Assembly (NCBI GenBank): GCA_963576725.1
Contig: OY755237.1
Coordinates: forward strand, 59,945,873-60,009,872
Direction of reading: 5' to 3'
From: Azorinus chamasolen
Taxonomy: Eukaryota > Mollusca > Bivalvia > Cardiida > Solecurtidae
Length of the DNA: 64,000 nucleotides
Within the stretch, counting starts at the first letter, position 1, and every line of letters starts with the position of its first letter. The position numbers were made by a program, and so were the translations under genes. Below, one piece after another: positions 1 to 64,000 of this stretch. The notes under the pieces are model-generated. The model was not told where the DNA came from. It saw nothing but the letters and a program-made list of their open reading frames with translations, and did no database searches.

Positions 1-573
1 ATTAATGCTTCATTTTTAGATTTGAATCTTTCAATTACAAATGATAAAGTTTCGTCCAAAGTATACGATAAAAGAGAAGATTTTAATTTTAAAATTGTTA
101 ATTATCCTTTTCTAGATGGGGATGTGCCACGTTCTACATCTTATGGTGTTTATATTTCTCAACTTATTAGGTTTGCCCGAGCCTGTTCTTTGCTTGAAGA
201 TTTTAACAGACGTAATTTAGTTATAACTGATAAACTTCTTAAGCAAGGTTACAGATATCACAAACTTCGGAAAACTTTTTCTAAATTTTATTATCGAAAT
301 TTACCTCTCATTAGTAAATATAATTGCAATCTACGGACGTTACTGCGACAAGGCATTTCTCAACCAGCATTTTATGGGGATGTTATCTACAAACTTAGGA
401 AAATTCGGGGTCATATCCATTTTCATGATTTGTTTATAAAACGCATTAAAACATTTAAAAAGAAAGGTTATGATCCTATTATATTGCAACACACTGCATG
501 TTTGGTTATCGACCCTTTTGCAGTCGGTAGCTACGCTTCCCTCTTTGCTTGCGCGATGACAGGCCGAGGGTAG
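1..573 (+). pseudogene. Naiad reverse transcriptase, C-terminal fragment (copy 1)
   Basis: The frame is open from the first base of the window to a TAG at 571-573 and encodes the last 190 or so residues of a Penelope-like RT: INASFLDLN, DGDVPRSTSYGVYISQLIRF, the LLKQGYRYHKLRKTFSKFYY thumb region and the terminal CLVIDPF segment. The catalytic palm motifs lie off the left edge. It is about 95% identical by eye to the minus-strand copies at 3150 and 9729, so it belongs to the same young subfamily. A SECIS-like structure follows the stop after 6 nt. Whether the upstream part is intact cannot be seen. Confidence 0.85.
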
Positions 574-579
574 TACTCT

Positions 580-624
580 ATGATGGTATACTCTTAAACT
601 TGGATGCAGGAGGAGCTTACCAGA
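580..624 (+). promoter_or_regulatory. SECIS-like element of Naiad copy 1
   Basis: ATGA (580-583) is followed by the 12-nt arm TGGTATACTCTT, a 15-nt loop opening with AAA, the 12-nt arm AGGAGCTTACCA, then GA (623-624). The arms pair as TGGTA/TACCA and CTCTT/AGGAG with a two-base internal mismatch. This is the eukaryotic SECIS plan: a non-Watson-Crick quartet formed by ATGA and GA, a stem of about 12 bp, and an apical AA. It starts 6 nt after the RT stop. The helix below the quartet is not obvious. Confidence 0.75.
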
Positions 625-1399
625 CTCATGTATTATTTTTTCCCTGTCGTGCCCTTAACGGCTTACCTGCAGGTGCTCTGACTTCAGCAAAGTCATTGAG
701 TACATATTTGACGGATTGTCACAGTTATTATGCTATGTTTTACATGTTGTCCTGTGTTCACCGTCATCTATGTTGTGGGTAAGTCCAGCGGGGATACCTT
801 TATTTACAATATTTGTAAAGCTAGGGTGACTTTGAGAGAAGTGCGAGGCTAGGACGTCCGTAAACCGGTTTAAACCCCCAGTGGTGTTTTTGCTGCTGAC
901 CGTGCCAAGGCGGTACTCTCTTTGTCACCCTTCCTTTTGTTTGCCTTGCGTCTTTGTGCTTGTGGTTTGTTCATGTTGTGGAACGTTTGTCCCTGGTTCT
1001 TGTGTCTCTTTTGGTGTTTTCTGTGTTCATTTCGTGTGTGTCTGTGTGCGTTTGGGTGTGTGGTTGTGTGTGTGTGTGTGTGTGTCATGCTGTCTATCGG
1101 TGTTTTGGTGGTGGTTGCGTCTTGCATGTGGCTTTGCCTGCTTGACTTTACTACTTTTCCAATGATATAGAATATGCTGTTATGGTACAGTCAAATACCA
1201 TCGAACAGTCCATAAATTCCCATAAAGTTTGTAGACATTCATTTAACCGTGAAGTGAAGGTGACGCATCTTTGGACCAAGGGATTAAATTAAAAAAATCG
1301 TAAGAGTTCAGTATCTCGTATGTCCTCTATTACTAGCGATATCAGCCAAACATCGGCGTCTGATGCTATTTGTGAGATTCTAAAGACCTGGTTAGGTAG

Positions 1400-2345
1400 T
1401 TGTAGCTATTCTTCATTAAGTGCTCGGTCCAAATCCCTGACGTTATGTACTTCAGGTCGTTCACGGTCTTTGCGTCCCAGATAATCCCAAATATGTTCTA
1501 TTGGTGAAAGATCTGGAAATCTAGCTGGCCATTCGAGTGTCTCGATATTGTTTTCCCTGAGAACATTGTGTGAGCCTCGCGGTGTGAGATCTAGCATTGT
1601 CTTGCTGAAAAACGTCGGCGTTTCCGTTCTTAAGGTACGGAACGATGAGTGAGTGAGTTGGGTTTTACGTCCAACCAACATTATTTCAGTATTTGCAGAC
1701 GGCAGTCGCATGAGACAAGTTATAGTGCTGCCTCACTGGAATACTCCTGCCGCAGGTACATGGCAAGGGAACCCCACCCAGTCACATTATCCTGACACCG
1801 GGCCGACCAGTCCTAGAACTACACCTTTATTGTCGAGCGTAGACAAGGGAGCTACTAGTATCAACTTTTAATGACATGACATGAACGATGACATGAATTC
1901 CAATTTCGTTGCAATATCGGACAGCATTCAGGTTTCCAGCAACTGTCACAAGGTCAGTTTTACCACTGTATGAAATCCCCCCATACCATCACGCTACCGC
2001 CGCCATGACGATCACGTTCAATGACGTTAGCTGGGTCGAGTCTTTCACCCTTACGTCCCCAAACCCGAACGCGACCGTCTGATCCCTTGAGATTAAATCG
2101 TGATTTGTCCGTGAAAACTACCCTATTCTATCGAATTCTCGGCCATCTCAATTTGTCACGAGCCAAATCACGATGTATTGCACGCTGACGGGCAGAAAGC
2201 GGTATTCCAATGTACGCACGATAAGCACGTAGACGGTTTTAGCAGTTTCAGTAGAAATTATGATACCTGTCAAGTTGCTTTCCGGCGACTAGAAAACGGT
2301 TACGTCTTAATTACGTCACTATGAAGCGGGCTTCACGTGGACTCA
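1400..2345 (-). pseudogene. Tc1/mariner transposase relic, split by an insertion
   Basis: The minus strand encodes Tc1-type DDE transposase pieces. 2345-1891 gives FTDKSRFNLKGSDGRVRVWG (first catalytic Asp), the DPANVIERDRHGGGSVMVWG segment and RYCNEIGIHVIV. 1640-1400 gives PYLKN, FQQDNARSH (second Asp) and LEWPARFPDLSPIEHIWDYL (the D/E-containing end). The halves are separated by a 234-bp insertion. An in-frame stop near 2125 and a frameshift near 1580 show it is dead. The breakpoint of the 6.56-kb duplication falls inside it, so only its 5' part recurs at 8606-8925. Confidence 0.85.
1649..1882. mobile_element. SINE-like insertion with 9-bp target duplication
   Basis: This block interrupts the Tc1 frame and is flanked by direct repeats GAACGATGA at 1640-1648 and 1883-1891. 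Removing the block plus one repeat restores the Tc1 reading IHVIVPYLKN. One end begins GTGAGTGAGTTGGGTTTTAC and the other ends in short ATGAC repeats. It has no ORF. The 9-bp duplication and repetitive tail suggest LINE-mobilised insertion. Its family was not identified. Confidence 0.7.
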
Positions 2346-2389
2346 ATTTATTTGTTTCGTTAGAGCTTGTTTTTCTGTGGACGATGTTA

Positions 2390-2548
2390 AGTTGAAATCT
2401 CATTTTAACTGAAAAGCTGCTTAAGCAAGGATATAGATATCATTAAAATAGAAAAACATTCTCCAAATTTGATTACCGAAATCTCTCACTTATTGACAAG
2501 TACAAATGTAATCTAACGGCGCTCCTGCGACACGTCCTGAATTTTATA
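2390..2548 (+). pseudogene. Naiad RT fragment
   Basis: The plus strand reads LTEKLLKQGYRYH, a stop, then RKTFSKFDYRNLSLIDKYKC and LLRH. This is the RT thumb region of the copy-3 subfamily, in inverted orientation just outside the 3' end of copy A. The same fragment recurs at 8971-9129 in unit B. Confidence 0.75.
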
Positions 2549-3098
2549 TCTTCCCCCTATTGTATGGAAAAGTAGTAAAGTCAAGCAGGCAAAGCCACAT
2601 GCAAGACGCAACCACCACCAAAACACCGATAGACAGCATGACACACACACACACACAACCAGACACCCAAACGCACACACTCACACACACGAAATGAACA
2701 CAGAAAACACCAAAAGATACACAAGAACCAGAGACAAACGTTCCACACATGAACAAATCACAAGCACAAAGACGCAAGGCAAACAAAAGGAAGGGTGACA
2801 AAGAGAGTACCGCCTTGGCACGGCCAGTAGCAAAAACACCACTGGGGATTTAAACCGGTTTACGGACGTCATAACCTCACACTTCTCTCAAAGTCACCCT
2901 AGCTTTACAAACATTGTAAATAAAAATATCCCAGCTGGACTTACCCACAACATAGACGACGGTGAACACAGGACAACATGTAAAACATAGCATAATAACT
3001 GGGACAATCCGTCAAATATGTACTCAATGACTTTGCTGAAGTCAGAGCACCTGCAGGTAAGCCGTTTAGGGCATGACAGGGAAAAAGTAATACATGAG

Positions 3099-3143
3099 TC
3101 TGGTAAGCTCATCCTGTATCCAAGTTTAAGAGTATACCATCAT
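3099..3143 (-). promoter_or_regulatory. SECIS-like element of Naiad copy A
   Basis: It has the same 45-nt plan as at 580-624: ATGA (3143-3140), TGGTATACTCTT, an AAA-initiated loop, ATGAGCTTACCA, then GA (3100-3099). One pair in the upper stem is lost relative to copy 1. It begins 6 nt after the TAG at 3152-3150. Confidence 0.72.
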
Positions 3144-3149
3144 AGAGTA

Positions 3150-4932
3150 CTACCCTCGGCCTGTCATCGCGCAAACAAAGAGGGAAGCGTAGCTACCGAC
3201 TGTAAAAGGGTCGATAACCAAACATGCAGTGCGTTGCAATACAATGGGATCATAACCTCTCTTTTTAAATGTTTTAATGCGTTTTATAAACAAATCATGA
3301 AAATGGATATGACCCTGCATTTTCCTAAGTTTGTAGATAACGTCCCCATAAAATTCTGGTTGAGAAATGCCTTGTCGCAGTAACGTCCGTAGATTGCAAT
3401 TATATTTACTAATGAGAGGTAAATTTCGATAATAAAATTTAGAAAAAGTTTTCCGAAGTTTGTGATATATGTAACCTTGCTTAAGAAGTTTATCAGTTAT
3501 AACTAAATTACGTCTGTTAAAATCTTCAAGCAAAGAACAGGATCGGGCAAACCTAATAAGTTGAGAAATATAAACCCCATAAGATGTAGAACGTGGTACA
3601 TCTCCATCTAGAAAAGGATAATTAACAATTTTAAAATTAAAATCTTCTCTTTTATCGTATACTTTGGACGAAACTTTATCATTTGTAATTGAAAGATTCA
3701 AATCTAAAAATGAAGCATTAATGTCAGATTGATTAGCTTTGTTTAAAGACAGTTCTTTTGGGTAAATTGAAGAAATCATAGTATCAAAATAAGGATTATC
3801 TAAATTCAAAATATCGTCTAAATACCTTGAAGTGTTATTAAAAGCATTAACAATATCTGTCTGTGTATCAGGTTTTAAGCTAAGCATATAATCCCTCTCG
3901 TAGCAAAACAAAAACAAATCTGCACTAAGAGGGGCACAATTTGTACCCATGGGTATACCAACAACTTGACGATATATGGTATCCCCATAACGCACAAATA
4001 TATTATCTAAAAGAAAGGTAAGAGATCTACAAACATCAAGGCAAGTCCACATTGTGTAATGTTCAACTTCTGAATTCGAAAAGAATGAACGTTGAACATT
4101 ACAAGCAATGAACATTTTGTTTTCTCTGGCAAAGGTTTTTTCTATTAATTTAATAAGTCTATCCTTTATAAGATGGTGAGGTAGAGTAGTATAGAGTGTA
4201 GAGAAATCATAAGAGCTCAGTAAAGAAATGTTATACTGTTCATTTTCAAGTTTTGTTAAAACATCATTTGAATTTTTTATGGACCAAAAACATTAATACC
4301 AGAATTTTCATATATTTTATCACATATCACATGTTCTTTGATCGTAGTAAGACATAACGTCAAAAGTATAGATAATTTAGTAGTGGTACAGCAGCTAGAG
4401 TTGGCAATAAAACGCGCCTTATAAGGGTTTTATGTAGTTTCGGAATCCAGTACAAAGTAGAAAGTTTATGTTGTTTTATGTTAGGACCAGACTTAAAATT
4501 ATTGCACATTTTTACATGTTCCGAGACTATATCTTTTTCAGGTGTTTGAACTGTTATATAAGTTTTTGAATCAGTTAGCTCCTTCTTTAAAACATCAACA
4601 TAATACAATCTTCAAATAATGATTACATTGTTTGATGCCTTGTCAGCAGGAACAAGAACATAATCTGAATGAAAATTAGAAATGTTTTTCTTCAAGTAGC
4701 GAAATGTAACTCTAGGTCGAGGTGGTAAAAGATGGTAATTTGATTTGTAAAAAGTTATACGTGTATCAATAATGTCGAAAATACATTTCTTCAAATCCGA
4801 AAGGGCATTAATATCAGCATGTTCTCGTCGACACCATTTGATACAGAATTCTTGAATAGATTCCGCAATATGAGTTCGACAAGCGTCAAAATCAATAAGG
4901 GAAGGTAATCTATATTTAGGTCCTTTAGTTAG
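3150..4932 (-). pseudogene. Naiad RT with an in-frame UGA and two frameshifts (copy A)
   Basis: The chain runs GPKYRLPSLIDF, VPADKASNNVIII, UGA (4614-4612), RLYYVDVLKKEL, KLHK, then LYTTLPHHLIKDRL, GIPMGTNCAPL (motif B) and RYLDDI (motif C) to a TAG. The UGA replaces the Cys expected between VIII and RLYY. Two one-base deletions in homopolymers, at about 4428-4431 and 4286-4290, break the frame, so this copy cannot make full RT. A final open stretch of 322 codons from 4115 remains. Copy 3 shows what the intact frame looks like. Confidence 0.85.
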
Positions 4933-4961
4933 GACCACCACCAAAACACCGATAGACAGCA

Positions 4962-5011
<50 letters not shown>

Positions 5012-5213
5012 CCACACACCCACACGCACACACACACACGAAATGAACACAGAAAACACCAAAAGACACACAAGAACCAGAGACAAACGTTCCACACATG
5101 AACAAATCACAAGCACAAAGACGCAAGGCAAACAAAAGGAAGGGTGACAAAGAGAGTACCGCCTTGGCACGGTCAGTAGCAAAAACACCACTGGGGGTTT
5201 AAACCGGTTTTTG

Positions 5214-5648
5214 TTTTTTCTTTGTGTGTCTCTTGATATTTTTATAGTTATGTACATTGGCTGTTTCCTTGTGTTGCTGTTCGGACGACTGTTTGTTTTG
5301 TATGTGGTGTTTCCTGCTCGACTCATTTTTGTACTTTTATAGTGATAGGATACCAACTTCGTAAAATATTGGACCCATTTTCTCACTTTGTTCACTTAAT
5401 ACATTAAAAGTTTATTGAAAAGAAAGGGATATGATCCTATAGTACTACATCATACTGCATGTCTGGTTGTCAACCCTTATACAGATAACAATCACGTTAG
5501 CCTCTTTGCATGAGCGCCGACAAGAAAGATTTAATACTCTATGAAGGCCGCCACCTCTTAAATACATTACCCAGGTCCATTCAATGATTCCCCCCATTGT
5601 TCTCAATAGGCGTGAAAGTAACAGTAAAAGCATGATACAAGTGTGCAA
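5214..5648 (+). pseudogene. Inverted Naiad 3' UTR fragment plus RT tail fragment
   Basis: 5214-5345 matches the plus-sense 3' UTR end seen at 34980-35105 (GTGTCTC...GACTCATTTTTGTACTTT). It is joined to the minus-sense pseudo-LTR at its AAACCGGTTT palindrome. 5396-5545 then encodes KRKGYDPIVLHHTACLVVNP, the end of RT, followed by a partial SECIS-like segment (ATGAAGGCCGCC) that is broken soon after. The same pieces occur at 11785-12219 in unit B. Confidence 0.7.
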
Positions 5649-5649
5649 A

Positions 5650-6490
5650 ATATGACAAGCCGTCTCATTCTGTCTAGAGAGGCCCTGACATACAATTAGT
5701 CAAGGGGAACACACTCAAAAAGACCATTGTTGGTCAGAACCCAATCGAAGTTCAACCCTTAAGAAGCCTACCACTAACAAACAAAGGGTCATATGCAAAC
5801 AGGTTGGATCCAGATGAGACGTCAAGTAACCCGGCATCTTATCTGGATCCAAGCTATTTGACAGACAACATTTTCACAAATCTTTACACACTATGAAGCA
5901 CTTTTACATTTGAAGCAGACAAGCAATTTAGCAGATGAATATTTTCTAAGGATTAAATACATTAAAAAACCTGAATTGCTGAAATATGATTTTTCGTTAC
6001 TGTGGGTCAAGTACTTTCAGTGAAAAAAGAGACAGATTACATAGGGCAATACTTCCAAAAGAGATGTCCCACAGAGTTATTATCCTTGGACACAGCTGCC
6101 TTTTCTCCCAACAAGGTCTATCAGAATATGTAAATACTGCTCAGAAAGTTATAATTTAACCCCTGCACCCTGCACTTGATCTCAATGAGATATATTTGTA
6201 TGTGGAGTGTCATGAATGTAGGTTGAGCACTATAGAAGACATTCACAGGCCGAACGGACAAAGCGGGGCCTATATGCTCCTTCTTATAGTTTCAGGGAGC
6301 ATAATAAAAAATAAAAACATATACTGCATTAGTGACAATCTAATCATTTCCAAATCATCAAATGTAAGAGACGGGCCTCACATGGAACGCTCCAGTGGTT
6401 CTTGACAGGCAGACTGCTATAGCTCTTACCATGTGCCGCATGCTTTTTCACAGGTTAGCTGTAAAGACCCAAGCCGGCCAAGGGAACGTC
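5650..6490. other. No gene seen; AT-rich spacer in unit A
   Basis: The stretch contains only short chance ORFs with no recognisable motif. It includes an inverted pair GGATCCAGATGAGACG / ATCTGGATCC near 5805-5850. It is repeated at about 12220-13060. Confidence 0.5.
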
Positions 6491-6494
6491 TTTA

Positions 6495-6985
6495 AATCCG
6501 GAAACGGACGGAGGACGTCGGATATTTGTATTAGCTCGTTTTTGTCGTACCCTTTATTACTTTTATACAGTTACTCTGTTTGCAGCTCAAGCATTAAGTA
6601 CACGAGCGATAGGTGGATAGTAACTTCACTTTATTATGTGTTCGTTTCACATGCACTTTACCACTGTACTTTACCACGGTTGTTGTAGATGGGTCGGAGA
6701 GGGGATGCGTTTATTTACACTGTTTGTCTTTTAGGATGGGGATGTATACATGTGAGTTTGGGCGCCCAAAAACCGGTTTAACCCCCAATGACTTTTGTCA
6801 CTGACCATTCCAAGGCGGTACTTCCATCTTCCCCTATTGTATGTTTGTTTTGTCTTTGTGCGTCCCTGATGTTTTTATAGTTATGTACATTTGCTGTTTT
6901 GCTGTTGCTGTTCGGGTGGCTGTTTGTTCTGTGTGTGGTGTTTCCTGCATGACTCATCTTTGTACTTTCAGTCTGAATCAGAATT
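6495..6985 (+). mobile_element. Naiad 3' UTR fragment
   Basis: It begins inside the SECIS-like stem (CTTTAAATCC...GGAGGACGTCGGA) and runs through the AACCGGTTTAACCCCC block and GTGCGTCCCTGATG to GACTCATCTTTGTACTTTC. This is the whole 3' UTR of the copy-3/7 subfamily without any RT. It is repeated at 13066-13556. Confidence 0.75.
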
Positions 6986-6989
6986 AATC

Positions 6990-8084
6990 TTAACACTCAA
7001 CACTTTAATTGTTGATCTGGTAAAAATAATAGTGTTCGGAGGGGCACATGTGTCACCTGCTCGCAGCTGACACAAAAACTGTTAATATGCTGCAGTGAAA
7101 TCACAACAAAGGGAAATAACTAAAAAAGTAATGCATGCTAAGTGATGGACCTTAATTACATCTATGGGCTTCAATGAGAGGAAAACACATGTGAAATTTG
7201 AAAGCTCTATAATGATTAGTTTAGAAATGACAGCAAAAACAAGACAGTGTGACGGACAGACAGACAGACGACGGAAAAGTGGTCCATAATTGACACACTG
7301 ACTCTCGGCAGGTTACACAATAAAATTGCAACAACTACACCTCTTACTATTGCATTCAGTAATTATAGGATATACTCTAAGCCTTTTGATCAAATAATGT
7401 GAATTTAGATTAACTTTGCTATAACGAATGTTAGATTGCTTTAAAGGGAAAATAACGTTTTTGGCACATTATTCAAAATGTTATTAATGGCAGAAGAAGG
7501 AACATAGTATGATGAAGCAGAAGACAGTTTAAGAGGGGTTATACAAACTGACTGCTGTAGTGAAATTAGCAGAGTATGAGGAATCTGGACAGAAGACAGA
7601 GTCAGTTTAAGTTTTTGATTTTAAGTATAGGGAGACTATTCATTAAATCCGTAGTAATTGTATCACCCAACCGTAAAAAGCGGCATATTGGTAAACTACA
7701 AATAAATATAAATATACGAGAAAAGTAATGTAAAGAAGAAAAACATACCAGAGGTTACGACAAAAGAAATAAAGAACCCTGTAAGGATATGCAGGAAAAT
7801 ATTGAACGGGTAAAAAGTAAGAAAAAACGAGTACGGTAAATGAAAACGTAGTAAAGTCAACACTAGAGAAAACGCAAAGGGAATTCATCTTAAAAGGGAA
7901 ATTAAAATAGTCACACAATATGTCGGTGAGTACCGAAGCCACCATGAAGTACAAATTACGGTGTTAAGTTATGAGGAAACGCATTGAATGTAGAACAATT
8001 TCTGCAGGAGGAAGACAACAATATGTACGGGGATACGTTTCACGGCCGCCACACTGCACAAACAAACACTATAGTGTTTATAAA
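6990..8084. other. No gene seen
   Basis: AT-rich sequence with a short (GACA)n run at 7253-7270. The longest open frames are compositionally driven (Phe/Tyr-rich on the minus strand) and match nothing I recognise. It is repeated at 13561-14655. Confidence 0.5.
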
Positions 8085-8584
8085 TGAACAAAGCAGGCAA
8101 TGCCACATAAAAGACGCAGTCACCACCAAAACATCGATAGACAACATGTCATACACACACATACACATGCCCACACACCCAAACACACGCACACACACGA
8201 GAGGAACACAGAAAAAACTAACAAACACACAACCGCCAGAGATAAATATTACAAACATGATCAAAAGTATGAGTACAAAGACACAAGAAAAACAAAAGTA
8301 AGGGTGACAAAGAGAGTACCGTCTTGGAACGTTTAATATCAAAATCACCACTGGGGGTTTAAACCGGTTTACAGACATAATTTCCTCACACTTATCTCAA
8401 AGTCATCCTAGCTTAACAAATAGTATAAATGAAGGTATCACCGCCGCCGGACATTCCCACAACATAGAAGACAGTAAACACATAAAAATATGTAAAACAA
8501 AGCATAACTGTGAACAATCTGTCAAATATGTACTCAATGTATTTGCTGAAGTCAGAGCAACTACAGGGAATCCGTTAAGGGCAC
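8085..8584 (-). mobile_element. Naiad 3' UTR, cut by the duplication breakpoint
   Basis: This divergent 3' UTR has an interrupted CA-rich tract (8150-8200), the TTTAAACCGG block (8355-8375) and the GTACTCAATG segment. It stops at 8584. The unit-B counterpart at 14656-15155 continues into the SECIS-like stem and RT, so the loss here is due to the breakpoint. Confidence 0.75.
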
Positions 8585-8605
8585 CCAAACGCACACCCAA
8601 AGACT
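8585..8605. other. Duplication junction with 21-bp filler
   Basis: Twenty-one bases not predicted by either unit join 8584 to 8606. The filler resembles CCAAACGCACAC in the Naiad CA-rich tract, for example near 2667. That would fit templated insertion during end joining. Confidence 0.6.
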
Positions 8606-9677
8606 CGTTAGCTGGGTCGAGTCTTTCACCCTTACGTCCCCAAACCCGAACGCGACCGTCTGATCCCTTGAGATTAAATCGTGATTTGTCCGTGAAAACT
8701 ACCCTATTCTATCGAATTCTCGGCCATCTCAATTTGTCACGAGCCAAATCACGATGTATTGCACGCTGACGGGCAGAAAGCGGTATTCCAATGTACGCAC
8801 GATAAGCACGTAGACGGTTTTAGCAGTTTCAGTAGAAATTATGATACCTGTCAAGTTGCTTTCCGGCGACTAGAAAACGGTTACGTCTTAATTACGTCAC
8901 TATGAAGCGGGCTTCACGTGGACTCAATTTATTTGTTTCGTTAGAGCTTGTTTTTCTGTGGACGATGTTAAGTTGAAATCTCATTTTAACTGAAAAGCTG
9001 CTTAAGCAAGGATATAGATATCATTAAAATAGAAAAACATTCTCCAAATTTGATTACCGAAATCTCTCACTTATTGACAAGTACAAATGTAATCTAACGG
9101 CGCTCCTGCGACACGTCCTGAATTTTATATCTTCCCCCTATTGTATGGAAAAGTAGTAAAGTCAAGAAGGCAAAGCCACATGCAAGACGCAACCACCACC
9201 AAAACACCGATAGACAGCATGACACACACACACACAACCAGACACCCAAACGCACACACTCACACACACGAAATGAACACAGAAAACACCAAAAGATACA
9301 CAAGAACCAGAGACAAACGTTCCACACATGAACAAATCACAAGCACAAAGACGCAAGGCAAACAAAAGGAAGGGTGACAAAGAGAGTACCGCCTTGGCAC
9401 GGCCAGTAGCAAAAACACCACTGGGGATTTAAACCGGTTTACGGACGTCATAACCTCACACTTCTCTCAAAGTCACCCTAGCTTTACAAATATTGTAAAT
9501 AAAAATATCCCAGCTGGACTTACCCACAACATAGACGACGGTGAACACAGGACAACATGTAAAACATAGCATAATAACTGGGACAATCCGTCAAATATGT
9601 ACTCAATGACTTTGCTGAAGTCAGAGCACCTGCAGGTAAGCCGTTAAGGGCATGACAGGGAAAAAGTAATACATGAG

Positions 9678-9722
9678 TCTGGTAAGCTCATCCTGTATCC
9701 AAGTTTAAGAGTATACCATCAT
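9678..9722 (-). promoter_or_regulatory. SECIS-like element of Naiad copy B
   Basis: Same 45-nt structure and spacing from the stop as in copy A (ATGA at 9722-9719, GA at 9679-9678). Confidence 0.72.
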
Positions 9723-9728
9723 AGAGTA

Positions 9729-11511
9729 CTACCCTCGGCCTGTCATCGCGCAAACAAAGAGGGAAGCGTAGCTACCGACTGTAAAAGGGTCGATAACCAA
9801 ACATGCAGTGCGTTGCAATACAATGGGATCATAACCTCTCTTTTTAAATGTTTTAATGCGTTTTATAAACAAATCATGAAAATGGATATGACCCTGCATT
9901 TTCCTAAGTTTGTAGATAACATCCCCATAAAATTCTGGTTGAGAAATGCCTTGTCGCAGTAACGTCCGTAGATTGCAATTATATTTACTAATGAGAGGTA
10001 AATTTCGATAATAAAATTTAGAAAAAGTTTTCCGAAGTTTGTGATATCTGTAACCTTGCTTAAGAAGTTTATCAGTTATAACTAAATTACGTCTGTTAAA
10101 ATCTTCAAGCAAAGAACAGGATCGGGCAAACCTAATAAGTTGAGAAATATAAACCCCATAAGATGTAGAACGTGGTACATCTCCATCTAGAAAAGGATAA
10201 TTAACAATTTTAAAATTAAAATCTTCTCTTTTATCGTATACTTTGGACGAAACTTTATCATTTGTAATTGAAAGATTCAAATCTAAAAATGAAGCATTAA
10301 TGTCAGATTGATTAGCTTTGTTTAAAGACAGTTCTTTTGGGTAAATTGAAGAAATCATAGTATCAAAATAAGGATTATCTAAATTCAAAATATCGTCTAA
10401 ATACCTTGAAGTGTTATTAAAAGCATTAACAATATCTGTCTGTGTATCAGGTTTTAAGCTAAGCATAAAATCCCTCTCGTAGCAAAACAAAAACAAATCT
10501 GCACTAAGAGGGGCACAATTTGTACCCATGGGTATACCAACAACTTGACGATATATGGTATCCCCATAACGCACAAATATATTATCTAAAAGAAAGGTAA
10601 GAGATCTACAAACATCAAGGCAAGTCCACATTGTGTAATGTTCAACTTCTGAATTCGAAAAGAATGAACGTTGAACATTACAAGCAATGAACATTTTGTT
10701 TTCTCTGGCAAAGGTTTTTTCTATTAATTTAATAAGTCTATCCTTTATAAGATGGTGAGGTAGAGTAGTATAGAGTGTAGAGAAATCATAAGAGCTCAGT
10801 AAAGAAATGTTATACTGTTCATTTTCAAGTTTTGTTAAAACATCATTTGAATTTTTTATGGACCAAAAACATTAATACCAGAATTTTCATATATTTTATC
10901 ACATATCACATGTTCTTTGATCGTAGTAAGACATAACGTCAAAAGTATAGATAATTTAGTAGTGGTACAGCAGCTAGAGTTGGCAATAAAACGCGCCTTA
11001 TAAGGGTTTTATGTAGTTTCGGAATCCAGTACAAAGTAGAAAGTTTATGTTGTTTTATGTTAGGACCAGACTTAAAATTATTGCACATTTTTACATGTTC
11101 CGAGACTATATCTTTTTCAGGTGTTTGAACTGTTATATAAGTTTTTGAATCAGTTAGCTCCTTCTTTAAAACATCAACATAATACAATCTTCAAATAATG
11201 ATTACATTGTTTGATGCCTTGTCAGCAGGAACAAGAACATAATCTGAATGAAAATTAGAAATGTTTTTCTTCAAGTAGCGAAATGTAACTCTAGGTCGAG
11301 GTGGTAAAAGATGGTAATTTGATTTGTAAAAAGTTATACGCGTATCAATAATGTCGAAAATACATTTCTTCAAATCCGAAAGGGCATTAATATCAGCATG
11401 TTCTCGTCGACACCATTTGATACAGAATTCTTGAATAGATTCCGCAATATGAGTTCGACAAGCGTCAAAATCAATAAGGGAAGGTAATCTATATTTAGGT
11501 CCTTTAGTTAG
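9729..11511 (-). pseudogene. Naiad RT with an in-frame UGA and two frameshifts (copy B)
   Basis: Same architecture and the same two homopolymer frameshifts as copy A, so those mutations predate the duplication. The UGA at 11193-11191 again lies between VIII and RLYY. Differences from A include Arg for Ile in KQGYRYH and Phe for Tyr in ERDFML. In both cases B has the residue seen in other family members, so A carries the derived state. Confidence 0.85.
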
Positions 11512-11540
11512 GACCACCACCAAAACACCGATAGACAGCA

Positions 11541-11582
<42 letters not shown>

Positions 11583-11784
11583 CCACACACCCACACGCAC
11601 ACACACACACGAAATGAACACAGAAAACACCAAAAGACACACAAGAACCAGAGACAAACGTTCCACACATGAACAAATCACAAGCACAAAGACGCAAGGC
11701 AAACAAAAGGAAGGGTGACAAAGAGAGTACCGCCTTGGCACGGTCAGTAGCAAAAACACCACTGGGGGTTTAAACCGGTTTTTG

Positions 11785-12219
11785 TTTTTTCTTTGTGTGT
11801 CTCTTGATATTTTTATAGTTATGTACATTGGCTGTTTCCTTGTGTTGCTGTTCGGACGACTGTTTGTTTTGTATGTGGTGTTTCCTGCTCGACTCATTTT
11901 TGTACTTTTATAGTGATAGGATACCAACTTCGTAAAATATTGGACCCATTTTCTCACTTTGTTCACTTAATACATTAAAAGTTTATTGAAAAGAAAGGGA
12001 TATGATCCTATAGTACTACATCATACTGCATGTCTGGTTGTCAACCCTTATACAGATAACAATCACGTTAGCCTCTTTGCATGAGCGCCGACAAGAAAGA
12101 TTTAATACTCTATGAAGGCCGCCACCTCTTAAATACATTACCCAGGTCCATTCAATGATTCCCCCCATTGTTCTCAATAGGCGTGAAAGTAACAGTAAAA
12201 GCATGATACAAGTGTGCAA
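11785..12219 (+). pseudogene. Unit-B copy of inverted Naiad 3' UTR and RT tail
   Basis: Duplicate of 5214-5648, with the same junction at the AAACCGGTTT palindrome and the same broken RT tail. Confidence 0.7.
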
Positions 12220-13065
12220 AATATGACAAGCCGTCTCATTCTGTCTAGAGAGGCCCTGACATACAATTAGTCAAGGGGAACACACTCAAAAAGACCATTG
12301 TTGGTCAGAACCCAATCGAAGTTCAACCCTTAAGAAGCCTACCACTAACAAACAAAGGGTCATATGCAAACAGGTTGGATCCAGATGAGACGTCAAGTAA
12401 CCCGGCATCTTATCTGGATCCAAGCTATTTGACAGACAACATTTTCACAAATCTTTACACACTATGAAGCACTTTTACATTTGAAGCAGACAAGCAATTT
12501 AGCAGATGAATATTTTCTAAGGATTAAATACATTAAAAAACCTGAATTGCTGAAATATGATTTTTCGTTACTGTGGGTCAAGTACTTTCAGTGAAAAAAG
12601 AGACAGATTACATAGGGCAATACTTCCAAAAGAGATGTCCCACAGAGTTATTATCCTTGGACACAGCTGCCTTTTCTCCCAACAAGGTCTATCAGAATAT
12701 GTAAATACTGCTCAGAAAGTTATAATTTAACCCCTGCACCCTGCACTTGATCTCAATGAGATATATTTGTATGTGGAGTGTCATGAATGTAGGTTGAGCA
12801 CTATAGAAGACATTCACAGGCCGAACGGACAAAGCGGGGCCTATATGCTCCTTCTTATAGTTTCAGGGAGCATAATAAAAAATAAAAACATATACTGCAT
12901 TAGTGACAATCTAATCATTTCCAAATCATCAAATGTAAGAGACGGGCCTCACATGGAACGCTCCAGTGGTTCTTGACAGGCAGACTGCTATAGCTCTTAC
13001 CATGTGCCGCATGCTTTTTCACAGGTTAGCTGTAAAGACCCAAGCCGGCCAAGGGAACGTCTTTA

Positions 13066-13556
13066 AATCCGGAAACGGACGGAGGACGTCGGATATTTGT
13101 ATTAGCTCGTTTTTGTCGTACCCTTTATTACTTTTATACAGTTACTCTGTTTGCAGCTCAAGCATTAAGTACACGAGCGATAGGTGGATAGTAACTTCAC
13201 TTTATTATGTGTTCGTTTCACATGCACTTTACCACTGTACTTTACCACGGTTGTTGTAGATGGGTCGGAGAGGGGATGCGTTTATTTACACTGTTTGTCT
13301 TTTAGGATGGGGATGTATACATGTGAGTTTGGGCGCCCAAAAACCGGTTTAACCCCCAATGACTTTTGTCACTGACCATTCCAAGGCGGTACTTCCATCT
13401 TCCCCTATTGTATGTTTGTTTTGTCTTTGTGCGTCCCTGATGTTTTTATAGTTATGTACATTTGCTGTTTTGCTGTTGCTGTTCGGGTGGCTGTTTGTTC
13501 TGTGTGTGGTGTTTCCTGCATGACTCATCTTTGTACTTTCAGTCTGAATCAGAATT
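13066..13556 (+). mobile_element. Unit-B copy of Naiad 3' UTR fragment
   Basis: Duplicate of 6495-6985. Flanking 12220-13060 and 13561-14655 mirror the gene-free spacers of unit A. Confidence 0.75.
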
Positions 13557-14655
13557 AATCTTAACACTCAACACTTTAATTGTTGATCTGGTAAAAATAA
13601 TAGTGTTCGGAGGGGCACATGTGTCACCTGCTCGCAGCTGACACAAAAACTGTTAATATGCTGCAGTGAAATCACAACAAAGGGAAATAACTAAAAAAGT
13701 AATGCATGCTAAGTGATGGACCTTAATTACATCTATGGGCTTCAATGAGAGGAAAACACATGTGAAATTTGAAAGCTCTATAATGATTAGTTTAGAAATG
13801 ACAGCAAAAACAAGACAGTGTGACGGACAGACAGACAGACGACGGAAAAGTGGTCCATAATTGACACACTGACTCTCGGCAGGTTACACAATAAAATTGC
13901 AACAACTACACCTCTTACTATTGCATTCAGTAATTATAGGATATACTCTAAGCCTTTTGATCAAATAATGTGAATTTAGATTAACTTTGCTATAACGAAT
14001 GTTAGATTGCTTTAAAGGGAAAATAACGTTTTTGGCACATTATTCAAAATGTTATTAATGGCAGAAGAAGGAACATAGTATGATGAAGCAGAAGACAGTT
14101 TAAGAGGGGTTATACAAACTGACTGCTGTAGTGAAATTAGCAGAGTATGAGGAATCTGGACAGAAGACAGAGTCAGTTTAAGTTTTTGATTTTAAGTATA
14201 GGGAGACTATTCATTAAATCCGTAGTAATTGTATCACCCAACCGTAAAAAGCGGCATATTGGTAAACTACAAATAAATATAAATATACGAGAAAAGTAAT
14301 GTAAAGAAGAAAAACATACCAGAGGTTACGACAAAAGAAATAAAGAACCCTGTAAGGATATGCAGGAAAATATTGAACGGGTAAAAAGTAAGAAAAAACG
14401 AGTACGGTAAATGAAAACGTAGTAAAGTCAACACTAGAGAAAACGCAAAGGGAATTCATCTTAAAAGGGAAATTAAAATAGTCACACAATATGTCGGTGA
14501 GTACCGAAGCCACCATGAAGTACAAATTACGGTGTTAAGTTATGAGGAAACGCATTGAATGTAGAACAATTTCTGCAGGAGGAAGACAACAATATGTACG
14601 GGGATACGTTTCACGGCCGCCACACTGCACAAACAAACACTATAGTGTTTATAAA

Positions 14656-15720
14656 TGAACAAAGCAGGCAATGCCACATAAAAGACGCAGTCACCACCAA
14701 AACATCGATAGACAACATGTCATACACACACATACACATGCCCACACACCCAAACACACGCACACACACGAGAGGAACACAGAAAAAACTAACAAACACA
14801 CAACCGCCAGAGATAAATATTACAAACATGATCAAAAGTATGAGTACAAAGACACAAGAAAAACAAAAGTAAGGGTGACAAAGAGAGTACCGTCTTGGAA
14901 CGTTTAATATCAAAATCACCACTGGGGGTTTAAACCGGTTTACAGACATAATTTCCTCACACTTATCTCAAAGTCATCCTAGCTTAACAAATAGTATAAA
15001 TAAAGGTATCACCGCCGCCGGACATTCCCACAACATAGAAGACAGTAAACACATAAAAATATGTAAAACAAAGCATAACTGTGAACAATCTGTCAAATAT
15101 GTACTCAATGTATTTGCTGAAGTCAGAGCAACTACAGGGAATCCGTTAAGGGCACGGCAGGGAAAAAGTAATACACGAGTCTGGTAAGCTCATGCCGTTA
15201 CTGAGCTTAAGAGTATACCATCAAAGAGTACTATCATCGGCATGTCATTGCACAAGGAAAGAGAGAAGCGTAGCTGCCGACTGTAAAGGGGTCAATAACC
15301 AAGCATGCAGTGCATTGCAATATAATGGGGTCATAACCTTTCTTCTTAAAGGTTTTAATGCATTTTATGAATAAATCATGAATATGGATATGACCACGAT
15401 TTTTACTAAGTTTGTTGATAACATCACCATAAAATTCTGAGAAATGCAGTAACGTTCGTAGATTGCAATTATATTTACTAATGATTGGTAATTTTTCGAT
15501 TATACAATTTAGAAAAGGTTTTCCGAAGTTTGTGATATATGTAACCTTGCTTAAGACGTTTATCAGTTATAACTAAATTTACGACTGTTAAAATCTTCCA
15601 GCAAAGACCAGGCTCGGGCAAACTGAATAAGTTGAGAAGTATAAATCCAATGAGATGTAGCACGGGGCACATCTCCATCTAGAAAAGGATAATTAACTTT
15701 TTTTTAAATTGATATCTTCC
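14656..15720 (-). mobile_element. Naiad 3' UTR and RT C-terminal fragment
   Basis: Minus-strand RT remnants at 15720-15231 (NLVITDKRLKQGYIYHKLRK and neighbours) carry several frameshifts and stops. They are followed by a SECIS-like stem and a divergent 3' UTR with an interrupted CA tract. The lower half of this 3' UTR is what was copied into unit A at 8085-8584. Confidence 0.75.
15180..15224 (-). promoter_or_regulatory. Degenerate SECIS-like element
   Basis: The 45-nt layout is retained (arms TGGTATACTCTT and ATGAGCTTACCA, GA at 15181-15180), but the quartet reads TTGA instead of ATGA and the loop starts AAG. This is a decayed version belonging to a dead RT copy. Confidence 0.55.
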
Positions 15721-16785
15721 ATTTACATATAAGTTTAGAACGTTTTTGCAATTCCATGAAAGCTTCGTCCATTGTATTTAATGTCTGATGAAATTTTTCA
15801 GAAATAACCGGAATTTAAGTATGCACAAATGGCATGAAACTATCACGAGTAAGGATTAATAAACATTTGTCCAAACCAAATACTCTACATTGACTGTCAA
15901 TTAGATGCATACAACAAATAAGAAATATACTACAGTTATTTGTCTATATATCGATCATTTCTGGTACATACGGATACACAGTCAGTACATGGCAGTTTAA
16001 GTTAAGCATTCCTGACATGCTTACATCATTTCACACCTTCTGTGACACTTGCTTGTTTTCTTTCGTTACATGACCATATGCTGTTCAAGAAACAGGAAAG
16101 GCCCAGCTCGGTTGGCTCCGCCAGACAATGCCGAACCTATAACCCAACAGCCTGACAACCGGCCCCAGACCATGCAGTAGGTTCTCCAGTCCGTTCCAAC
16201 CACCTTTACAACCCGAGCCTCTACCTATGGTAAATATGGCCCGACAACAAGCCCTGCAACAGCAGCCCATCAGGACCAAGAGAGGCAATCAATACAGGCT
16301 TGTCAACCAGTTTATATTGATAGTATAGGTAAAAAAGGTAATATCGGTAATAATTATTCTGTCCGATCTTATTTGGAAACCTGTTCCATTGCTCAGTGTC
16401 GGTGTGGCGTTTGGATTAAGTGTCGGCAAAAGCACACGCGACAAATGTCACAGGGCAAGTGTGTCGAGCTACACCCTTCTTCATTCCACACCGCACTTTG
16501 TTCTGGAACTGATACTGGCCATTTGCCTGGAGGGCGTACTGGCAATGGCCCCGGCAAATGTCTAGAAAATTACTAATATTAACGAACGATCAGATGCTTT
16601 TCTGATATCTAGAAATATTTACATGACTGCACTCTCAACCAAAGCTCATACAGTTAAACTATTATTCTGTTATTCGCCTTTCACATCGGCAGCACAGGGG
16701 CTTAGGTTGGCTCAGTTATGATACCATTGTTCACAATAGCCCATAAGACCTTCATTATTCTATACATCTAGGTCGTTTTCCAATT
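15721..16785. other. No gene seen
   Basis: Unique-looking sequence with short ORFs only. The Pro/Gln-rich segment at 16085-16290 and the frame at 16373-16576 lack recognisable motifs. Confidence 0.45.
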
Positions 16786-16789
16786 AAAA

Positions 16790-17035
16790 GTACACACATG
16801 AGTCATGCAGGAAATACCACAAACAAAACAAACAACCGTCCGAACAGCAATACAAGGAAACAGCAAAATATACACAACTATAAAACATCAAGAGACGCAC
16901 AAAGACAAAACAAACATATAATAGGGGAAAGATGGAAGTACCGCCTTGGAACGGTCAGTGACAAAATTCACTGGGGGGTTAAACCGGTTTATGGACCCAA
17001 CCTCACACTTATTCCATCCCCACTCTAAAAGTTCA
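16790..17035 (-). mobile_element. Naiad 3' UTR fragment
   Basis: The reverse complement of the copy-3-type 3' UTR is visible: CATGAGTCATGCAGGAAATA, GACGCACAAAGACAAAAC, CCGCCTTGGAACGGTCAGTG and GGTTAAACCGGTTTATGG. Confidence 0.75.
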
Positions 17036-17629
17036 AAATGTGAAACAATTTATAAAACTATATAATACATGACTAATGGCTTTGAACACGGTTTGCGAAT
17101 GGAATAGTCTGCCCCTAGATCTGCTTTTGCATGTCGGAACCTCATAAACACAACCTGATTAATATTGTTAGGCAGAGTAGCCGGTTCCTACCCAGCTCCA
17201 CAATATCCATTTTTTTATCTTTCCAGTGAGTGTGGTACCACAATCAGACGGCAGTTGGCGTTTGATCACTCATTTTTCCTACCCCTATAGTACCAGTATG
17301 AATGACGTCTTTATTTGGTCAGAATATTTGCACATTTAAAACCGGACATGAAACTATAAACAGCAAAGGAGAGTGTACCAATATTCAGAAAGCACAAAAT
17401 TTCGGACATAATGTTTTTTGCAAATGAAATACATCTGTTATGTAGTGGTAGTAATCGTTTATAAACTAATGATAACTTGGAAAGATCGGTACATACTTCT
17501 GTTTAAATTTTAGGGCTAAAAAGCTGTTCATTTCTTGAAAAACTTAACCTAAATGAGACATTGATAAAGACTCATTGTTTACTTTAGAATACAAATTTCA
17601 AAGAATACATTGTATTCATCATAAATTAA

Positions 17630-17760
17630 TTACAAAAAAGGATAGAACGATGATAATAATATTACAATACTGACAATAATAATAATAATAATATAATAAC
17701 ATAATACAATTAACATAATATAAATAGTAATAATAATAGTAAAGAGAATGATAATAGATA
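17630..17760. repeat. AT-rich low-complexity (TAA)n tract
   Basis: Imperfect AATAAT repeats at 17655-17755 give Tyr/Phe-rich spurious ORFs on the minus strand. 17036-17630 holds nothing I recognise. Confidence 0.7.
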
Positions 17761-17944
17761 GAAAAATGAAATTGAACAAAAAGAAATAGAAATAGTACCA
17801 ATTAAGTGTATATTATAAATGGGACTGAATATTGAATAGACCAATGAATAAGGAACAAAAATGAATGGGATAAATGGAGATGGGTAGTGAATAGAATAAA
17901 GAATAGTGTAGAATAGATTAAGGAATAGGAATAAGACATGATAA

Positions 17945-18256
17945 ATTATGAAGGGTGGTGATCCCCCGAAAGCAAACATTGCAACACAAAAAGAGAAAAT
18001 TGAAGACTCGGTTTTATCGAGTCTGTTCATGAGCAGTAATTGAAAGTGCAACACTGCTCACGTCCCCTACCACCGGCTTAAGTGGTATTCAATTTTCAGA
18101 ACAAGTACTGAAATTCATGATCTCGAAGGATCAGAAAGTATAACAACACTGATAATAAAGTACGGGGCGACGTTTTACGGCCGCCACACAATCACTTAAC
18201 ACCTGCTGTTATTAAGATTATAAATTCTGAAGGGTGGTGATCCCCCGAAAGCAAAA
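17945..18256. repeat. Dispersed repeat with GAAGGGTGGTGATCCCCCGA ends
   Basis: GAAGGGTGGTGATCCCCCGA plus AAGC occurs at 17949 and again at 18230. Between them lies ACTCGGTTTTATCGAGTCTG (a foldback) followed by TTCATGAGCAGTAATTGAAA. The same module is found in reverse at 53218-53345 inside a Naiad copy. The element family is unidentified. Confidence 0.55.
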
Positions 18257-18309
18257 CTTGATGCAATATTTGTTTTTTCAAATTATAATACGTTTTTAGA
18301 CCAGATCAA

Positions 18310-18700
18310 TTGGGCAAAGGCCAGACTTTAAAATTTACCAGACAAAAGCACTCTCAAATTTGTCCAGTCCTGATGCTTAGGGAGTACTTACCCATCAGAC
18401 CAGTCTATGAAGTCCTTTGTTTTGCCACCGCAATGGCCAATCTCTCGCGCGTTACCAATTTTCAGCAATGCTTAAGAAGTCCCTTAGAGCTTTAGACCCT
18501 CATCTGCAAGCCTACACTTTGCATAGTTTCCGTCTTGGGCAGTTTCGGCAGCTGCTAAGTGGGGTTGGTCGATAGATAAAAAAAAGTACCTAGTTATAGT
18601 CTACTTTCCGTCCGAATGACTGTACATTTACTCCCCTAGTCATTGAGTCATTGGCCTACAATATTGAGCACTGTTAACATATGGCGCAATCATGCAGCCG
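18310..18700 (+). pseudogene. Tyrosine recombinase fragment (DIRS-like)
   Basis: Reading through frameshifts, the plus strand gives GQTLKFTRQKHSQICPVLML, then LKKSLRALDPHLQAYTLHSF, RLG, AAAKWGWSID and SFRPNDCTFTPL. The HSFRLGA...AAKWG segment is the H-x-x-R box of tyrosine recombinases. The overall pattern resembles integrases of DIRS-type retroelements found across invertebrates, but Crypton-type elements are an alternative. No RT was seen next to it. Confidence 0.6.
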
Positions 18701-19203
18701 CAGTACCGGTGAGTGACCCTCACAGGTACCCATTTTAACCTCTGGGTGGAGAAATGAAATATAATCAAATAAAAAAGTCAGGTCGTTCGGTTTTAGACAC
18801 TTACAAAGTCTATGTGCAAGAGATATTGATACACCTTTTGATGGGAGTGGTTACAATTTTATCCCTTGAGGATCTTTGGCAGAAAGTCCGTTAGCGTCTA
18901 CACAGACAATGATTTTATTTTTATGTTGGTGCATGGCGTAAGTTCCCATTTTTGCAGGTAGCAGATATATATTATTCCAGGTATGCCGTTTGTGTGGATA
19001 GTCTTTCATTGTGGAAAGGGTGGTGGGGAGCAATCTCAACATGAACGCTGACCTGTGGTGACAAGGGTATGAGGTCTGACCCTTTAAAGACCACAAGACA
19101 AATTGTCATTTCTCCTACATGTAGATGACTATCCAGGTTACATTTTTCTCAATATCGGAGGCAATGTCTTGGGATATACACCTTTAAAGAAGCTTAAAAT
19201 ATA
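18700..19203. other. No gene seen
   Basis: A minus-strand frame at 18851-19096 lacks a recognisable domain. Otherwise only short ORFs are present. Confidence 0.4.
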
Positions 19204-20555
19204 CAGTGAAGCTCACTTATAACGAAATCCTGGGGGCCTTAATATTTATTTCGATATATCCATAAGACGAAATATATTTGTTATATCGATAAGACGAAAT
19301 TTCGTTATAAATGTTTGGATATAGTGAATTTCGTTATAGTATACCAAGGTTATGCAAATTCTGATCCTGACCAGAAGCCACATTATAATGTAGCTGCTGA
19401 CCAAAGTCTACATGCATACAGCTGGGTGTGTCATGTGTTTGGTAATTTCATAGCATGTCTCTTATAAAATGTAAAGGAAAAGCAAATTCAAATCAGTTAT
19501 AAATAACAATATTGGTGAAATGAGTTGACCATTTGCTTCCCTATATCAATGGTTCAGTGCAAAACTAGACTGACTCTATAGTTATTCTAGTGAAGAGAAT
19601 GTCTTATATGCATGTAAGTGCACACTTCAATTATTTATCACATTTATGTTTTTATTCCTGGTGTCGTGATGATTCGTGTACCTTCAATCATTTTTTTATA
19701 AATCTATATGTGCTTATCTATGTATCACGACATAAATTATGACCATCAGTGTTCAGTCAAGTGGCAGTGGTCTCGCTGGAACTACATGGTGTATTAGGTT
19801 TACCATCAGAGTTTGCCTATTTCGGTGCCGATTGTCCGAAAATATCTTAGAATAGTTATCTACGGCTGCTTCAATGCAAAGTATGAAGTTGCAACATATA
19901 TTCTGACAAACGTTTCTATTGGCCGAAATCAAAATATACGACAGGAAATGAGAACATTCATCCAATCAGATGCACGGTTACTAGTCGATTATGATTGCAA
20001 CTGGTTTCAATCACGTTATCGAAATTGGTAAATAAAGCGGGATACCATTCTTCCATCAAATTCGTCCCTTCTGCATTCGGTCTCTGAGCAGCATGTTTAT
20101 GCCTCACACGGTGCCAACAATGTAAATTTCATGCGCCGTTTTCATTGTTTGTGGAATGATGCAATAGTGTGTCCTCATCAGAAAACTTGACCATCAACAA
20201 AGATTGGGATATATGAACATGCAGTGTGGTCAATTACGTTCATTAAGTTGTTTGACGCCCGAGGCGATAGTCGGTGAAGGTGTTTGCTGTACAGTTCTTT
20301 ATCGCGGTAGGTGTGAAAACTTTTCAAACTGCGACATTCAGTTGAGTTTGTAATAACCGAACTATTTTTCATAGAAATTTTGTTCTCGGGACAAGGAAAT
20401 AACTTTGTCCTAGCCGAATTTTCGTTATAACCGATTTTGTATTAAGCAGGCGGATGTGAATAGAAACAAAGAAGGAAAAGATCGGGGATTTTTTTTTTCT
20501 TTTGTATTATCCGGTCTTTCGTTATATCCGAGTTCGCTATAAGTGAGCTTCACTG
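19204..20555. mobile_element. Non-autonomous TIR element, 1,352 bp, TA target site
   Basis: Terminal inverted repeats CAGTGAAGCTCACTTATAAC at 19204 and GTTATAGTGAGC-type complement (CGCTATAAGTGAGCTTCACTG) ending at 20555 are flanked by TA at 19202-19203 and 20556-20557. CAGT ends with TA duplication point to the Tc1/mariner-pogo superfamily. No transposase was seen. A 175-bp relative lies at 52946-53120. Confidence 0.75.
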
Positions 20556-20944
20556 TAGTGGCAATACTCATACAATTATTTCGACGCACAATGCCGAACA
20601 CAGTATTTAGTCAGAAAGTCTACCTCGCAATTTTGGCTTAGATAGCAGAGATTTGTCAGCAGCCCGACAAAGACTCGATACATTTTGTTGTGAAAACAGT
20701 GAAGCAGAAGGGGTTTTTATTTGAGGCATTTAGATCTTTCAGTTAATGAAATGAATTATTTACTAGATAGTGTGCATTTGTCGCAGTCTGGAAATATTCT
20801 ACATGTATTTCTGAATAATATAGCATTTGGGTTAAAGACGAATTCGTTAGTAAGTTCTGTGCAGCTTTTTGCGCAGAATACTCCCTACAAAGGAAACAAA
20901 CGTACAAGAAAATGTTGGACGACTGATTTCGGCCACCATTTATA

Positions 20945-21562
20945 AACATTTAATCATGTATCGGCTGATATCCGTCGTCCGTCGGCCTGCGTCGTCCGTC
21001 GTCGGTAGTCAACAATTTGAACCTTTAAACGTCTTCTTTTCTGAATCTACAGGCTTCTGAACTTTCATTTTTAGTACATATCATCATCTATAGGGCCTCT
21101 ACAAAAGTTATACGAATTATGCCAATGGGATCAAAATTGCCCCCCAGGGGTGCCTTGATGTCTATAGAAACATAGTAAAGCTTTGAAAATCTTCTCCTCT
21201 GAAACTGCTCTCAGCTTTCATATTTGACACATATCATCATGTTCAGATCGTCTAAAAAGCAATATAAATTATGTCCCTTGGATTAAATTTGAGCCCGTCC
21301 CAGGGGTGGCCAGTTTTCAATAGAAACATATAGTGAAAACTTTGAAAATTTTATCCGAAAATGGAAGGTTCTCAGCTTTCATACTTGGCATGTAGCATTA
21401 TGTTCAGGTCCTCTATAAAAGTTTGATAAATTATGCCCAAGTGGTCAAAATTGGCCCGCCCCAGGGGAGACCAGTTTCTATAGAATTTAGTGAAACATTT
21501 GAAAATCTCCTCCTCTAATTGTCCAGTGAGCGATATCAGGACCATCATGGTCCTCTTGTTTT
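20945..21562. repeat. Hairpin-ended tandem-repeat element
   Basis: It starts with a GTCCGTCG microsatellite (20975-21003), continues as about three to four imperfect units of roughly 145 bp (CTCAGCTTTCATA...GCCCCAGGGG), and ends in the foldback AGGACCATCATGGTCCT followed by CTTGTTTT. The same end in reverse starts the block at 53470. The organisation resembles mollusc 'pearl'/Helentron-associated elements, but that assignment is inference. Confidence 0.6.
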
Positions 21563-22270
21563 AGATATTGTCACTGTTTCAGCTGTTTTGGTAGGGGTTA
21601 CCTAATGCTTATTCCCATCAAATTATTCTGAAATCAGACCATTGGTATTGGAGAAGAGGAGATTTTGCGATATTTTCTATATCTAAAAGGGAAAAAGGTC
21701 TGCCCGAGCAGCCATGTTTTGAGATGGTTTTAATTATTTTGGTAGATAGTCACCTATTGATTACTCCCATCAAATTATCTTGAAAGCTGACCATCGGTTT
21801 TTATTTTGAGAAGACATTTATAGATTTGTCTTTTGGATGCCATGAGAACTAGAGTTCTACATGGATCCAACCCATTTTAGTTCTTTTGTAGAGATTTACC
21901 TAATGGGTACTCTCACTAAATTATTCTGAAATCAGAACATTAGTTTTGGAGAAAAGGTTTGAAGGTTTTGCTAAGTTATCTATGTACATATATATAGGAA
22001 AAAAAGGTCCGCCCCCTAGCTGCCATGTTGTTTTAGGTATTGTCATGGTTTTAGCTATTTCAGTAAACAGTCACGTAAGGATTATTTCCATAAAATCATT
22101 TTTAAATCTGACCATTGGTTTTGGAGAAGAAGAGATTTAAATAATTATCTTTTGGTTGCCATGACAACCAGAGTTATACATGAAGTCAAACCACTTTAGC
22201 TATTTTGACAGAGGATCACACAATGACCATCTTTGTAAAGTTTCATTACATTTGACTTTATAATTTTAGA
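21563..22270. repeat. Degenerate tandem repeats
   Basis: Repeated modules include CCCATCAAATTATTCTGAAA, GACCATTGGTTTTGGAGAAG and AAAAAGGTCTGCCC/GTCCGCCCCC, with a period of very roughly 150-180 bp. No ORF has recognisable content. Confidence 0.55.
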
Positions 22271-22308
22271 GAAGATGTCATCTGCTAGGTTCAACTAGTG
22301 ACATCTCA

Positions 22309-24039
22309 TTGCCTAAGACTTCGTCCTCGAAGCATCTTGCACAAGAATTCAGTGACTTTTTCGTTGACAAAGTGGACAAAATACGTGCTGATATTGCATC
22401 AGGCACTGTATCCAGTGCGCCGATTGACACTGAGATGCAGCATTCAACAAACGTATTAGAAAAGTTTGCTACAGCTACAGTAGAAGAAGTAGGACAGATC
22501 ATTAAGGCATCCCCCTGTAAGTCTTGCGAACTGGATCCAATACCTACATGGCTATTAAAGTCATGCCTTGATGAACTCCCACCGATTTTGACAAACATTG
22601 TAAACTCCTCTTTAGACAATGCCTATGTTCCAAAAAGTTTCAAAAGGTCACATGTCAGACCTATTTTAAAGAAACCGGATCTCGATTCAAATGAACTTAA
22701 GAATTATAGGCCTATATCAAATCTGCCATTTGTCTCCAAAGTGTTAGAAAAAGTGGTTGACAAACGCATTGAGTCCCACCTGAACTCAAACAATCTACAT
22801 GAGCACTATCAATCAGCATACCGAAAGCATCACTCAACAGAGACTGCTCTTCTGAAAGTTCAGAATGACATCCTTCAATCCCTAGATAAAGATGAAACAA
22901 CAGTTCTGGTGATGCTTGACTTATCGGCTGCATTTGACACTATCGATCACGAAACATTGCTAAAGCGCCTTGAAAAAGACTTCGGAATCATTGGGAAACC
23001 TCTTGAGTGGATGACCTCCTATCTAAATGACCGCTATCAAATAGTGTCAGTAGATGGGGAGTTGTCCACCCCAGTTAATATGAAATATAGCGTGCCACAG
23101 GGATCGGTCCTTGGACCAAAAAACTACATCATGTACACAAAACCTGTTGGCTCAATCTGCAGAGACCATGGGCTAAAGCACCATTTTTATGCCGATGACT
23201 CGCAATTATACCTGTCCTTTAAGCCCAAAGACATTTCCTGTCAACAAGAAGCTTTATCACGAGTTGAGATCTGTCTCAACGAAATAGTCTCTTGGATGCA
23301 CCAGAACATGCTGAAGCTCAATACTGACAAAACTGAGGTCATCCTGTTTCATACAAAAAACACAGTAGTACCTGAAGACATTCATGTGCAAGTAGGCCCC
23401 TCTAAGATCAAACCGTCTTTGTGTATAAAGAATCTCGGTACATGGCTCGATTCACAAATGGATATGGCATCACACATCAATTCGGTGTGTAGGTCTAGTT
23501 ATGCACAGCTCCGACGAATAGGTCATATAAGAAAGTACCTCTCACCTGATGCTACCAAGACTTTGGTGAACTCTCTGGTTACATCAAAAATAGACTACTG
23601 CAACTCATTGCTGCATGGAATTTCAAAAAACACACTGCAGAAACTTCAAAGAGTTCAAAACACAGCAGCCCGCATCATAACCAGGACTCCTCGATATGAT
23701 CATATCACGCCTGTTTTGAGAGAACTTCATTGGCTTCCGGTTCAACATCGCATTGAATTCAAAATTCTGACACTTACGTATAAAGCCATGCACAATGAAT
23801 CCGCCAAGTACATTGTCGACATGCTTGACGTGTATCGGCCCCGCAGAGAATTAAGGTCAGCAAGTAGCTCCTTGTCGTTGGTTGTACCAAAAAGTCGTAA
23901 GGTAAAATACGGTGAGAGAAGTTTCATGCATGCAGCTCCAAAACTCTGGAATGCTCTGCCATCAGGCATTAGAGATGCAAGCTCACTGGCATGTTTCAAA
24001 AGATCTCTGAAAACACATTTCTTCAACATATACTACTAG
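22309..24039 (+). CDS. CR1/L2-like LINE reverse transcriptase
   Basis: This open frame of 576 codons has no internal stop. Visible RT motifs, by residue: NYRPISNLPFVSKVLEK (132-148), SAYRKHHSTETALLKV (169-184), motif A LDLSAAFDTIDH (203-214, Asp204), QGSVLGP (264-270) and motif C FYADDSQLY (293-301, Asp296/297), followed by the long C-terminal region typical of CR1/L2 ORF2. The first codon used is a TTG, and no convincing start exists because the endonuclease half is missing. The insertion is probably young, since the frame is intact. A decayed relative lies at 37575-38910. Confidence 0.85.
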   Translation: MPKTSSSKHLAQEFSDFFVDKVDKIRADIASGTVSSAPIDTEMQHSTNVLEKFATATVEEVGQIIKASPCKSCELDPIPTWLLKSCLDELPPILTNIVNSSLDNAYVPKSFKRSHVRPILKKPDLDSNELKNYRPISNLPFVSKVLEKVVDKRIESHLNSNNLHEHYQSAYRKHHSTETALLKVQNDILQSLDKDETTVLVMLDLSAAFDTIDHETLLKRLEKDFGIIGKPLEWMTSYLNDRYQIVSVDGELSTPVNMKYSVPQGSVLGPKNYIMYTKPVGSICRDHGLKHHFYADDSQLYLSFKPKDISCQQEALSRVEICLNEIVSWMHQNMLKLNTDKTEVILFHTKNTVVPEDIHVQVGPSKIKPSLCIKNLGTWLDSQMDMASHINSVCRSSYAQLRRIGHIRKYLSPDATKTLVNSLVTSKIDYCNSLLHGISKNTLQKLQRVQNTAARIITRTPRYDHITPVLRELHWLPVQHRIEFKILTLTYKAMHNESAKYIVDMLDVYRPRRELRSASSSLSLVVPKSRKVKYGERSFMHAAPKLWNALPSGIRDASSLACFKRSLKTHFFNIYY

Positions 24040-24129
24040 GACAGTTTAGGAAAAGTAGCTTATAATCATCAATTCTCGTACCTTACGGTTCCTTTGCCAT
24101 TGCAGCCCTTGGGATATGCTGTAGGAATC

Positions 24130-24640
24130 AATCTCTCATTGACCGAATAGATAATCATGTGGTTCCTACCGGTTAGTGATTTCATATTTATTGTATATCA
24201 TATTTATTGTATAAATATTGCTTATAATTCACCGACTTGGTATAAATAATCATGTGGTTCCTACCAGTTGGTGATTTTATACTTATTGTATATTTATTGC
24301 ATATCTTTCATTGACTGGGTGGATAATTCATGTGGTTCCTACCGGTTAGTGGTTATACATTTATTGTATATCTATTCCATATCTTTCATTGACCGGGTGG
24401 ATAATCATGTGGTTCCTACCGGTTAGTGATTTTATATTTATTGTATATATATTGCATACATTTCATTGACTGGATGGACGATCATGCCGTTCCTTCCGGT
24501 TTATGATTTCATATATATTGTATATCTTTTGTATATCCTTCACTGACCGTCTGGCTAGTGATTTTTATATTTATTGCATATCCATTGTAAATCTTTCATT
24601 GTCTGGATAGATAATCATGCGGTTCGTTCCGATTATTGAT
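24130..24640 (+). repeat. Tandem repeat in the LINE 3' UTR
   Basis: About six units share ATCATGTGGTTCCTACCGGT, TAGTGATTTCATATTTATTG and TATCTTTCATTGACCGGGTG. The unit is roughly 75-80 bp and diverges toward the 3' side. Confidence 0.75.
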
Positions 24641-24734
24641 TTCATCCATGTACAGCGCTTTTGAACGCACATATCCCGTGTGAAAAGAGCGCTATATAAA
24701 TGTGGTATAATAATAATAATAATAATAATTTGAA

Positions 24735-24815
24735 TTAAAAAGTTGACGACAGACGATGCCGGACGACGGACACACTGGCTCAACTTGGCACGTAGTGCCA
24801 GGTGAGCAAAAAATA
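24735..24815. repeat. Foldback end of a mollusc hairpin element
   Basis: A GACGGAC-rich stretch is followed by the foldback GGCTCAACTTGGCACGTAGT / GCCAGGTGAGC, with CTTGGCAC...GTGCCAG pairing. It resembles the ends of the tandem-repeat elements elsewhere in the window. 24816-25010 shows nothing else. Confidence 0.5.
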
Positions 24816-25655
24816 AGCCTGTAACCCACATATTTCTTTTCGATTTCAATGTTAAGGATACTATAATGCACAAAATGTGAAATTTTGAAAACAGGTCTTG
24901 GATAAGTTTTTTAGAAATTTACGAAAATATCACTGATGTCATAATTCTTGTACTGTCGCATATGTAAAAGACAGGAAACACCCTTATGTTGATTTCATGC
25001 TAATTACTCGCAAATAAAGTCTGTAAATATGGAAAAGTAGTCAAACAGGGAGAGCCACACACGAAATGACACCGCACCAAACACCATCTAACAAGAAACA
25101 GTAAAGCCACACGACAAAACATAACAGGACGCATATCAAGACGAAACACATTAAACATTAAGCATATTAAACAACAAAATTGACCGTAGGCTGAAAGCAG
25201 GAGTGCCGCCTTGGAACGGCCAGCAGCCAAAAAAGGGGATACTGGGAGACTTAAACCTGCTTTACGGGTACCCAACCTAGTCCTTATCCCACTTTCACAA
25301 AAGTCAAAATGTAAATAAAATTCCCCCTCCAGACAACTCCACAACATGCATAACGATGTCTGTAAAAATGAAAATGATTTGAAAATAAACGTTAGAGGTA
25401 AACAAGCGACGTCATCATGTAAATGACGTCATAATGTAAAAGTACGGGAACACTATTTGAAACACTTCTACATCGACATTTAATAAAAGATAAATCGCAA
25501 AAAGATACAATTACTAGTGGATATTAAGCACGCACAACTGTTTTGTTTGAAAAAGAATAAACTTGACATCGTAGACATGCACTCGATGACTATTCAGGTC
25601 AGAGCAGCTGTGGAGAAGTCATTTGGGGTACGACAGAACTGGCAAAATACAAATA

Positions 25656-25700
25656 TCTATTTTCCTCCCTCCGTAAACGGGTTTAAGAGGGAATCTTCAT
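25656..25700 (-). promoter_or_regulatory. SECIS-like element of Naiad copy 4
   Basis: The layout is ATGA (25700-25697), arm AGATTCCCTCTT, a loop opening AAA, arm GGGAGGAAAATA, then GA (25657-25656), again 45 nt. About 8 of 12 positions pair (including G-U), and shifting the arms allows TTCC/GGAA. The stop lies 6 nt upstream. Confidence 0.6.
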
Positions 25701-25706
25701 AGAGTA

Positions 25707-27413
25707 TTAAGCATTTTCCGTCGTCGCACAAGCAAAGAAGAAAGCATAATGACCAACTGTAAAGGGGTCGACCACCAAGCATGTAGTGTGCTGCAATATA
25801 GAGGGGTCATATCCCTTTTTAATGAATTGTTTTATGCGTTTGACAAACAAAGTATCAAAATATGTGTGTCCAATAATTTTTCGAAGTTTGTAAATGACAT
25901 CACCGTAAAACCCCCCATGTGAAATACCTAACTTTAGAAAAGTACGTAAATTACAATTGTATTTGCTGATGAGTAGAACATTACGGTGGTAAAATTTTGA
26001 AAATGTTTTACGAAGTTTGTCATATCTGTAGCCCTGTTTTAGTAGTTTCTCAGTGATAATAAGGTTACGATTGTTAAAATCATCAACAGAGGAACAAGCT
26101 CTAGCAAAACGAATAAGCTGAGAAATGTATACACCGTAACATGTAGCTCGGGGAACATCCCCATCCAAATGAGGATAGTTAACTATTTTAAAATTAAAGT
26201 CATCCCTTTTGTCATAAATTCCAGAAGAAATTGTTCCATTGTTTATAGATAAATTTAAATCTAAAAAGGCTGCAGATATGTCAGAACTATTTGCTTTATT
26301 AAGCTTGAGCTCCCAAGGGTAAATTGAGGTTATCATAGACTCAAAGTATGGGTTATCAATATTAAAAATGTCGTCTAAATAACGTGCTGTATTGTTAAAG
26401 GCAATGATGACATCCGCCTGTGAATCGCTGTTAAGGTTAAGCACAAAATCACGTTCATAACAAAACATAAACAAGTCTGCAATTAAAGGAGCACAATTGG
26501 TTCCCATGGGAATACCAATGGCCTGGCGATAAACAGAATTACCAAAACGAACAAATATATTGTCTAACAGAAACGTAATAGCGTCACAAAGATCTAAACA
26601 TGTCCACGAGGTATATTTATTTGTAACGTCATTGATAAAGAACGCATGTCTAGAATTACAGGCAATAAATGATATTTTTTCTCTGGCAAATGTTTTATTT
26701 ATAAGATTAGTAAGTTTTATCTTAATTAGATCGTGTGGTAATGTGGTATAAAGTGTAGAAAAATCATAAGTGCTTATAGTGTTAGCTTGGTGTTGCTTGA
26801 TTTTTAATTTAGTTAAAACCTCATTGGAGTTTTTTATAGACCAAAAAAGGTTAATTCCTGAATTCTCATAAGCTTTATCGCAGTAACGCTTTTCATGTTC
26901 TTTGACCGCTGTTAGACACGATGTAATTAGTTTGGATAGTGCAGTTGTGTGTGCATGAGACAGAATTTGCTATGAAGCCTGATTTATATGGCGTTTTATG
27001 GAGTTTAGGTATTCAGTACATCGTCGGAAGTTTATGATGTGTGATTAATATATCAGCATTGAACTGTTTACATTTATTAACATGTTCAGATATTATGTCG
27101 TTTTCAGACTTAGAGACCACAATATATGACTTTGTCTTAATTAGTTCTTGTTCTAAAACATCCACATAATAAAGTCGTCAAACGATAATTACATTGTTTG
27201 ACGCTTTATCAGCTGGGACAAACACGTATTTAGAGTGAAATTCTTGTATACTATTTTTAAGAAGCGAACTGAAGTCTTAGGTTTAGGCGGAAGAAGGTGA
27301 ATGTTAGATTTGTAAAACGCGATACGTGTATCCATTATATTTGAAATTTGTTTCATCCATTTTGTAAGGGCACTATTGTCTGCATGTTCTCGGCGACACC
27401 ATTTTACACTGAA
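25707..27413 (-). pseudogene. Naiad RT with an in-frame UGA and frameshifts (copy 4)
   Basis: Segments in order: WCRREHAD, LLPPKPKT, NNVIIV, UGA (27180-27178), RLYYVDVLEQEL, TLYTTLPHDLIK, RFGNSVYRQAIGIPMGTNCA and RYLDDIFNIDNP, ending in TAA at 25709-25707. The UGA is at the same Cys position as in the other copies. Frame breaks occur around 27230-27270 and 26960-27000. The 3' open frame of 267 codons from 26507 is intact. Confidence 0.8.
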
Positions 27414-27869
27414 GTACAAAAATGAGTAATGCAGGAAACACCACATACAGAACAAACACTCGCCCGAACAGCATCACAAGGAAACAGCAAATGTACATAG
27501 GTAGAAAAAACAACAAGAGACGCACAAAGACAAAACAAACATACAATAGGAGGAAGATGGAAGTACCGTCTTGGAACGGTCAGTGACAAAAGTCACCGGG
27601 GGTTTAAACCGGTTTATGGGCGCCCAACCTCACCCTTATTCCATCCCCATCCTAAAAAAACAAACAGTGTAAATAAACGTATCCCCTCTCCGACTAATCT
27701 ACAACAACCGCGACAGCAAATACAGTGGTAAAGTGCATGTATAACAAAAAAAACATTTAATTGAACATACTGTATCCACCTATCGCTAGTGTACTCAATG
27801 ATTGAGCTGCAAACAGAGTAACTGTAGAAAAGTAATAAAGGGTACGACAAAAATGAAATAGTACAGATA

Positions 27870-27914
27870 TCCGACGTTCTCCTTCCATTTCTGGATTTAA
27901 GAGGTCGCCTTCAT
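27870..27914 (-). promoter_or_regulatory. SECIS-like element of Naiad copy 3
   Basis: The layout is ATGA (27914-27911), arm AGGCGACCTCTT, loop AAATCCAGAAATGGA, arm AGGAGAACGTCG, then GA (27871-27870). The upper stem CTCTT/AGGAG is as in copy 1. The lower stem is GGCG/CGTC here where copy 1 has GGTA/TACC, so pairing is kept despite changed bases. It starts 6 nt after the stop. Confidence 0.75.
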
Positions 27915-27920
27915 AGAGTA

Positions 27921-30900
27921 CTAAACCTTTCTTGTCGGCGTACATGCAAAGAGGCCAGCGTGATTGCCAACTGTAAAAGGGTTCACAACCAAACATGCAG
28001 TATGTTGTAGTAATACAGGATCATATCCCTTTTTAATGAATTGTTTTATATATTTGATGAACAAAGTGAGAAAATGGGTATGTCCAATAATTTTACGAAG
28101 TTTGTAAATCACATCACCATAAAATTCAGGATGTGAGATACCGTGTCGCAAAAGTACCTTGAGATTACATTTGTACTTGCCAATAAGCGAGAGATTTCGA
28201 TAGTAAAATTTAGAGAAAGTTTTTCTTAGTTTATGGTATCTATATCCTTGTTTAAGCAGTTTTTCAGTTAAAATGAGATTTCGACTGTTAAAATCGTCAA
28301 TAGATGAACAAGCTCTAGCAAAACGAATAAGTTGAGATATATAAACCCCGTAAGATGGAGCACGGGGAACATCCCCGTCAAGATTAGGAAAATTTACAAT
28401 ATTAAAATCAAAATCATCTCTTTTGTCATATATTTTAGAAGAAATCATTCCATTATTAATTTTAAGGTCTAGGTCAAGAAACGCTGCATAATTGTCAGAC
28501 GGGTTAGCTTTATTCAATTTGAGTTCTTTAGGATAAATTGTAGGAATTAGAGCATCAAAGAAAGGGTTATCTAAGTTAAAAATATCATCCAAATATCGAC
28601 AAGTTTCATTGAAGGCTTTTATAACATCTTCTTGTGATTGAGGATTCAAACTCAACATGAAATCTCTCTCATAGCAGTACAAAAACAAATCTGCGACAAG
28701 TGGTGCACAATTCGTACCCATGGGAATACCAATTACCTGACGGTATATAGCATTCCCATAACGTACAAATATGTTATCCAAAAGAAAGGTTAGTGCTTCG
28801 CAAACTTCTGAGCAAGTCCAATTGGTGTAATATTTCATTTGCTCGTCAGTAAAGAAAGCTTTTTCAGCATTACATGCCAAGAATTATGTTTTTTCTCGGA
28901 CAAATACTTTCTGGATCAAGTTAGTAAGCTTATCCTTAATTAAAATATGAGGAAGAGTTGTGTACAGAGTAGAAAAATCGTACGTGCTTACAGTGGATGC
29001 AAGATACCTTTTGTTCTTAAGTTTGTTTAAGACTTCTGAAGAGTTCTTAATAGACCAGAAGAGATTTATTCCAGAATTTTCATAAGTCTTATCACAGTAA
29101 AATTTTACATGTTCCTTTACCTTCGTTAAACAAGAAGTCAAAAGTATAGACAATTAAGTAGTTGTACATGAACTAGAATTTGCAATGAACCGCGCTTTAT
29201 ATGGTTTTTTATGTAGTTTTGGTAACCAATACATAGTAGGAAGTTTATGTTGTGTAATTTTAATATCGGTTCCAAATTGTTCACACTTTTTGACATGGTC
29301 TGAAATGATGGTCTTTTCGTCAGTGGTAACTGAAATGTATGACTTGGTATTAATAATTTCCTGCTTCAAGACATCGATATAATGTAATCGTCAAATAATA
29401 ATCACATTATTTGATGCCTTATCAGCAGGAACAAAAACGTATTTTGAATGGAAATCCTGTAAACCCTTTTTAAGATGTCTAAATGAAGTTCTAGGTTTAG
29501 GTGGAAGAAGGTGTTTATTAGAGCTGTAAAAGGAAATGTGTTTATCAATTATATCAAAAATTAGTTTTTTCCAACAAGAAAGGGCATTAGACTCAATATG
29601 TTCTCTTCGACACCATTTAATACTAAAATTTTGTAAAGCCTCCGCAATCTGAACTCGACAAGAGTTAAAATCTATCAAGGATGGTATTCTATATTTGGGA
29701 CCTTTATTCAAAAGAGATCGTAGACGTTTATCTTTAATTATCTCAAAATTACCAGTAATCACATGACCAGTCGGAGAATATCAAAATTTTGAGGTGGCGC
29801 AATCTCAATTATCAGGAATATTATCATTAATATTAAGGTCGGCCACAATTTTATTATAGTTGAAAATTGTATTTCTGATGGGTTTGTTATATTGGTAGCA
29901 GATGATAGGTGGTTCTGTATTTTTAAAGTATTTAGGAATAGTGTCAATTACATTTTTGTCTCTAAAAATACTTTGGAGGTCAATAAAATCAATACCTTTA
30001 TTAATAAAAGGAATTTTCAAGAAGAATCTTTGGTGTTCAGATAATTTGTCGATGTGCGGTCTGAGAACATGTAGAGTAAAGCTTTGTATCAAACTAGCCG
30101 TTCCTATGAGAGGATCTGATCGAAAAATAATTTTATCGGCTTGCTCGTCAATTTCTTTTAATGAACATATAGATAAGGAGGAAAGTCTAGAAAGCATGAC
30201 ATGTTTACCCGAAGTTAGGCGTAAAGTATGTAGATCAAGAAGAGTCATTTTCAAACGAGATTTTCGTTTAATATTACCATTTTTGCGAATGCCATGCGAT
30301 CGAGATTTGCGTTTTCTAATAGAAAAAATTGAAAAAATATCTATATCTGGTTCTTTTGAAATATTTCCAGTCTGGTAAATATTATCATTCAGTCCTAAAG
30401 GAAAAGGTGTTTGCAATTTTTTGATCCAATTTAATTCAGATATAAATCTAGCTTTCGATTTAAAGCTACTAGTCGCCTCCTTATCATATGTTATATGCTC
30501 AACAATTTGTACTAAAACATCTTTAAAAGAATGGCCAGATTTCCGAAAGTGTTGGTATAAATAATTGTTTAGTTTACGATTTCGACACTGATATGCATGC
30601 TCACGAAATCGAGTTTTCAAAGCACGTCCTGTTTGTCCTACGTACTGTATACCGCAACTAGGCGCGTTTCAAGTTAAAACATAAATAACGTTAGTAGTAG
30701 TACAATCAACGTCTGAGTTTATCTTGACATTAAATGTTCTACCATTAACTGTAGATTTTATAGTGGAATTACAAGAAATGTTACTACAACATACGCACCT
30801 CTTAGCAAAGCACTTTTGGATAATTGGATACACTCTGTGTCGCCTGCATAAGGACCGTTTACGAATAGAAGAAACATTTTGGATAACAGATTTTAAAGGT

Positions 30901-31112
30901 GAAAGTACAACTCTTGGTCCATTGAAAAAACATTTATTAATAGAAAGAGATGGTATGTGAAAAGATGATGCCGACTGAAGATTAAGTTGTTTTAAACGAA
31001 CAAAAGGTTGAAGGGAAGAGAAATTAGAAATATTTCTGGGTACTTGTACAGACGACACAGATTGCATATTTAAAGCTTTTAGTTCTGTTCGAGGTATTTT
31101 AACTTTATTCAT
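27921..31112 (-). CDS. Naiad GIY-YIG/RT polyprotein with four in-frame UGA codons
   Basis: A single frame of 1,063 codons runs from ATG (31112) to TAG (27923-27921). Residues: RCVCCS Cys cluster (105-110); VIY 142-144 and YVG 157-159 of GIY-YIG; CCHH positions 148, 153, 172/188 and 194; candidate catalytic Glu226; linker CxC 436-438; GPKYR 471-475; RT motif A DFSTLYTTLP (Asp712), motif B GIPMGTNCAP (795-804), motif C YLDD (Asp842/843). UGA codons at residues 148, 436, 444 and 574 replace expected conserved cysteines, read here as selenocysteine. UAA codons at 653 and 743 are true nonsense mutations. No frameshift is present. By family, the protein nicks DNA and reverse-transcribes the element RNA. 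Confidence 0.85.
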
Positions 31113-31224
31113 ATTGGAAAGTGATAGAGGGGCACCTGTATTGTGTTCATCAACACGTCAATTACATTAGTGTAGCTACCAAGTGCATCAAATTGTTGGT
31201 GAACACAACACCTACCACGAAGTC

Positions 31225-32640
31225 TAACAAAGATTTTATAATTTTGCTACGGCAGATTTCGAAATCTATCAAAGAAGGTAGTCTGTATATAGGTCCCTTA
31301 GTTAGTAAAGTACGGAGACGTTTGTTTTCGATAATGTCAAAATTGCCTGTAATAACATGACCAGCCTCGGCGTAACAGAACTTAGAAGAATTACAATTTC
31401 AACTAACAGGAGTATTATTTACAATATTAAGGTCCGATACAATTTTATTGTAAATAAAAATAGTATTCCTAATAGGTATTTTATACTTATAGCAGATAAT
31501 TGGAGATTCTAAGTTTTTGAAATAGGCTGGGGTGGTATGAATTACGTTTTTATCGCGAAATATTGATTGTAGATCGATACAATCTATACCTTTATTAACA
31601 AAAGGAATTTTCAAAAAATATCTTTTATGGGCAGACACTGAATCAACGTGTGGTCGAAGAACATGCCGAGTGTAGTTCTGAATGAAACAAGCTGTATTAT
31701 ATAAAGGATCTGTTCGTAAGATCACTTTGTCTGCTTCTATGTCAATGTCTCTTATGGAAGAAATAGACAAAGAACATAGACGAGAGAGCATAGTATGTTT
31801 GCCAGATTGTAGACGTATATTGTGTAAATCTGAAACAGACATTTTAAGTCGAGCTTTGCGTTTGATATTGCCGTTTATACGTAAACCATGTGATCTGGTT
31901 TTTCGTTTTCTAATTGAGTAAATAGAAAATATATCAATGTTAGGGTCTTTAGAAATATTTCCGGTTTGATATATGTTATCATTTAGGCCTAAAGGGAAAG
32001 GTGTCTGTAATTTTTTTTATCCATTTGAGTTCTGCCATAAATCTGGCTTTAGATTTGATGCTGTTTGTAGAATTATAATCATAAACAAGATGTTCAACTG
32101 GCTGAACTGTAATATCTTTAAATGAATGACCCGATTTACGAAAATGCTGGTAGCGTCCAGTTTGTCCTACATATATTGTATACCACAAAGTGGTGCATAT
32201 CATGTTAAAACGTAAATCACATGAGAAGTTTTACAGTTAATATTTGATGTAAATTACGTGGTAAAAACTCTACCATTAATGTTAGATTTAATGGTAGAAT
32301 TACAAGATAGATATTTGCAGCACATACACCTCTTAGCATTGCACTTATCAATAGTTGGATACATTCTACGTCTTCCGTGCAAAATCCGTTTATTTTGAAT
32401 TATATTAACTACACTACTATGTTGAATAGATTTATGTAACGGAGAAACCACCACTTTTGGGCCATTGTGAAAACAGCTGTTAATAGAAACAGAAGGTAGG
32501 TGGAACGATTTTGCAGAATAAAGGTTTAGTGGCTTTAAACACAATGAAGGTTGAAACGATCTAAAATTACCATTTTGTGGAATTTGCACAGATGTCGTAG
32601 AACCCCATTTTTTGATTTTTATTTGAATTCAGCATACTTT
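31225..32640 (-). pseudogene. Naiad 5' part: endonuclease, linker, start of RT (copy 5)
   Basis: Minus-strand pieces: VQIPQNGNFRS, CNAKRCMCCKYLSCNSTIKS, VIYVLT, UGA (32202-32200), YAPLCGIQY, then a 2-nt insertion and an internal deletion that removes the segment after the YIG motif, then YQHFRKSGHSFKD, FMAELKWIKK, the linker with UGA (31401-31399)-AAT-TGT, SSKFCY, AGHVITGNF and GPIYRLPSLIDFE, where it ends. Its linker keeps UGA in CxC, but the next cysteine is TGT (31377-31375) where copy 3 has UGA. It lies upstream of copy 3 in the same orientation. Confidence 0.8.
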
Positions 32641-33704
32641 GAGCAACAGCATATAAAAAATCAATAAAATTCTTGAAAGGAAATTCATTTCTGTTGGTGC
32701 AGCAACCTTGGTTCTCGTGAATAATTATACCATATCATCTCGTTGGTGGGCGTGAACCTCTTGTAAATTGAATATTGCTAGGTCAGCCTCGCAGCCGCTT
32801 TTGGATGGTAGAGGGGCTCCGAATGGGTCGACTTAAAGGCATTTCAAAGCTCCTTATATAAGTGACCCCCCTATATACACAGTATCCAGCTGGGTTCCTG
32901 CAGTTTCCAGTCAGGGTCCATAGCCATAAGAGATAAAGTTATGCAATTATACATTAATCCTCTGTGATGGTAGCCCGCCTTATCAATTTGTGTATCAGAT
33001 ACCTGACAGTCGGGTCCCAAAATACACCGCATGGGGTTAATGGGTCAACATTCCTTTCGAAATGCCTTTAACTGAATTTGTTTGGGGGCACAATGTTATT
33101 TCAGGCCCGCCAGTTGGCTGTGTTTTGCTATAAAGGTGCCATACTGCTATTTATGCGACACCACATATCATTAAGACATTTGTTTGTGCTTTGCTATAAA
33201 GGTGCCATACTGCTATTTTCCGGCGCCACATAACATTAGGATATTTAGTTAGAAAGACGGGACACCAGGCTTCATTCGGGTCCCAACGTTTTGTGCTATA
33301 TTGCTGGAGATGCTACCAGAGTGCTACTTTATGTGCTAGTTTGTGTTTAGTCTAAGTGCTTGATATTGGCATAGGGTTTCTGCTTAATAAATGTGCTATA
33401 ATTTTGGCCACTGTTTTTGCAGTCCTATTAGTAAAGAGTTTCGCTACGTTTTCAATATTCTGATAGCTTAGGATTGTGACAAAAGGAACATTTGTTAATC
33501 TATCTGGGGTTAACGCTAACTATTCGCCATGATTAAGTTAAATTAATAAAAGTAGGAAAATGATTTATAGATTTATTTGATGTATTAATGTACCTAATAT
33601 TGTGCAAACTCGTAGGAAATTGATTCCTACGGTTACTAGGAGAGAGAAAGAGGTTATCGCAGCCCGATTTCTTTCCTTTTGTTATAATTTGCACCCAAAC
33701 AAGT
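32641..33704. other. No gene seen; short tandem segment
   Basis: The module GCTATAAAGGTGCCATACTG plus CTATTT recurs at 33128 and 33193, followed by loosely similar 'tgctat' stretches to about 33340. No convincing ORF is present. Confidence 0.45.
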
Positions 33705-33860
33705 CTGTGAACTAGTCAGCTCCTTCTTTAAAACATTAACATTATACAATCTTCAAATAATTATTATATTATTTGATGCTTGTCACCAGAAATTACTTTG
33801 AATGAACATTGGAAATGTTTTTCTTCAAATAGTGAAATGTAACTCTAGGTCGAGGTGATT
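33705..33860 (-). pseudogene. Small Naiad RT fragment with UGA
   Basis: The minus strand reads ASNNIIII, UGA (33755-33753), RLYNVNVLKKELTSS, which is the RT fingers segment around the fourth UGA site. The flanks of the fragment are unrelated. Confidence 0.7.
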
Positions 33861-33970
33861 AAAACTAGTAATTTTATTCAATCAATTAGATTACGTTTCA
33901 CAACGACACTTTGACACAGGAGTGTTTGGCTGTAGTTGAAACTGTAGAATAATATCTATATTATTTCATA

Positions 33971-34042
33971 AGCAAACAGAGAAGAACCTGATCATACAGC
34001 TCCTATAGGAGTTGTCTGATCTGTTTCTACTCTGTTTGCAAA
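33971..34042. repeat. Short foldback repeat
   Basis: AGCAAACAGAGAAGAACCTG ... ACAGCTCCTATAGGAGTTGT ... TCTACTCTGTTTGC folds on itself. It is the leftmost recognisable member of a family otherwise concentrated at 42-61 kb. Confidence 0.7.
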
Positions 34043-34303
34043 TGCTTATTCCTGAAGGAAATGGTTAATATTTGTCCATGGCATTATTAATTTCCTATTC
34101 AAGTACCGGACCGGGAATCGTCTATTTGCCGTAAAGGGTTAACATATACTTTTACAAAATATATCATATTGCTATAGGAATAGTTTCTGGACATGAACTA
34201 AGTATCGGTTCGTTCTACAATGTAAATTGTTCTCTTCTGACATTCTCAGTTGGAGTACACTATTTCATAAGAAGAATAAGCTTACTTTCGACTGTACATC
34301 TGT

Positions 34304-35118
34304 TTCTCTAAATTTTACTATCGAAATCTCTCGCTTATTGGCAAGTACAAATGTAATCTCAAGGTACTTTTGCGACACGGTATTTCACATCCTGAATTTT
34401 ATGGTGATGTGATTTACAAACTTCGTAGAATTATTGGACATACCCATTTTCTCACTTTGTTCATCAAATATATAAAACAATTCATTAAAAAGGGATATGA
34501 TCCTGTATTATTACAACATACTGCATGTTTGGTTGTGAACCCTTTTACAGTTGGCAATCACGCTGGCCTCTTTGCATGTACGCCGACAAGAAAGGTTTAG
34601 TACTCTATGAAGGCGACCTCTTAAATCCAGAAATGGAAGGAGAACGTCGGATATCTGTACTATTTCATTTTTGTCGTACCCTTTATTACTTTTCTACAGT
34701 TACTCTGTTTGCAGCTCAATCATTGAGTACACTAGCGATAGGTGGATACAGTATGTTCAATTAAATGTTTTTTTGTTATACATGCACTTTACCACTGTAT
34801 TTGCTGTCGCGGTTGTTGTAGATTAGTCGGAGAGGGGGTACGTTTATTTACACTGTTTGTCTTTTAGGATGGGGATGGAATAAGGGTGAGGTTGGGCGCC
34901 CATAAACCGGTTTAAACCCCCGGTGACTTTTGTCACTGACCGTTCCAAGGCGGTACTTCCATCTTCCTCCTATTGAATGTTTGTTTTGTCTTTGTGCGTC
35001 TCTTGTTGTTTTTTCTACCCATGTACATTTGCTGTTTCCTTGTGTTGCTGTTCGGGCGAGTGTTTGTTCTGTATGTGGTATTTCCTGCATGACTCATTTT
35101 TGTACTTTGATCGGTATT
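34304..35118 (+). mobile_element. Inverted 5'-truncated Naiad (copy 7)
   Basis: Nearly identical to the 3' portion of copy 3 (28230-27420) but on the plus strand, making roughly 800-bp inverted arms about 6 kb apart. It encodes RT from YRNLSLIG-like sequence through KKGYDPVLLQHTACLVVNPF to TAG (34598-34600), then the 3' UTR to ATTTTTGTACTTT. Only isolated substitutions separate the arms. Confidence 0.8.
34607..34651 (+). promoter_or_regulatory. SECIS-like element of Naiad copy 7
   Basis: Base-for-base the copy-3 structure: ATGA 34607-34610, 12-nt arms 34611-34622 and 34638-34649, GA 34650-34651. Confidence 0.75.
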
Positions 35119-35599
35119 CACAATACTGAAGAAGACTGCGATACAGTCGAAACTTCCAAAGACATTTAGTTAGTTTTTTCTTCTGAGTTATGAAATGTTA
35201 TATTACAATCGATTCATAATGACATCTAATGAACTGTATAAGTCTGTGTAGTTATCGAAGGCTACACGTACTGATCATCCAGTCTTTGCCAAAACGATCT
35301 GGAAAAGGACACTGAGGGCAGTTCAATCTTGTTACAAACATTCTTTGTAGTTTTCCAGCAGTTGTACCATATGCGAAAGTTGCTCATTTGGACAGTTAGG
35401 GACGACACAATGAGATTAATTAGCACTTCTTTCATCATGTTAATATGTATAACAATTGTTACGAGATGATCCCACAGGTTACAAAATGACCATGGAAATG
35501 GTTACACAATCACAAGAGTTGTCCGGTTACGAAATGGCAAGGTATCAAGATGACTAGTTCCCATAAAAACTACATCCCGCTATGTCTGAACAAGCACAT

Positions 35600-37510
35600 A
35601 GGGGTTTCGTTCAAGAAAATCGCACATTTCAGAGTACTATGGACTGCTAGAAGTTCGAGATCGTTGGTAATGACTCCTTCACCGACCAGGCCCTGAGGTT
35701 AGAAGGTCTAGAGGCTCCAAATGGGTTTCCCGGCACTTGTTGTTGGCATCCGATATCAGAACAATTCTAGATTTGGAGGCGCAATCAATAATCCCGGAGG
35801 AAAAGATACTTTGTCCACCGCTATAGAGCAGGAAACGTTGCGACAGGGCGTCTGCCTGAGGGGGGCACTGAGAAAGCAATCATCACTGGACGCAAGTGGA
35901 GCTTGTGTAGAAAAACAAAGTCCGCTACTAAAAGAAGTACTCCCAAATAAGGGACAGACGAGATCGGGCTGAGCAGCGGTTCCTAAGGCCAAAAAGAGAC
36001 AACAGGTGTAAGATATCCGCCACTCTAGTTGGGAGATCCCTGTCGTGTTGGAGTCCGAAAGGAAAATCAGCTGGCGACTGAGCTTAACAAACTGCCAAAC
36101 GTTGCTGAATCAGACTGATTCCACTCTGCTACGACTCCCATGAGCTCAGTGAAGACACTGGACCTTGTATGTTCGCATGATCCGCCAATTGAATAAGGGG
36201 TCCCCAGAGAACGGAAGCTGACGAATCCGAAGTATAATACAGCTTTTTCTTACATTAGAAGTGGTTCGAGCATTCCGAATGAAACTCGTATTGAATCAAA
36301 TTGAGTAAGAAAGCAGCCACGTGAATGCAAGGTCGGATTAAGGGCAAATCCCTAAAACAGATGCATAGCAGGCACAGAACCCCTAGGCTGAGTATAGAAG
36401 GGACCCTAAGAAGCCTGCCCCCTGGGCCGGGGACAGGGATTTGTCCTAACCGGCTCTTGGCCGGGTCCCACTAAGGAAAAGAAGAGGGTCTAGTTATCCT
36501 GCGTTTCTTCCCCAGAGCTTAGGGATCTCGTAAGAGGCTTGCTTATAGCAGCAAAAACCTTAGGGATCTTCCTGGAACCAGACCAGAAACGGCAGAATTC
36601 CTGGAAGAAGCCCTGTCTACCAGCTTTTTCTCCTAGTAAGGTTCGGAGATGAAGGGAGAAACTCGCAGTTCGTCTTACAACGTATACTGCAGCTGGCGGA
36701 ATGTGTCACAGAGCCAACGGAGACCCAAAGTCAGTAGACTGAAACAAACGACCCGACTGTTACGAAAGGAGCTCGTAACAAAGGAGGACGGAACCTTTGA
36801 AACAAGTTTAATCGAAATGGCCGCTAAAATGAGGTCGAACAAAGGGACGAGCTAAATCTGTTGGCAGCTCCCAAGACGCAAAATGGAAAGAATAACCGTG
36901 GGAGAGGAGCCTTCATAGCCGTCCTATGGTTGTCTGAATCCGCAGTAGACCAGTCCAACAACCTTCGATAGTAGGAAAAGGAAGTCAGATCCCTAAGAGA
37001 GGCCTAGGGAGCTTAAAGTCCGACATCGTTAGCAGCCGAGCCCCCCAACTGCCGGTCTGGCACGAAAATATTCATCCAGGACCAGTAAGCGGGAAAGGAG
37101 TCCTCTGTAAGGGAAAGAGACTCTCTAAACTATGGCAAAGTAAGGGAGGTCCCCTTTCTCGGATGCACTAGCACGAAAGATAGAGGACCATTGGAAAGGC
37201 TTCTGTTTAGTGTTTTCCTCAGCCACTGGATTTTGCCAATAGGTTGCGTTAACGTCTAATTTCGAAAACCAAACGTTCCAAGAAAAAGTGTCCAAGCACT
37301 CCTCTAGGAAATACACCCATTCACTGTAACATTGTTCAGTGCTCGAAAATCCAAACACCAACGCACCGATCCGTCGCGCTTTCTGATTAGAACAGGAGGT
37401 GATGCCCAATCGGAGAAGGAGGGCCTAATTACTTTGGCATCCAACATTTGTTGCAAATGAGCTTCTTCTTCCTTGACAAAGCAAGTTGGAGTCCTACGCA
37501 TATTTTGGTT
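35600..37510 (-). pseudogene. Decayed Gypsy-type LTR retrotransposon pol
   Basis: Minus-strand 37501-37304 gives EEEAHLQQMLDAKVIRPSFS, WASPPVLIRKRDGSVRWCLD, FRALN, the start of a Gypsy RT. 37290-37160 gives KLDVNATYWQNPVAEEN, equivalent to the LDL/D-x-x-SGYWQIPV motif, with frameshifts. At 35840-35879 ADALSQR resembles the ADALSR segment after RNase H. Stops throughout show it is dead. No LTRs were delimited, and 35120-35600 shows nothing else. Confidence 0.6.
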
Positions 37511-37574
37511 AATAAGTTTGAATCTCTAGTATCCATATTGTATTTCATTTCCGAAATAAGCCCCCGTAGGTCCC

Positions 37575-38910
37575 GTGGACTGGATCTAATGAACTTAGGA
37601 ATTATAGGCCTCTACCAAATTTGCCATTTGTCTCCAAAGTGTTAGAAAATGTGGTTGACAAACGCATCGACTCGCACTTGACCTCGAACAATCTACACGA
37701 GCACCATCAGTCGGTGTACCGAAAGCATAATTCAATGGAGACTGCTCTTCTGAAAGTTCAAAAGTATGCTTTCCTTCAATCCCTGGATAAAAAACAAAAG
37801 TACCGTTCTGGTGATGCCGGACTAATCAGCTGCATTTGATACTATCGGTCATGAAACATCGCTAAAATACCTGGAAAAAGATTTCAAAATCGTTGGAAAA
37901 CCTCTTGAGTGGATGACCTCCTATCTGATCGACCGCTATCAAATAGTCTCAGTAGATGGATAATTGTCCACCCAGTTAACATGAAATACAGCGTGCCACA
38001 GGGATCGGTCCTAGGGCCAAAACACTACATAATGTACACATAACCTGTCGGCACAATCTGAAGAAACCACGTGCTTGACACCATTTTTATGCAGATGACT
38101 CACTGTTATACCTGCCATTTAAGGACAAGGACATTTTCTGTCAACAAGAAGCTTTATCGCGAGTTGAGGTCTGTCTCAAAGAAATAGTCTCTTGGATGCA
38201 CTAGAACATGCTGAAACTCAATACTGACAAAACTGAGGTGATCATGATCCACACAAAAACACAAAAGTACCTTTACAGATTTATGTAAAAGTAGGACCCT
38301 CTAAAATCAAACAATCGCTGTGTGTAAAGAATCTTGAAGCATGTGGCTCGATAAAAAAAATGGATATGTCATCGCACATCAATTCCGTGTAGGTCTAGTT
38401 ACGCACAACCTCGACAAATATGCCATATATGACAATACCTCTCATCTAATGCTACTATGAATATGGTGAACTCTCTTGTTACATAAAATAGAGTATTGCA
38501 ACTCATTGCTACTTGGAATTTCAAAAACCACACTGCGGAAACTTCAAAAGATGCAAAACACAGTACCCGCATCATAACCAGGACTCCTCGATATAATCAT
38601 ATCTCGCCAATTTTGAAGTGAATTCACAATTCTGACACTTACATACAAAGTCATGCACAAACAATCCCCAACGTACATTGTCGACATGCTTGACATGCAC
38701 GGGCCTGGAAGAGAATTAAGGTCAGCAAGTAGTTCCTTGTCTTTGGTTGTACCAAGAAGTCGTATGATGAAATACGATGAGAGTAGTTTCATGCATGCAG
38801 CTCCAAAACTTTGGAATGCTCTACCATCAGGCATTAAAGACGCAACTAATTAGCTTCTTTTAAAAGATGTCTGAAAACGCATTTCTTCAACATTTATTAC
38901 TAAAACAGTT
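37575..38910 (+). pseudogene. Decayed CR1/L2-type RT copy
   Basis: It parallels the LINE RT at 22680-24040 in order: LPFVSKVLENVVDKRIDSHL, YRKHNSMETALLKVQ, GATCGGTCCT (QGSVLG), a TATGCAGATGAC segment and ELRSASSSLSLVVP ... KLWNALPSGI. Many indels and stops are present. The upstream end abuts the Gypsy relic. Confidence 0.8.
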
Positions 38911-39034
38911 TAGGAAACGTAGCAAATAATAACCAACACGAGACAATTGGTCTGATATTATTCCTTTGTCATTTTGCTTATGGGCTTTGACGTAGGAACA
39001 GTATACGGAATAACCTTTTTTAGCTCCATGTTAG

Positions 39035-39480
39035 GTTCCAATAAAAGAGTTTTAACTCCCTGTATAATATGTGGATATATCCTATTACAACTCTGTTAAA
39101 ACAGTAATGGACGAATGTAATGATAAGGGTATCGTTTGTGTACGATATACCCTATTACAGCTCCGTTAAAATAATTATGGAGGAATGTAGCTAAACAAAA
39201 AGGTTATCACTTGTGTATAGACTCGTTGCCACAGTGTTTTGTTTAACTCCCTGAATAATCTTTGATTATACCCTATAAAATAATTATTGAGGAATGTAGC
39301 AAAAGAGCTTTAATATCCTTTGTGTACGATATAGTATATCGTACACAAAGCATAACCCTTTTTATTACAACTCCGTTAAAATAAGTACAGAGCAATGTAG
39401 CAAAAAAGGGTTATCCTTTGTGTACCGACTCGTTGCAACAGTTGGTCGCATAGTGTTTGTTTAGAGAGGGTTACATACTG
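39035..39480. repeat. Tandem repeat 3' of the decayed LINE
   Basis: Units share CTATTACAACTCTGTTAAAA, AGGAATGTAGCAAAA and GGTTATCCTTTGTGTACGA, with a period of about 110-120 bp. Part of the array is inverted at 39318-39350. Confidence 0.65.
39318..39350. repeat. Perfect 33-bp palindrome
   Basis: CTTTGTGTACGATATA, one central G, then the exact reverse complement. It marks a head-to-head flip inside the tandem array. Confidence 0.85.
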
Positions 39481-39679
39481 GTTGTATATAACAGTTGTTC
39501 ATTTGTATGTTGTATTGCATTGTATAGTTTATATGCATGAACTATAAATTGACTTATTATGTTACCCCATTACTCTATATACGTATTGTTTGTAGAATTG
39601 CATGCATAACATACGGCCAAATCAGTTGGTTCTGGGTCATATCTATGTGACACTGTAATAATAATAATGATAACTCAAA

Positions 39680-41580
39680 TTCGTCTTTTGTGAAAACATC
39701 CTGAAAGTTGTTATTCAGGTTTTAGTGACTTCAGTTTTGGATTCAGTTTGAGTCAAATTTACTCTTGATCTATCCACCATACCTTGTAACCGATCTGGAA
39801 GAGAAATTCACCATCTCCTTATTGTACTGTACAAGCTCTCCTCTCAAATCCAAGTTCATCAGGTATTGGGTTAACAGCATGTACTACAACTTTTTTGCAA
39901 CTGTCTGACCCATCCCATGTAATTTCATTAGGGAAGCTTCAGGAGCAATATTGATAAAATCTTATCCATTTTGAGGAAGTAGAAATAAATTGGAAATAAA
40001 TATTGTTTTAAAAGAGAAAACTTTTTCAGAACCTTCACAGACTCAAAACACCATTAAATCTAACCGAAGTGAATAGGATCCATTCATGCTCTGAAAACAA
40101 GGCAGGATCTAGGGTAACAACCAACCCCTACAAAAAAGCAAATGAAATGACTCGGACAGGTCAAAATTTCTAGTGCTACCTAATTCATAAATTAAATTAT
40201 TGTCAAAAGTCAAAACAATGCTTTTACGGACGGTGCAGAAAAACAGCACAGTATTATCGCCACGTGAAATGAGCAATATAAGAAATATTAACTTGTATTA
40301 TTTGCCGTTGCAAATAAGACAAAATTGCCGAATACACACTTCCTTTATATACAGACGATTAGTTGTATTCGACTGAGCTTTTTCTTGCTATTCCGTCACA
40401 TGAACTTCTCCAAGCCACTGAATTCAACCAATCAAATTATAGTTTATGAATTAACTTTACATTGCGTTACTCAACAATCTCAACGGTCTTCATCCCGTGT
40501 TGCATGATTTTTTTCGATGCTCAACGTGTATTATATTCGGCTGGGAATTGCTTTCGTTGCTTATTGATACAGGCCCAGTCGAATACGGCTATGACAAATG
40601 GTGCTAAATACAAGCGCCGAATACATGCAGAAATGCTGCAAGAATGTCCCTGCAGAAATGCGAGAGAAGTACACCCGGACAAACAGCGATTGCTCGCAGA
40701 GCTAATATAGTAAAATTAGATTATTAAAATCTTGTAAAACGACTCATATTCCGAGGGATGTTTATAGGCTCGTTTCTGTGACCGGAGGGAGGGATGTTTG
40801 TTTATTACCCTGAGTCTCCGGGTGACGCATACGCAATGGCGATAGACATTCGCCCCCCAGTTTCCCAAGCCACAGTAAAACCCAATTTTACTACACCGCG
40901 AGTGTCGATGACGCCAACGGGTGGATGAGGGCTTGAAATAGACGCATTCTTAGATTCTTAGAGACAGGTGTATCAGGCAATTCTTTTCTTTTGGTCTTGG
41001 TCTTGGGGGACCCGATAGAGGGGTTAGACCTGGAGGCAGTAAGAGACAGGCGAGATGAATATTTGAGTCTCTTAGTCGCCAACTCTCAAGTCTCTTCTGT
41101 CCAAAGGGACGAGACTGGAAACTTTGAAGAGCGCGAGCATCCGCATCAGGTGAGACAACAAGTAATTGCATCATTGTAATAATTATACATTATTCATATG
41201 ACGTGCATTAACAATGTACATTTAAATGTTGAAATATAAACCAAATTTGTAAGAATTTAACAGAATCAGTTTCTGCAAAGTCCTTATGATGCTCTAAATG
41301 GAATGTTTTACATATTTGCGGGTGTTTTTATTTGTTTATCTTTTTTTATCATATTTTTGTCGGGGGGATTTAAGTCTCTAGATGGGGGTTATAGCATTTA
41401 AAAGCATTGTTATAGGAAAAAATAATTAAAATTCTATTGGTGGTACTCCTTATTTGGACTGTTATTCCTCCCCACCTCCATCCAGGGAGATTTTCCTGGA
41501 AAATCCCTGAGAAATAGACTGACTGACCGAAATAAATGGGGATATAGTTAAGTTAAATGTGTACAGTAAATACTTATGTA
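39680..41580. other. No gene identified
   Basis: Short ORFs are present on both strands (for example plus 40462-40710 and 40991-41179, minus 40891-41082) without recognisable domains or splice patterns I could trust. Confidence 0.4.
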
Positions 41581-41586
41581 ACAAAC

Positions 41587-41788
41587 CTTTAGAGGAATGG
41601 TACTCTTTGTGTTCAACACCTTTAACCAGAAATTCTGTTTCCAAGCTAACACAGCTTCTTTCACTACATCTGAACTGTTGCTTGCAACATCTTGCAGTAG
41701 GCCGAGGTTTTCATTTGTGTCCAAGAAAGCTATGATTCCAGCAAGGATAGGTACAATTTTTGCCTCCAGGGTTTGGATACAAGCACGC
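41587..41788 (-). CDS. Exon of a probable RNF213-like E3 ligase gene
   Basis: The acceptor TTTGCATTCAAAG precedes 41788 and the donor CTAAAG|GTTTGT follows 41587. The 202-bp exon takes a split codon (AG+G, Arg) from the exon at 42524-42677 and ends in phase 0. It encodes CIQTLEAKIVPILAGIIAFL, DTNENLGLLQ and WKQNFWLKVL. The pattern P-x-LA-x-I-A-x-LD-x-N-x-NL-x-LL after a GTFR segment is what I recall of RNF213/mysterin, a giant AAA+ E3 ligase. The family assignment is from memory; the exon itself is well supported. Confidence 0.7.
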
Positions 41789-42007
41789 CTTTGAATGCAA
41801 AACATGTCAATATGCTAAAGCTTTAATATTTAACCCTTTCCCTCAAGAATATCAATGTATAAAGTAATGCATGTATGAATAGTCCATAACCTTTACTCCA
41901 TGAATGTTCAAGCAAGAAATAAGGACAGCATGAATATTAATTTGGTTAAATGTTATAATACATGGACACAGAAATCACTGTAGAATCATACCTATATATT
42001 ATATTAT

Positions 42008-42083
42008 AAGCAAATGGAGCAGAGCCTGATCAGATGGCTACCACAGGAGCTGTCTGATCTGGGTCTACTCTATTTTACAAAGG
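42008..42083. repeat. Short foldback repeat
   Basis: AGCAAATGGAGCAGAGCCTG ATCAGATGGC pairs across a short centre with GAGCTGTCTGATCTGGGTCT ACTC. It is about 75 nt, with no ORF and no obvious target duplication. Confidence 0.75.
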
Positions 42084-42523
42084 CGAAGAAAGGCATATTT
42101 ATGGAATAAAGGGTAAAAATGTCCGCCATGGCCAAATCAATTTGTCCATTTGCTATTACCTCTATAACAATTAATATGTCATTATTTCTTACATGAATAT
42201 TCATGGAGTAAAGGGTTAAGAAAAAGCATTGCATAAGTAAACAATGGACAGTCTGTAATATATAGGTACACACACATATCTGATCAAACAGCTCCCACAG
42301 ATACACTTAGATCTGGATCAGTTTTGTTTGCAAACACGTCGAAAGGTGTCTCTATGAAAGTTTAGTATTTAATCAAACAATACGAAGCTGATAGAAGGCA
42401 ATTGCAACCGTTCTGTTCCATTTATTACGATTTGGTCTAAAATTAATACCTATGTTGTTTATCATGAAAGCAGATTTTCATGTCTTAAACCATCCAAATA
42501 AAAAGAAAGACTTGCAGCCTTAC

Positions 42524-42677
42524 CTGAATGTTCCTGCTTTGTGAATGTTCTCAGATTTAGCAGCTTCGTTCACAAGCCAATGGGTGGCCATATAACCCCC
42601 ATGGGTCAGCATCTCCTTGTCCTTCAGTAGACTGGCAATCAGCTTACAGACCCCCTGTAGGAAGCTCTGTTCACCAC
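42524..42677 (-). CDS. Exon of a probable RNF213-like E3 ligase gene
   Basis: It is bounded by the acceptor TTACTATTTAG and donor ATTCAG|GTAAGG. It completes a GGT codon begun by the exon at 48353-48497 (phase 1) and passes two bases to the exon at 41587-41788. It encodes GEQSFLQGVCKLIASLLKDK, EMLTHGGYMATHWLVNEAAK and IHKAGTFR. The helical, charge-rich character and the AGTFR end fit the RNF213 E3 region. Confidence 0.7.
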
Positions 42678-42730
42678 CTAAATAGTAAAGAAGGTTTAAG
42701 CCTGTACTCAATAAGTTTTCCTTTCTTAGT

Positions 42731-42803
42731 GTTTGCAAACAGAGTAGACCCAGATTAGACAGCTCATATCGGAACCGTCTGATCAGGGTCTGCTGTGTTT
42801 GCT
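42731..42803. repeat. Short foldback repeat
   Basis: TTTGCAAACAGAGTAGACCC AGATTAGACAGC ... GTCTGATCAGGGTCTGCTGT GTTTGC, the same family as at 42008. It lies just outside the exon at 42524-42677. Confidence 0.75.
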
Positions 42804-43115
42804 TTTATAGATAATATAGATATAATTCTACGAATTCTGTCATTCCCTTAGTCGTAGTGCCATTATAAAAAAACAATTAATATTCATGGAATCATGATTT
42901 CTATTCACGGAGTAAAGACTTTAAACAAGAGATATCATCGTCTATCATAAGTAAATTGTGGGTGCATATACTAGTACATATTATAATGCGTAGTCAGAAC
43001 ATTCACATAGTATATACAGTAAACCATGTCTTAAGCGGTCATCAAAAAGAGACGCTCTAACTATATATCTATAAGGCAGGTGGTAGCTTAATGCAGATTA
43101 AAATTAGATGTTTTT

Positions 43116-43315
43116 NNNNNNNNNNNNNNNNNNNNNNNNNNNNNNNNNNNNNNNNNNNNNNNNNNNNNNNNNNNNNNNNNNNNNNNNNNNNNNNNNNNNN
43201 NNNNNNNNNNNNNNNNNNNNNNNNNNNNNNNNNNNNNNNNNNNNNNNNNNNNNNNNNNNNNNNNNNNNNNNNNNNNNNNNNNNNNNNNNNNNNNNNNNNN
43301 NNNNNNNNNNNNNNN
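43116..43315. other. Assembly gap (200 N)
   Basis: Exactly 200 consecutive N, probably a placeholder of unknown true size, inside the intron between the exons at 42.6 and 48.4 kb. Confidence 0.98.
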
Positions 43316-43764
43316 ACCTGCTGTGGAATCTGCTGACTTTGTCGCAAAGATGGGAGAATATACATACTCACCAAGACTACCACATGAATCGGCTTAGGAC
43401 AGTGATCTCAGAAGCTCTGAAGCCTTAAGCTAAGGTCCCACTAACGGCCATGAGAAAAGTGAAAGCCCTAGGTGTAATACCACTCATTGAGAGGCCATAA
43501 GACGACCTAAAGAACGTAGATTGTGAAAGAGCGCAGATAAAATGAATTAAAGTTTATAGAGCTATTCTTCTAGCCCAAATGATCTCACCCTAAGGAGCAT
43601 GATTGAAAAATGTTCTGGAAGTATACAATGATCTGAGTTCATTTAGATAGAGATGTAAACGCGGAGTCCGATGTGAAGTTGGACAGTGGACTATCGATCA
43701 AAGTTTGGGGTTTTTTGAAAGGTCTATTGGTCATTTAGTTACGCTTGTATATTTGAAGAAACAA

Positions 43765-45545
43765 GAGAGTCGTCACGGGTGACAAATGCCCGCAAAGTGT
43801 TTGACACCGAAATGCATTTTGTCGGAAAAACAATACAATGTAATGCAGGTGTAACATGAAATTTTGATGCTGTTAAAAATGACACAGGAGTCAGTTCTTA
43901 ACATTAGAAACAGAACTTTTGACGATTATGATAGCTAAGAAGCAGTGAAGACCCAGTAGCTCCTACAGGAGCTGTCTGATATGGGTCTATATTGTTATAA
44001 TGCTGTAATTCATCTCAAAGTTTTGACACTGCAGGTATTTGAACAGCATGGTCTACCCATGTACGAATAGTATTTAGAGCTCTTTATAATGTCTGATTCA
44101 TGCTAATGTAGTAGCAAACAGTGTAGACCCTGTAGTTTGATTTGGGTCTACACTGTTTGCCTAAACATAACTGTTTAATACTAACAAATTACAAATTTAT
44201 AATCTGTGACTGATAAGGTATAGGAGATATGCTCCGGACAAGCTTTTAGTAAAATCAAGGTCAAAGGTCAAGGGCATATTGACCTGAAAATTGTACGCGA
44301 CACTCCGCCATCCCAAGATGAACTCACACACCAAATTTGGAATCCGTAGCTGGTAAGGTATAGGAGATATGCTCTGGACAAGCTTTTTGTATCTGGTAAG
44401 GTATAGGAGATTTCCTCCGGACTGTAAAATTGAGGTCAAAGGTCAAGGTCAAGGTCAGTGACCTGAAAATGGTAAACGACTCTCCGCCATCCCAAGATGA
44501 ACTCACAAACCAAAATTGGAATCAATAGCTGGTAAGGTATAGGAGAAATGCTCCAGACAAGCTTTGTGTAAAATCGAGGTCAAAGGTCAAGGTCACAGTG
44601 ACCTACCAGAAAATGGTACGCGACACACCGCCATCCCAAGATAAACTCACACTCCAAATTTGAAATCCGTTGCGGGTAAGGTATAGGAGATATGCTCCGG
44701 ACAAGCTTTTTGTAAAATCGAGGTCAAAGGTCAAGGTCACAGTGACCTGGAAATGATACGCGACATTCCTCCATCCCAAGATGAACTCACACACCAAATT
44801 TGGAATCCGTAGCTGGTAAGGTATAGGAGATATGCTCCGGACAAGCTTTTTGTAAAATCGGTCAAAGGTCAAGGTCAAGGTCACAGTGACCCGAAAATGG
44901 TACGCGACACTCCGCCATCTCAAGGTGATCTCACACACCAAATTTGGAATCCGTATCTCGTAAGGTATAGGAGATATGCTCTGGACAAGCTTTTTGTAAA
45001 ATCGGTCAAAGGTCATGGTCAAGGTCACAGTGATCTGAAAATGGTACGCGACACTCCTCCATCCCAAGATGAACTCACACACCAAATTTGGAATCCTTAG
45101 CTGGTAAGGTATAGGAGATATACTCCGGACAAGCTTTTTGTAGCTGGTAAGGTATACGCTTTTTTAAAATCGAGGTCAAAGGTCAAGGTTAAGGTCACAG
45201 TGACCTGGAAATGGAACGCGACACTCCGCCATCCCAAGATGAACTCACAACCAAATTTGGAATCTGTAACTGGTAAGGTAAAGGAGATATGCTCCGGACA
45301 AGCTTTTTGTAAAATCAAGGTCAAAGGTCAAGGTCAAGGTCACAGTGACATGAAAATGGTACGCGACACTCCACCATCCCAAGATGAACTCACACACCAA
45401 ATTTGGTATCCGTAGCTGATGTGACAAAGGAAATATACTCCGGACAAAAGGTACACACACCCACACACCCACACACCCACCCACACACCCACCCACGCAC
45501 GGTGCGATCACTATATGCCGCCAAAGCCTAGCTTTGGGGGCATAA
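43765..45545. repeat. Intronic repeat block with ~145-bp satellite (copy i)
   Basis: A unique-looking left part (43765-44200, with two foldbacks) is followed by about eight units containing AGGTATAGGAGATATGCTCC, GGACAAGCTTTTTGTAAAAT, GGTCAAAGGTCAAGGTCA and TACGCGACACTCCGCCATCC. Then come an ACACCC microsatellite and a terminal foldback TATGCCGCCAAAGC / GCTTTGGGGGCATA. The whole block recurs at 59945-61745. Confidence 0.8.
44112..44162. repeat. Short foldback repeat
   Basis: GCAAACAGTGTAGACCC ... GGGTCTACACTGTTTGC forms a perfect 17-bp inverted repeat around a 15-16-nt centre. A near-identical copy occurs at 60630-60678. Confidence 0.8.
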
Positions 45546-46044
45546 AAAGTACATGTAAACAGTATAGTAAAATATTGTTTTACTTTCCAAAAACACATTA
45601 AACTGATAACAATTGCTTAATCATCATCCGCTTTCGCCTTTTGGCATACTTGACAATATATTTTGAATCTTTTCCAGGTCCAAATTAGATCAAAGTCAAA
45701 TTGATGTTGGATGCTATGTGTGAATTTTTAAAGTACCAAGGCAACAACTTTGTAAGTATCCATCATTCTAGTAAACAGTGTTGATGTCAGATGACATGGT
45801 AAACTCTGGCTAATATTGTACACAAGCACGGAGGAACGGACACACGAACAGGTCAATTACTAACTGTCCCTGACATCACCAGATGCCGGGGCGATACAAT
45901 ACGTTAGAGACTAACTAAAGTAACTGTAGTTGATTTACCTATGTCCTAGATAAATTCTTTTTTATTATTATTTATCTATATATAAGTATTAAATATATTT
46001 TATTTTAAATGTTCTATAATTTACGCATTATTGTACATAAAATG

Positions 46045-46135
46045 TATCCTTGTGAAGCGCTTTTGAACGCACATAACCTGTATGAAAAGAGCGCTATATA
46101 AATGTGGTATAATAATAATAATTATAATAATTTCC
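46045..46135 (+). mobile_element. Solo 3' tail of the CR1/L2-type LINE
   Basis: AGCGCTTTTGAACGCACATA ... AAGAGCGCTATATAAATGTG plus TAATAATAATAAT matches 24650-24730. This is an extremely 5'-truncated insertion. Confidence 0.8.
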
Positions 46136-46332
46136 CTTTAAATCTTCGATGACGTCAAACCAAAATCTTGCATGGGCAATATATACCGCATAATAGAAAT
46201 TATTTATATTTCTTCTTTTTTCGTGAAAGAATTGTTCTTGAAAAATAAAAAAGTATATGTAATGTAAAGTAGAACAATAACAAGTATTTATGCATTGGAC
46301 TAAATATCTATTAGCGTACGGCATGGTATATA

Positions 46333-47090
46333 CAGCAAAACCTCTGAAATCCGATCCTTTGCGGACAGCAGAAAGGTTCGTTTTAAGGAACTTTTGAAGC
46401 CATTGAACACAAGATGAATTTGCAGTGGCTTACTCTTTCCTTCATTTAAACGTGTTTTCGCGCATCTGCAGAATAGACCCGGAGCAGACGTCTCTATAGG
46501 TACCGTCTGACCAGCGTCTGTTCTGTTTGCTAATGGAATTCCATAGATATGTTTCTTTAGTAATTACAATGCCCCCCCCCCCTTCCAAAATTGCATTATA
46601 ACGGTTCCGTCGATGAATATTCAGAAGATATTTGAATAAATATAGAACATGGAAAAGGTTAAGAAAAACTGACAGCTAAGTGCAGGACTACAGTAATGCA
46701 TGCAGCGCATTAGTGAGCTTTCTGCATTACCGTTGTCCTGCATTAACCCATTCCTTGTTATTGACGCCTTTTGGTGCCTATGTAAAAGTCACTTTTTGAA
46801 ACCATTGTGTTAATCGATAAATGTGATAAATGTTATTATCACAAATGGTTTCAAAACTACACAATTATATAAGATCTTTTTAATAGTAAATGTTCATTTT
46901 CAGTAGATTTTTTTCAAAAAGATTGGGTCGAAAATAGCTTATGCGGAAATGGGTTAAACACATCCAATAAGCATATTACATACTTTACTGAGGGGCCAAT
47001 AAGTATGTAGAATAAATATTTTGGAACGAGAAATGTGCTCGGTTTCAGAGAATTCCAGTTGTCGAATCCCGGTTTACGGAGGCTTCATTG
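46333..47090. mobile_element. TIR element, 758 bp, TA target site
   Basis: The ends CAGCAAAACCTCTGAAATCC and GGTTTACGGAGGCTTCATTG are imperfect inverted repeats flanked by TA on both sides. Internally there is a foldback GCAGGACTACAGTAATGCA / TGCATTACCGTTGTCCTGC (46683-46733) and another short foldback at 46468-46532. No transposase is present. Confidence 0.6.
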
Positions 47091-47833
47091 TATATGTTGG
47101 TTTGAATGTACTAACTGAAAACGTACAAGATTGTAATAATTCAATTTCTTTTATTGCTCTTTTCAAAGTCTAATGGAATGATGACATAATTAATAAGAGT
47201 AAGATAATGACCATACCTTGGTTATTGTCCATGTTTCTATAGGTGATAATGTTTGCTTGGCATCTACAGGTTTATCGTGATAATAACTACGGTCTAATAC
47301 GGTGTCTATAGATTTAAAAAGCGCACGTGAATACAGTAGTAAATTGCGAGGATCACGTGTTAGTCATATATTATTGTTGATAACTAACAGCTGACGATAA
47401 TTTAGTCTGAGAATCGGATTTTGTATTTATCAGTTGCAATCAAGAGTAAGAATTAATTGATATACATATTTTTTATTAGAAAACAATGAGCCCTAACGTA
47501 GACAACGCCTGTTGCGTTTATTATTAATCGCTACCAGAACACCCCGACTTTCATGATTATCCAAGACTTGTGCTGGCTACATTAGACACACTGCATGATG
47601 TTCGAAGACGACTTATTGAAAAGTTTGGAAACCGTGAAACACCTATATGCTGGAAGAGACCTTTTTGATTTATTTTCAAACAAAAGGTATGAATTATTAT
47701 AAATTACTGGCGAGAGTCCTGAATCCTTCCTAGAACTTGTAAATGTGATTAAATTGATTGAAAGGCCGGACAATGTGTTATCTAGAAAGAACAGAGTGTT
47801 GTTAGTTGGCATGTGGTTAAGAACATACCCTAC

Positions 47834-48180
47834 TTACCGGATGCTGTCAACCATTAGTAGAACGCCGATATCTAAATCAGAGAGATCGGAATAAGCCAAT
47901 TTGATAACAGAAGCAATCAACCGAGAGATGGAAGATACCGAAATGTCATTCCGACCTTTGATAGGGATAAAAAGCCTCTTTCTACTTTCCCTCAACGTTT
48001 GAACCTTTTTCAGATAGAACTTGAGAGATCTAACTGAACAAAGAGTACGATCAGGATCCGAGTGATCTAGGTATCGAGAGAGACTGGGAGTCACAAAAGG
48101 ATCTCAGGCAACCGACGGGAGCTGAGTTTTAGCCAGGAAACCTCATTGGCATAACAGAGTGACTGAGTCACCAGATTTCC
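47834..48180 (-). pseudogene. Tyrosine recombinase fragment (DIRS-like)
   Basis: The minus strand reads LAKTQLPS, a stop, DPFVTPSLSRYL, then LCSVRSLKFYLKKVQTLRES, RKRLFIPIKGRNDISVSSIS and RLIASVIKLAY. The LCPVRAL...YL...RKRLFIP pattern matches the central part of DIRS-type tyrosine recombinases. The catalytic His/Tyr half is missing. It is complementary in extent to the fragment at 18310. Confidence 0.65.
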
Positions 48181-48352
48181 AGTGATTAAATCCTTCTTCT
48201 AAAATGTTCCTGTTTGCTAGTAAATGATCCAGTTCGATAGATTGATTCAAAGAGGCTGGGTCTAAAATAGCCTATGGGGGAATGAGTTAATCTCAATTGC
48301 TATGTGCATATTGGACACGTATGTCTAAAGTTCACTTATTGCCAGGACTTAC

Positions 48353-48497
48353 CTGATTTCTGGTGGAACAGTTTGAGCACCAGTCTTACTCTATCTGTCG
48401 TTCTTACTGTATTTTCTTGTTTGTCCTTAACCATAGACAAGGCAGCCTGAACACAGGACAACACCAGACCACGAAGATTCAGACTCTTTCTAGACGC
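48353..48497 (-). CDS. Exon of a probable RNF213-like E3 ligase gene
   Basis: The acceptor TTTTTTGTATTGTAG and the consensus donor CAG|GTAAGT bound 145 bp open only in frame 0: SRKSLNLRGLVLSCVQAALS, MVKDKQENTVRTTDRVRLVL, KLFHQK. The CVQAAxSMxKD...R(x)RxxLxLxL pattern fits the RNF213 E3 region. Its one-base overhang matches the two-base start of the exon at 42524-42677, which implies a 5.7-kb intron. Confidence 0.7.
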
Positions 48498-48642
48498 CTA
48501 CAATACAAAAAATATGTGTATGAGATCAGTTTATTTCTCTTCCCTACACATCTGTTATTCCTTAGCTCATACAATACAATATACATGTATACTTTATCAC
48601 CATATATCACCCTTCACTCCATAAATACGCCTTTATATGCCT

Positions 48643-48721
48643 TTGCAAACAATGTGGACCAAAATCAGACAGCTCCTATATGACGAAATGAGTCATCTGA
48701 TTAGGGTCTAATCTCTTTGCT
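48643..48721. repeat. Short foldback repeat
   Basis: TTTGCAAACAATGTGGACCA ... ATCAGACAGCTCC ... CATCTGATTAGGGTCTAATC TCTTTGC. It lies about 150 bp upstream (transcript sense) of the exon at 48353-48497. Confidence 0.7.
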
Positions 48722-48913
48722 TATGATAGAATACACATATTATTATACGGTTTCTGCAATGACCATAAGTTCCAGCGTGTATTTATTATTATAATAAATA
48801 GTTTAATACATATTCATGATGTCATTTCTTATATGAATATTCATGGAGTAAATGGTTAAGCCTGTCTCCTTTCTCACTCTATCCTTCTCCATATCTCATT
48901 CTCTCCCCTCCTT

Positions 48914-49205
48914 AGTAGTGGCCGAGTGGTTATGGTCTTTGACTGACAATCGCTTAGCACCTCATCGCTGTGGGTTAGAATCCCGGTCTTGGTATTTCAA
49001 TTTTGCATGTGAGGAAGCCTTCCAACTGGCTTGCGGTAGGTCGGTGGGTCTACCTAGATCTGCTTCTGTGCACTAAACAATGCAATTTGTTCCGTGTACA
49101 GAAGAACCTCTGGGATATTCCTCCACCTCTAATTAGCTGGACGTCGTGATATGATGTATTAAAAGTTGTTAAAACGACGTAAACCCCGATAAAAAAACCC
49201 AAACT
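48914..49205 (+). mobile_element. tRNA-derived SINE with conserved core
   Basis: The head has a Pol III A box GTGGCCGAGTGG and a B box GGGTTAGAATCCC (48971-48984) from a Leu/Ser-type tRNA. The core CATGTGAGGAAGCCTTCCAA ... GCTTGCGGTAGGTCGGTGG is shared by many mollusc SINEs. The body ends in an A-rich stretch near 49190-49203. A specific family name was not assigned. Confidence 0.75.
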
Positions 49206-49369
49206 TTTCTCCCAAAATCCATTTCCTCTCCTGCCATTTCCTCCATCCCTTTTGCTCTCTCTATCTCCTCTCATCTATAATTCATGATTTACTTCCAATG
49301 GCAATATAAAATACACAGTTTTCATGATAATGCATATCTGTAAATGAAATATAACATCAAAACCCCTTA

Positions 49370-49640
49370 AATATGGACAAATAGTCACATACGAAATGAC
49401 ACCGCATCAAACACTATCAAACAAGAAACGGTATAGCCACAAGACAAAACATAACAGGACGCATATCCAGACGAAAAACATTAAACATTAAGCACATTAA
49501 ATAACAAAGTGGACCATTGGCTGAAAGCAGGAGTACCGCCTTGGAACGGTCCGTTAATCAGCTGCTGGGTGGCTTAAACCTGGTTTACGGGTACCCAACC
49601 TCGCCCTTATCCCACTTTCACAACAAACGAAAGTACTGCT
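49370..49640 (-). mobile_element. Naiad 3' UTR fragment (copy-4 subfamily)
   Basis: It matches 25015-25320 in reverse-sense order: ACATACGAAATGACACCGCA, AAACATAACAGGACGCATAT, GGAGTACCGCCTTGGAACGG and GGTTTACGGGTACCCAACCT. No RT is attached. Confidence 0.75.
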
Positions 49641-50009
49641 GGAGGGCACTAACTAACCCTTACCCCCACTTTGAAAACAATAGTGTCTGCTAAATTTGGA
49701 TCTGGTGCAATTCTGCCTTCTCCATTTTCGATTGAGCTTTTTAGAAACTGTTGACTGAGTTTCAAACAGCTTTGAGACCATGAGTTACTTGGTGTCTCAT
49801 ATGAATCAAAGCTCTTCGCACATCATAAATAGTTTGATAAAGGTTAACTCTCTCAATAAAACTGTAGAACTCTTGAAATCTTGGAAATCATCTGAATGTA
49901 GATGAGATGCTGTGGAGCTCAAAACCTCCTTAGCACACAAACTGCTTAATGGTCTAATTGTGTTTAAGAAAACAAGTGAAGCAGATGGCAACAATTGGAC
50001 ATTACAAAT

Positions 50010-50965
50010 GGAACAAGAGATGTTTGTAAAACATGTATACCCCCCAGACCCCATGACCTTTGATCAAGTGACCTCAACTAAAGAGGTCATCTAGTGGTCA
50101 TGTCTAATCAACACAGCAACTTTGAAGATCCTAAGCCAAACCACTGATCATTTATTGATCTGAAAACATTTCACAAGTTAAGGTCATAGTGACCTTGACC
50201 TTTAACCTCAAAACCAATAGGGGTCATCTAGTGGTCACGACCAACCACAGCAGCAAGTTTAAAGATCCCGAACCAAACCGCTGAACAGTTATTAAAAGGA
50301 AAACATTTCATCAGTTAAGGTCATGGTGACCTTGACCTTTGATCTAGTGACCTCAAAAACAATAGGGGTCATCTAGTTGTCATGACCAACCACCGAAACA
50401 AGTTTGAAGATCCTAAGCCAAACCCTTGAGCAGTTATTGATTGGAGACCATTTCACAAGTTAAGGTCATGGTGACCTTGACCTTTGATTTATTGACCTAA
50501 AAACAGAAGGGGTCATCCAGTGGCCATGGCCAACCACCACATCAAGTTTGAAGATTCTAAGCCAGACCCTTGAGCAGTTATTGATCTGAAACCATTTAAC
50601 CAGTTAAAGTCACGGTGACCTTGACCTTTGACCTAGTAACCTCAATAACAATAGGGTCATCTAGTGGTCATGACCAACCACCACAGCAAGTTTGAAGATC
50701 CCAAGTCAAACCCTTGGGCAGTTATTGATCGGAAACTATTTCACCATTTAAGGTCATGGTGACCTTGACCTTTGACCTAGTGACCTCAAAAACAATAGGG
50801 GTCATCTGGCTGCCATGGCCAACAACCACTGGAAGTTTTAAGATTCTATGCCAAGTTGTTTATTAGTTATCTTTCTGAAACCATCGATCTACCGACCGAC
50901 CAACCGACCGACCGACCGACATGTGCAAAGCAATATAGCCCCATTTTTTCAAAAGGGGGGTATAA
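50010..50965. repeat. ~143-bp tandem repeat ending in a microsatellite and foldback
   Basis: About six units contain GGTCATGGTGACCTTGACCT, AATAGGGGTCATCTAGTGGT and CAAGTTTGAAGATCCTAAGC. The array ends with (CGAC)n at 50890-50920 and the foldback TAGCCCCATTTTTTC / AAAAGGGGGGTATA. Confidence 0.75.
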
Positions 50966-51452
50966 AAATAGTCAAACAGGGAGAACCACATACGAAATGA
51001 CACCGTATCAAGCACAATCAAACAAGAAACGGTACAGCAACAAGACAAAACATAACAGGACGCACATCAAGACGGAAACATTAAATATTAAGCATATTAA
51101 ACAATAAAGTTGACCATAGGCTGAAAGCAGGAGTACCACCTTGGAACAGTCAGTAGCCAAAACGGCTAATGTGGGCTTAAACCTGGTTACGGGTACCCAA
51201 CCTCGCTCTTATCCCACTTTCACCAAAGTCAAAATGTAAATATAATTCCCCTCCAGACAACGTCTGCCAAGATCAAACGATTTTAAAATAAACGCAAGAG
51301 GTAAACAAGCGACGGCATCATTTAAATGACGTCATAACTTAACAGTACGGGATAATATATGAAACATTTCTACACCGATATTTTTAAAAAAGAGAAATCG
51401 CAAGAAAATATAAATACAAGTGGATACTAAATATGTTCAACTGTTTTATATC

Positions 51453-51881
51453 TGTAGCCGGGTAGAGATTATGGTGAAATAAATTGATAGGCTTTACTGT
51501 GAGGCTAGGTAGCTTAGTCGGTAGAGTGTTGGCATGGTAAGCCATAGGCCCTGGGTTCGAGTCCCAGTCGAGTCACAACTTTTTATCCATGTTACATTTG
51601 GCGCCCAACATAAATAACCCATGATGTGATTATATGAAGATGATATGAAGCTTATATGAAGATAATGTGTAATAATAAGAAACTCGTGTGTTCTTTGAGT
51701 AAGAATTCGGGACGAATTCTTGTGCAGAGGGGGTATGTGTAGCCAGATAGAGATTATGGTGAAATAAGTTGATATGCTTTACTGTGTGGCTTGGTAGCTC
51801 AGTAGGTAGAGTGTTGTCATGGTAAGCCAGAGGACCTGGGTTCGAGTCCCAGTCGAGTCCTAAATTTTTCACCATGTTACA
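51453..51881 (+). mobile_element. TRIM: miniature LTR retrotransposon with tRNA-like LTRs
   Basis: Two gapless 144-bp direct repeats (51453-51596 and 51738-51881, about 16 mismatches) start TGTAGCC and end TGTTACA. They are flanked by the 4-bp target duplication TATC (51449-51452 and 51882-51885). The 141-bp internal part begins two bases after LTR1 with the primer-binding-site-like TGGCGCCCAAC and ends with a polypurine tract AGAGGGGG four bases before LTR2. No coding capacity. Each LTR contains a tRNA-like sequence with A and B boxes. Confidence 0.85.
51501..51578 (+). repeat. tRNA-like sequence inside LTR1 (and 51786-51863 in LTR2)
   Basis: A box TAGCTTAGTCGG (51510), anticodon-like stem TGGC-ATGGTAA-GCCA (anticodon GGT, Thr-like), B box GGTTCGAGTCC (51554) and a perfect T-arm CTGGG/CCCAG. 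The acceptor stem pairs poorly (about 4 of 7), so it is not a normal tRNA gene. Confidence 0.7.
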
Positions 51882-52945
51882 TATCGAAAAGAATAAAATT
51901 GACATCGTAGACATGTATCCGATGACTATTCAGAGGCTAGAGTAACTGTGAAGAAGTCATTTGGTGTACGACAGAACTGGCAAAATACAAATATCCAATT
52001 TCCTCCTTACGTAAACGGGTTTAAGAGGAAATCTTCATAGAGTACCGAGTCTTTTCTGTCGATGCACAAGCAAAGAGGAAAGCATAATGACCAACTGTGA
52101 AGGGACCGACCGCCAAACTTGTAGTTTGATGCAATATAGAGGGGTCATAACCCTTTTTAATAAATTGTTTTATAACGTTTGAACAAACAAAGTATCAAAA
52201 TATGTGTGTCCAACAACTTTTCGAGGTTTGTAAATGACTTCACCGTAAAACTCCGGATGCGAAATACCTAACTTTAGAAAAGCGCGTAAATTGTATTTGC
52301 TGATGATTAGAACATTAGCATGGTAAACTTTTGAAATGGGGATAGTTAACTATTTTAAAATTAAAGTCATCCCTTTTGTCATAAATTCCAGAAGAAACTG
52401 TTCCATTGTTTATAGATACATTTAAATCTAAAATGGCTACAGATATGTCAGAACTATGCTCTTTATTTATCTTGTGTTCTTTAGGGTAGATTGGGGTTAT
52501 CATAGAATCAAATAATTGGTTATCAATATTAAATATTTCGTCTGAATAGCGTACTGTATCGTTAAAAGCATTGATGACATCCGCCTGTGAATCGGTTTTA
52601 AGGTTAAGGATAACATCCCGTTCATAACATTACAAAAACAGGTCTGCAATTAAAGGAGCACAGTTGGTTCCCATGGGAATATCAATGACCTGGCGATATA
52701 CACAATTACCAAAGCGAACGAATATATTGTCTAACAGAAACGTAATTGCGTCACAAAGATCTAAGCATGTCAGGGAGGTATATGTATTTGTAATGCCATT
52801 GATAAAGAACGCATGTCTAGAATTACAGGCAATAAATGCTACGTTTTTCTCTTTCAAATGTTTTATTTGTAAGGTTTGAAAGTTTGATCTTTATTAGATC
52901 GTGTGGTAAAGTGGTATAAAGTGTAGAAAATCGTATGTGCTTATA

Positions 52946-53120
52946 CAGTAAAGCTCACTTATAACGACGTCCCCGGGACCCTCTGATTTCTTTCGTTATA
53001 TCCAAATTCCGTTATATCAGGTCCGTTTTACTATATGTAATCAGAGAGGGGGGGATAAATTCTAATTTGTTAAAAGCAGTATTTCGTTATATCCAAGTTC
53101 GTTATAAGTGAGCTTCATTG
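52946..53120. mobile_element. 175-bp MITE, relative of the element at 19204
   Basis: The ends CAGTAAAGCTCACTTATAAC and GTTATAAGTGAGCTTCATTG match the TIRs of the 1.35-kb element. It sits in the Naiad copy-6 sequence at a TA; the second TA has become TT. Confidence 0.8.
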
Positions 53121-53217
53121 TTGTGTCAGCTTGGTGTTTCCTGTTTTTTAATTTAGTTAAAACCTCATTGGAGTTTTTATAGACCAAAAAACATGTTAAT
53201 TCCTGAATTCCCATAAG

Positions 53218-53345
53218 GTGCTAGGGGGCGTGAGCAGTGTTGCACATTCAATTACTGCTCATGAACAGACTCAATAAAACCGAGTCTGCAATGTTCTCTT
53301 TTTGTGTTGATTTTTTTGCTTTCGGGGGATCACCACCCTTCAGAA
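53218..53345. repeat. Dispersed repeat inserted in Naiad copy 6
   Basis: Reverse-orientation match to 17945-18060: GTGAGCAGTGTTGCAC, TTACTGCTCATGAACAGACT, and GCTTTCGGGGGATCACCACC plus CTTC. Confidence 0.65.
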
Positions 53346-53464
53346 TTTATCACAGTAACGCTTGACATGTTCTTTGACCACAGTTAGACACGATGTAATT
53401 AGTTTGGACAGTGTAGTAGTCGTGCATGAGACCGAGTTTGCTATAACCCTTTACCTAATAGATA

Positions 53465-54600
53465 TTTCTATAAAACAAGAGGGCCATGATGGCCCTTAAT
53501 CGATCATCTGATTACTATAGATTTATGCATACACTGTATTTCTATGTAAAATATGTCAGCTTCAGATTGGGGCAAATATGAAACAAAAGGCCGTTATCTT
53601 GGTAATATCAAAGGTTAGGCCTTACAGTTTCGGAGAAGAAGATCTGTAATAATACGCACCAGGGCGGGGCCATTTTTGGTCCGAGGTCATATTTGAACAA
53701 TATGATAAGAAGACCATTAGATAATGCTACACATCACATATAAAAGATCTAGGCCTTACAGTTTTAGAGAAGAAATTGTTTTAAGTGTTTCCTATGATAA
53801 CCTGATACGCGGCACCATATTTAGTCTGAGTCATTATTTGAATTTTTTTGTAGAGGACCATTAGATGACGCTATATATTAAATATGAAAGGTCTAGGTCT
53901 TACAGTTACAGAGAAGAAGATTGTTAAAGATTTTCACATGACAAACTGATAAGCTCCGGGGCGGGACAAGTTTTGGTCCGGGGTCATAATTTGAAAAAAA
54001 AAATGTAGATGACCATTAGATGATGCTACATACCAAATAGATCCAGGACTTACAGTTTCAGAGAATAAGATTTTTAAAGAGTTTTCTATGAAAAAAAATA
54101 CGCCCCAGGGAGGGGGCCATTTTTGGTCCAGGTTATAATTTTAACAACCTTATTAGAGGACCATTAGATAATGCTACATATCAAATATCGAAGACCTTGG
54201 CCTTACAATTTTAGAGAAGATTTTTTAATCTTTCCCTATGAAAATCTGATATGCCCCGGGGCGGGCCATTTTAGGTCCGGGGTCATTATTTGAACGATAT
54301 TTGTAGAGGGTCATTCGATTACGCTACATTCTAAATATCAAAAGTCTAGGTCTTACAGTTTCAGAGAAGAAGATTTTCAAAGATTTTCATATGAAAAAAT
54401 GATAAGCCCCTGGGCGGTGCCATTTTTGGTCCGGGGTCATAATCTTATTTGAAAGATCATATAATGCTACATACCAAATATCGTAGCTCCAGGCTGTGTG
54501 GTTTCAGAGAAGATATTTAAGTAAATTGTTGACGATGCTCGTTCACACGTCGCACGACACACGTCGCACGAAGACGGACGCCGAAGACAGCCCCCCGCAC
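53465..54600. repeat. Hairpin-ended tandem-repeat element
   Basis: It starts ACAAGAGGGCCATGATGGCCCT (foldback GGGCCATGATGGCCC) and continues as about six or seven units of roughly 145-160 bp (GGCCATTTTTGGTCCGGGGT, CATTAGATAATGCTACATA, CTTACAGTTTCAGAGAAGAA). It ends near a CGTCGCACGA-type stretch. The starting foldback is the reverse of the one ending the 20945-21562 element. Confidence 0.7.
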
Positions 54601-56075
54601 AATACCTAAAAACTAGAACTACCACTAAAGGTGATGACCCGCACTCCCCGTACGGCAGCTTTGATTGCTAACCCAAGCTTGTGACAGCAACTACCCTGGT
54701 AACAGGACCCAAACACAAAAATACTCAAAGTTAAAGTGGAGATAATTCGATAACGCTTGCAATAAAACATATGAAAATAGCGTCGTGCGCCTCTGCTATT
54801 CATGGTTATTATGTATGACAAGTATCAATTCAATAAATTTCAAATTAAAGGAGGAGGATACGACACCATCTCCCAATGGTTCATGCATAATATGTATACT
54901 ACATGCAACCTAAAACACTTACAAATTGAAAGAGGAGTTTGCGATACCAACATGTTTCATGCAAAAATGACAAAATCAAATATTAAAATTTCAAGGGGAG
55001 ATAATTCTGCAATGCCCAGTGGTAAACAAATAAAAATTATGTCTACCAAATATAAGTTGAATAACTTTAAAACTGAAAGAGGAGTTCGCGACACCAAATC
55101 CCAATGTTTTTATGCCAAAATGACACAAATCTCAAAGTTAAAGGGGAGATAATTCTGTAATTCCCTCCAGTAAAAAAGGAAATGTGTCCATAGGACACTG
55201 ATGTCCCTACTTCAGTTTTTTGCCTCTGAAAGTAAGGGCCATAATCATGTATGCAACGACTGAAGCGATTTACATGGCTATTTGACTTCACCAAGATCAT
55301 GGTCACAAACATGGGTGATAAGTTTGGTGGGGATTGGACAAATACTTTCCAAGAAAGATTTCGGACAAAATATTTTAAAGTATTTTTTGCAAAAAAGGGT
55401 CTCAACGCCTAAACGACATAATCGATTTACATGGCTATCGAACCTGACCAAGATATAATGGCCACAAACATTAGTGTAAAGTTTGGTGTGGATTAGACAA
55501 ATATTTCCAAGAAAGAACCCTAACAAATTCGTCTAGATGTGCGTACGTACGTACGTTCTTGCGTGCGTGCGTACGCGCGGGCAAGGGCACTCTATATGCT
55601 ACCACTATGTGAGGGTATAAACGTGTTGCACGTCAATCATTCCTTGTTATTATGTATACCACATATGAATTCAATAACTTTAAAACTGAAGCAGGAGTTT
55701 GCGACACCCCAACACCCCATGTTTCATGCGAAAATGGCAAAAAATACGAAGTTCAAGGTTAGATAATTCTGCAGTGTCCAGCGGTAAACATCTGGAATTT
55801 GCATCTAGTCAAACAAAATATGTGGTTATTACGTAGACCAAATACAAATGCAAGAACTTTAAAACTGACGGAGAAGAATGAATTCGCGACACCATGTTTC
55901 ATGCCAAAATGACAAAAAAACTAAAACCTCAAGAGTGGGTATTCTGCAATGCCCATCAGTAAATACACGAGGAGTTCGCAACACCAACTGCCCATTTTCA
56001 AATGCGGATGGACCGACCGCCAGACAGGTTTATTCCAGTATACCCCCCTCAAACAAGTTTGCTGGGGTATAACAA
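54600..56075. repeat. Two further satellite elements with terminal foldbacks
   Basis: Units contain CAATTTCAAATT/AAAACTGAAAGAGGAGTTCG, CCATGTTTCATGCCAAAATG and AGATAATTCTGCAATGCCCA. One part ends with the (GTAC/GTGC)n microsatellite at 55540-55580. The other ends with TATACCCCCCTCAAAC / GTTTGCTGGGGTATA at 56040-56070. Confidence 0.6.
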
Positions 56076-56550
56076 TGACATCATTAACATTAACCAGATG
56101 AATGTTTGCAACACACATGAACACAAATATTTGTATTAGAGCAGAAGTTGTAGAACCAGATCTGCATTATGTCAAAAACAAACAGAACCCTGGTCTGATG
56201 GTTAATACAGGATCTGGATATACTCTGTTTGCTAAGACATTAAAAGGTATCTCGATCAAGCAAAAGTTTATGGTTACACATTCTTGCATAAAACGTGCCG
56301 TTGTAGTCCTGATTACCCATGCATTTACAAGGCTAATCACATGGTATTATACTTTTGTTGACTCGTTGAATTATACCTTTGTGGATAAATAATAGACGCG
56401 AACGCTACAGTGCCGCAGTAACAGCATAAATCAAATCAAGCGTCAATGAAGTAACCTTTTTGTATTTTGAACAATTAAAGGAAAGCAGAAAAAGGTTTCA
56501 TGCAAGAAAGCGATAATTCACTTTGTTTTGGCAATAACATCTCGCCCTAC

Positions 56551-56823
56551 GGACTTGGGACAACAGTTCCTCTGGACATATCAGGAAAAAGTGTAGAGGA
56601 GGATAAAACACAATATGCAGGTGCCATCTGGTGTACGTGGCTGACTATTTCAAGACCGATTACCACATCATCCAGAGGTAGAGGCAGTCTGTCCTGGGTA
56701 AACTTGACCGCTGTACTAGTGGAGGGGACAGGCTTTTCTATCTCAAAGTAAGTGTTTCTCACACTATCTTCCCTTGGGATCAACTCTGTCCTTTTCCAGT
56801 TCCTATCCTCATCACCTGGTGTC
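56551..56823 (-). CDS. Exon of the same host gene (3' limit uncertain)
   Basis: The acceptor TGTTCTATCAAACAG precedes 56823, and the first base completes the AG+G codon from the exon at 58818-58957. It encodes TPGDEDRNWKRTELIPREDS, NTYFEIEKPVPSTSTAVKFT and LPLPLDDVVIGLEIVSHVHQ. The frame meets TAG at 56549-56547, so a donor must lie before that. The only GT-rich candidate, TCC|GTAGGG, gives a phase that does not fit the exon at 48353-48497, so an exon may be missing between them. Confidence 0.55.
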
Positions 56824-56871
56824 CTGTTTGATAGAACAATTGGAATAGTAACCCTTTACTTCATACACATT

Positions 56872-56945
56872 TTGGCAAATTGAGTAGACCCAGATCAGAT
56901 GGTTCCTATAGGAGCTGTCTGATCAGGATCTGCCCTAACTGCTTA
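56872..56945. repeat. Short foldback repeat
   Basis: TTGGCAAATTGAGTAGACCC AGATCAGATGG TTCCTATAGGAGCTGTCTGATCAGGATCTG. It sits about 50 bp beyond the exon acceptor at 56823. Confidence 0.7.
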
Positions 56946-57808
56946 TAGACTAATGTATCACATAATCTGCGGTGTGGGAGTGCCGAAACAGAGTGCCATA
57001 TTTCGTAGAAATGCACTAGTGCATTTTTATGCAAATAAGCAGTTTGAATACGGTTGTACTACGCTGTAAAATGGCCGATATAGTCTGTTTCACTTTCTAT
57101 AGCACATGTTAAGGTTCATATGATAAAAATAATCTTACATTCGTGTTAAGTGCAAATTGTTTTTTTATGAAACTCGTTTACTATAATGAATATTACACTT
57201 GCTAAAGCTCGTGTCATCTTATTAGAATAAACTGGCTTCATATAAATCCTCTATATACCATCTGAACTAAACCGTTACGAAACGGTTGGGACCGGAGCTT
57301 CTTTTCCTAGAATGAATCGAGATATCGTTGAAATGATATTAACATTTTCTATGACCAAAAACATGGTTCTGACTCGTATTTCATGAACTTTACTGGTATT
57401 TGAAACGTTAAGTGATACAATAAAAAAGGCAGTTGCTGTTATGTATTGGTCTCAGTATTTTTACATTTTTGTAATTTTACTCATTATAAAAAACAAATTC
57501 AACCTTGTAATGCAGCGAAAGGATGTCATTTTTGCATATGCATAGGAATAACTAGCTCGTAATATTAACTAGAAGATAGGAATTACATACACAGGAAGAA
57601 AAGATACATGTACTGAGTTCGTTTGTATATTTCATAACTCTAACTGCATTTTAAGCCTGATACTGCTAGACAATTTTAAGGGTTTATTTCCAATGATGTA
57701 ACTGTTTTAAGGAGTATTTAGAACCAAGGAATTTTCAAATTCGTGACTTGATGGCATCGCGTGCTTTTTTATACACCAAGAAAATAAAATGTAGAGTGAG
57801 GTGTGCCT

Positions 57809-57873
57809 GTTAGTAGATCCAGGTTAGGTAGCTCCTGCAGGAGCCTTCTGGTCAGGGTCTCCTGTTTGCTTAT
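57809..57873. repeat. Short foldback repeat
   Basis: TAGATCCAGGTTAGGTAGCT CCTGCAGGAGCC TTCTGGTCAGGGTCTCCTGT TTGC. 56946-57808 and 57874-58360 show no gene. Confidence 0.65.
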
Positions 57874-58364
57874 GTAATAATGAAGATCAGATATGATCAA
57901 ACATTTCCTTGTTCATGGTGCCATTATAAATCTACACTAATTATTATTACCCTTGGGATTAGATTGGTCAGTTTGCCAATATATGTCGGGGTGTACGGAA
58001 CCGTACTCGGCGGCTTCCAATGGGGTATACAAAATTCAGTTAAGTCGCATGATTTCGGCCATTTTTTAGTCGATTCGAAATGTCATATCGTCCTTACTCC
58101 ATGAATTCTGTACTGATTGCGAATAGGCCTAATGAACGTAAACACTAAGGCACGTTATTCATTTTGACCCTTCCGGTTTGTCAAAAACAGTGTCATCTCT
58201 GTGCCCGAGTTACCTTTGAATCCATCTTTAAATCAAGATTCCATGCATAAAAACAATGTTTTTCCATTGTAAACATGTTCATTTCAAATTGCAAATGGGC
58301 GATTGACGTCGAGTTGAACGTTCGATTTTAACTTACGGTAACTATAGCTCTTAAAATGTCAGAA

Positions 58365-58437
58365 ATGACTGACTGACGGACGGACAAGGCGATTACTATA
58401 GGGCACCCACACCAAGGTGTGGGCCCTACTTACGAAT
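58365..58437. repeat. Microsatellite plus terminal foldback
   Basis: (GACTGACG/GACG)n at 58365-58387 is followed by AGGGCACCCACACC AA GGTGTGGGCCCT, the same microsatellite-then-foldback end design as the satellite elements. Confidence 0.65.
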
Positions 58438-58817
58438 TACGTCATTTATTTCACATCTGTATGCAATTAACCCCTGTTGAAAATTCATGCGTTCCACTAA
58501 CCATACATACGGCAGCCATTTGCAAAGAAACAGCTGTTGGAGTTAGCATATAGCAAATGCATTTTCGGCATTTTCTCCCCTGTTACTGCATTGCATTCAG
58601 GGATATTTAGCATGAGAGTTTCTGAAAAACGATGCGATCTAATGAAGTAGATTTAAGGCCAGTCTAACTCGAAATAAAAACAAATCTCTATTCTAATTCA
58701 GTGACAAAGGAAATTGAAATGGACAGTAGTTAATTTGGTGAAATTAAGAGACACTGTAATCCAATAGATACGTTTTTTCTTGCTCGGTATAGAATTTATT
58801 CGAGGTTAAATATCAAC

Positions 58818-58957
58818 CTTATGACTTGGGGATCGTCTGTCTCTATAGCTGTTTGGAAGAGTGTGGCCACTGATTTGCCCTGCATGTCCAACACTGTGGG
58901 CATCTTCGAGTCGGTGCTCCACATGTCATCAATATGGACAGAATGCCAGACACCACA
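58818..58957 (-). CDS. Upstream exon of the same host gene
   Basis: The acceptor GTATTGATACAG and donor CATAAG|GTTGAT bound 140 bp encoding CGVWHSVHIDDMWSTDSKMP, TVLDMQGKSVATLFQTAIET and DDPQVI. It leaves two bases (AG) that join the next exon's G as Arg. I do not recognise the segment independently. It is linked to the RNF213-like exons by strand, splice phase and position only. Confidence 0.55.
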
Positions 58958-59231
58958 CTGTATCAATACATAAACAATAGAATGAGATTAAAAACAATTC
59001 AATCAGTGCATGTCTCATAGATCGATTTTAGTTGACCTGATTGTAGTACGCATCTAGACAATTTTACGCTGTTAGCATAAATGAGACACGATTGAAGACT
59101 TTACCTCATGATTATCTTACAATAATTTATGAGTTCGTGAATATTCATTAACTAAATGTTTATGATGGCCAACCAACAAAGACAAATGTAGCCACTTTAT
59201 AAGTTGCATAATCAGACCTATGTCATTCCAT

Positions 59232-59302
59232 TAGCAAACAGAGCAGATCCTGATCAGATGGCTACTTTAGGAGTTGTCTGATCTGGGACTGTATTCGCAA
59301 AG
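59232..59302. repeat. Short foldback repeat
   Basis: TTAGCAAACAGAGCAGATCC TGATCAGATGGCT ... GTTGTCTGATCTGGGACTGT. Same family as at 42008. Confidence 0.7.
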
Positions 59303-59514
59303 ATGTCAAAAGGCATGACGATTGATGTTGGTTTACTTTAAGTGTAAAAGTGTGAAAAATGTGTCTCTATCTGCTACAGAGTTCATTTGAACCAAATAAC
59401 TCTGCATTATAATTACAATTTATAAATACATAATACATGATGATTTGGTTACTAATATAATACATATTTTTCATTTATGTACATTGTTGTTGATAGAGTT
59501 TAATCACCTCATTA

Positions 59515-62271
59515 TAGTAAAACCCCTCTAATAAGACCACCCTGCGGACTGACAATAGGTGGTCTTATTAGCGCGGTGGTCTCAATATCGGGGTTTTGGC
59601 CGTGTTGATTAAGGTCAAGCAAGCAGTGTTTCTGCTCATGTATATGAGCGTTTTTGTCTTATATTCAAATTCGATGACAATGGTTATTGAAAATTATATT
59701 ATTTATTTGATAATGGTTTAGTTGATATCTATAGTTTAATCTCAAATTAAATACTTCCTGCATTAATCTGCAACAACACTGACAAAGGCAATTGATTAAA
59801 TGAACTTTTCAATGGTTATCTTCAATTTACATTTCTCCTTCAAAGACAACTCACTCTCTAAAGACAGATGCTTGTATAACATCATTATAACCTTTATTAT
59901 AATTCTATAATTCAAATGTGCACATGAAATATAAAGAGTAAGACTGTCGTCACAGGTGACAAATGCCCCAAACGTGTTTGACACCGAAATGCATTTTGGC
60001 CTAAAAACAATACAATGTAATGCAGGTGTAACATGACATTTTGATGCTGTTTAAATGACACAGGAGTCAGTTCTTATCATTAAAAACAGAACCTTTGACG
60101 ATTATGATAGCTAATAAAAGAGCCAGGGCTCGAAACTTAGTTAAAAAGGACACTAGGTCATTCTCAACGTTAAAAACAGATACTGGGTAAATTCTTAACG
60201 TTTTAAAAAAAGCCACAGGGTCAAATTTCAACGTTAAAAGACATACTGTGTTGATTGTCATTGTTAAGTTGATTCTTAACGTTTAAGAAAGACCCTATGT
60301 TGATCCTTAACATTAAACACATACCCTCGGTCAATTCTAAATGCATGGTAAAAGTTTCATGTAACACTGGCTCTTGGACAGTTGCAACAGAAGTCACCTA
60401 ATATGGATCTACATTCTTTGCATAAGCATGTATAACATCTGATTTAGGTAGTGTTGTAAGCAAACAATGAAGACCCAGTAGCTCCTACAGGAGCTGTCTA
60501 ATATGGGTCTATATTGTTATAATGCTGTAAATTCATCTGAAAGTTCTGACACTTCAAATATTTGAACAGCTTTGGCCTACCCATAGTATTTAGAGCTCTT
60601 TATAATGTCTGATTTATGATAATGTAGTAGCAAACAGTGTAGACCCTGTAGTTTAATTTGGGTCTACACTGTTTGCATACCTGTCCAATACTTACAGACA
60701 AATTACAAATTACAAATGTGATAAGGTATAGGAGATATGCTCCGGACAAGCTTTCAGTAGACGCAAAGTAAAAGGTTAAGGGCACATTGACCTGAAATGG
60801 TACGCGACACTCCGCCATCCCAAGATGATCTCACATACCAAATTTGGAATCCGTAGCTGGTAAGGTATAGGATATATGCTCCGGACAAGCTTTTTGTAAA
60901 ATCGAGGTCAAAGGTCAAGGTCAAGGTTAATGTCACAGTGACCTGAAAATGGTACGCGACACTCCGCAATCCCAAGATAAACTTACACACCCCATTTGGA
61001 ATCCTTAGCTGGTAAGGTATAGGAGATATACTCCGGACATTTTTTTGTACCTGGTAAGGTATAAGCATTTTGTAAAATCGAGGTCAAAGGTTAAGGTCAA
61101 GGTCACAGTGACCTGAAAATGGTACGCGACACTCTGCCATCCCAAGATGAACTTACACACCAAATTTGGAATCCGTAGCTAGTAAGGTATAGGAGATATG
61201 CTCCGGACAAGTGTTTTGTAAATTCGAGATCAAAGGTCAAGGTCAGAGTGAACTGAAAATGGTACGCGACACTCCGCCATCTCAAGATGATCTCACACAC
61301 CAAATTTGGAATCCGTATCTGGTAAGGTATAGGAGATATACTCCGGACAATCTTTTTGTAACTGGTTAGGTATAAGCGCTTTGTAAAATCGAGGACAAAG
61401 GACAAGGTCAAGGTCACAATCACCTGAAAATGGTACGCGGCACCCCGCCATCCCAAAATAGAATCCGTAGCTAGTAAGGTATATGAGATATGCTCCGGAC
61501 AAGCTTTTTGTAAAGTCGAGGTCAAAGGTCAAGGTAAAAGTCACAGTTACATGAAAATAGTACGCGACACTCCGCCATTCCAAGATGAACTCACACACTA
61601 AATCTGGTATTCGCAGCTGATGTGACAAAGGAAATATACTCCGGAGAAAGTGTACACACACGCAACCAACCACCCACCCACACACCCACACACCCACGCA
61701 CGGTGCGATTACTATATGCCGCCAAAGCCTAGCTTTGGGGGCATAAAAATCAGACGATAATTTGTGGTCAGCAAGATATGTCTCATGTTCATGCTGCTCG
61801 AAAAACAAAATAATCTGTAAATCGATATCATTCTTTCAAGCAGGAAACTACAATATACACATACTTAGACATAGATAGTTAATTCATTTTCTCAAACCAA
61901 ATATTTCCACTCTCAAAAACTGTTTGACATACTAATACATCTCATGCGGTGATCAAAACACCAAAACATTGATAAACAATAGATGGCTATTACAACTTAC
62001 AGGAAAGCAGTAATTGTGTCGTAAAACTGCCCAAACATTTTACGTAATACGGATTGACACGGCGTGGTCATCACTAGTCGTTATTATGGTGTAAATTAAT
62101 GTATTAGTTTGGTCTGATATATATGGTCGCAATACGGAATAACGCGGGAGGTCGTTTTATTGGAATTAACGACAATTGAAGTAAATAAAGAAAACTTCGT
62201 TCAGTATTAAACTGCCCGTAAAAAGGGGATGGTCAATTTTTTTGGAGTGGTCGTTATAAGGGGTTTCACTG
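59515..62271. mobile_element. Possible TIR element enclosing repeat block (copy ii)
   Basis: The left end TAGTAAAACCCCTCTAATAA plus GACCACC and the right end GTGGTCGTTATAAGGGGTTT plus CACTG are imperfect inverted repeats, with TA outside both. The interior holds the 59945-61745 block and no transposase. Either a Tigger-like element was invaded by the block, or two separate fragments flank it. Confidence 0.45.
59945..61745. repeat. Intronic repeat block with ~145-bp satellite (copy ii)
   Basis: It matches 43765-45545 from TCGTCACAGGTGACAAATGC through the two foldbacks (60458-60517 and 60630-60678), the GGTCAAAGGTCAAGG satellite and the ACACCC microsatellite to TATGCCGCCAAAGC / GCTTTGGGGGCATA. 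An extra segment (60120-60440, with CAACGTTAAAA-type repeats) is present only here. Confidence 0.8.
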
Positions 62272-62279
62272 TACAAAGT

Positions 62280-63080
62280 TCTACCATAAACCTTGCATAT
62301 TTCATGAGATTACAATATCACAAACGTATCCCTTAAAATATATGTACGACTTGGATCTGTTACCATGAATTATATTGTAACAGTTTGCTCTATACTGATT
62401 TGAGTATGTTACCATGCATTTTATTGTTCTAGTTTACTATATTATATATACCGGTACCGGCTTGTTAGCATGAATTAATTTGTACCAGTTTGCAATATAC
62501 TGAAACAGCATACATTCCACTGTACCAGTTCGTTTATATATGTTTTGGTATGGTTTGTTAGCATTCTTTCTTTTGTACTAGTTGGCTATTGTAATGGGCT
62601 TGTTAACATACATTGTATATTGTAACAGTTTGCTAAATACTGGTATAAGCATGCATTCTATAGTTTATTATATATTGGTTTGGGTGTATAAGCACATATT
62701 ATATTGTACCAGTTTGTTATATACTGGGAAGGATGTCTTAGCATGTACTCCATTGTTCCAGTTTGCTATATATTATAATGGGTTTGTCAGCATTCAATTC
62801 ACGGTACCAGTTTCTATATATTGGTTTGGGTTCGTAAGTACACAGTAAAATTACACGGAGCCGACATGCGTCGACTCGATATTACGACCTGATGCATAAA
62901 ATCTTTAATAGTCCCGAATTTGCCTACTAAGTTCCTATGTTAACAATCCAAACTGACACGGTGACTTGTTCAACGCTCTGACTCATCATACGTGCACAGC
63001 TCCGATAATTGTAATAACTTTAACTGACAACACGTTGACCCGACAACATATAGATCCAGAGAGTACCCCTCTAAAGTGGT
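62280..63080. repeat. Degenerate ~65-75-bp repeats; no gene
   Basis: 62340-62840 shows recurring TTGTACCAGTTTGCTATATA, TTGGTTTGGGT and TTAGCATGCATTC motifs. The remainder lacks recognisable content. Confidence 0.5.
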
Positions 63081-63084
63081 TCAC

Positions 63085-63838
63085 AAAAGAACATGAACCA
63101 GTTGACATACAGTTGGTCATTATGCTTTCCTCTTTGCTTGTGCGACGACGTAAAAAGCTTAATACTATATGAAGATTCCCTCTTAAACCCGTTTACGGAG
63201 GGAGAAAATTAGATATTCGTATTTTGCCAGTTCTGTCGTCCGCCAAATGACTTCTCCACAGCTGCTCTGACCTGAATAGTCATCGAGTACATGTCTACGA
63301 TGTCAAGTTTATTCTTTTTCAAACAAAACAGTTGTGCTTGCTTAATATCCACTAGTAATTGTATCTTCTTGCGATTTATCTTTTATTAAATGTCGGTGTA
63401 GAAGTGTTTCATATAGTTTTCCCGTACTTTTAAATTATGACGTCATTTAAATGATGACGTCGCTTGTTTACCTCTAACGTTTATTTTCAAATCATTTTCA
63501 TTTTGGCAGACATCGTTATGCATGTTGTGGAGTTGTCTGGAGGGGGATTTTATTTACATTTTGACTTTGGTGAAAGCGGGATAAGGACGAGGTTGGGTAC
63601 CCGTAAACCAGGTTTAAGTCCCCCAGTAGCTTAGTTTGGTTACTGGCCGTTCCAAGGCGGCACTCCTGCTTTCAGCCTACGGCCAATTTTGTTGATGCTT
63701 AATGTTTTAATGTGTTTCGTCTTGATATGCGTCCTGTTATGTTTTGCCTTGTGGCTCTACCGTTTCTAGTTTGATGGTGTTTGGTGCGGTGTCATTTCGT
63801 GTGTGGCTCTCCCTGTTTGACTTTTTTTCCATATTTAC
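63085..63838 (+). mobile_element. Naiad 3' end, copy-4 subfamily (copy 8)
   Basis: The RT tail reads TVGHYAFLFACATT then TAA (63151-63153). The 3' UTR has a SECIS-like stem, GGGTACCCGTAAACCAGGTT, GGCCGTTCCAAGGCGGCACT, and a terminus GTTTGACTTTTTTTCCATAT. It is opposite in strand to copy 4 and similar to it through the 3' UTR. Confidence 0.8.
63169..63213 (+). promoter_or_regulatory. SECIS-like element of Naiad copy 8
   Basis: The layout is ATGA (63169-63172), arm AGATTCCCTCTT, a loop opening AAA, a GGGAGAAAATTA-type arm, then GA (63212-63213). It is the same 45-nt plan as copy 4 with a few weakened pairs. Confidence 0.6.
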
Positions 63839-64000
63839 TCTTTGTGCAGTGCTTAAGCAAACGGCAGACAATTTGCTTCAAAGCGGGGACTTTCGAGGTT
63901 AAAACAGGGTGGCTTTCTATATTTATAGACCGTCATAGCTTTTCATTCATGTCGGTATGTAGTGAATCTAATTCTGTCGAGTCAGACATTGATGCCATGC

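Follow-up and report, generated by a model that had tools for sequence, protein, structure and literature searches.

A 45-nt motif at positions 580-624 of a 64,000-nucleotide stretch of DNA (the window) closely follows the stop codon of an RT reading frame and recurs elsewhere in the stretch. The question was whether this motif is a SECIS element and, if so, whether it serves UGA codons lying in frame in the ORF upstream of it.

SECIS cores in the window

An earlier note on this DNA had listed eight 45-nt cores. All eight coordinates were confirmed on the strands reported, and a ninth core, overlooked there, was found at 51994-52038(-). The spacing that had been written down, ATGA-12-AAA-12-GA, sums to 33 and not 45; the true pattern is ATGA-N12-AAA-N24-GA. 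ATGA, AAA and GA had been assigned to all eight copies and were exact in seven of them, 15180-15224(-) having TTGA and AAG instead. With the ninth core included, the exact pattern was present in 8/9 Naiad copies of the 64-kb window. Two or three subfamilies had been proposed; three were found, with cores 580, 3099, 9678 and 15180 in subfamily 1, cores 27870 and 34607 in subfamily 2, and cores 25656, 51994 and 63169 in subfamily 3. The SECIS-bearing 3' ends are the following.

566..639, plus strand: SECIS of subfamily 1, core 580-624; TAG 571-573 within helix I; Rfam 24.3 bits
3084..3157, minus strand: SECIS of subfamily 1, core 3099-3143; duplicate of the insertion at 9663-9736; no Rfam match at E<=10
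9663..9736, minus strand: SECIS of subfamily 1, core 9678-9722; no Rfam match at E<=10
15165..15238, minus strand: decayed SECIS of subfamily 1, core 15180-15224; TTGA for ATGA, AAG for AAA; no SECIS fold; no Rfam match at E<=10
25641..25714, minus strand: SECIS of subfamily 3, core 25656-25700; stop TAA; Rfam 28.3 bits
27855..27928, minus strand: SECIS of subfamily 2, core 27870-27914; stop TAG 27921-27923; Rfam 26.0 bits
34593..34666, plus strand: SECIS of subfamily 2, core 34607-34651; Rfam 26.0 bits
51979..52052, minus strand: ninth SECIS, subfamily 3, core 51994-52038; ORF stop lost (CGG); Rfam 36.4 bits, above the gathering score
63155..63228, plus strand: SECIS of subfamily 3, core 63169-63213; stop TAA; Rfam 27.3 bits
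5335..6972, plus strand: split 3' end of subfamily 2; an insert of about 0.9 kb, at about 5567-6491, interrupts the SECIS (ATGA at 5541); duplicate at 11906-13543

Cores 27870 and 34607 were identical across the 86 nt that were folded. Cores 3099 and 9678 were counted as one insertion because both belong to a 6.56-kb stretch that is duplicated in tandem (2025-8584 versus 8606-15155, 99.7% identical), a duplication that inflates the count of Naiad fragments. The insert of about 0.9 kb in the split subfamily 2 SECIS (5567-6491, and about 12138-13062 in the duplicate) lies near the TTAAA of that element, and its flanks overlap by about 9 bases when placed on an intact copy.

Model matches and folding

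All of Rfam (4227 families) was searched with cmscan. SECIS_1 (RF00031) matched 6/9 copies at E<=10, and in all six matches ATGA, AAA and GA were in register with the model positions. The best SECIS_1 match in the window was the ninth core, 51994-52038(-), with 36.4 bits (E 0.0013) at a gathering score of 35. The other five scored below gathering (28.3, 27.3, 26.0, 26.0 and 24.3 bits; E 0.21 to 2.6), and copies 3099, 9678 and 15180 gave no SECIS_1 match at E<=10 in this search. The SECIS proposal, against which background scores in every copy would have counted, withstood the covariance-model check, one match standing above gathering.

Minimum free energy (MFE) folds were computed for 86-nt pieces. 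The full SECIS plan appeared in the folds of 580, 3099, 9678, 27870 and 34607, which represent three distinct sequences. These five folds had helix I, quartet strands of 7 or 8 bases, helix II with a 2x2 loop, the AAA bulge, and a helix III of four pairs. In the best folds of copies 25656 and 63169 the AAA was paired, and the SECIS plan was absent from the MFE folds of copies 51994 and 15180. Folding of helix I below the quartet, which the earlier note had put forward for checking, was thereby found in 5/9 copies (3/7 distinct sequences) and missing in the other four. Folding z-scores against shuffles ranged from -3.0 to -0.8. On sequence and predicted fold, the cores look like genuine eukaryotic SECIS elements of form 2, in which the AAA is bulged below a mini-helix.

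Chance matches and covariation

The bare pattern had nine matches in the window, eight of them in Naiads, as compared to a mean of 1.5 and a maximum of 5 in 300 dinucleotide shuffles. A stricter descriptor required ATGA, AA and GA, a length of 43-47, and at least nine of ten helix II pairs. It gave eight matches (seven in Naiads) versus 0.013 per dinucleotide shuffle, a comparison biased towards these copies because the fold of copy 580 was the source of the descriptor. Copy 25656 reached 8/10 helix II pairs in this scoring, and copy 15180 was left unscored because it lacks ATGA.

Two matches were rejected as SECIS elements. The exact pattern at 48102-48146(-) lies outside Naiad 3' ends, has at most 7/10 helix II pairs nearby, and had no Rfam match. 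The AU-rich descriptor match at 34121-34167(-) likewise lies outside Naiad 3' ends and had no Rfam match. A covariance model built from seven of the copies found only the nine cores at E<=10 and left 48102 and 34121 unmatched; seven of the nine match by construction, and the remaining two, 9678 and 34607, have the same sequence as rows already in the model.

Covariation was analyzed in an alignment of seven distinct rows, from which 9678 and 34607 had been omitted beforehand, being identical here to 3099 and 27870. Paired cells amounted to 84.5% over the seven rows versus 43-52% with the partners slid by 1-3 columns, a contrast in which the consensus structure is favoured because it was taken from one of the rows. 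In shuffles that ignore the relatedness of the rows, the mean was 77.4% and 0/500 were as high as 84.5%. Cells changed on both sides numbered 16 against a shuffle mean of 7.7 (0/500 as high), and eight pairs had a two-sided change (30/500 as high). Further pair types showed no excess over shuffles in the seven rows (451/500 as high). Weakly kept were the pairs 19-57 (3/7 rows), 5-71 (2/7) and 6-70 (4/7).

Compensating changes among the three subfamilies occurred in helices II and III. The helix II pair adjoining the 2x2 loop, for example, is A-U, U-A and G-C across the three subfamilies. One further exchange in helix III was seen by eye in the split copy at 6492. RNAalifold, run unaided, returned 17 pairs in the same helices, five of them with two-sided changes. 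A chance hairpin was rejected, as the structure exceeded shuffles in both the covariation and the descriptor tests.

A conserved hairpin may also have another use. It could serve retrotransposition, for example if the RT of the element recognises it as a 3' RNA structure; its likeness to SECIS would then be incidental. Its conservation across three subfamilies would fit such a role, and the region kept in 3'-anchored copies is where signals for target-primed recognition would be expected. The letters that are invariant in the alignment, however, include those of a SECIS (TGA, AA and GA), and an RT-binding structure would leave the UGAs at conserved sites upstream (see below) unexplained. We therefore regard RT recognition in place of SECIS function as very unlikely, although one hairpin could serve both roles.

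The carrier element

The most complete copy of the element carries GIY-YIG and RT in a single frame, the endonuclease (EN) standing ahead of the RT (permuted order). Its UGA codons are at residues 163, 451, 459 and 589, and two UAA codons, at 668 and 758, are due to decay. The main coding features are as follows.

27921..31157, minus strand: Naiad-type ORF of the most complete copy; 1079 codons in one frame from a tentative start, among them four UGA and two UAA, ending in UAG
30408..30689, minus strand: GIY-YIG endonuclease domain (Pfam PF01541), residues 157-250, spanning UGA 163
9729..10871, minus strand: RT open frame of subfamily 1; upstream continuation in a different frame
25707..26969, minus strand: RT open frame of subfamily 3; RVT_1 E 0.003, below cut-off

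PF01541 was matched with 26.2 bits (cut-off 22.6, E 9.9e-06) by a piece of 156 residues. Pieces starting after UGA 163 or three residues before it scored 21.1 and 20.5 bits, respectively, and GIY-YIG was absent from the Pfam results for longer pieces (451 and 667 residues). For the RT, Pfam gave weak matches to RVT_1 (E 0.003 and 0.011, both below cut-off); in the most complete copy a match of this kind lies at about residues 769-860, in the same frame as GIY-YIG. Pfam gave no RVT_1 match in subfamily 1, and NCBIfam gave weak RT matches only. No RT relatives were found in the Protein Data Bank, where one search returned nothing and another three unrelated chains (E 0.45-0.65), and none were confirmed among viral and prokaryote contigs. 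Two predicted structure models were of poor quality (pLDDT 44 and 51). The RT motifs YLDD, GIPMGTNCAPL and DFSTLYTTLPH are present and look PLE-like.

At residues 451-453 two copies have U-x-C, which agrees with the C-x-C of the linker only if U is equated with C. A nuclease placed before the RT with C-x-C (here U-x-C) between them is the plan of Naiads.

Decay is widespread among the copies (UAA, UAG and frameshifts). No intact ORF was seen in the 64-kb window, in which copies are decayed or truncated. These observations are also what would be expected if the elements had been selenoprotein elements formerly and the SECIS elements of the window were now fossils with no working source. The same applies to individual SECIS elements, of which 15180 is decayed, 5541 is split by an insert and 51994 has lost its stop. 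On the other hand, the identity within two pairs of copies, 93.4% over 740 bp and 98.4% over 807 bp, suggests fairly recent activity. Extinction of the source is possible but rather unlikely in our judgement; it is compatible with the SECIS reading and would merely place it in the past.

In-frame UGA codons

The in-frame UGAs that had been reported for the RT ORF are present. They are common to diverged copies, and the sequence that follows one of them is under purifying selection. Their positions are listed below.

30669..30671, minus strand: UGA 163, in the GIY-YIG domain; most complete copy
32200..32202, minus strand: UGA at site 163; diverged copy 31213-32643(-)
29805..29807, minus strand: UGA 451, first position of U-x-C between nuclease and RT; most complete copy
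31399..31401, minus strand: UGA at site 451, U-x-C; diverged copy 31213-32643(-)
29781..29783, minus strand: UGA 459; the diverged copy 31213-32643(-) has TGT (Cys) at 31375-31377
29391..29393, minus strand: UGA 589, upstream of the RT motifs; most complete copy
27178..27180, minus strand: UGA at site 589; subfamily 3
33753..33755, minus strand: UGA at site 589; short fragment, from a gapped search
11191..11193, minus strand: UGA at site 589; subfamily 1
4612..4614, minus strand: UGA at site 589; subfamily 1, tandem-duplicate copy

In copies other than the most complete one, the four sites were occupied by TGA in 6/7 cases and by TGT (Cys) in 1/7; with the tandem duplicates 4614 and 11193 counted once, the figures were 5/6 and 1/6. 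The exchange for Cys was confined to site 459, and sites 163, 451 and 589 were seen as TGA only. Residue 163 falls on the position of a metal-binding Cys in Penelope-like nucleases, and selenocysteine may therefore serve as a metal ligand there.

Another account would attribute the UGAs to the ordinary decay that dead copies undergo, and the SECIS-like fold to chance. The copies have indeed decayed, with UAA, UAG and frameshifts, and 4/22 of the other stops in the tblastn stretches were TGA, one of these in the split subfamily 2 copy, where it occupies a Cys site close to the end of the ORF (first codon bases 5511 and, duplicated, 12082). Stops at the four UGA sites, however, were TGA in 9/9 cases, whereas 18/22 of the other stops (six of the 22 lying in one frameshifted stretch) were TAA or TAG (one-sided Fisher p 3.5e-05). 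Without the duplicates and the frameshifted stretch, TGA stood at 8/8 versus 3/13 (p 0.0008, Fisher), and without the copy that had defined the sites at 4/4 versus 3/11 (p 0.026, Fisher). The fragment at 33755 was excluded from all Fisher counts. The TGA at 5511/12082 represents either decay or a further UGA site.

Selection on the RT

Downstream of UGA 589, the dN/dS values of the RT in the three subfamily pairs were 0.128 (317 codons), 0.099 (376 codons) and 0.060 (317 codons). These values are rough because dS, at 1.5 to 3.1, is near saturation. Since dN/dS is low and a UGA stands upstream in all three subfamilies, translation of the RT most likely took place with the UGA present, and the shared UGA upstream of it was, judging from these comparisons, probably read through. 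The shared UGA sites and the dN/dS values speak against simple decay of the UGAs, and the structure above shuffles against a chance fold, so that an explanation by decay plus chance is extremely improbable.

Stop codon and helix I

Cellular SECIS elements usually lie well downstream of the stop codon. In the present elements, as had been claimed, exactly six bases separate the core from a preceding TAG or TAA in 8/8 of the copies listed earlier; copy 51994 has CGG at this position, hence the stop is found in 8/9 copies. Extra stops occur just upstream in 15180 (a TGA adjoining the TAG) and in 63169 (a further TAA located three codons upstream). Alignment columns 6-8 correspond to the ORF stop codon, save in row 51994. 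Columns 7 and 8 were each paired in helix I in 7/7 rows (A-U or G-U, and G-U, A-U or G-C, respectively), and column 6 in 4/7. Helix I therefore takes in the stop codon, an arrangement that is possibly unreported.

All nine copies have another in-frame TAA, which overlaps the AAA (or AAG) motif. After loss of the first stop, as in 51994, this TAA would end the frame inside the SECIS. The further suggestion that 5'-truncated copies would keep a signal placed at the end of the ORF fits the pattern seen in the window.

Other repeats in the surroundings

Fragments of the 3' UTR lie head to tail at 4990-5210 and 11513-11781, beside CA repeats. They stand upstream of RT frames that are 5'-truncated and share their orientation, and they resemble the pseudo-LTRs of Penelope-like elements. 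Two tRNA-like stretches, 51503-51575 (56.0 bits) and 51788-51860 (48.8 bits), were found in a repeat adjoining a Naiad copy; this repeat is probably a tRNA-derived SINE. An open frame of 589 residues at 22270-24039(+) has, by eye, the appearance of a LINE-like RT, and related DNA is present at 37585-38936. Satellite-like tandem repeats of about 140 to 170 bases occupy 44192-45447 and 60719-61648, which are related to each other, as well as 50054-50854 and 53604-54520.

Interpretation

With a probability of roughly 0.9, the cores are form 2 SECIS elements that occupy the 3' end of the only ORF in Naiad-type Penelope-like retrotransposons and serve its in-frame UGAs. The SECIS in the mRNA of the element would recruit the SECIS-binding protein and the selenocysteine elongation factor of the host. 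Selenocysteine would then be inserted at the UGAs of the nuclease domain, of the linker region with U-x-C, and upstream of the RT motifs. The predicted product is one full-length EN-RT protein ending at UAG or UAA, the terminating stop codon itself being paired, according to the predicted structure, inside helix I of the SECIS. We infer that the host machinery reads the UGAs as selenocysteine and that active copies are located elsewhere in the genome.

The raw sequence supports a mobile element encoding a nuclease-RT that would, as a selenoprotein, contain multiple selenocysteines, and the stop codon within helix I adds a concrete detail. The selenium status of the host is a possible limit on the retrotransposition of such elements, which also spread SECIS elements through the genome. 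Selenoprotein elements of the Naiad type are likely under-annotated because gene finders take UGA as a stop and break the ORFs.

More speculative, and unlikely, is an extension of this reading in which the element scatters compact, ready-made SECIS modules in the host genome. It arises from two features of the SECIS, its inclusion of the stop codon and its survival on 5'-truncated copies; nine SECIS cores were counted in 64 kb, none of them seen with an intact ORF. Host transcripts bearing a UGA could in this way become new selenoproteins. Pairing of the stop codon could couple termination to opening of the SECIS, each terminating ribosome resetting the signal, and retrotransposition could be selenium-dependent.

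Comparison with known systems

Craig, Yushenova, Rodriguez and Arkhipova reportedly described in 2021 (Mol Biol Evol 38:5005, a paper cited in PMC11167929) that Naiads of spiders and clams independently evolved to code for selenoproteins with multiple selenocysteines. The kind of element is on this account known, and the present copies are members of it. The Naiads of clams and spiders are said to have, in common with the plan seen here, an N-terminal GIY-YIG domain, a C-x-C linker and a C-terminal RT, together with several in-frame UGAs that they read as selenocysteine; the present elements are not known to differ from them. The present hairpins resemble the form 2 SECIS of RF00031 in the ATGA/GA quartet, the approximately ten pairs of helix II, and the AAA bulge below a mini-helix.

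Naiad is in use as the name of a class of PLEs in PMC10941475. Cellular SECIS elements differ from the present ones in their placement: they are located in the 3' UTR, according to PMC8310308, whereas helix I takes in the stop codon here. A closer parallel in this respect is the GPX4 of fowlpox virus, whose SECIS lies within the coding sequence, as stated in PMC6769590 and PMC8310308. In both systems a parasitic genome has its own SECIS, situated at or in the reading frame instead of far downstream. The virus has acquired a glutathione peroxidase gene of its host, whereas in the present case the predicted selenoprotein is the nuclease-RT of the element itself, for which the most complete copy has four UGAs.
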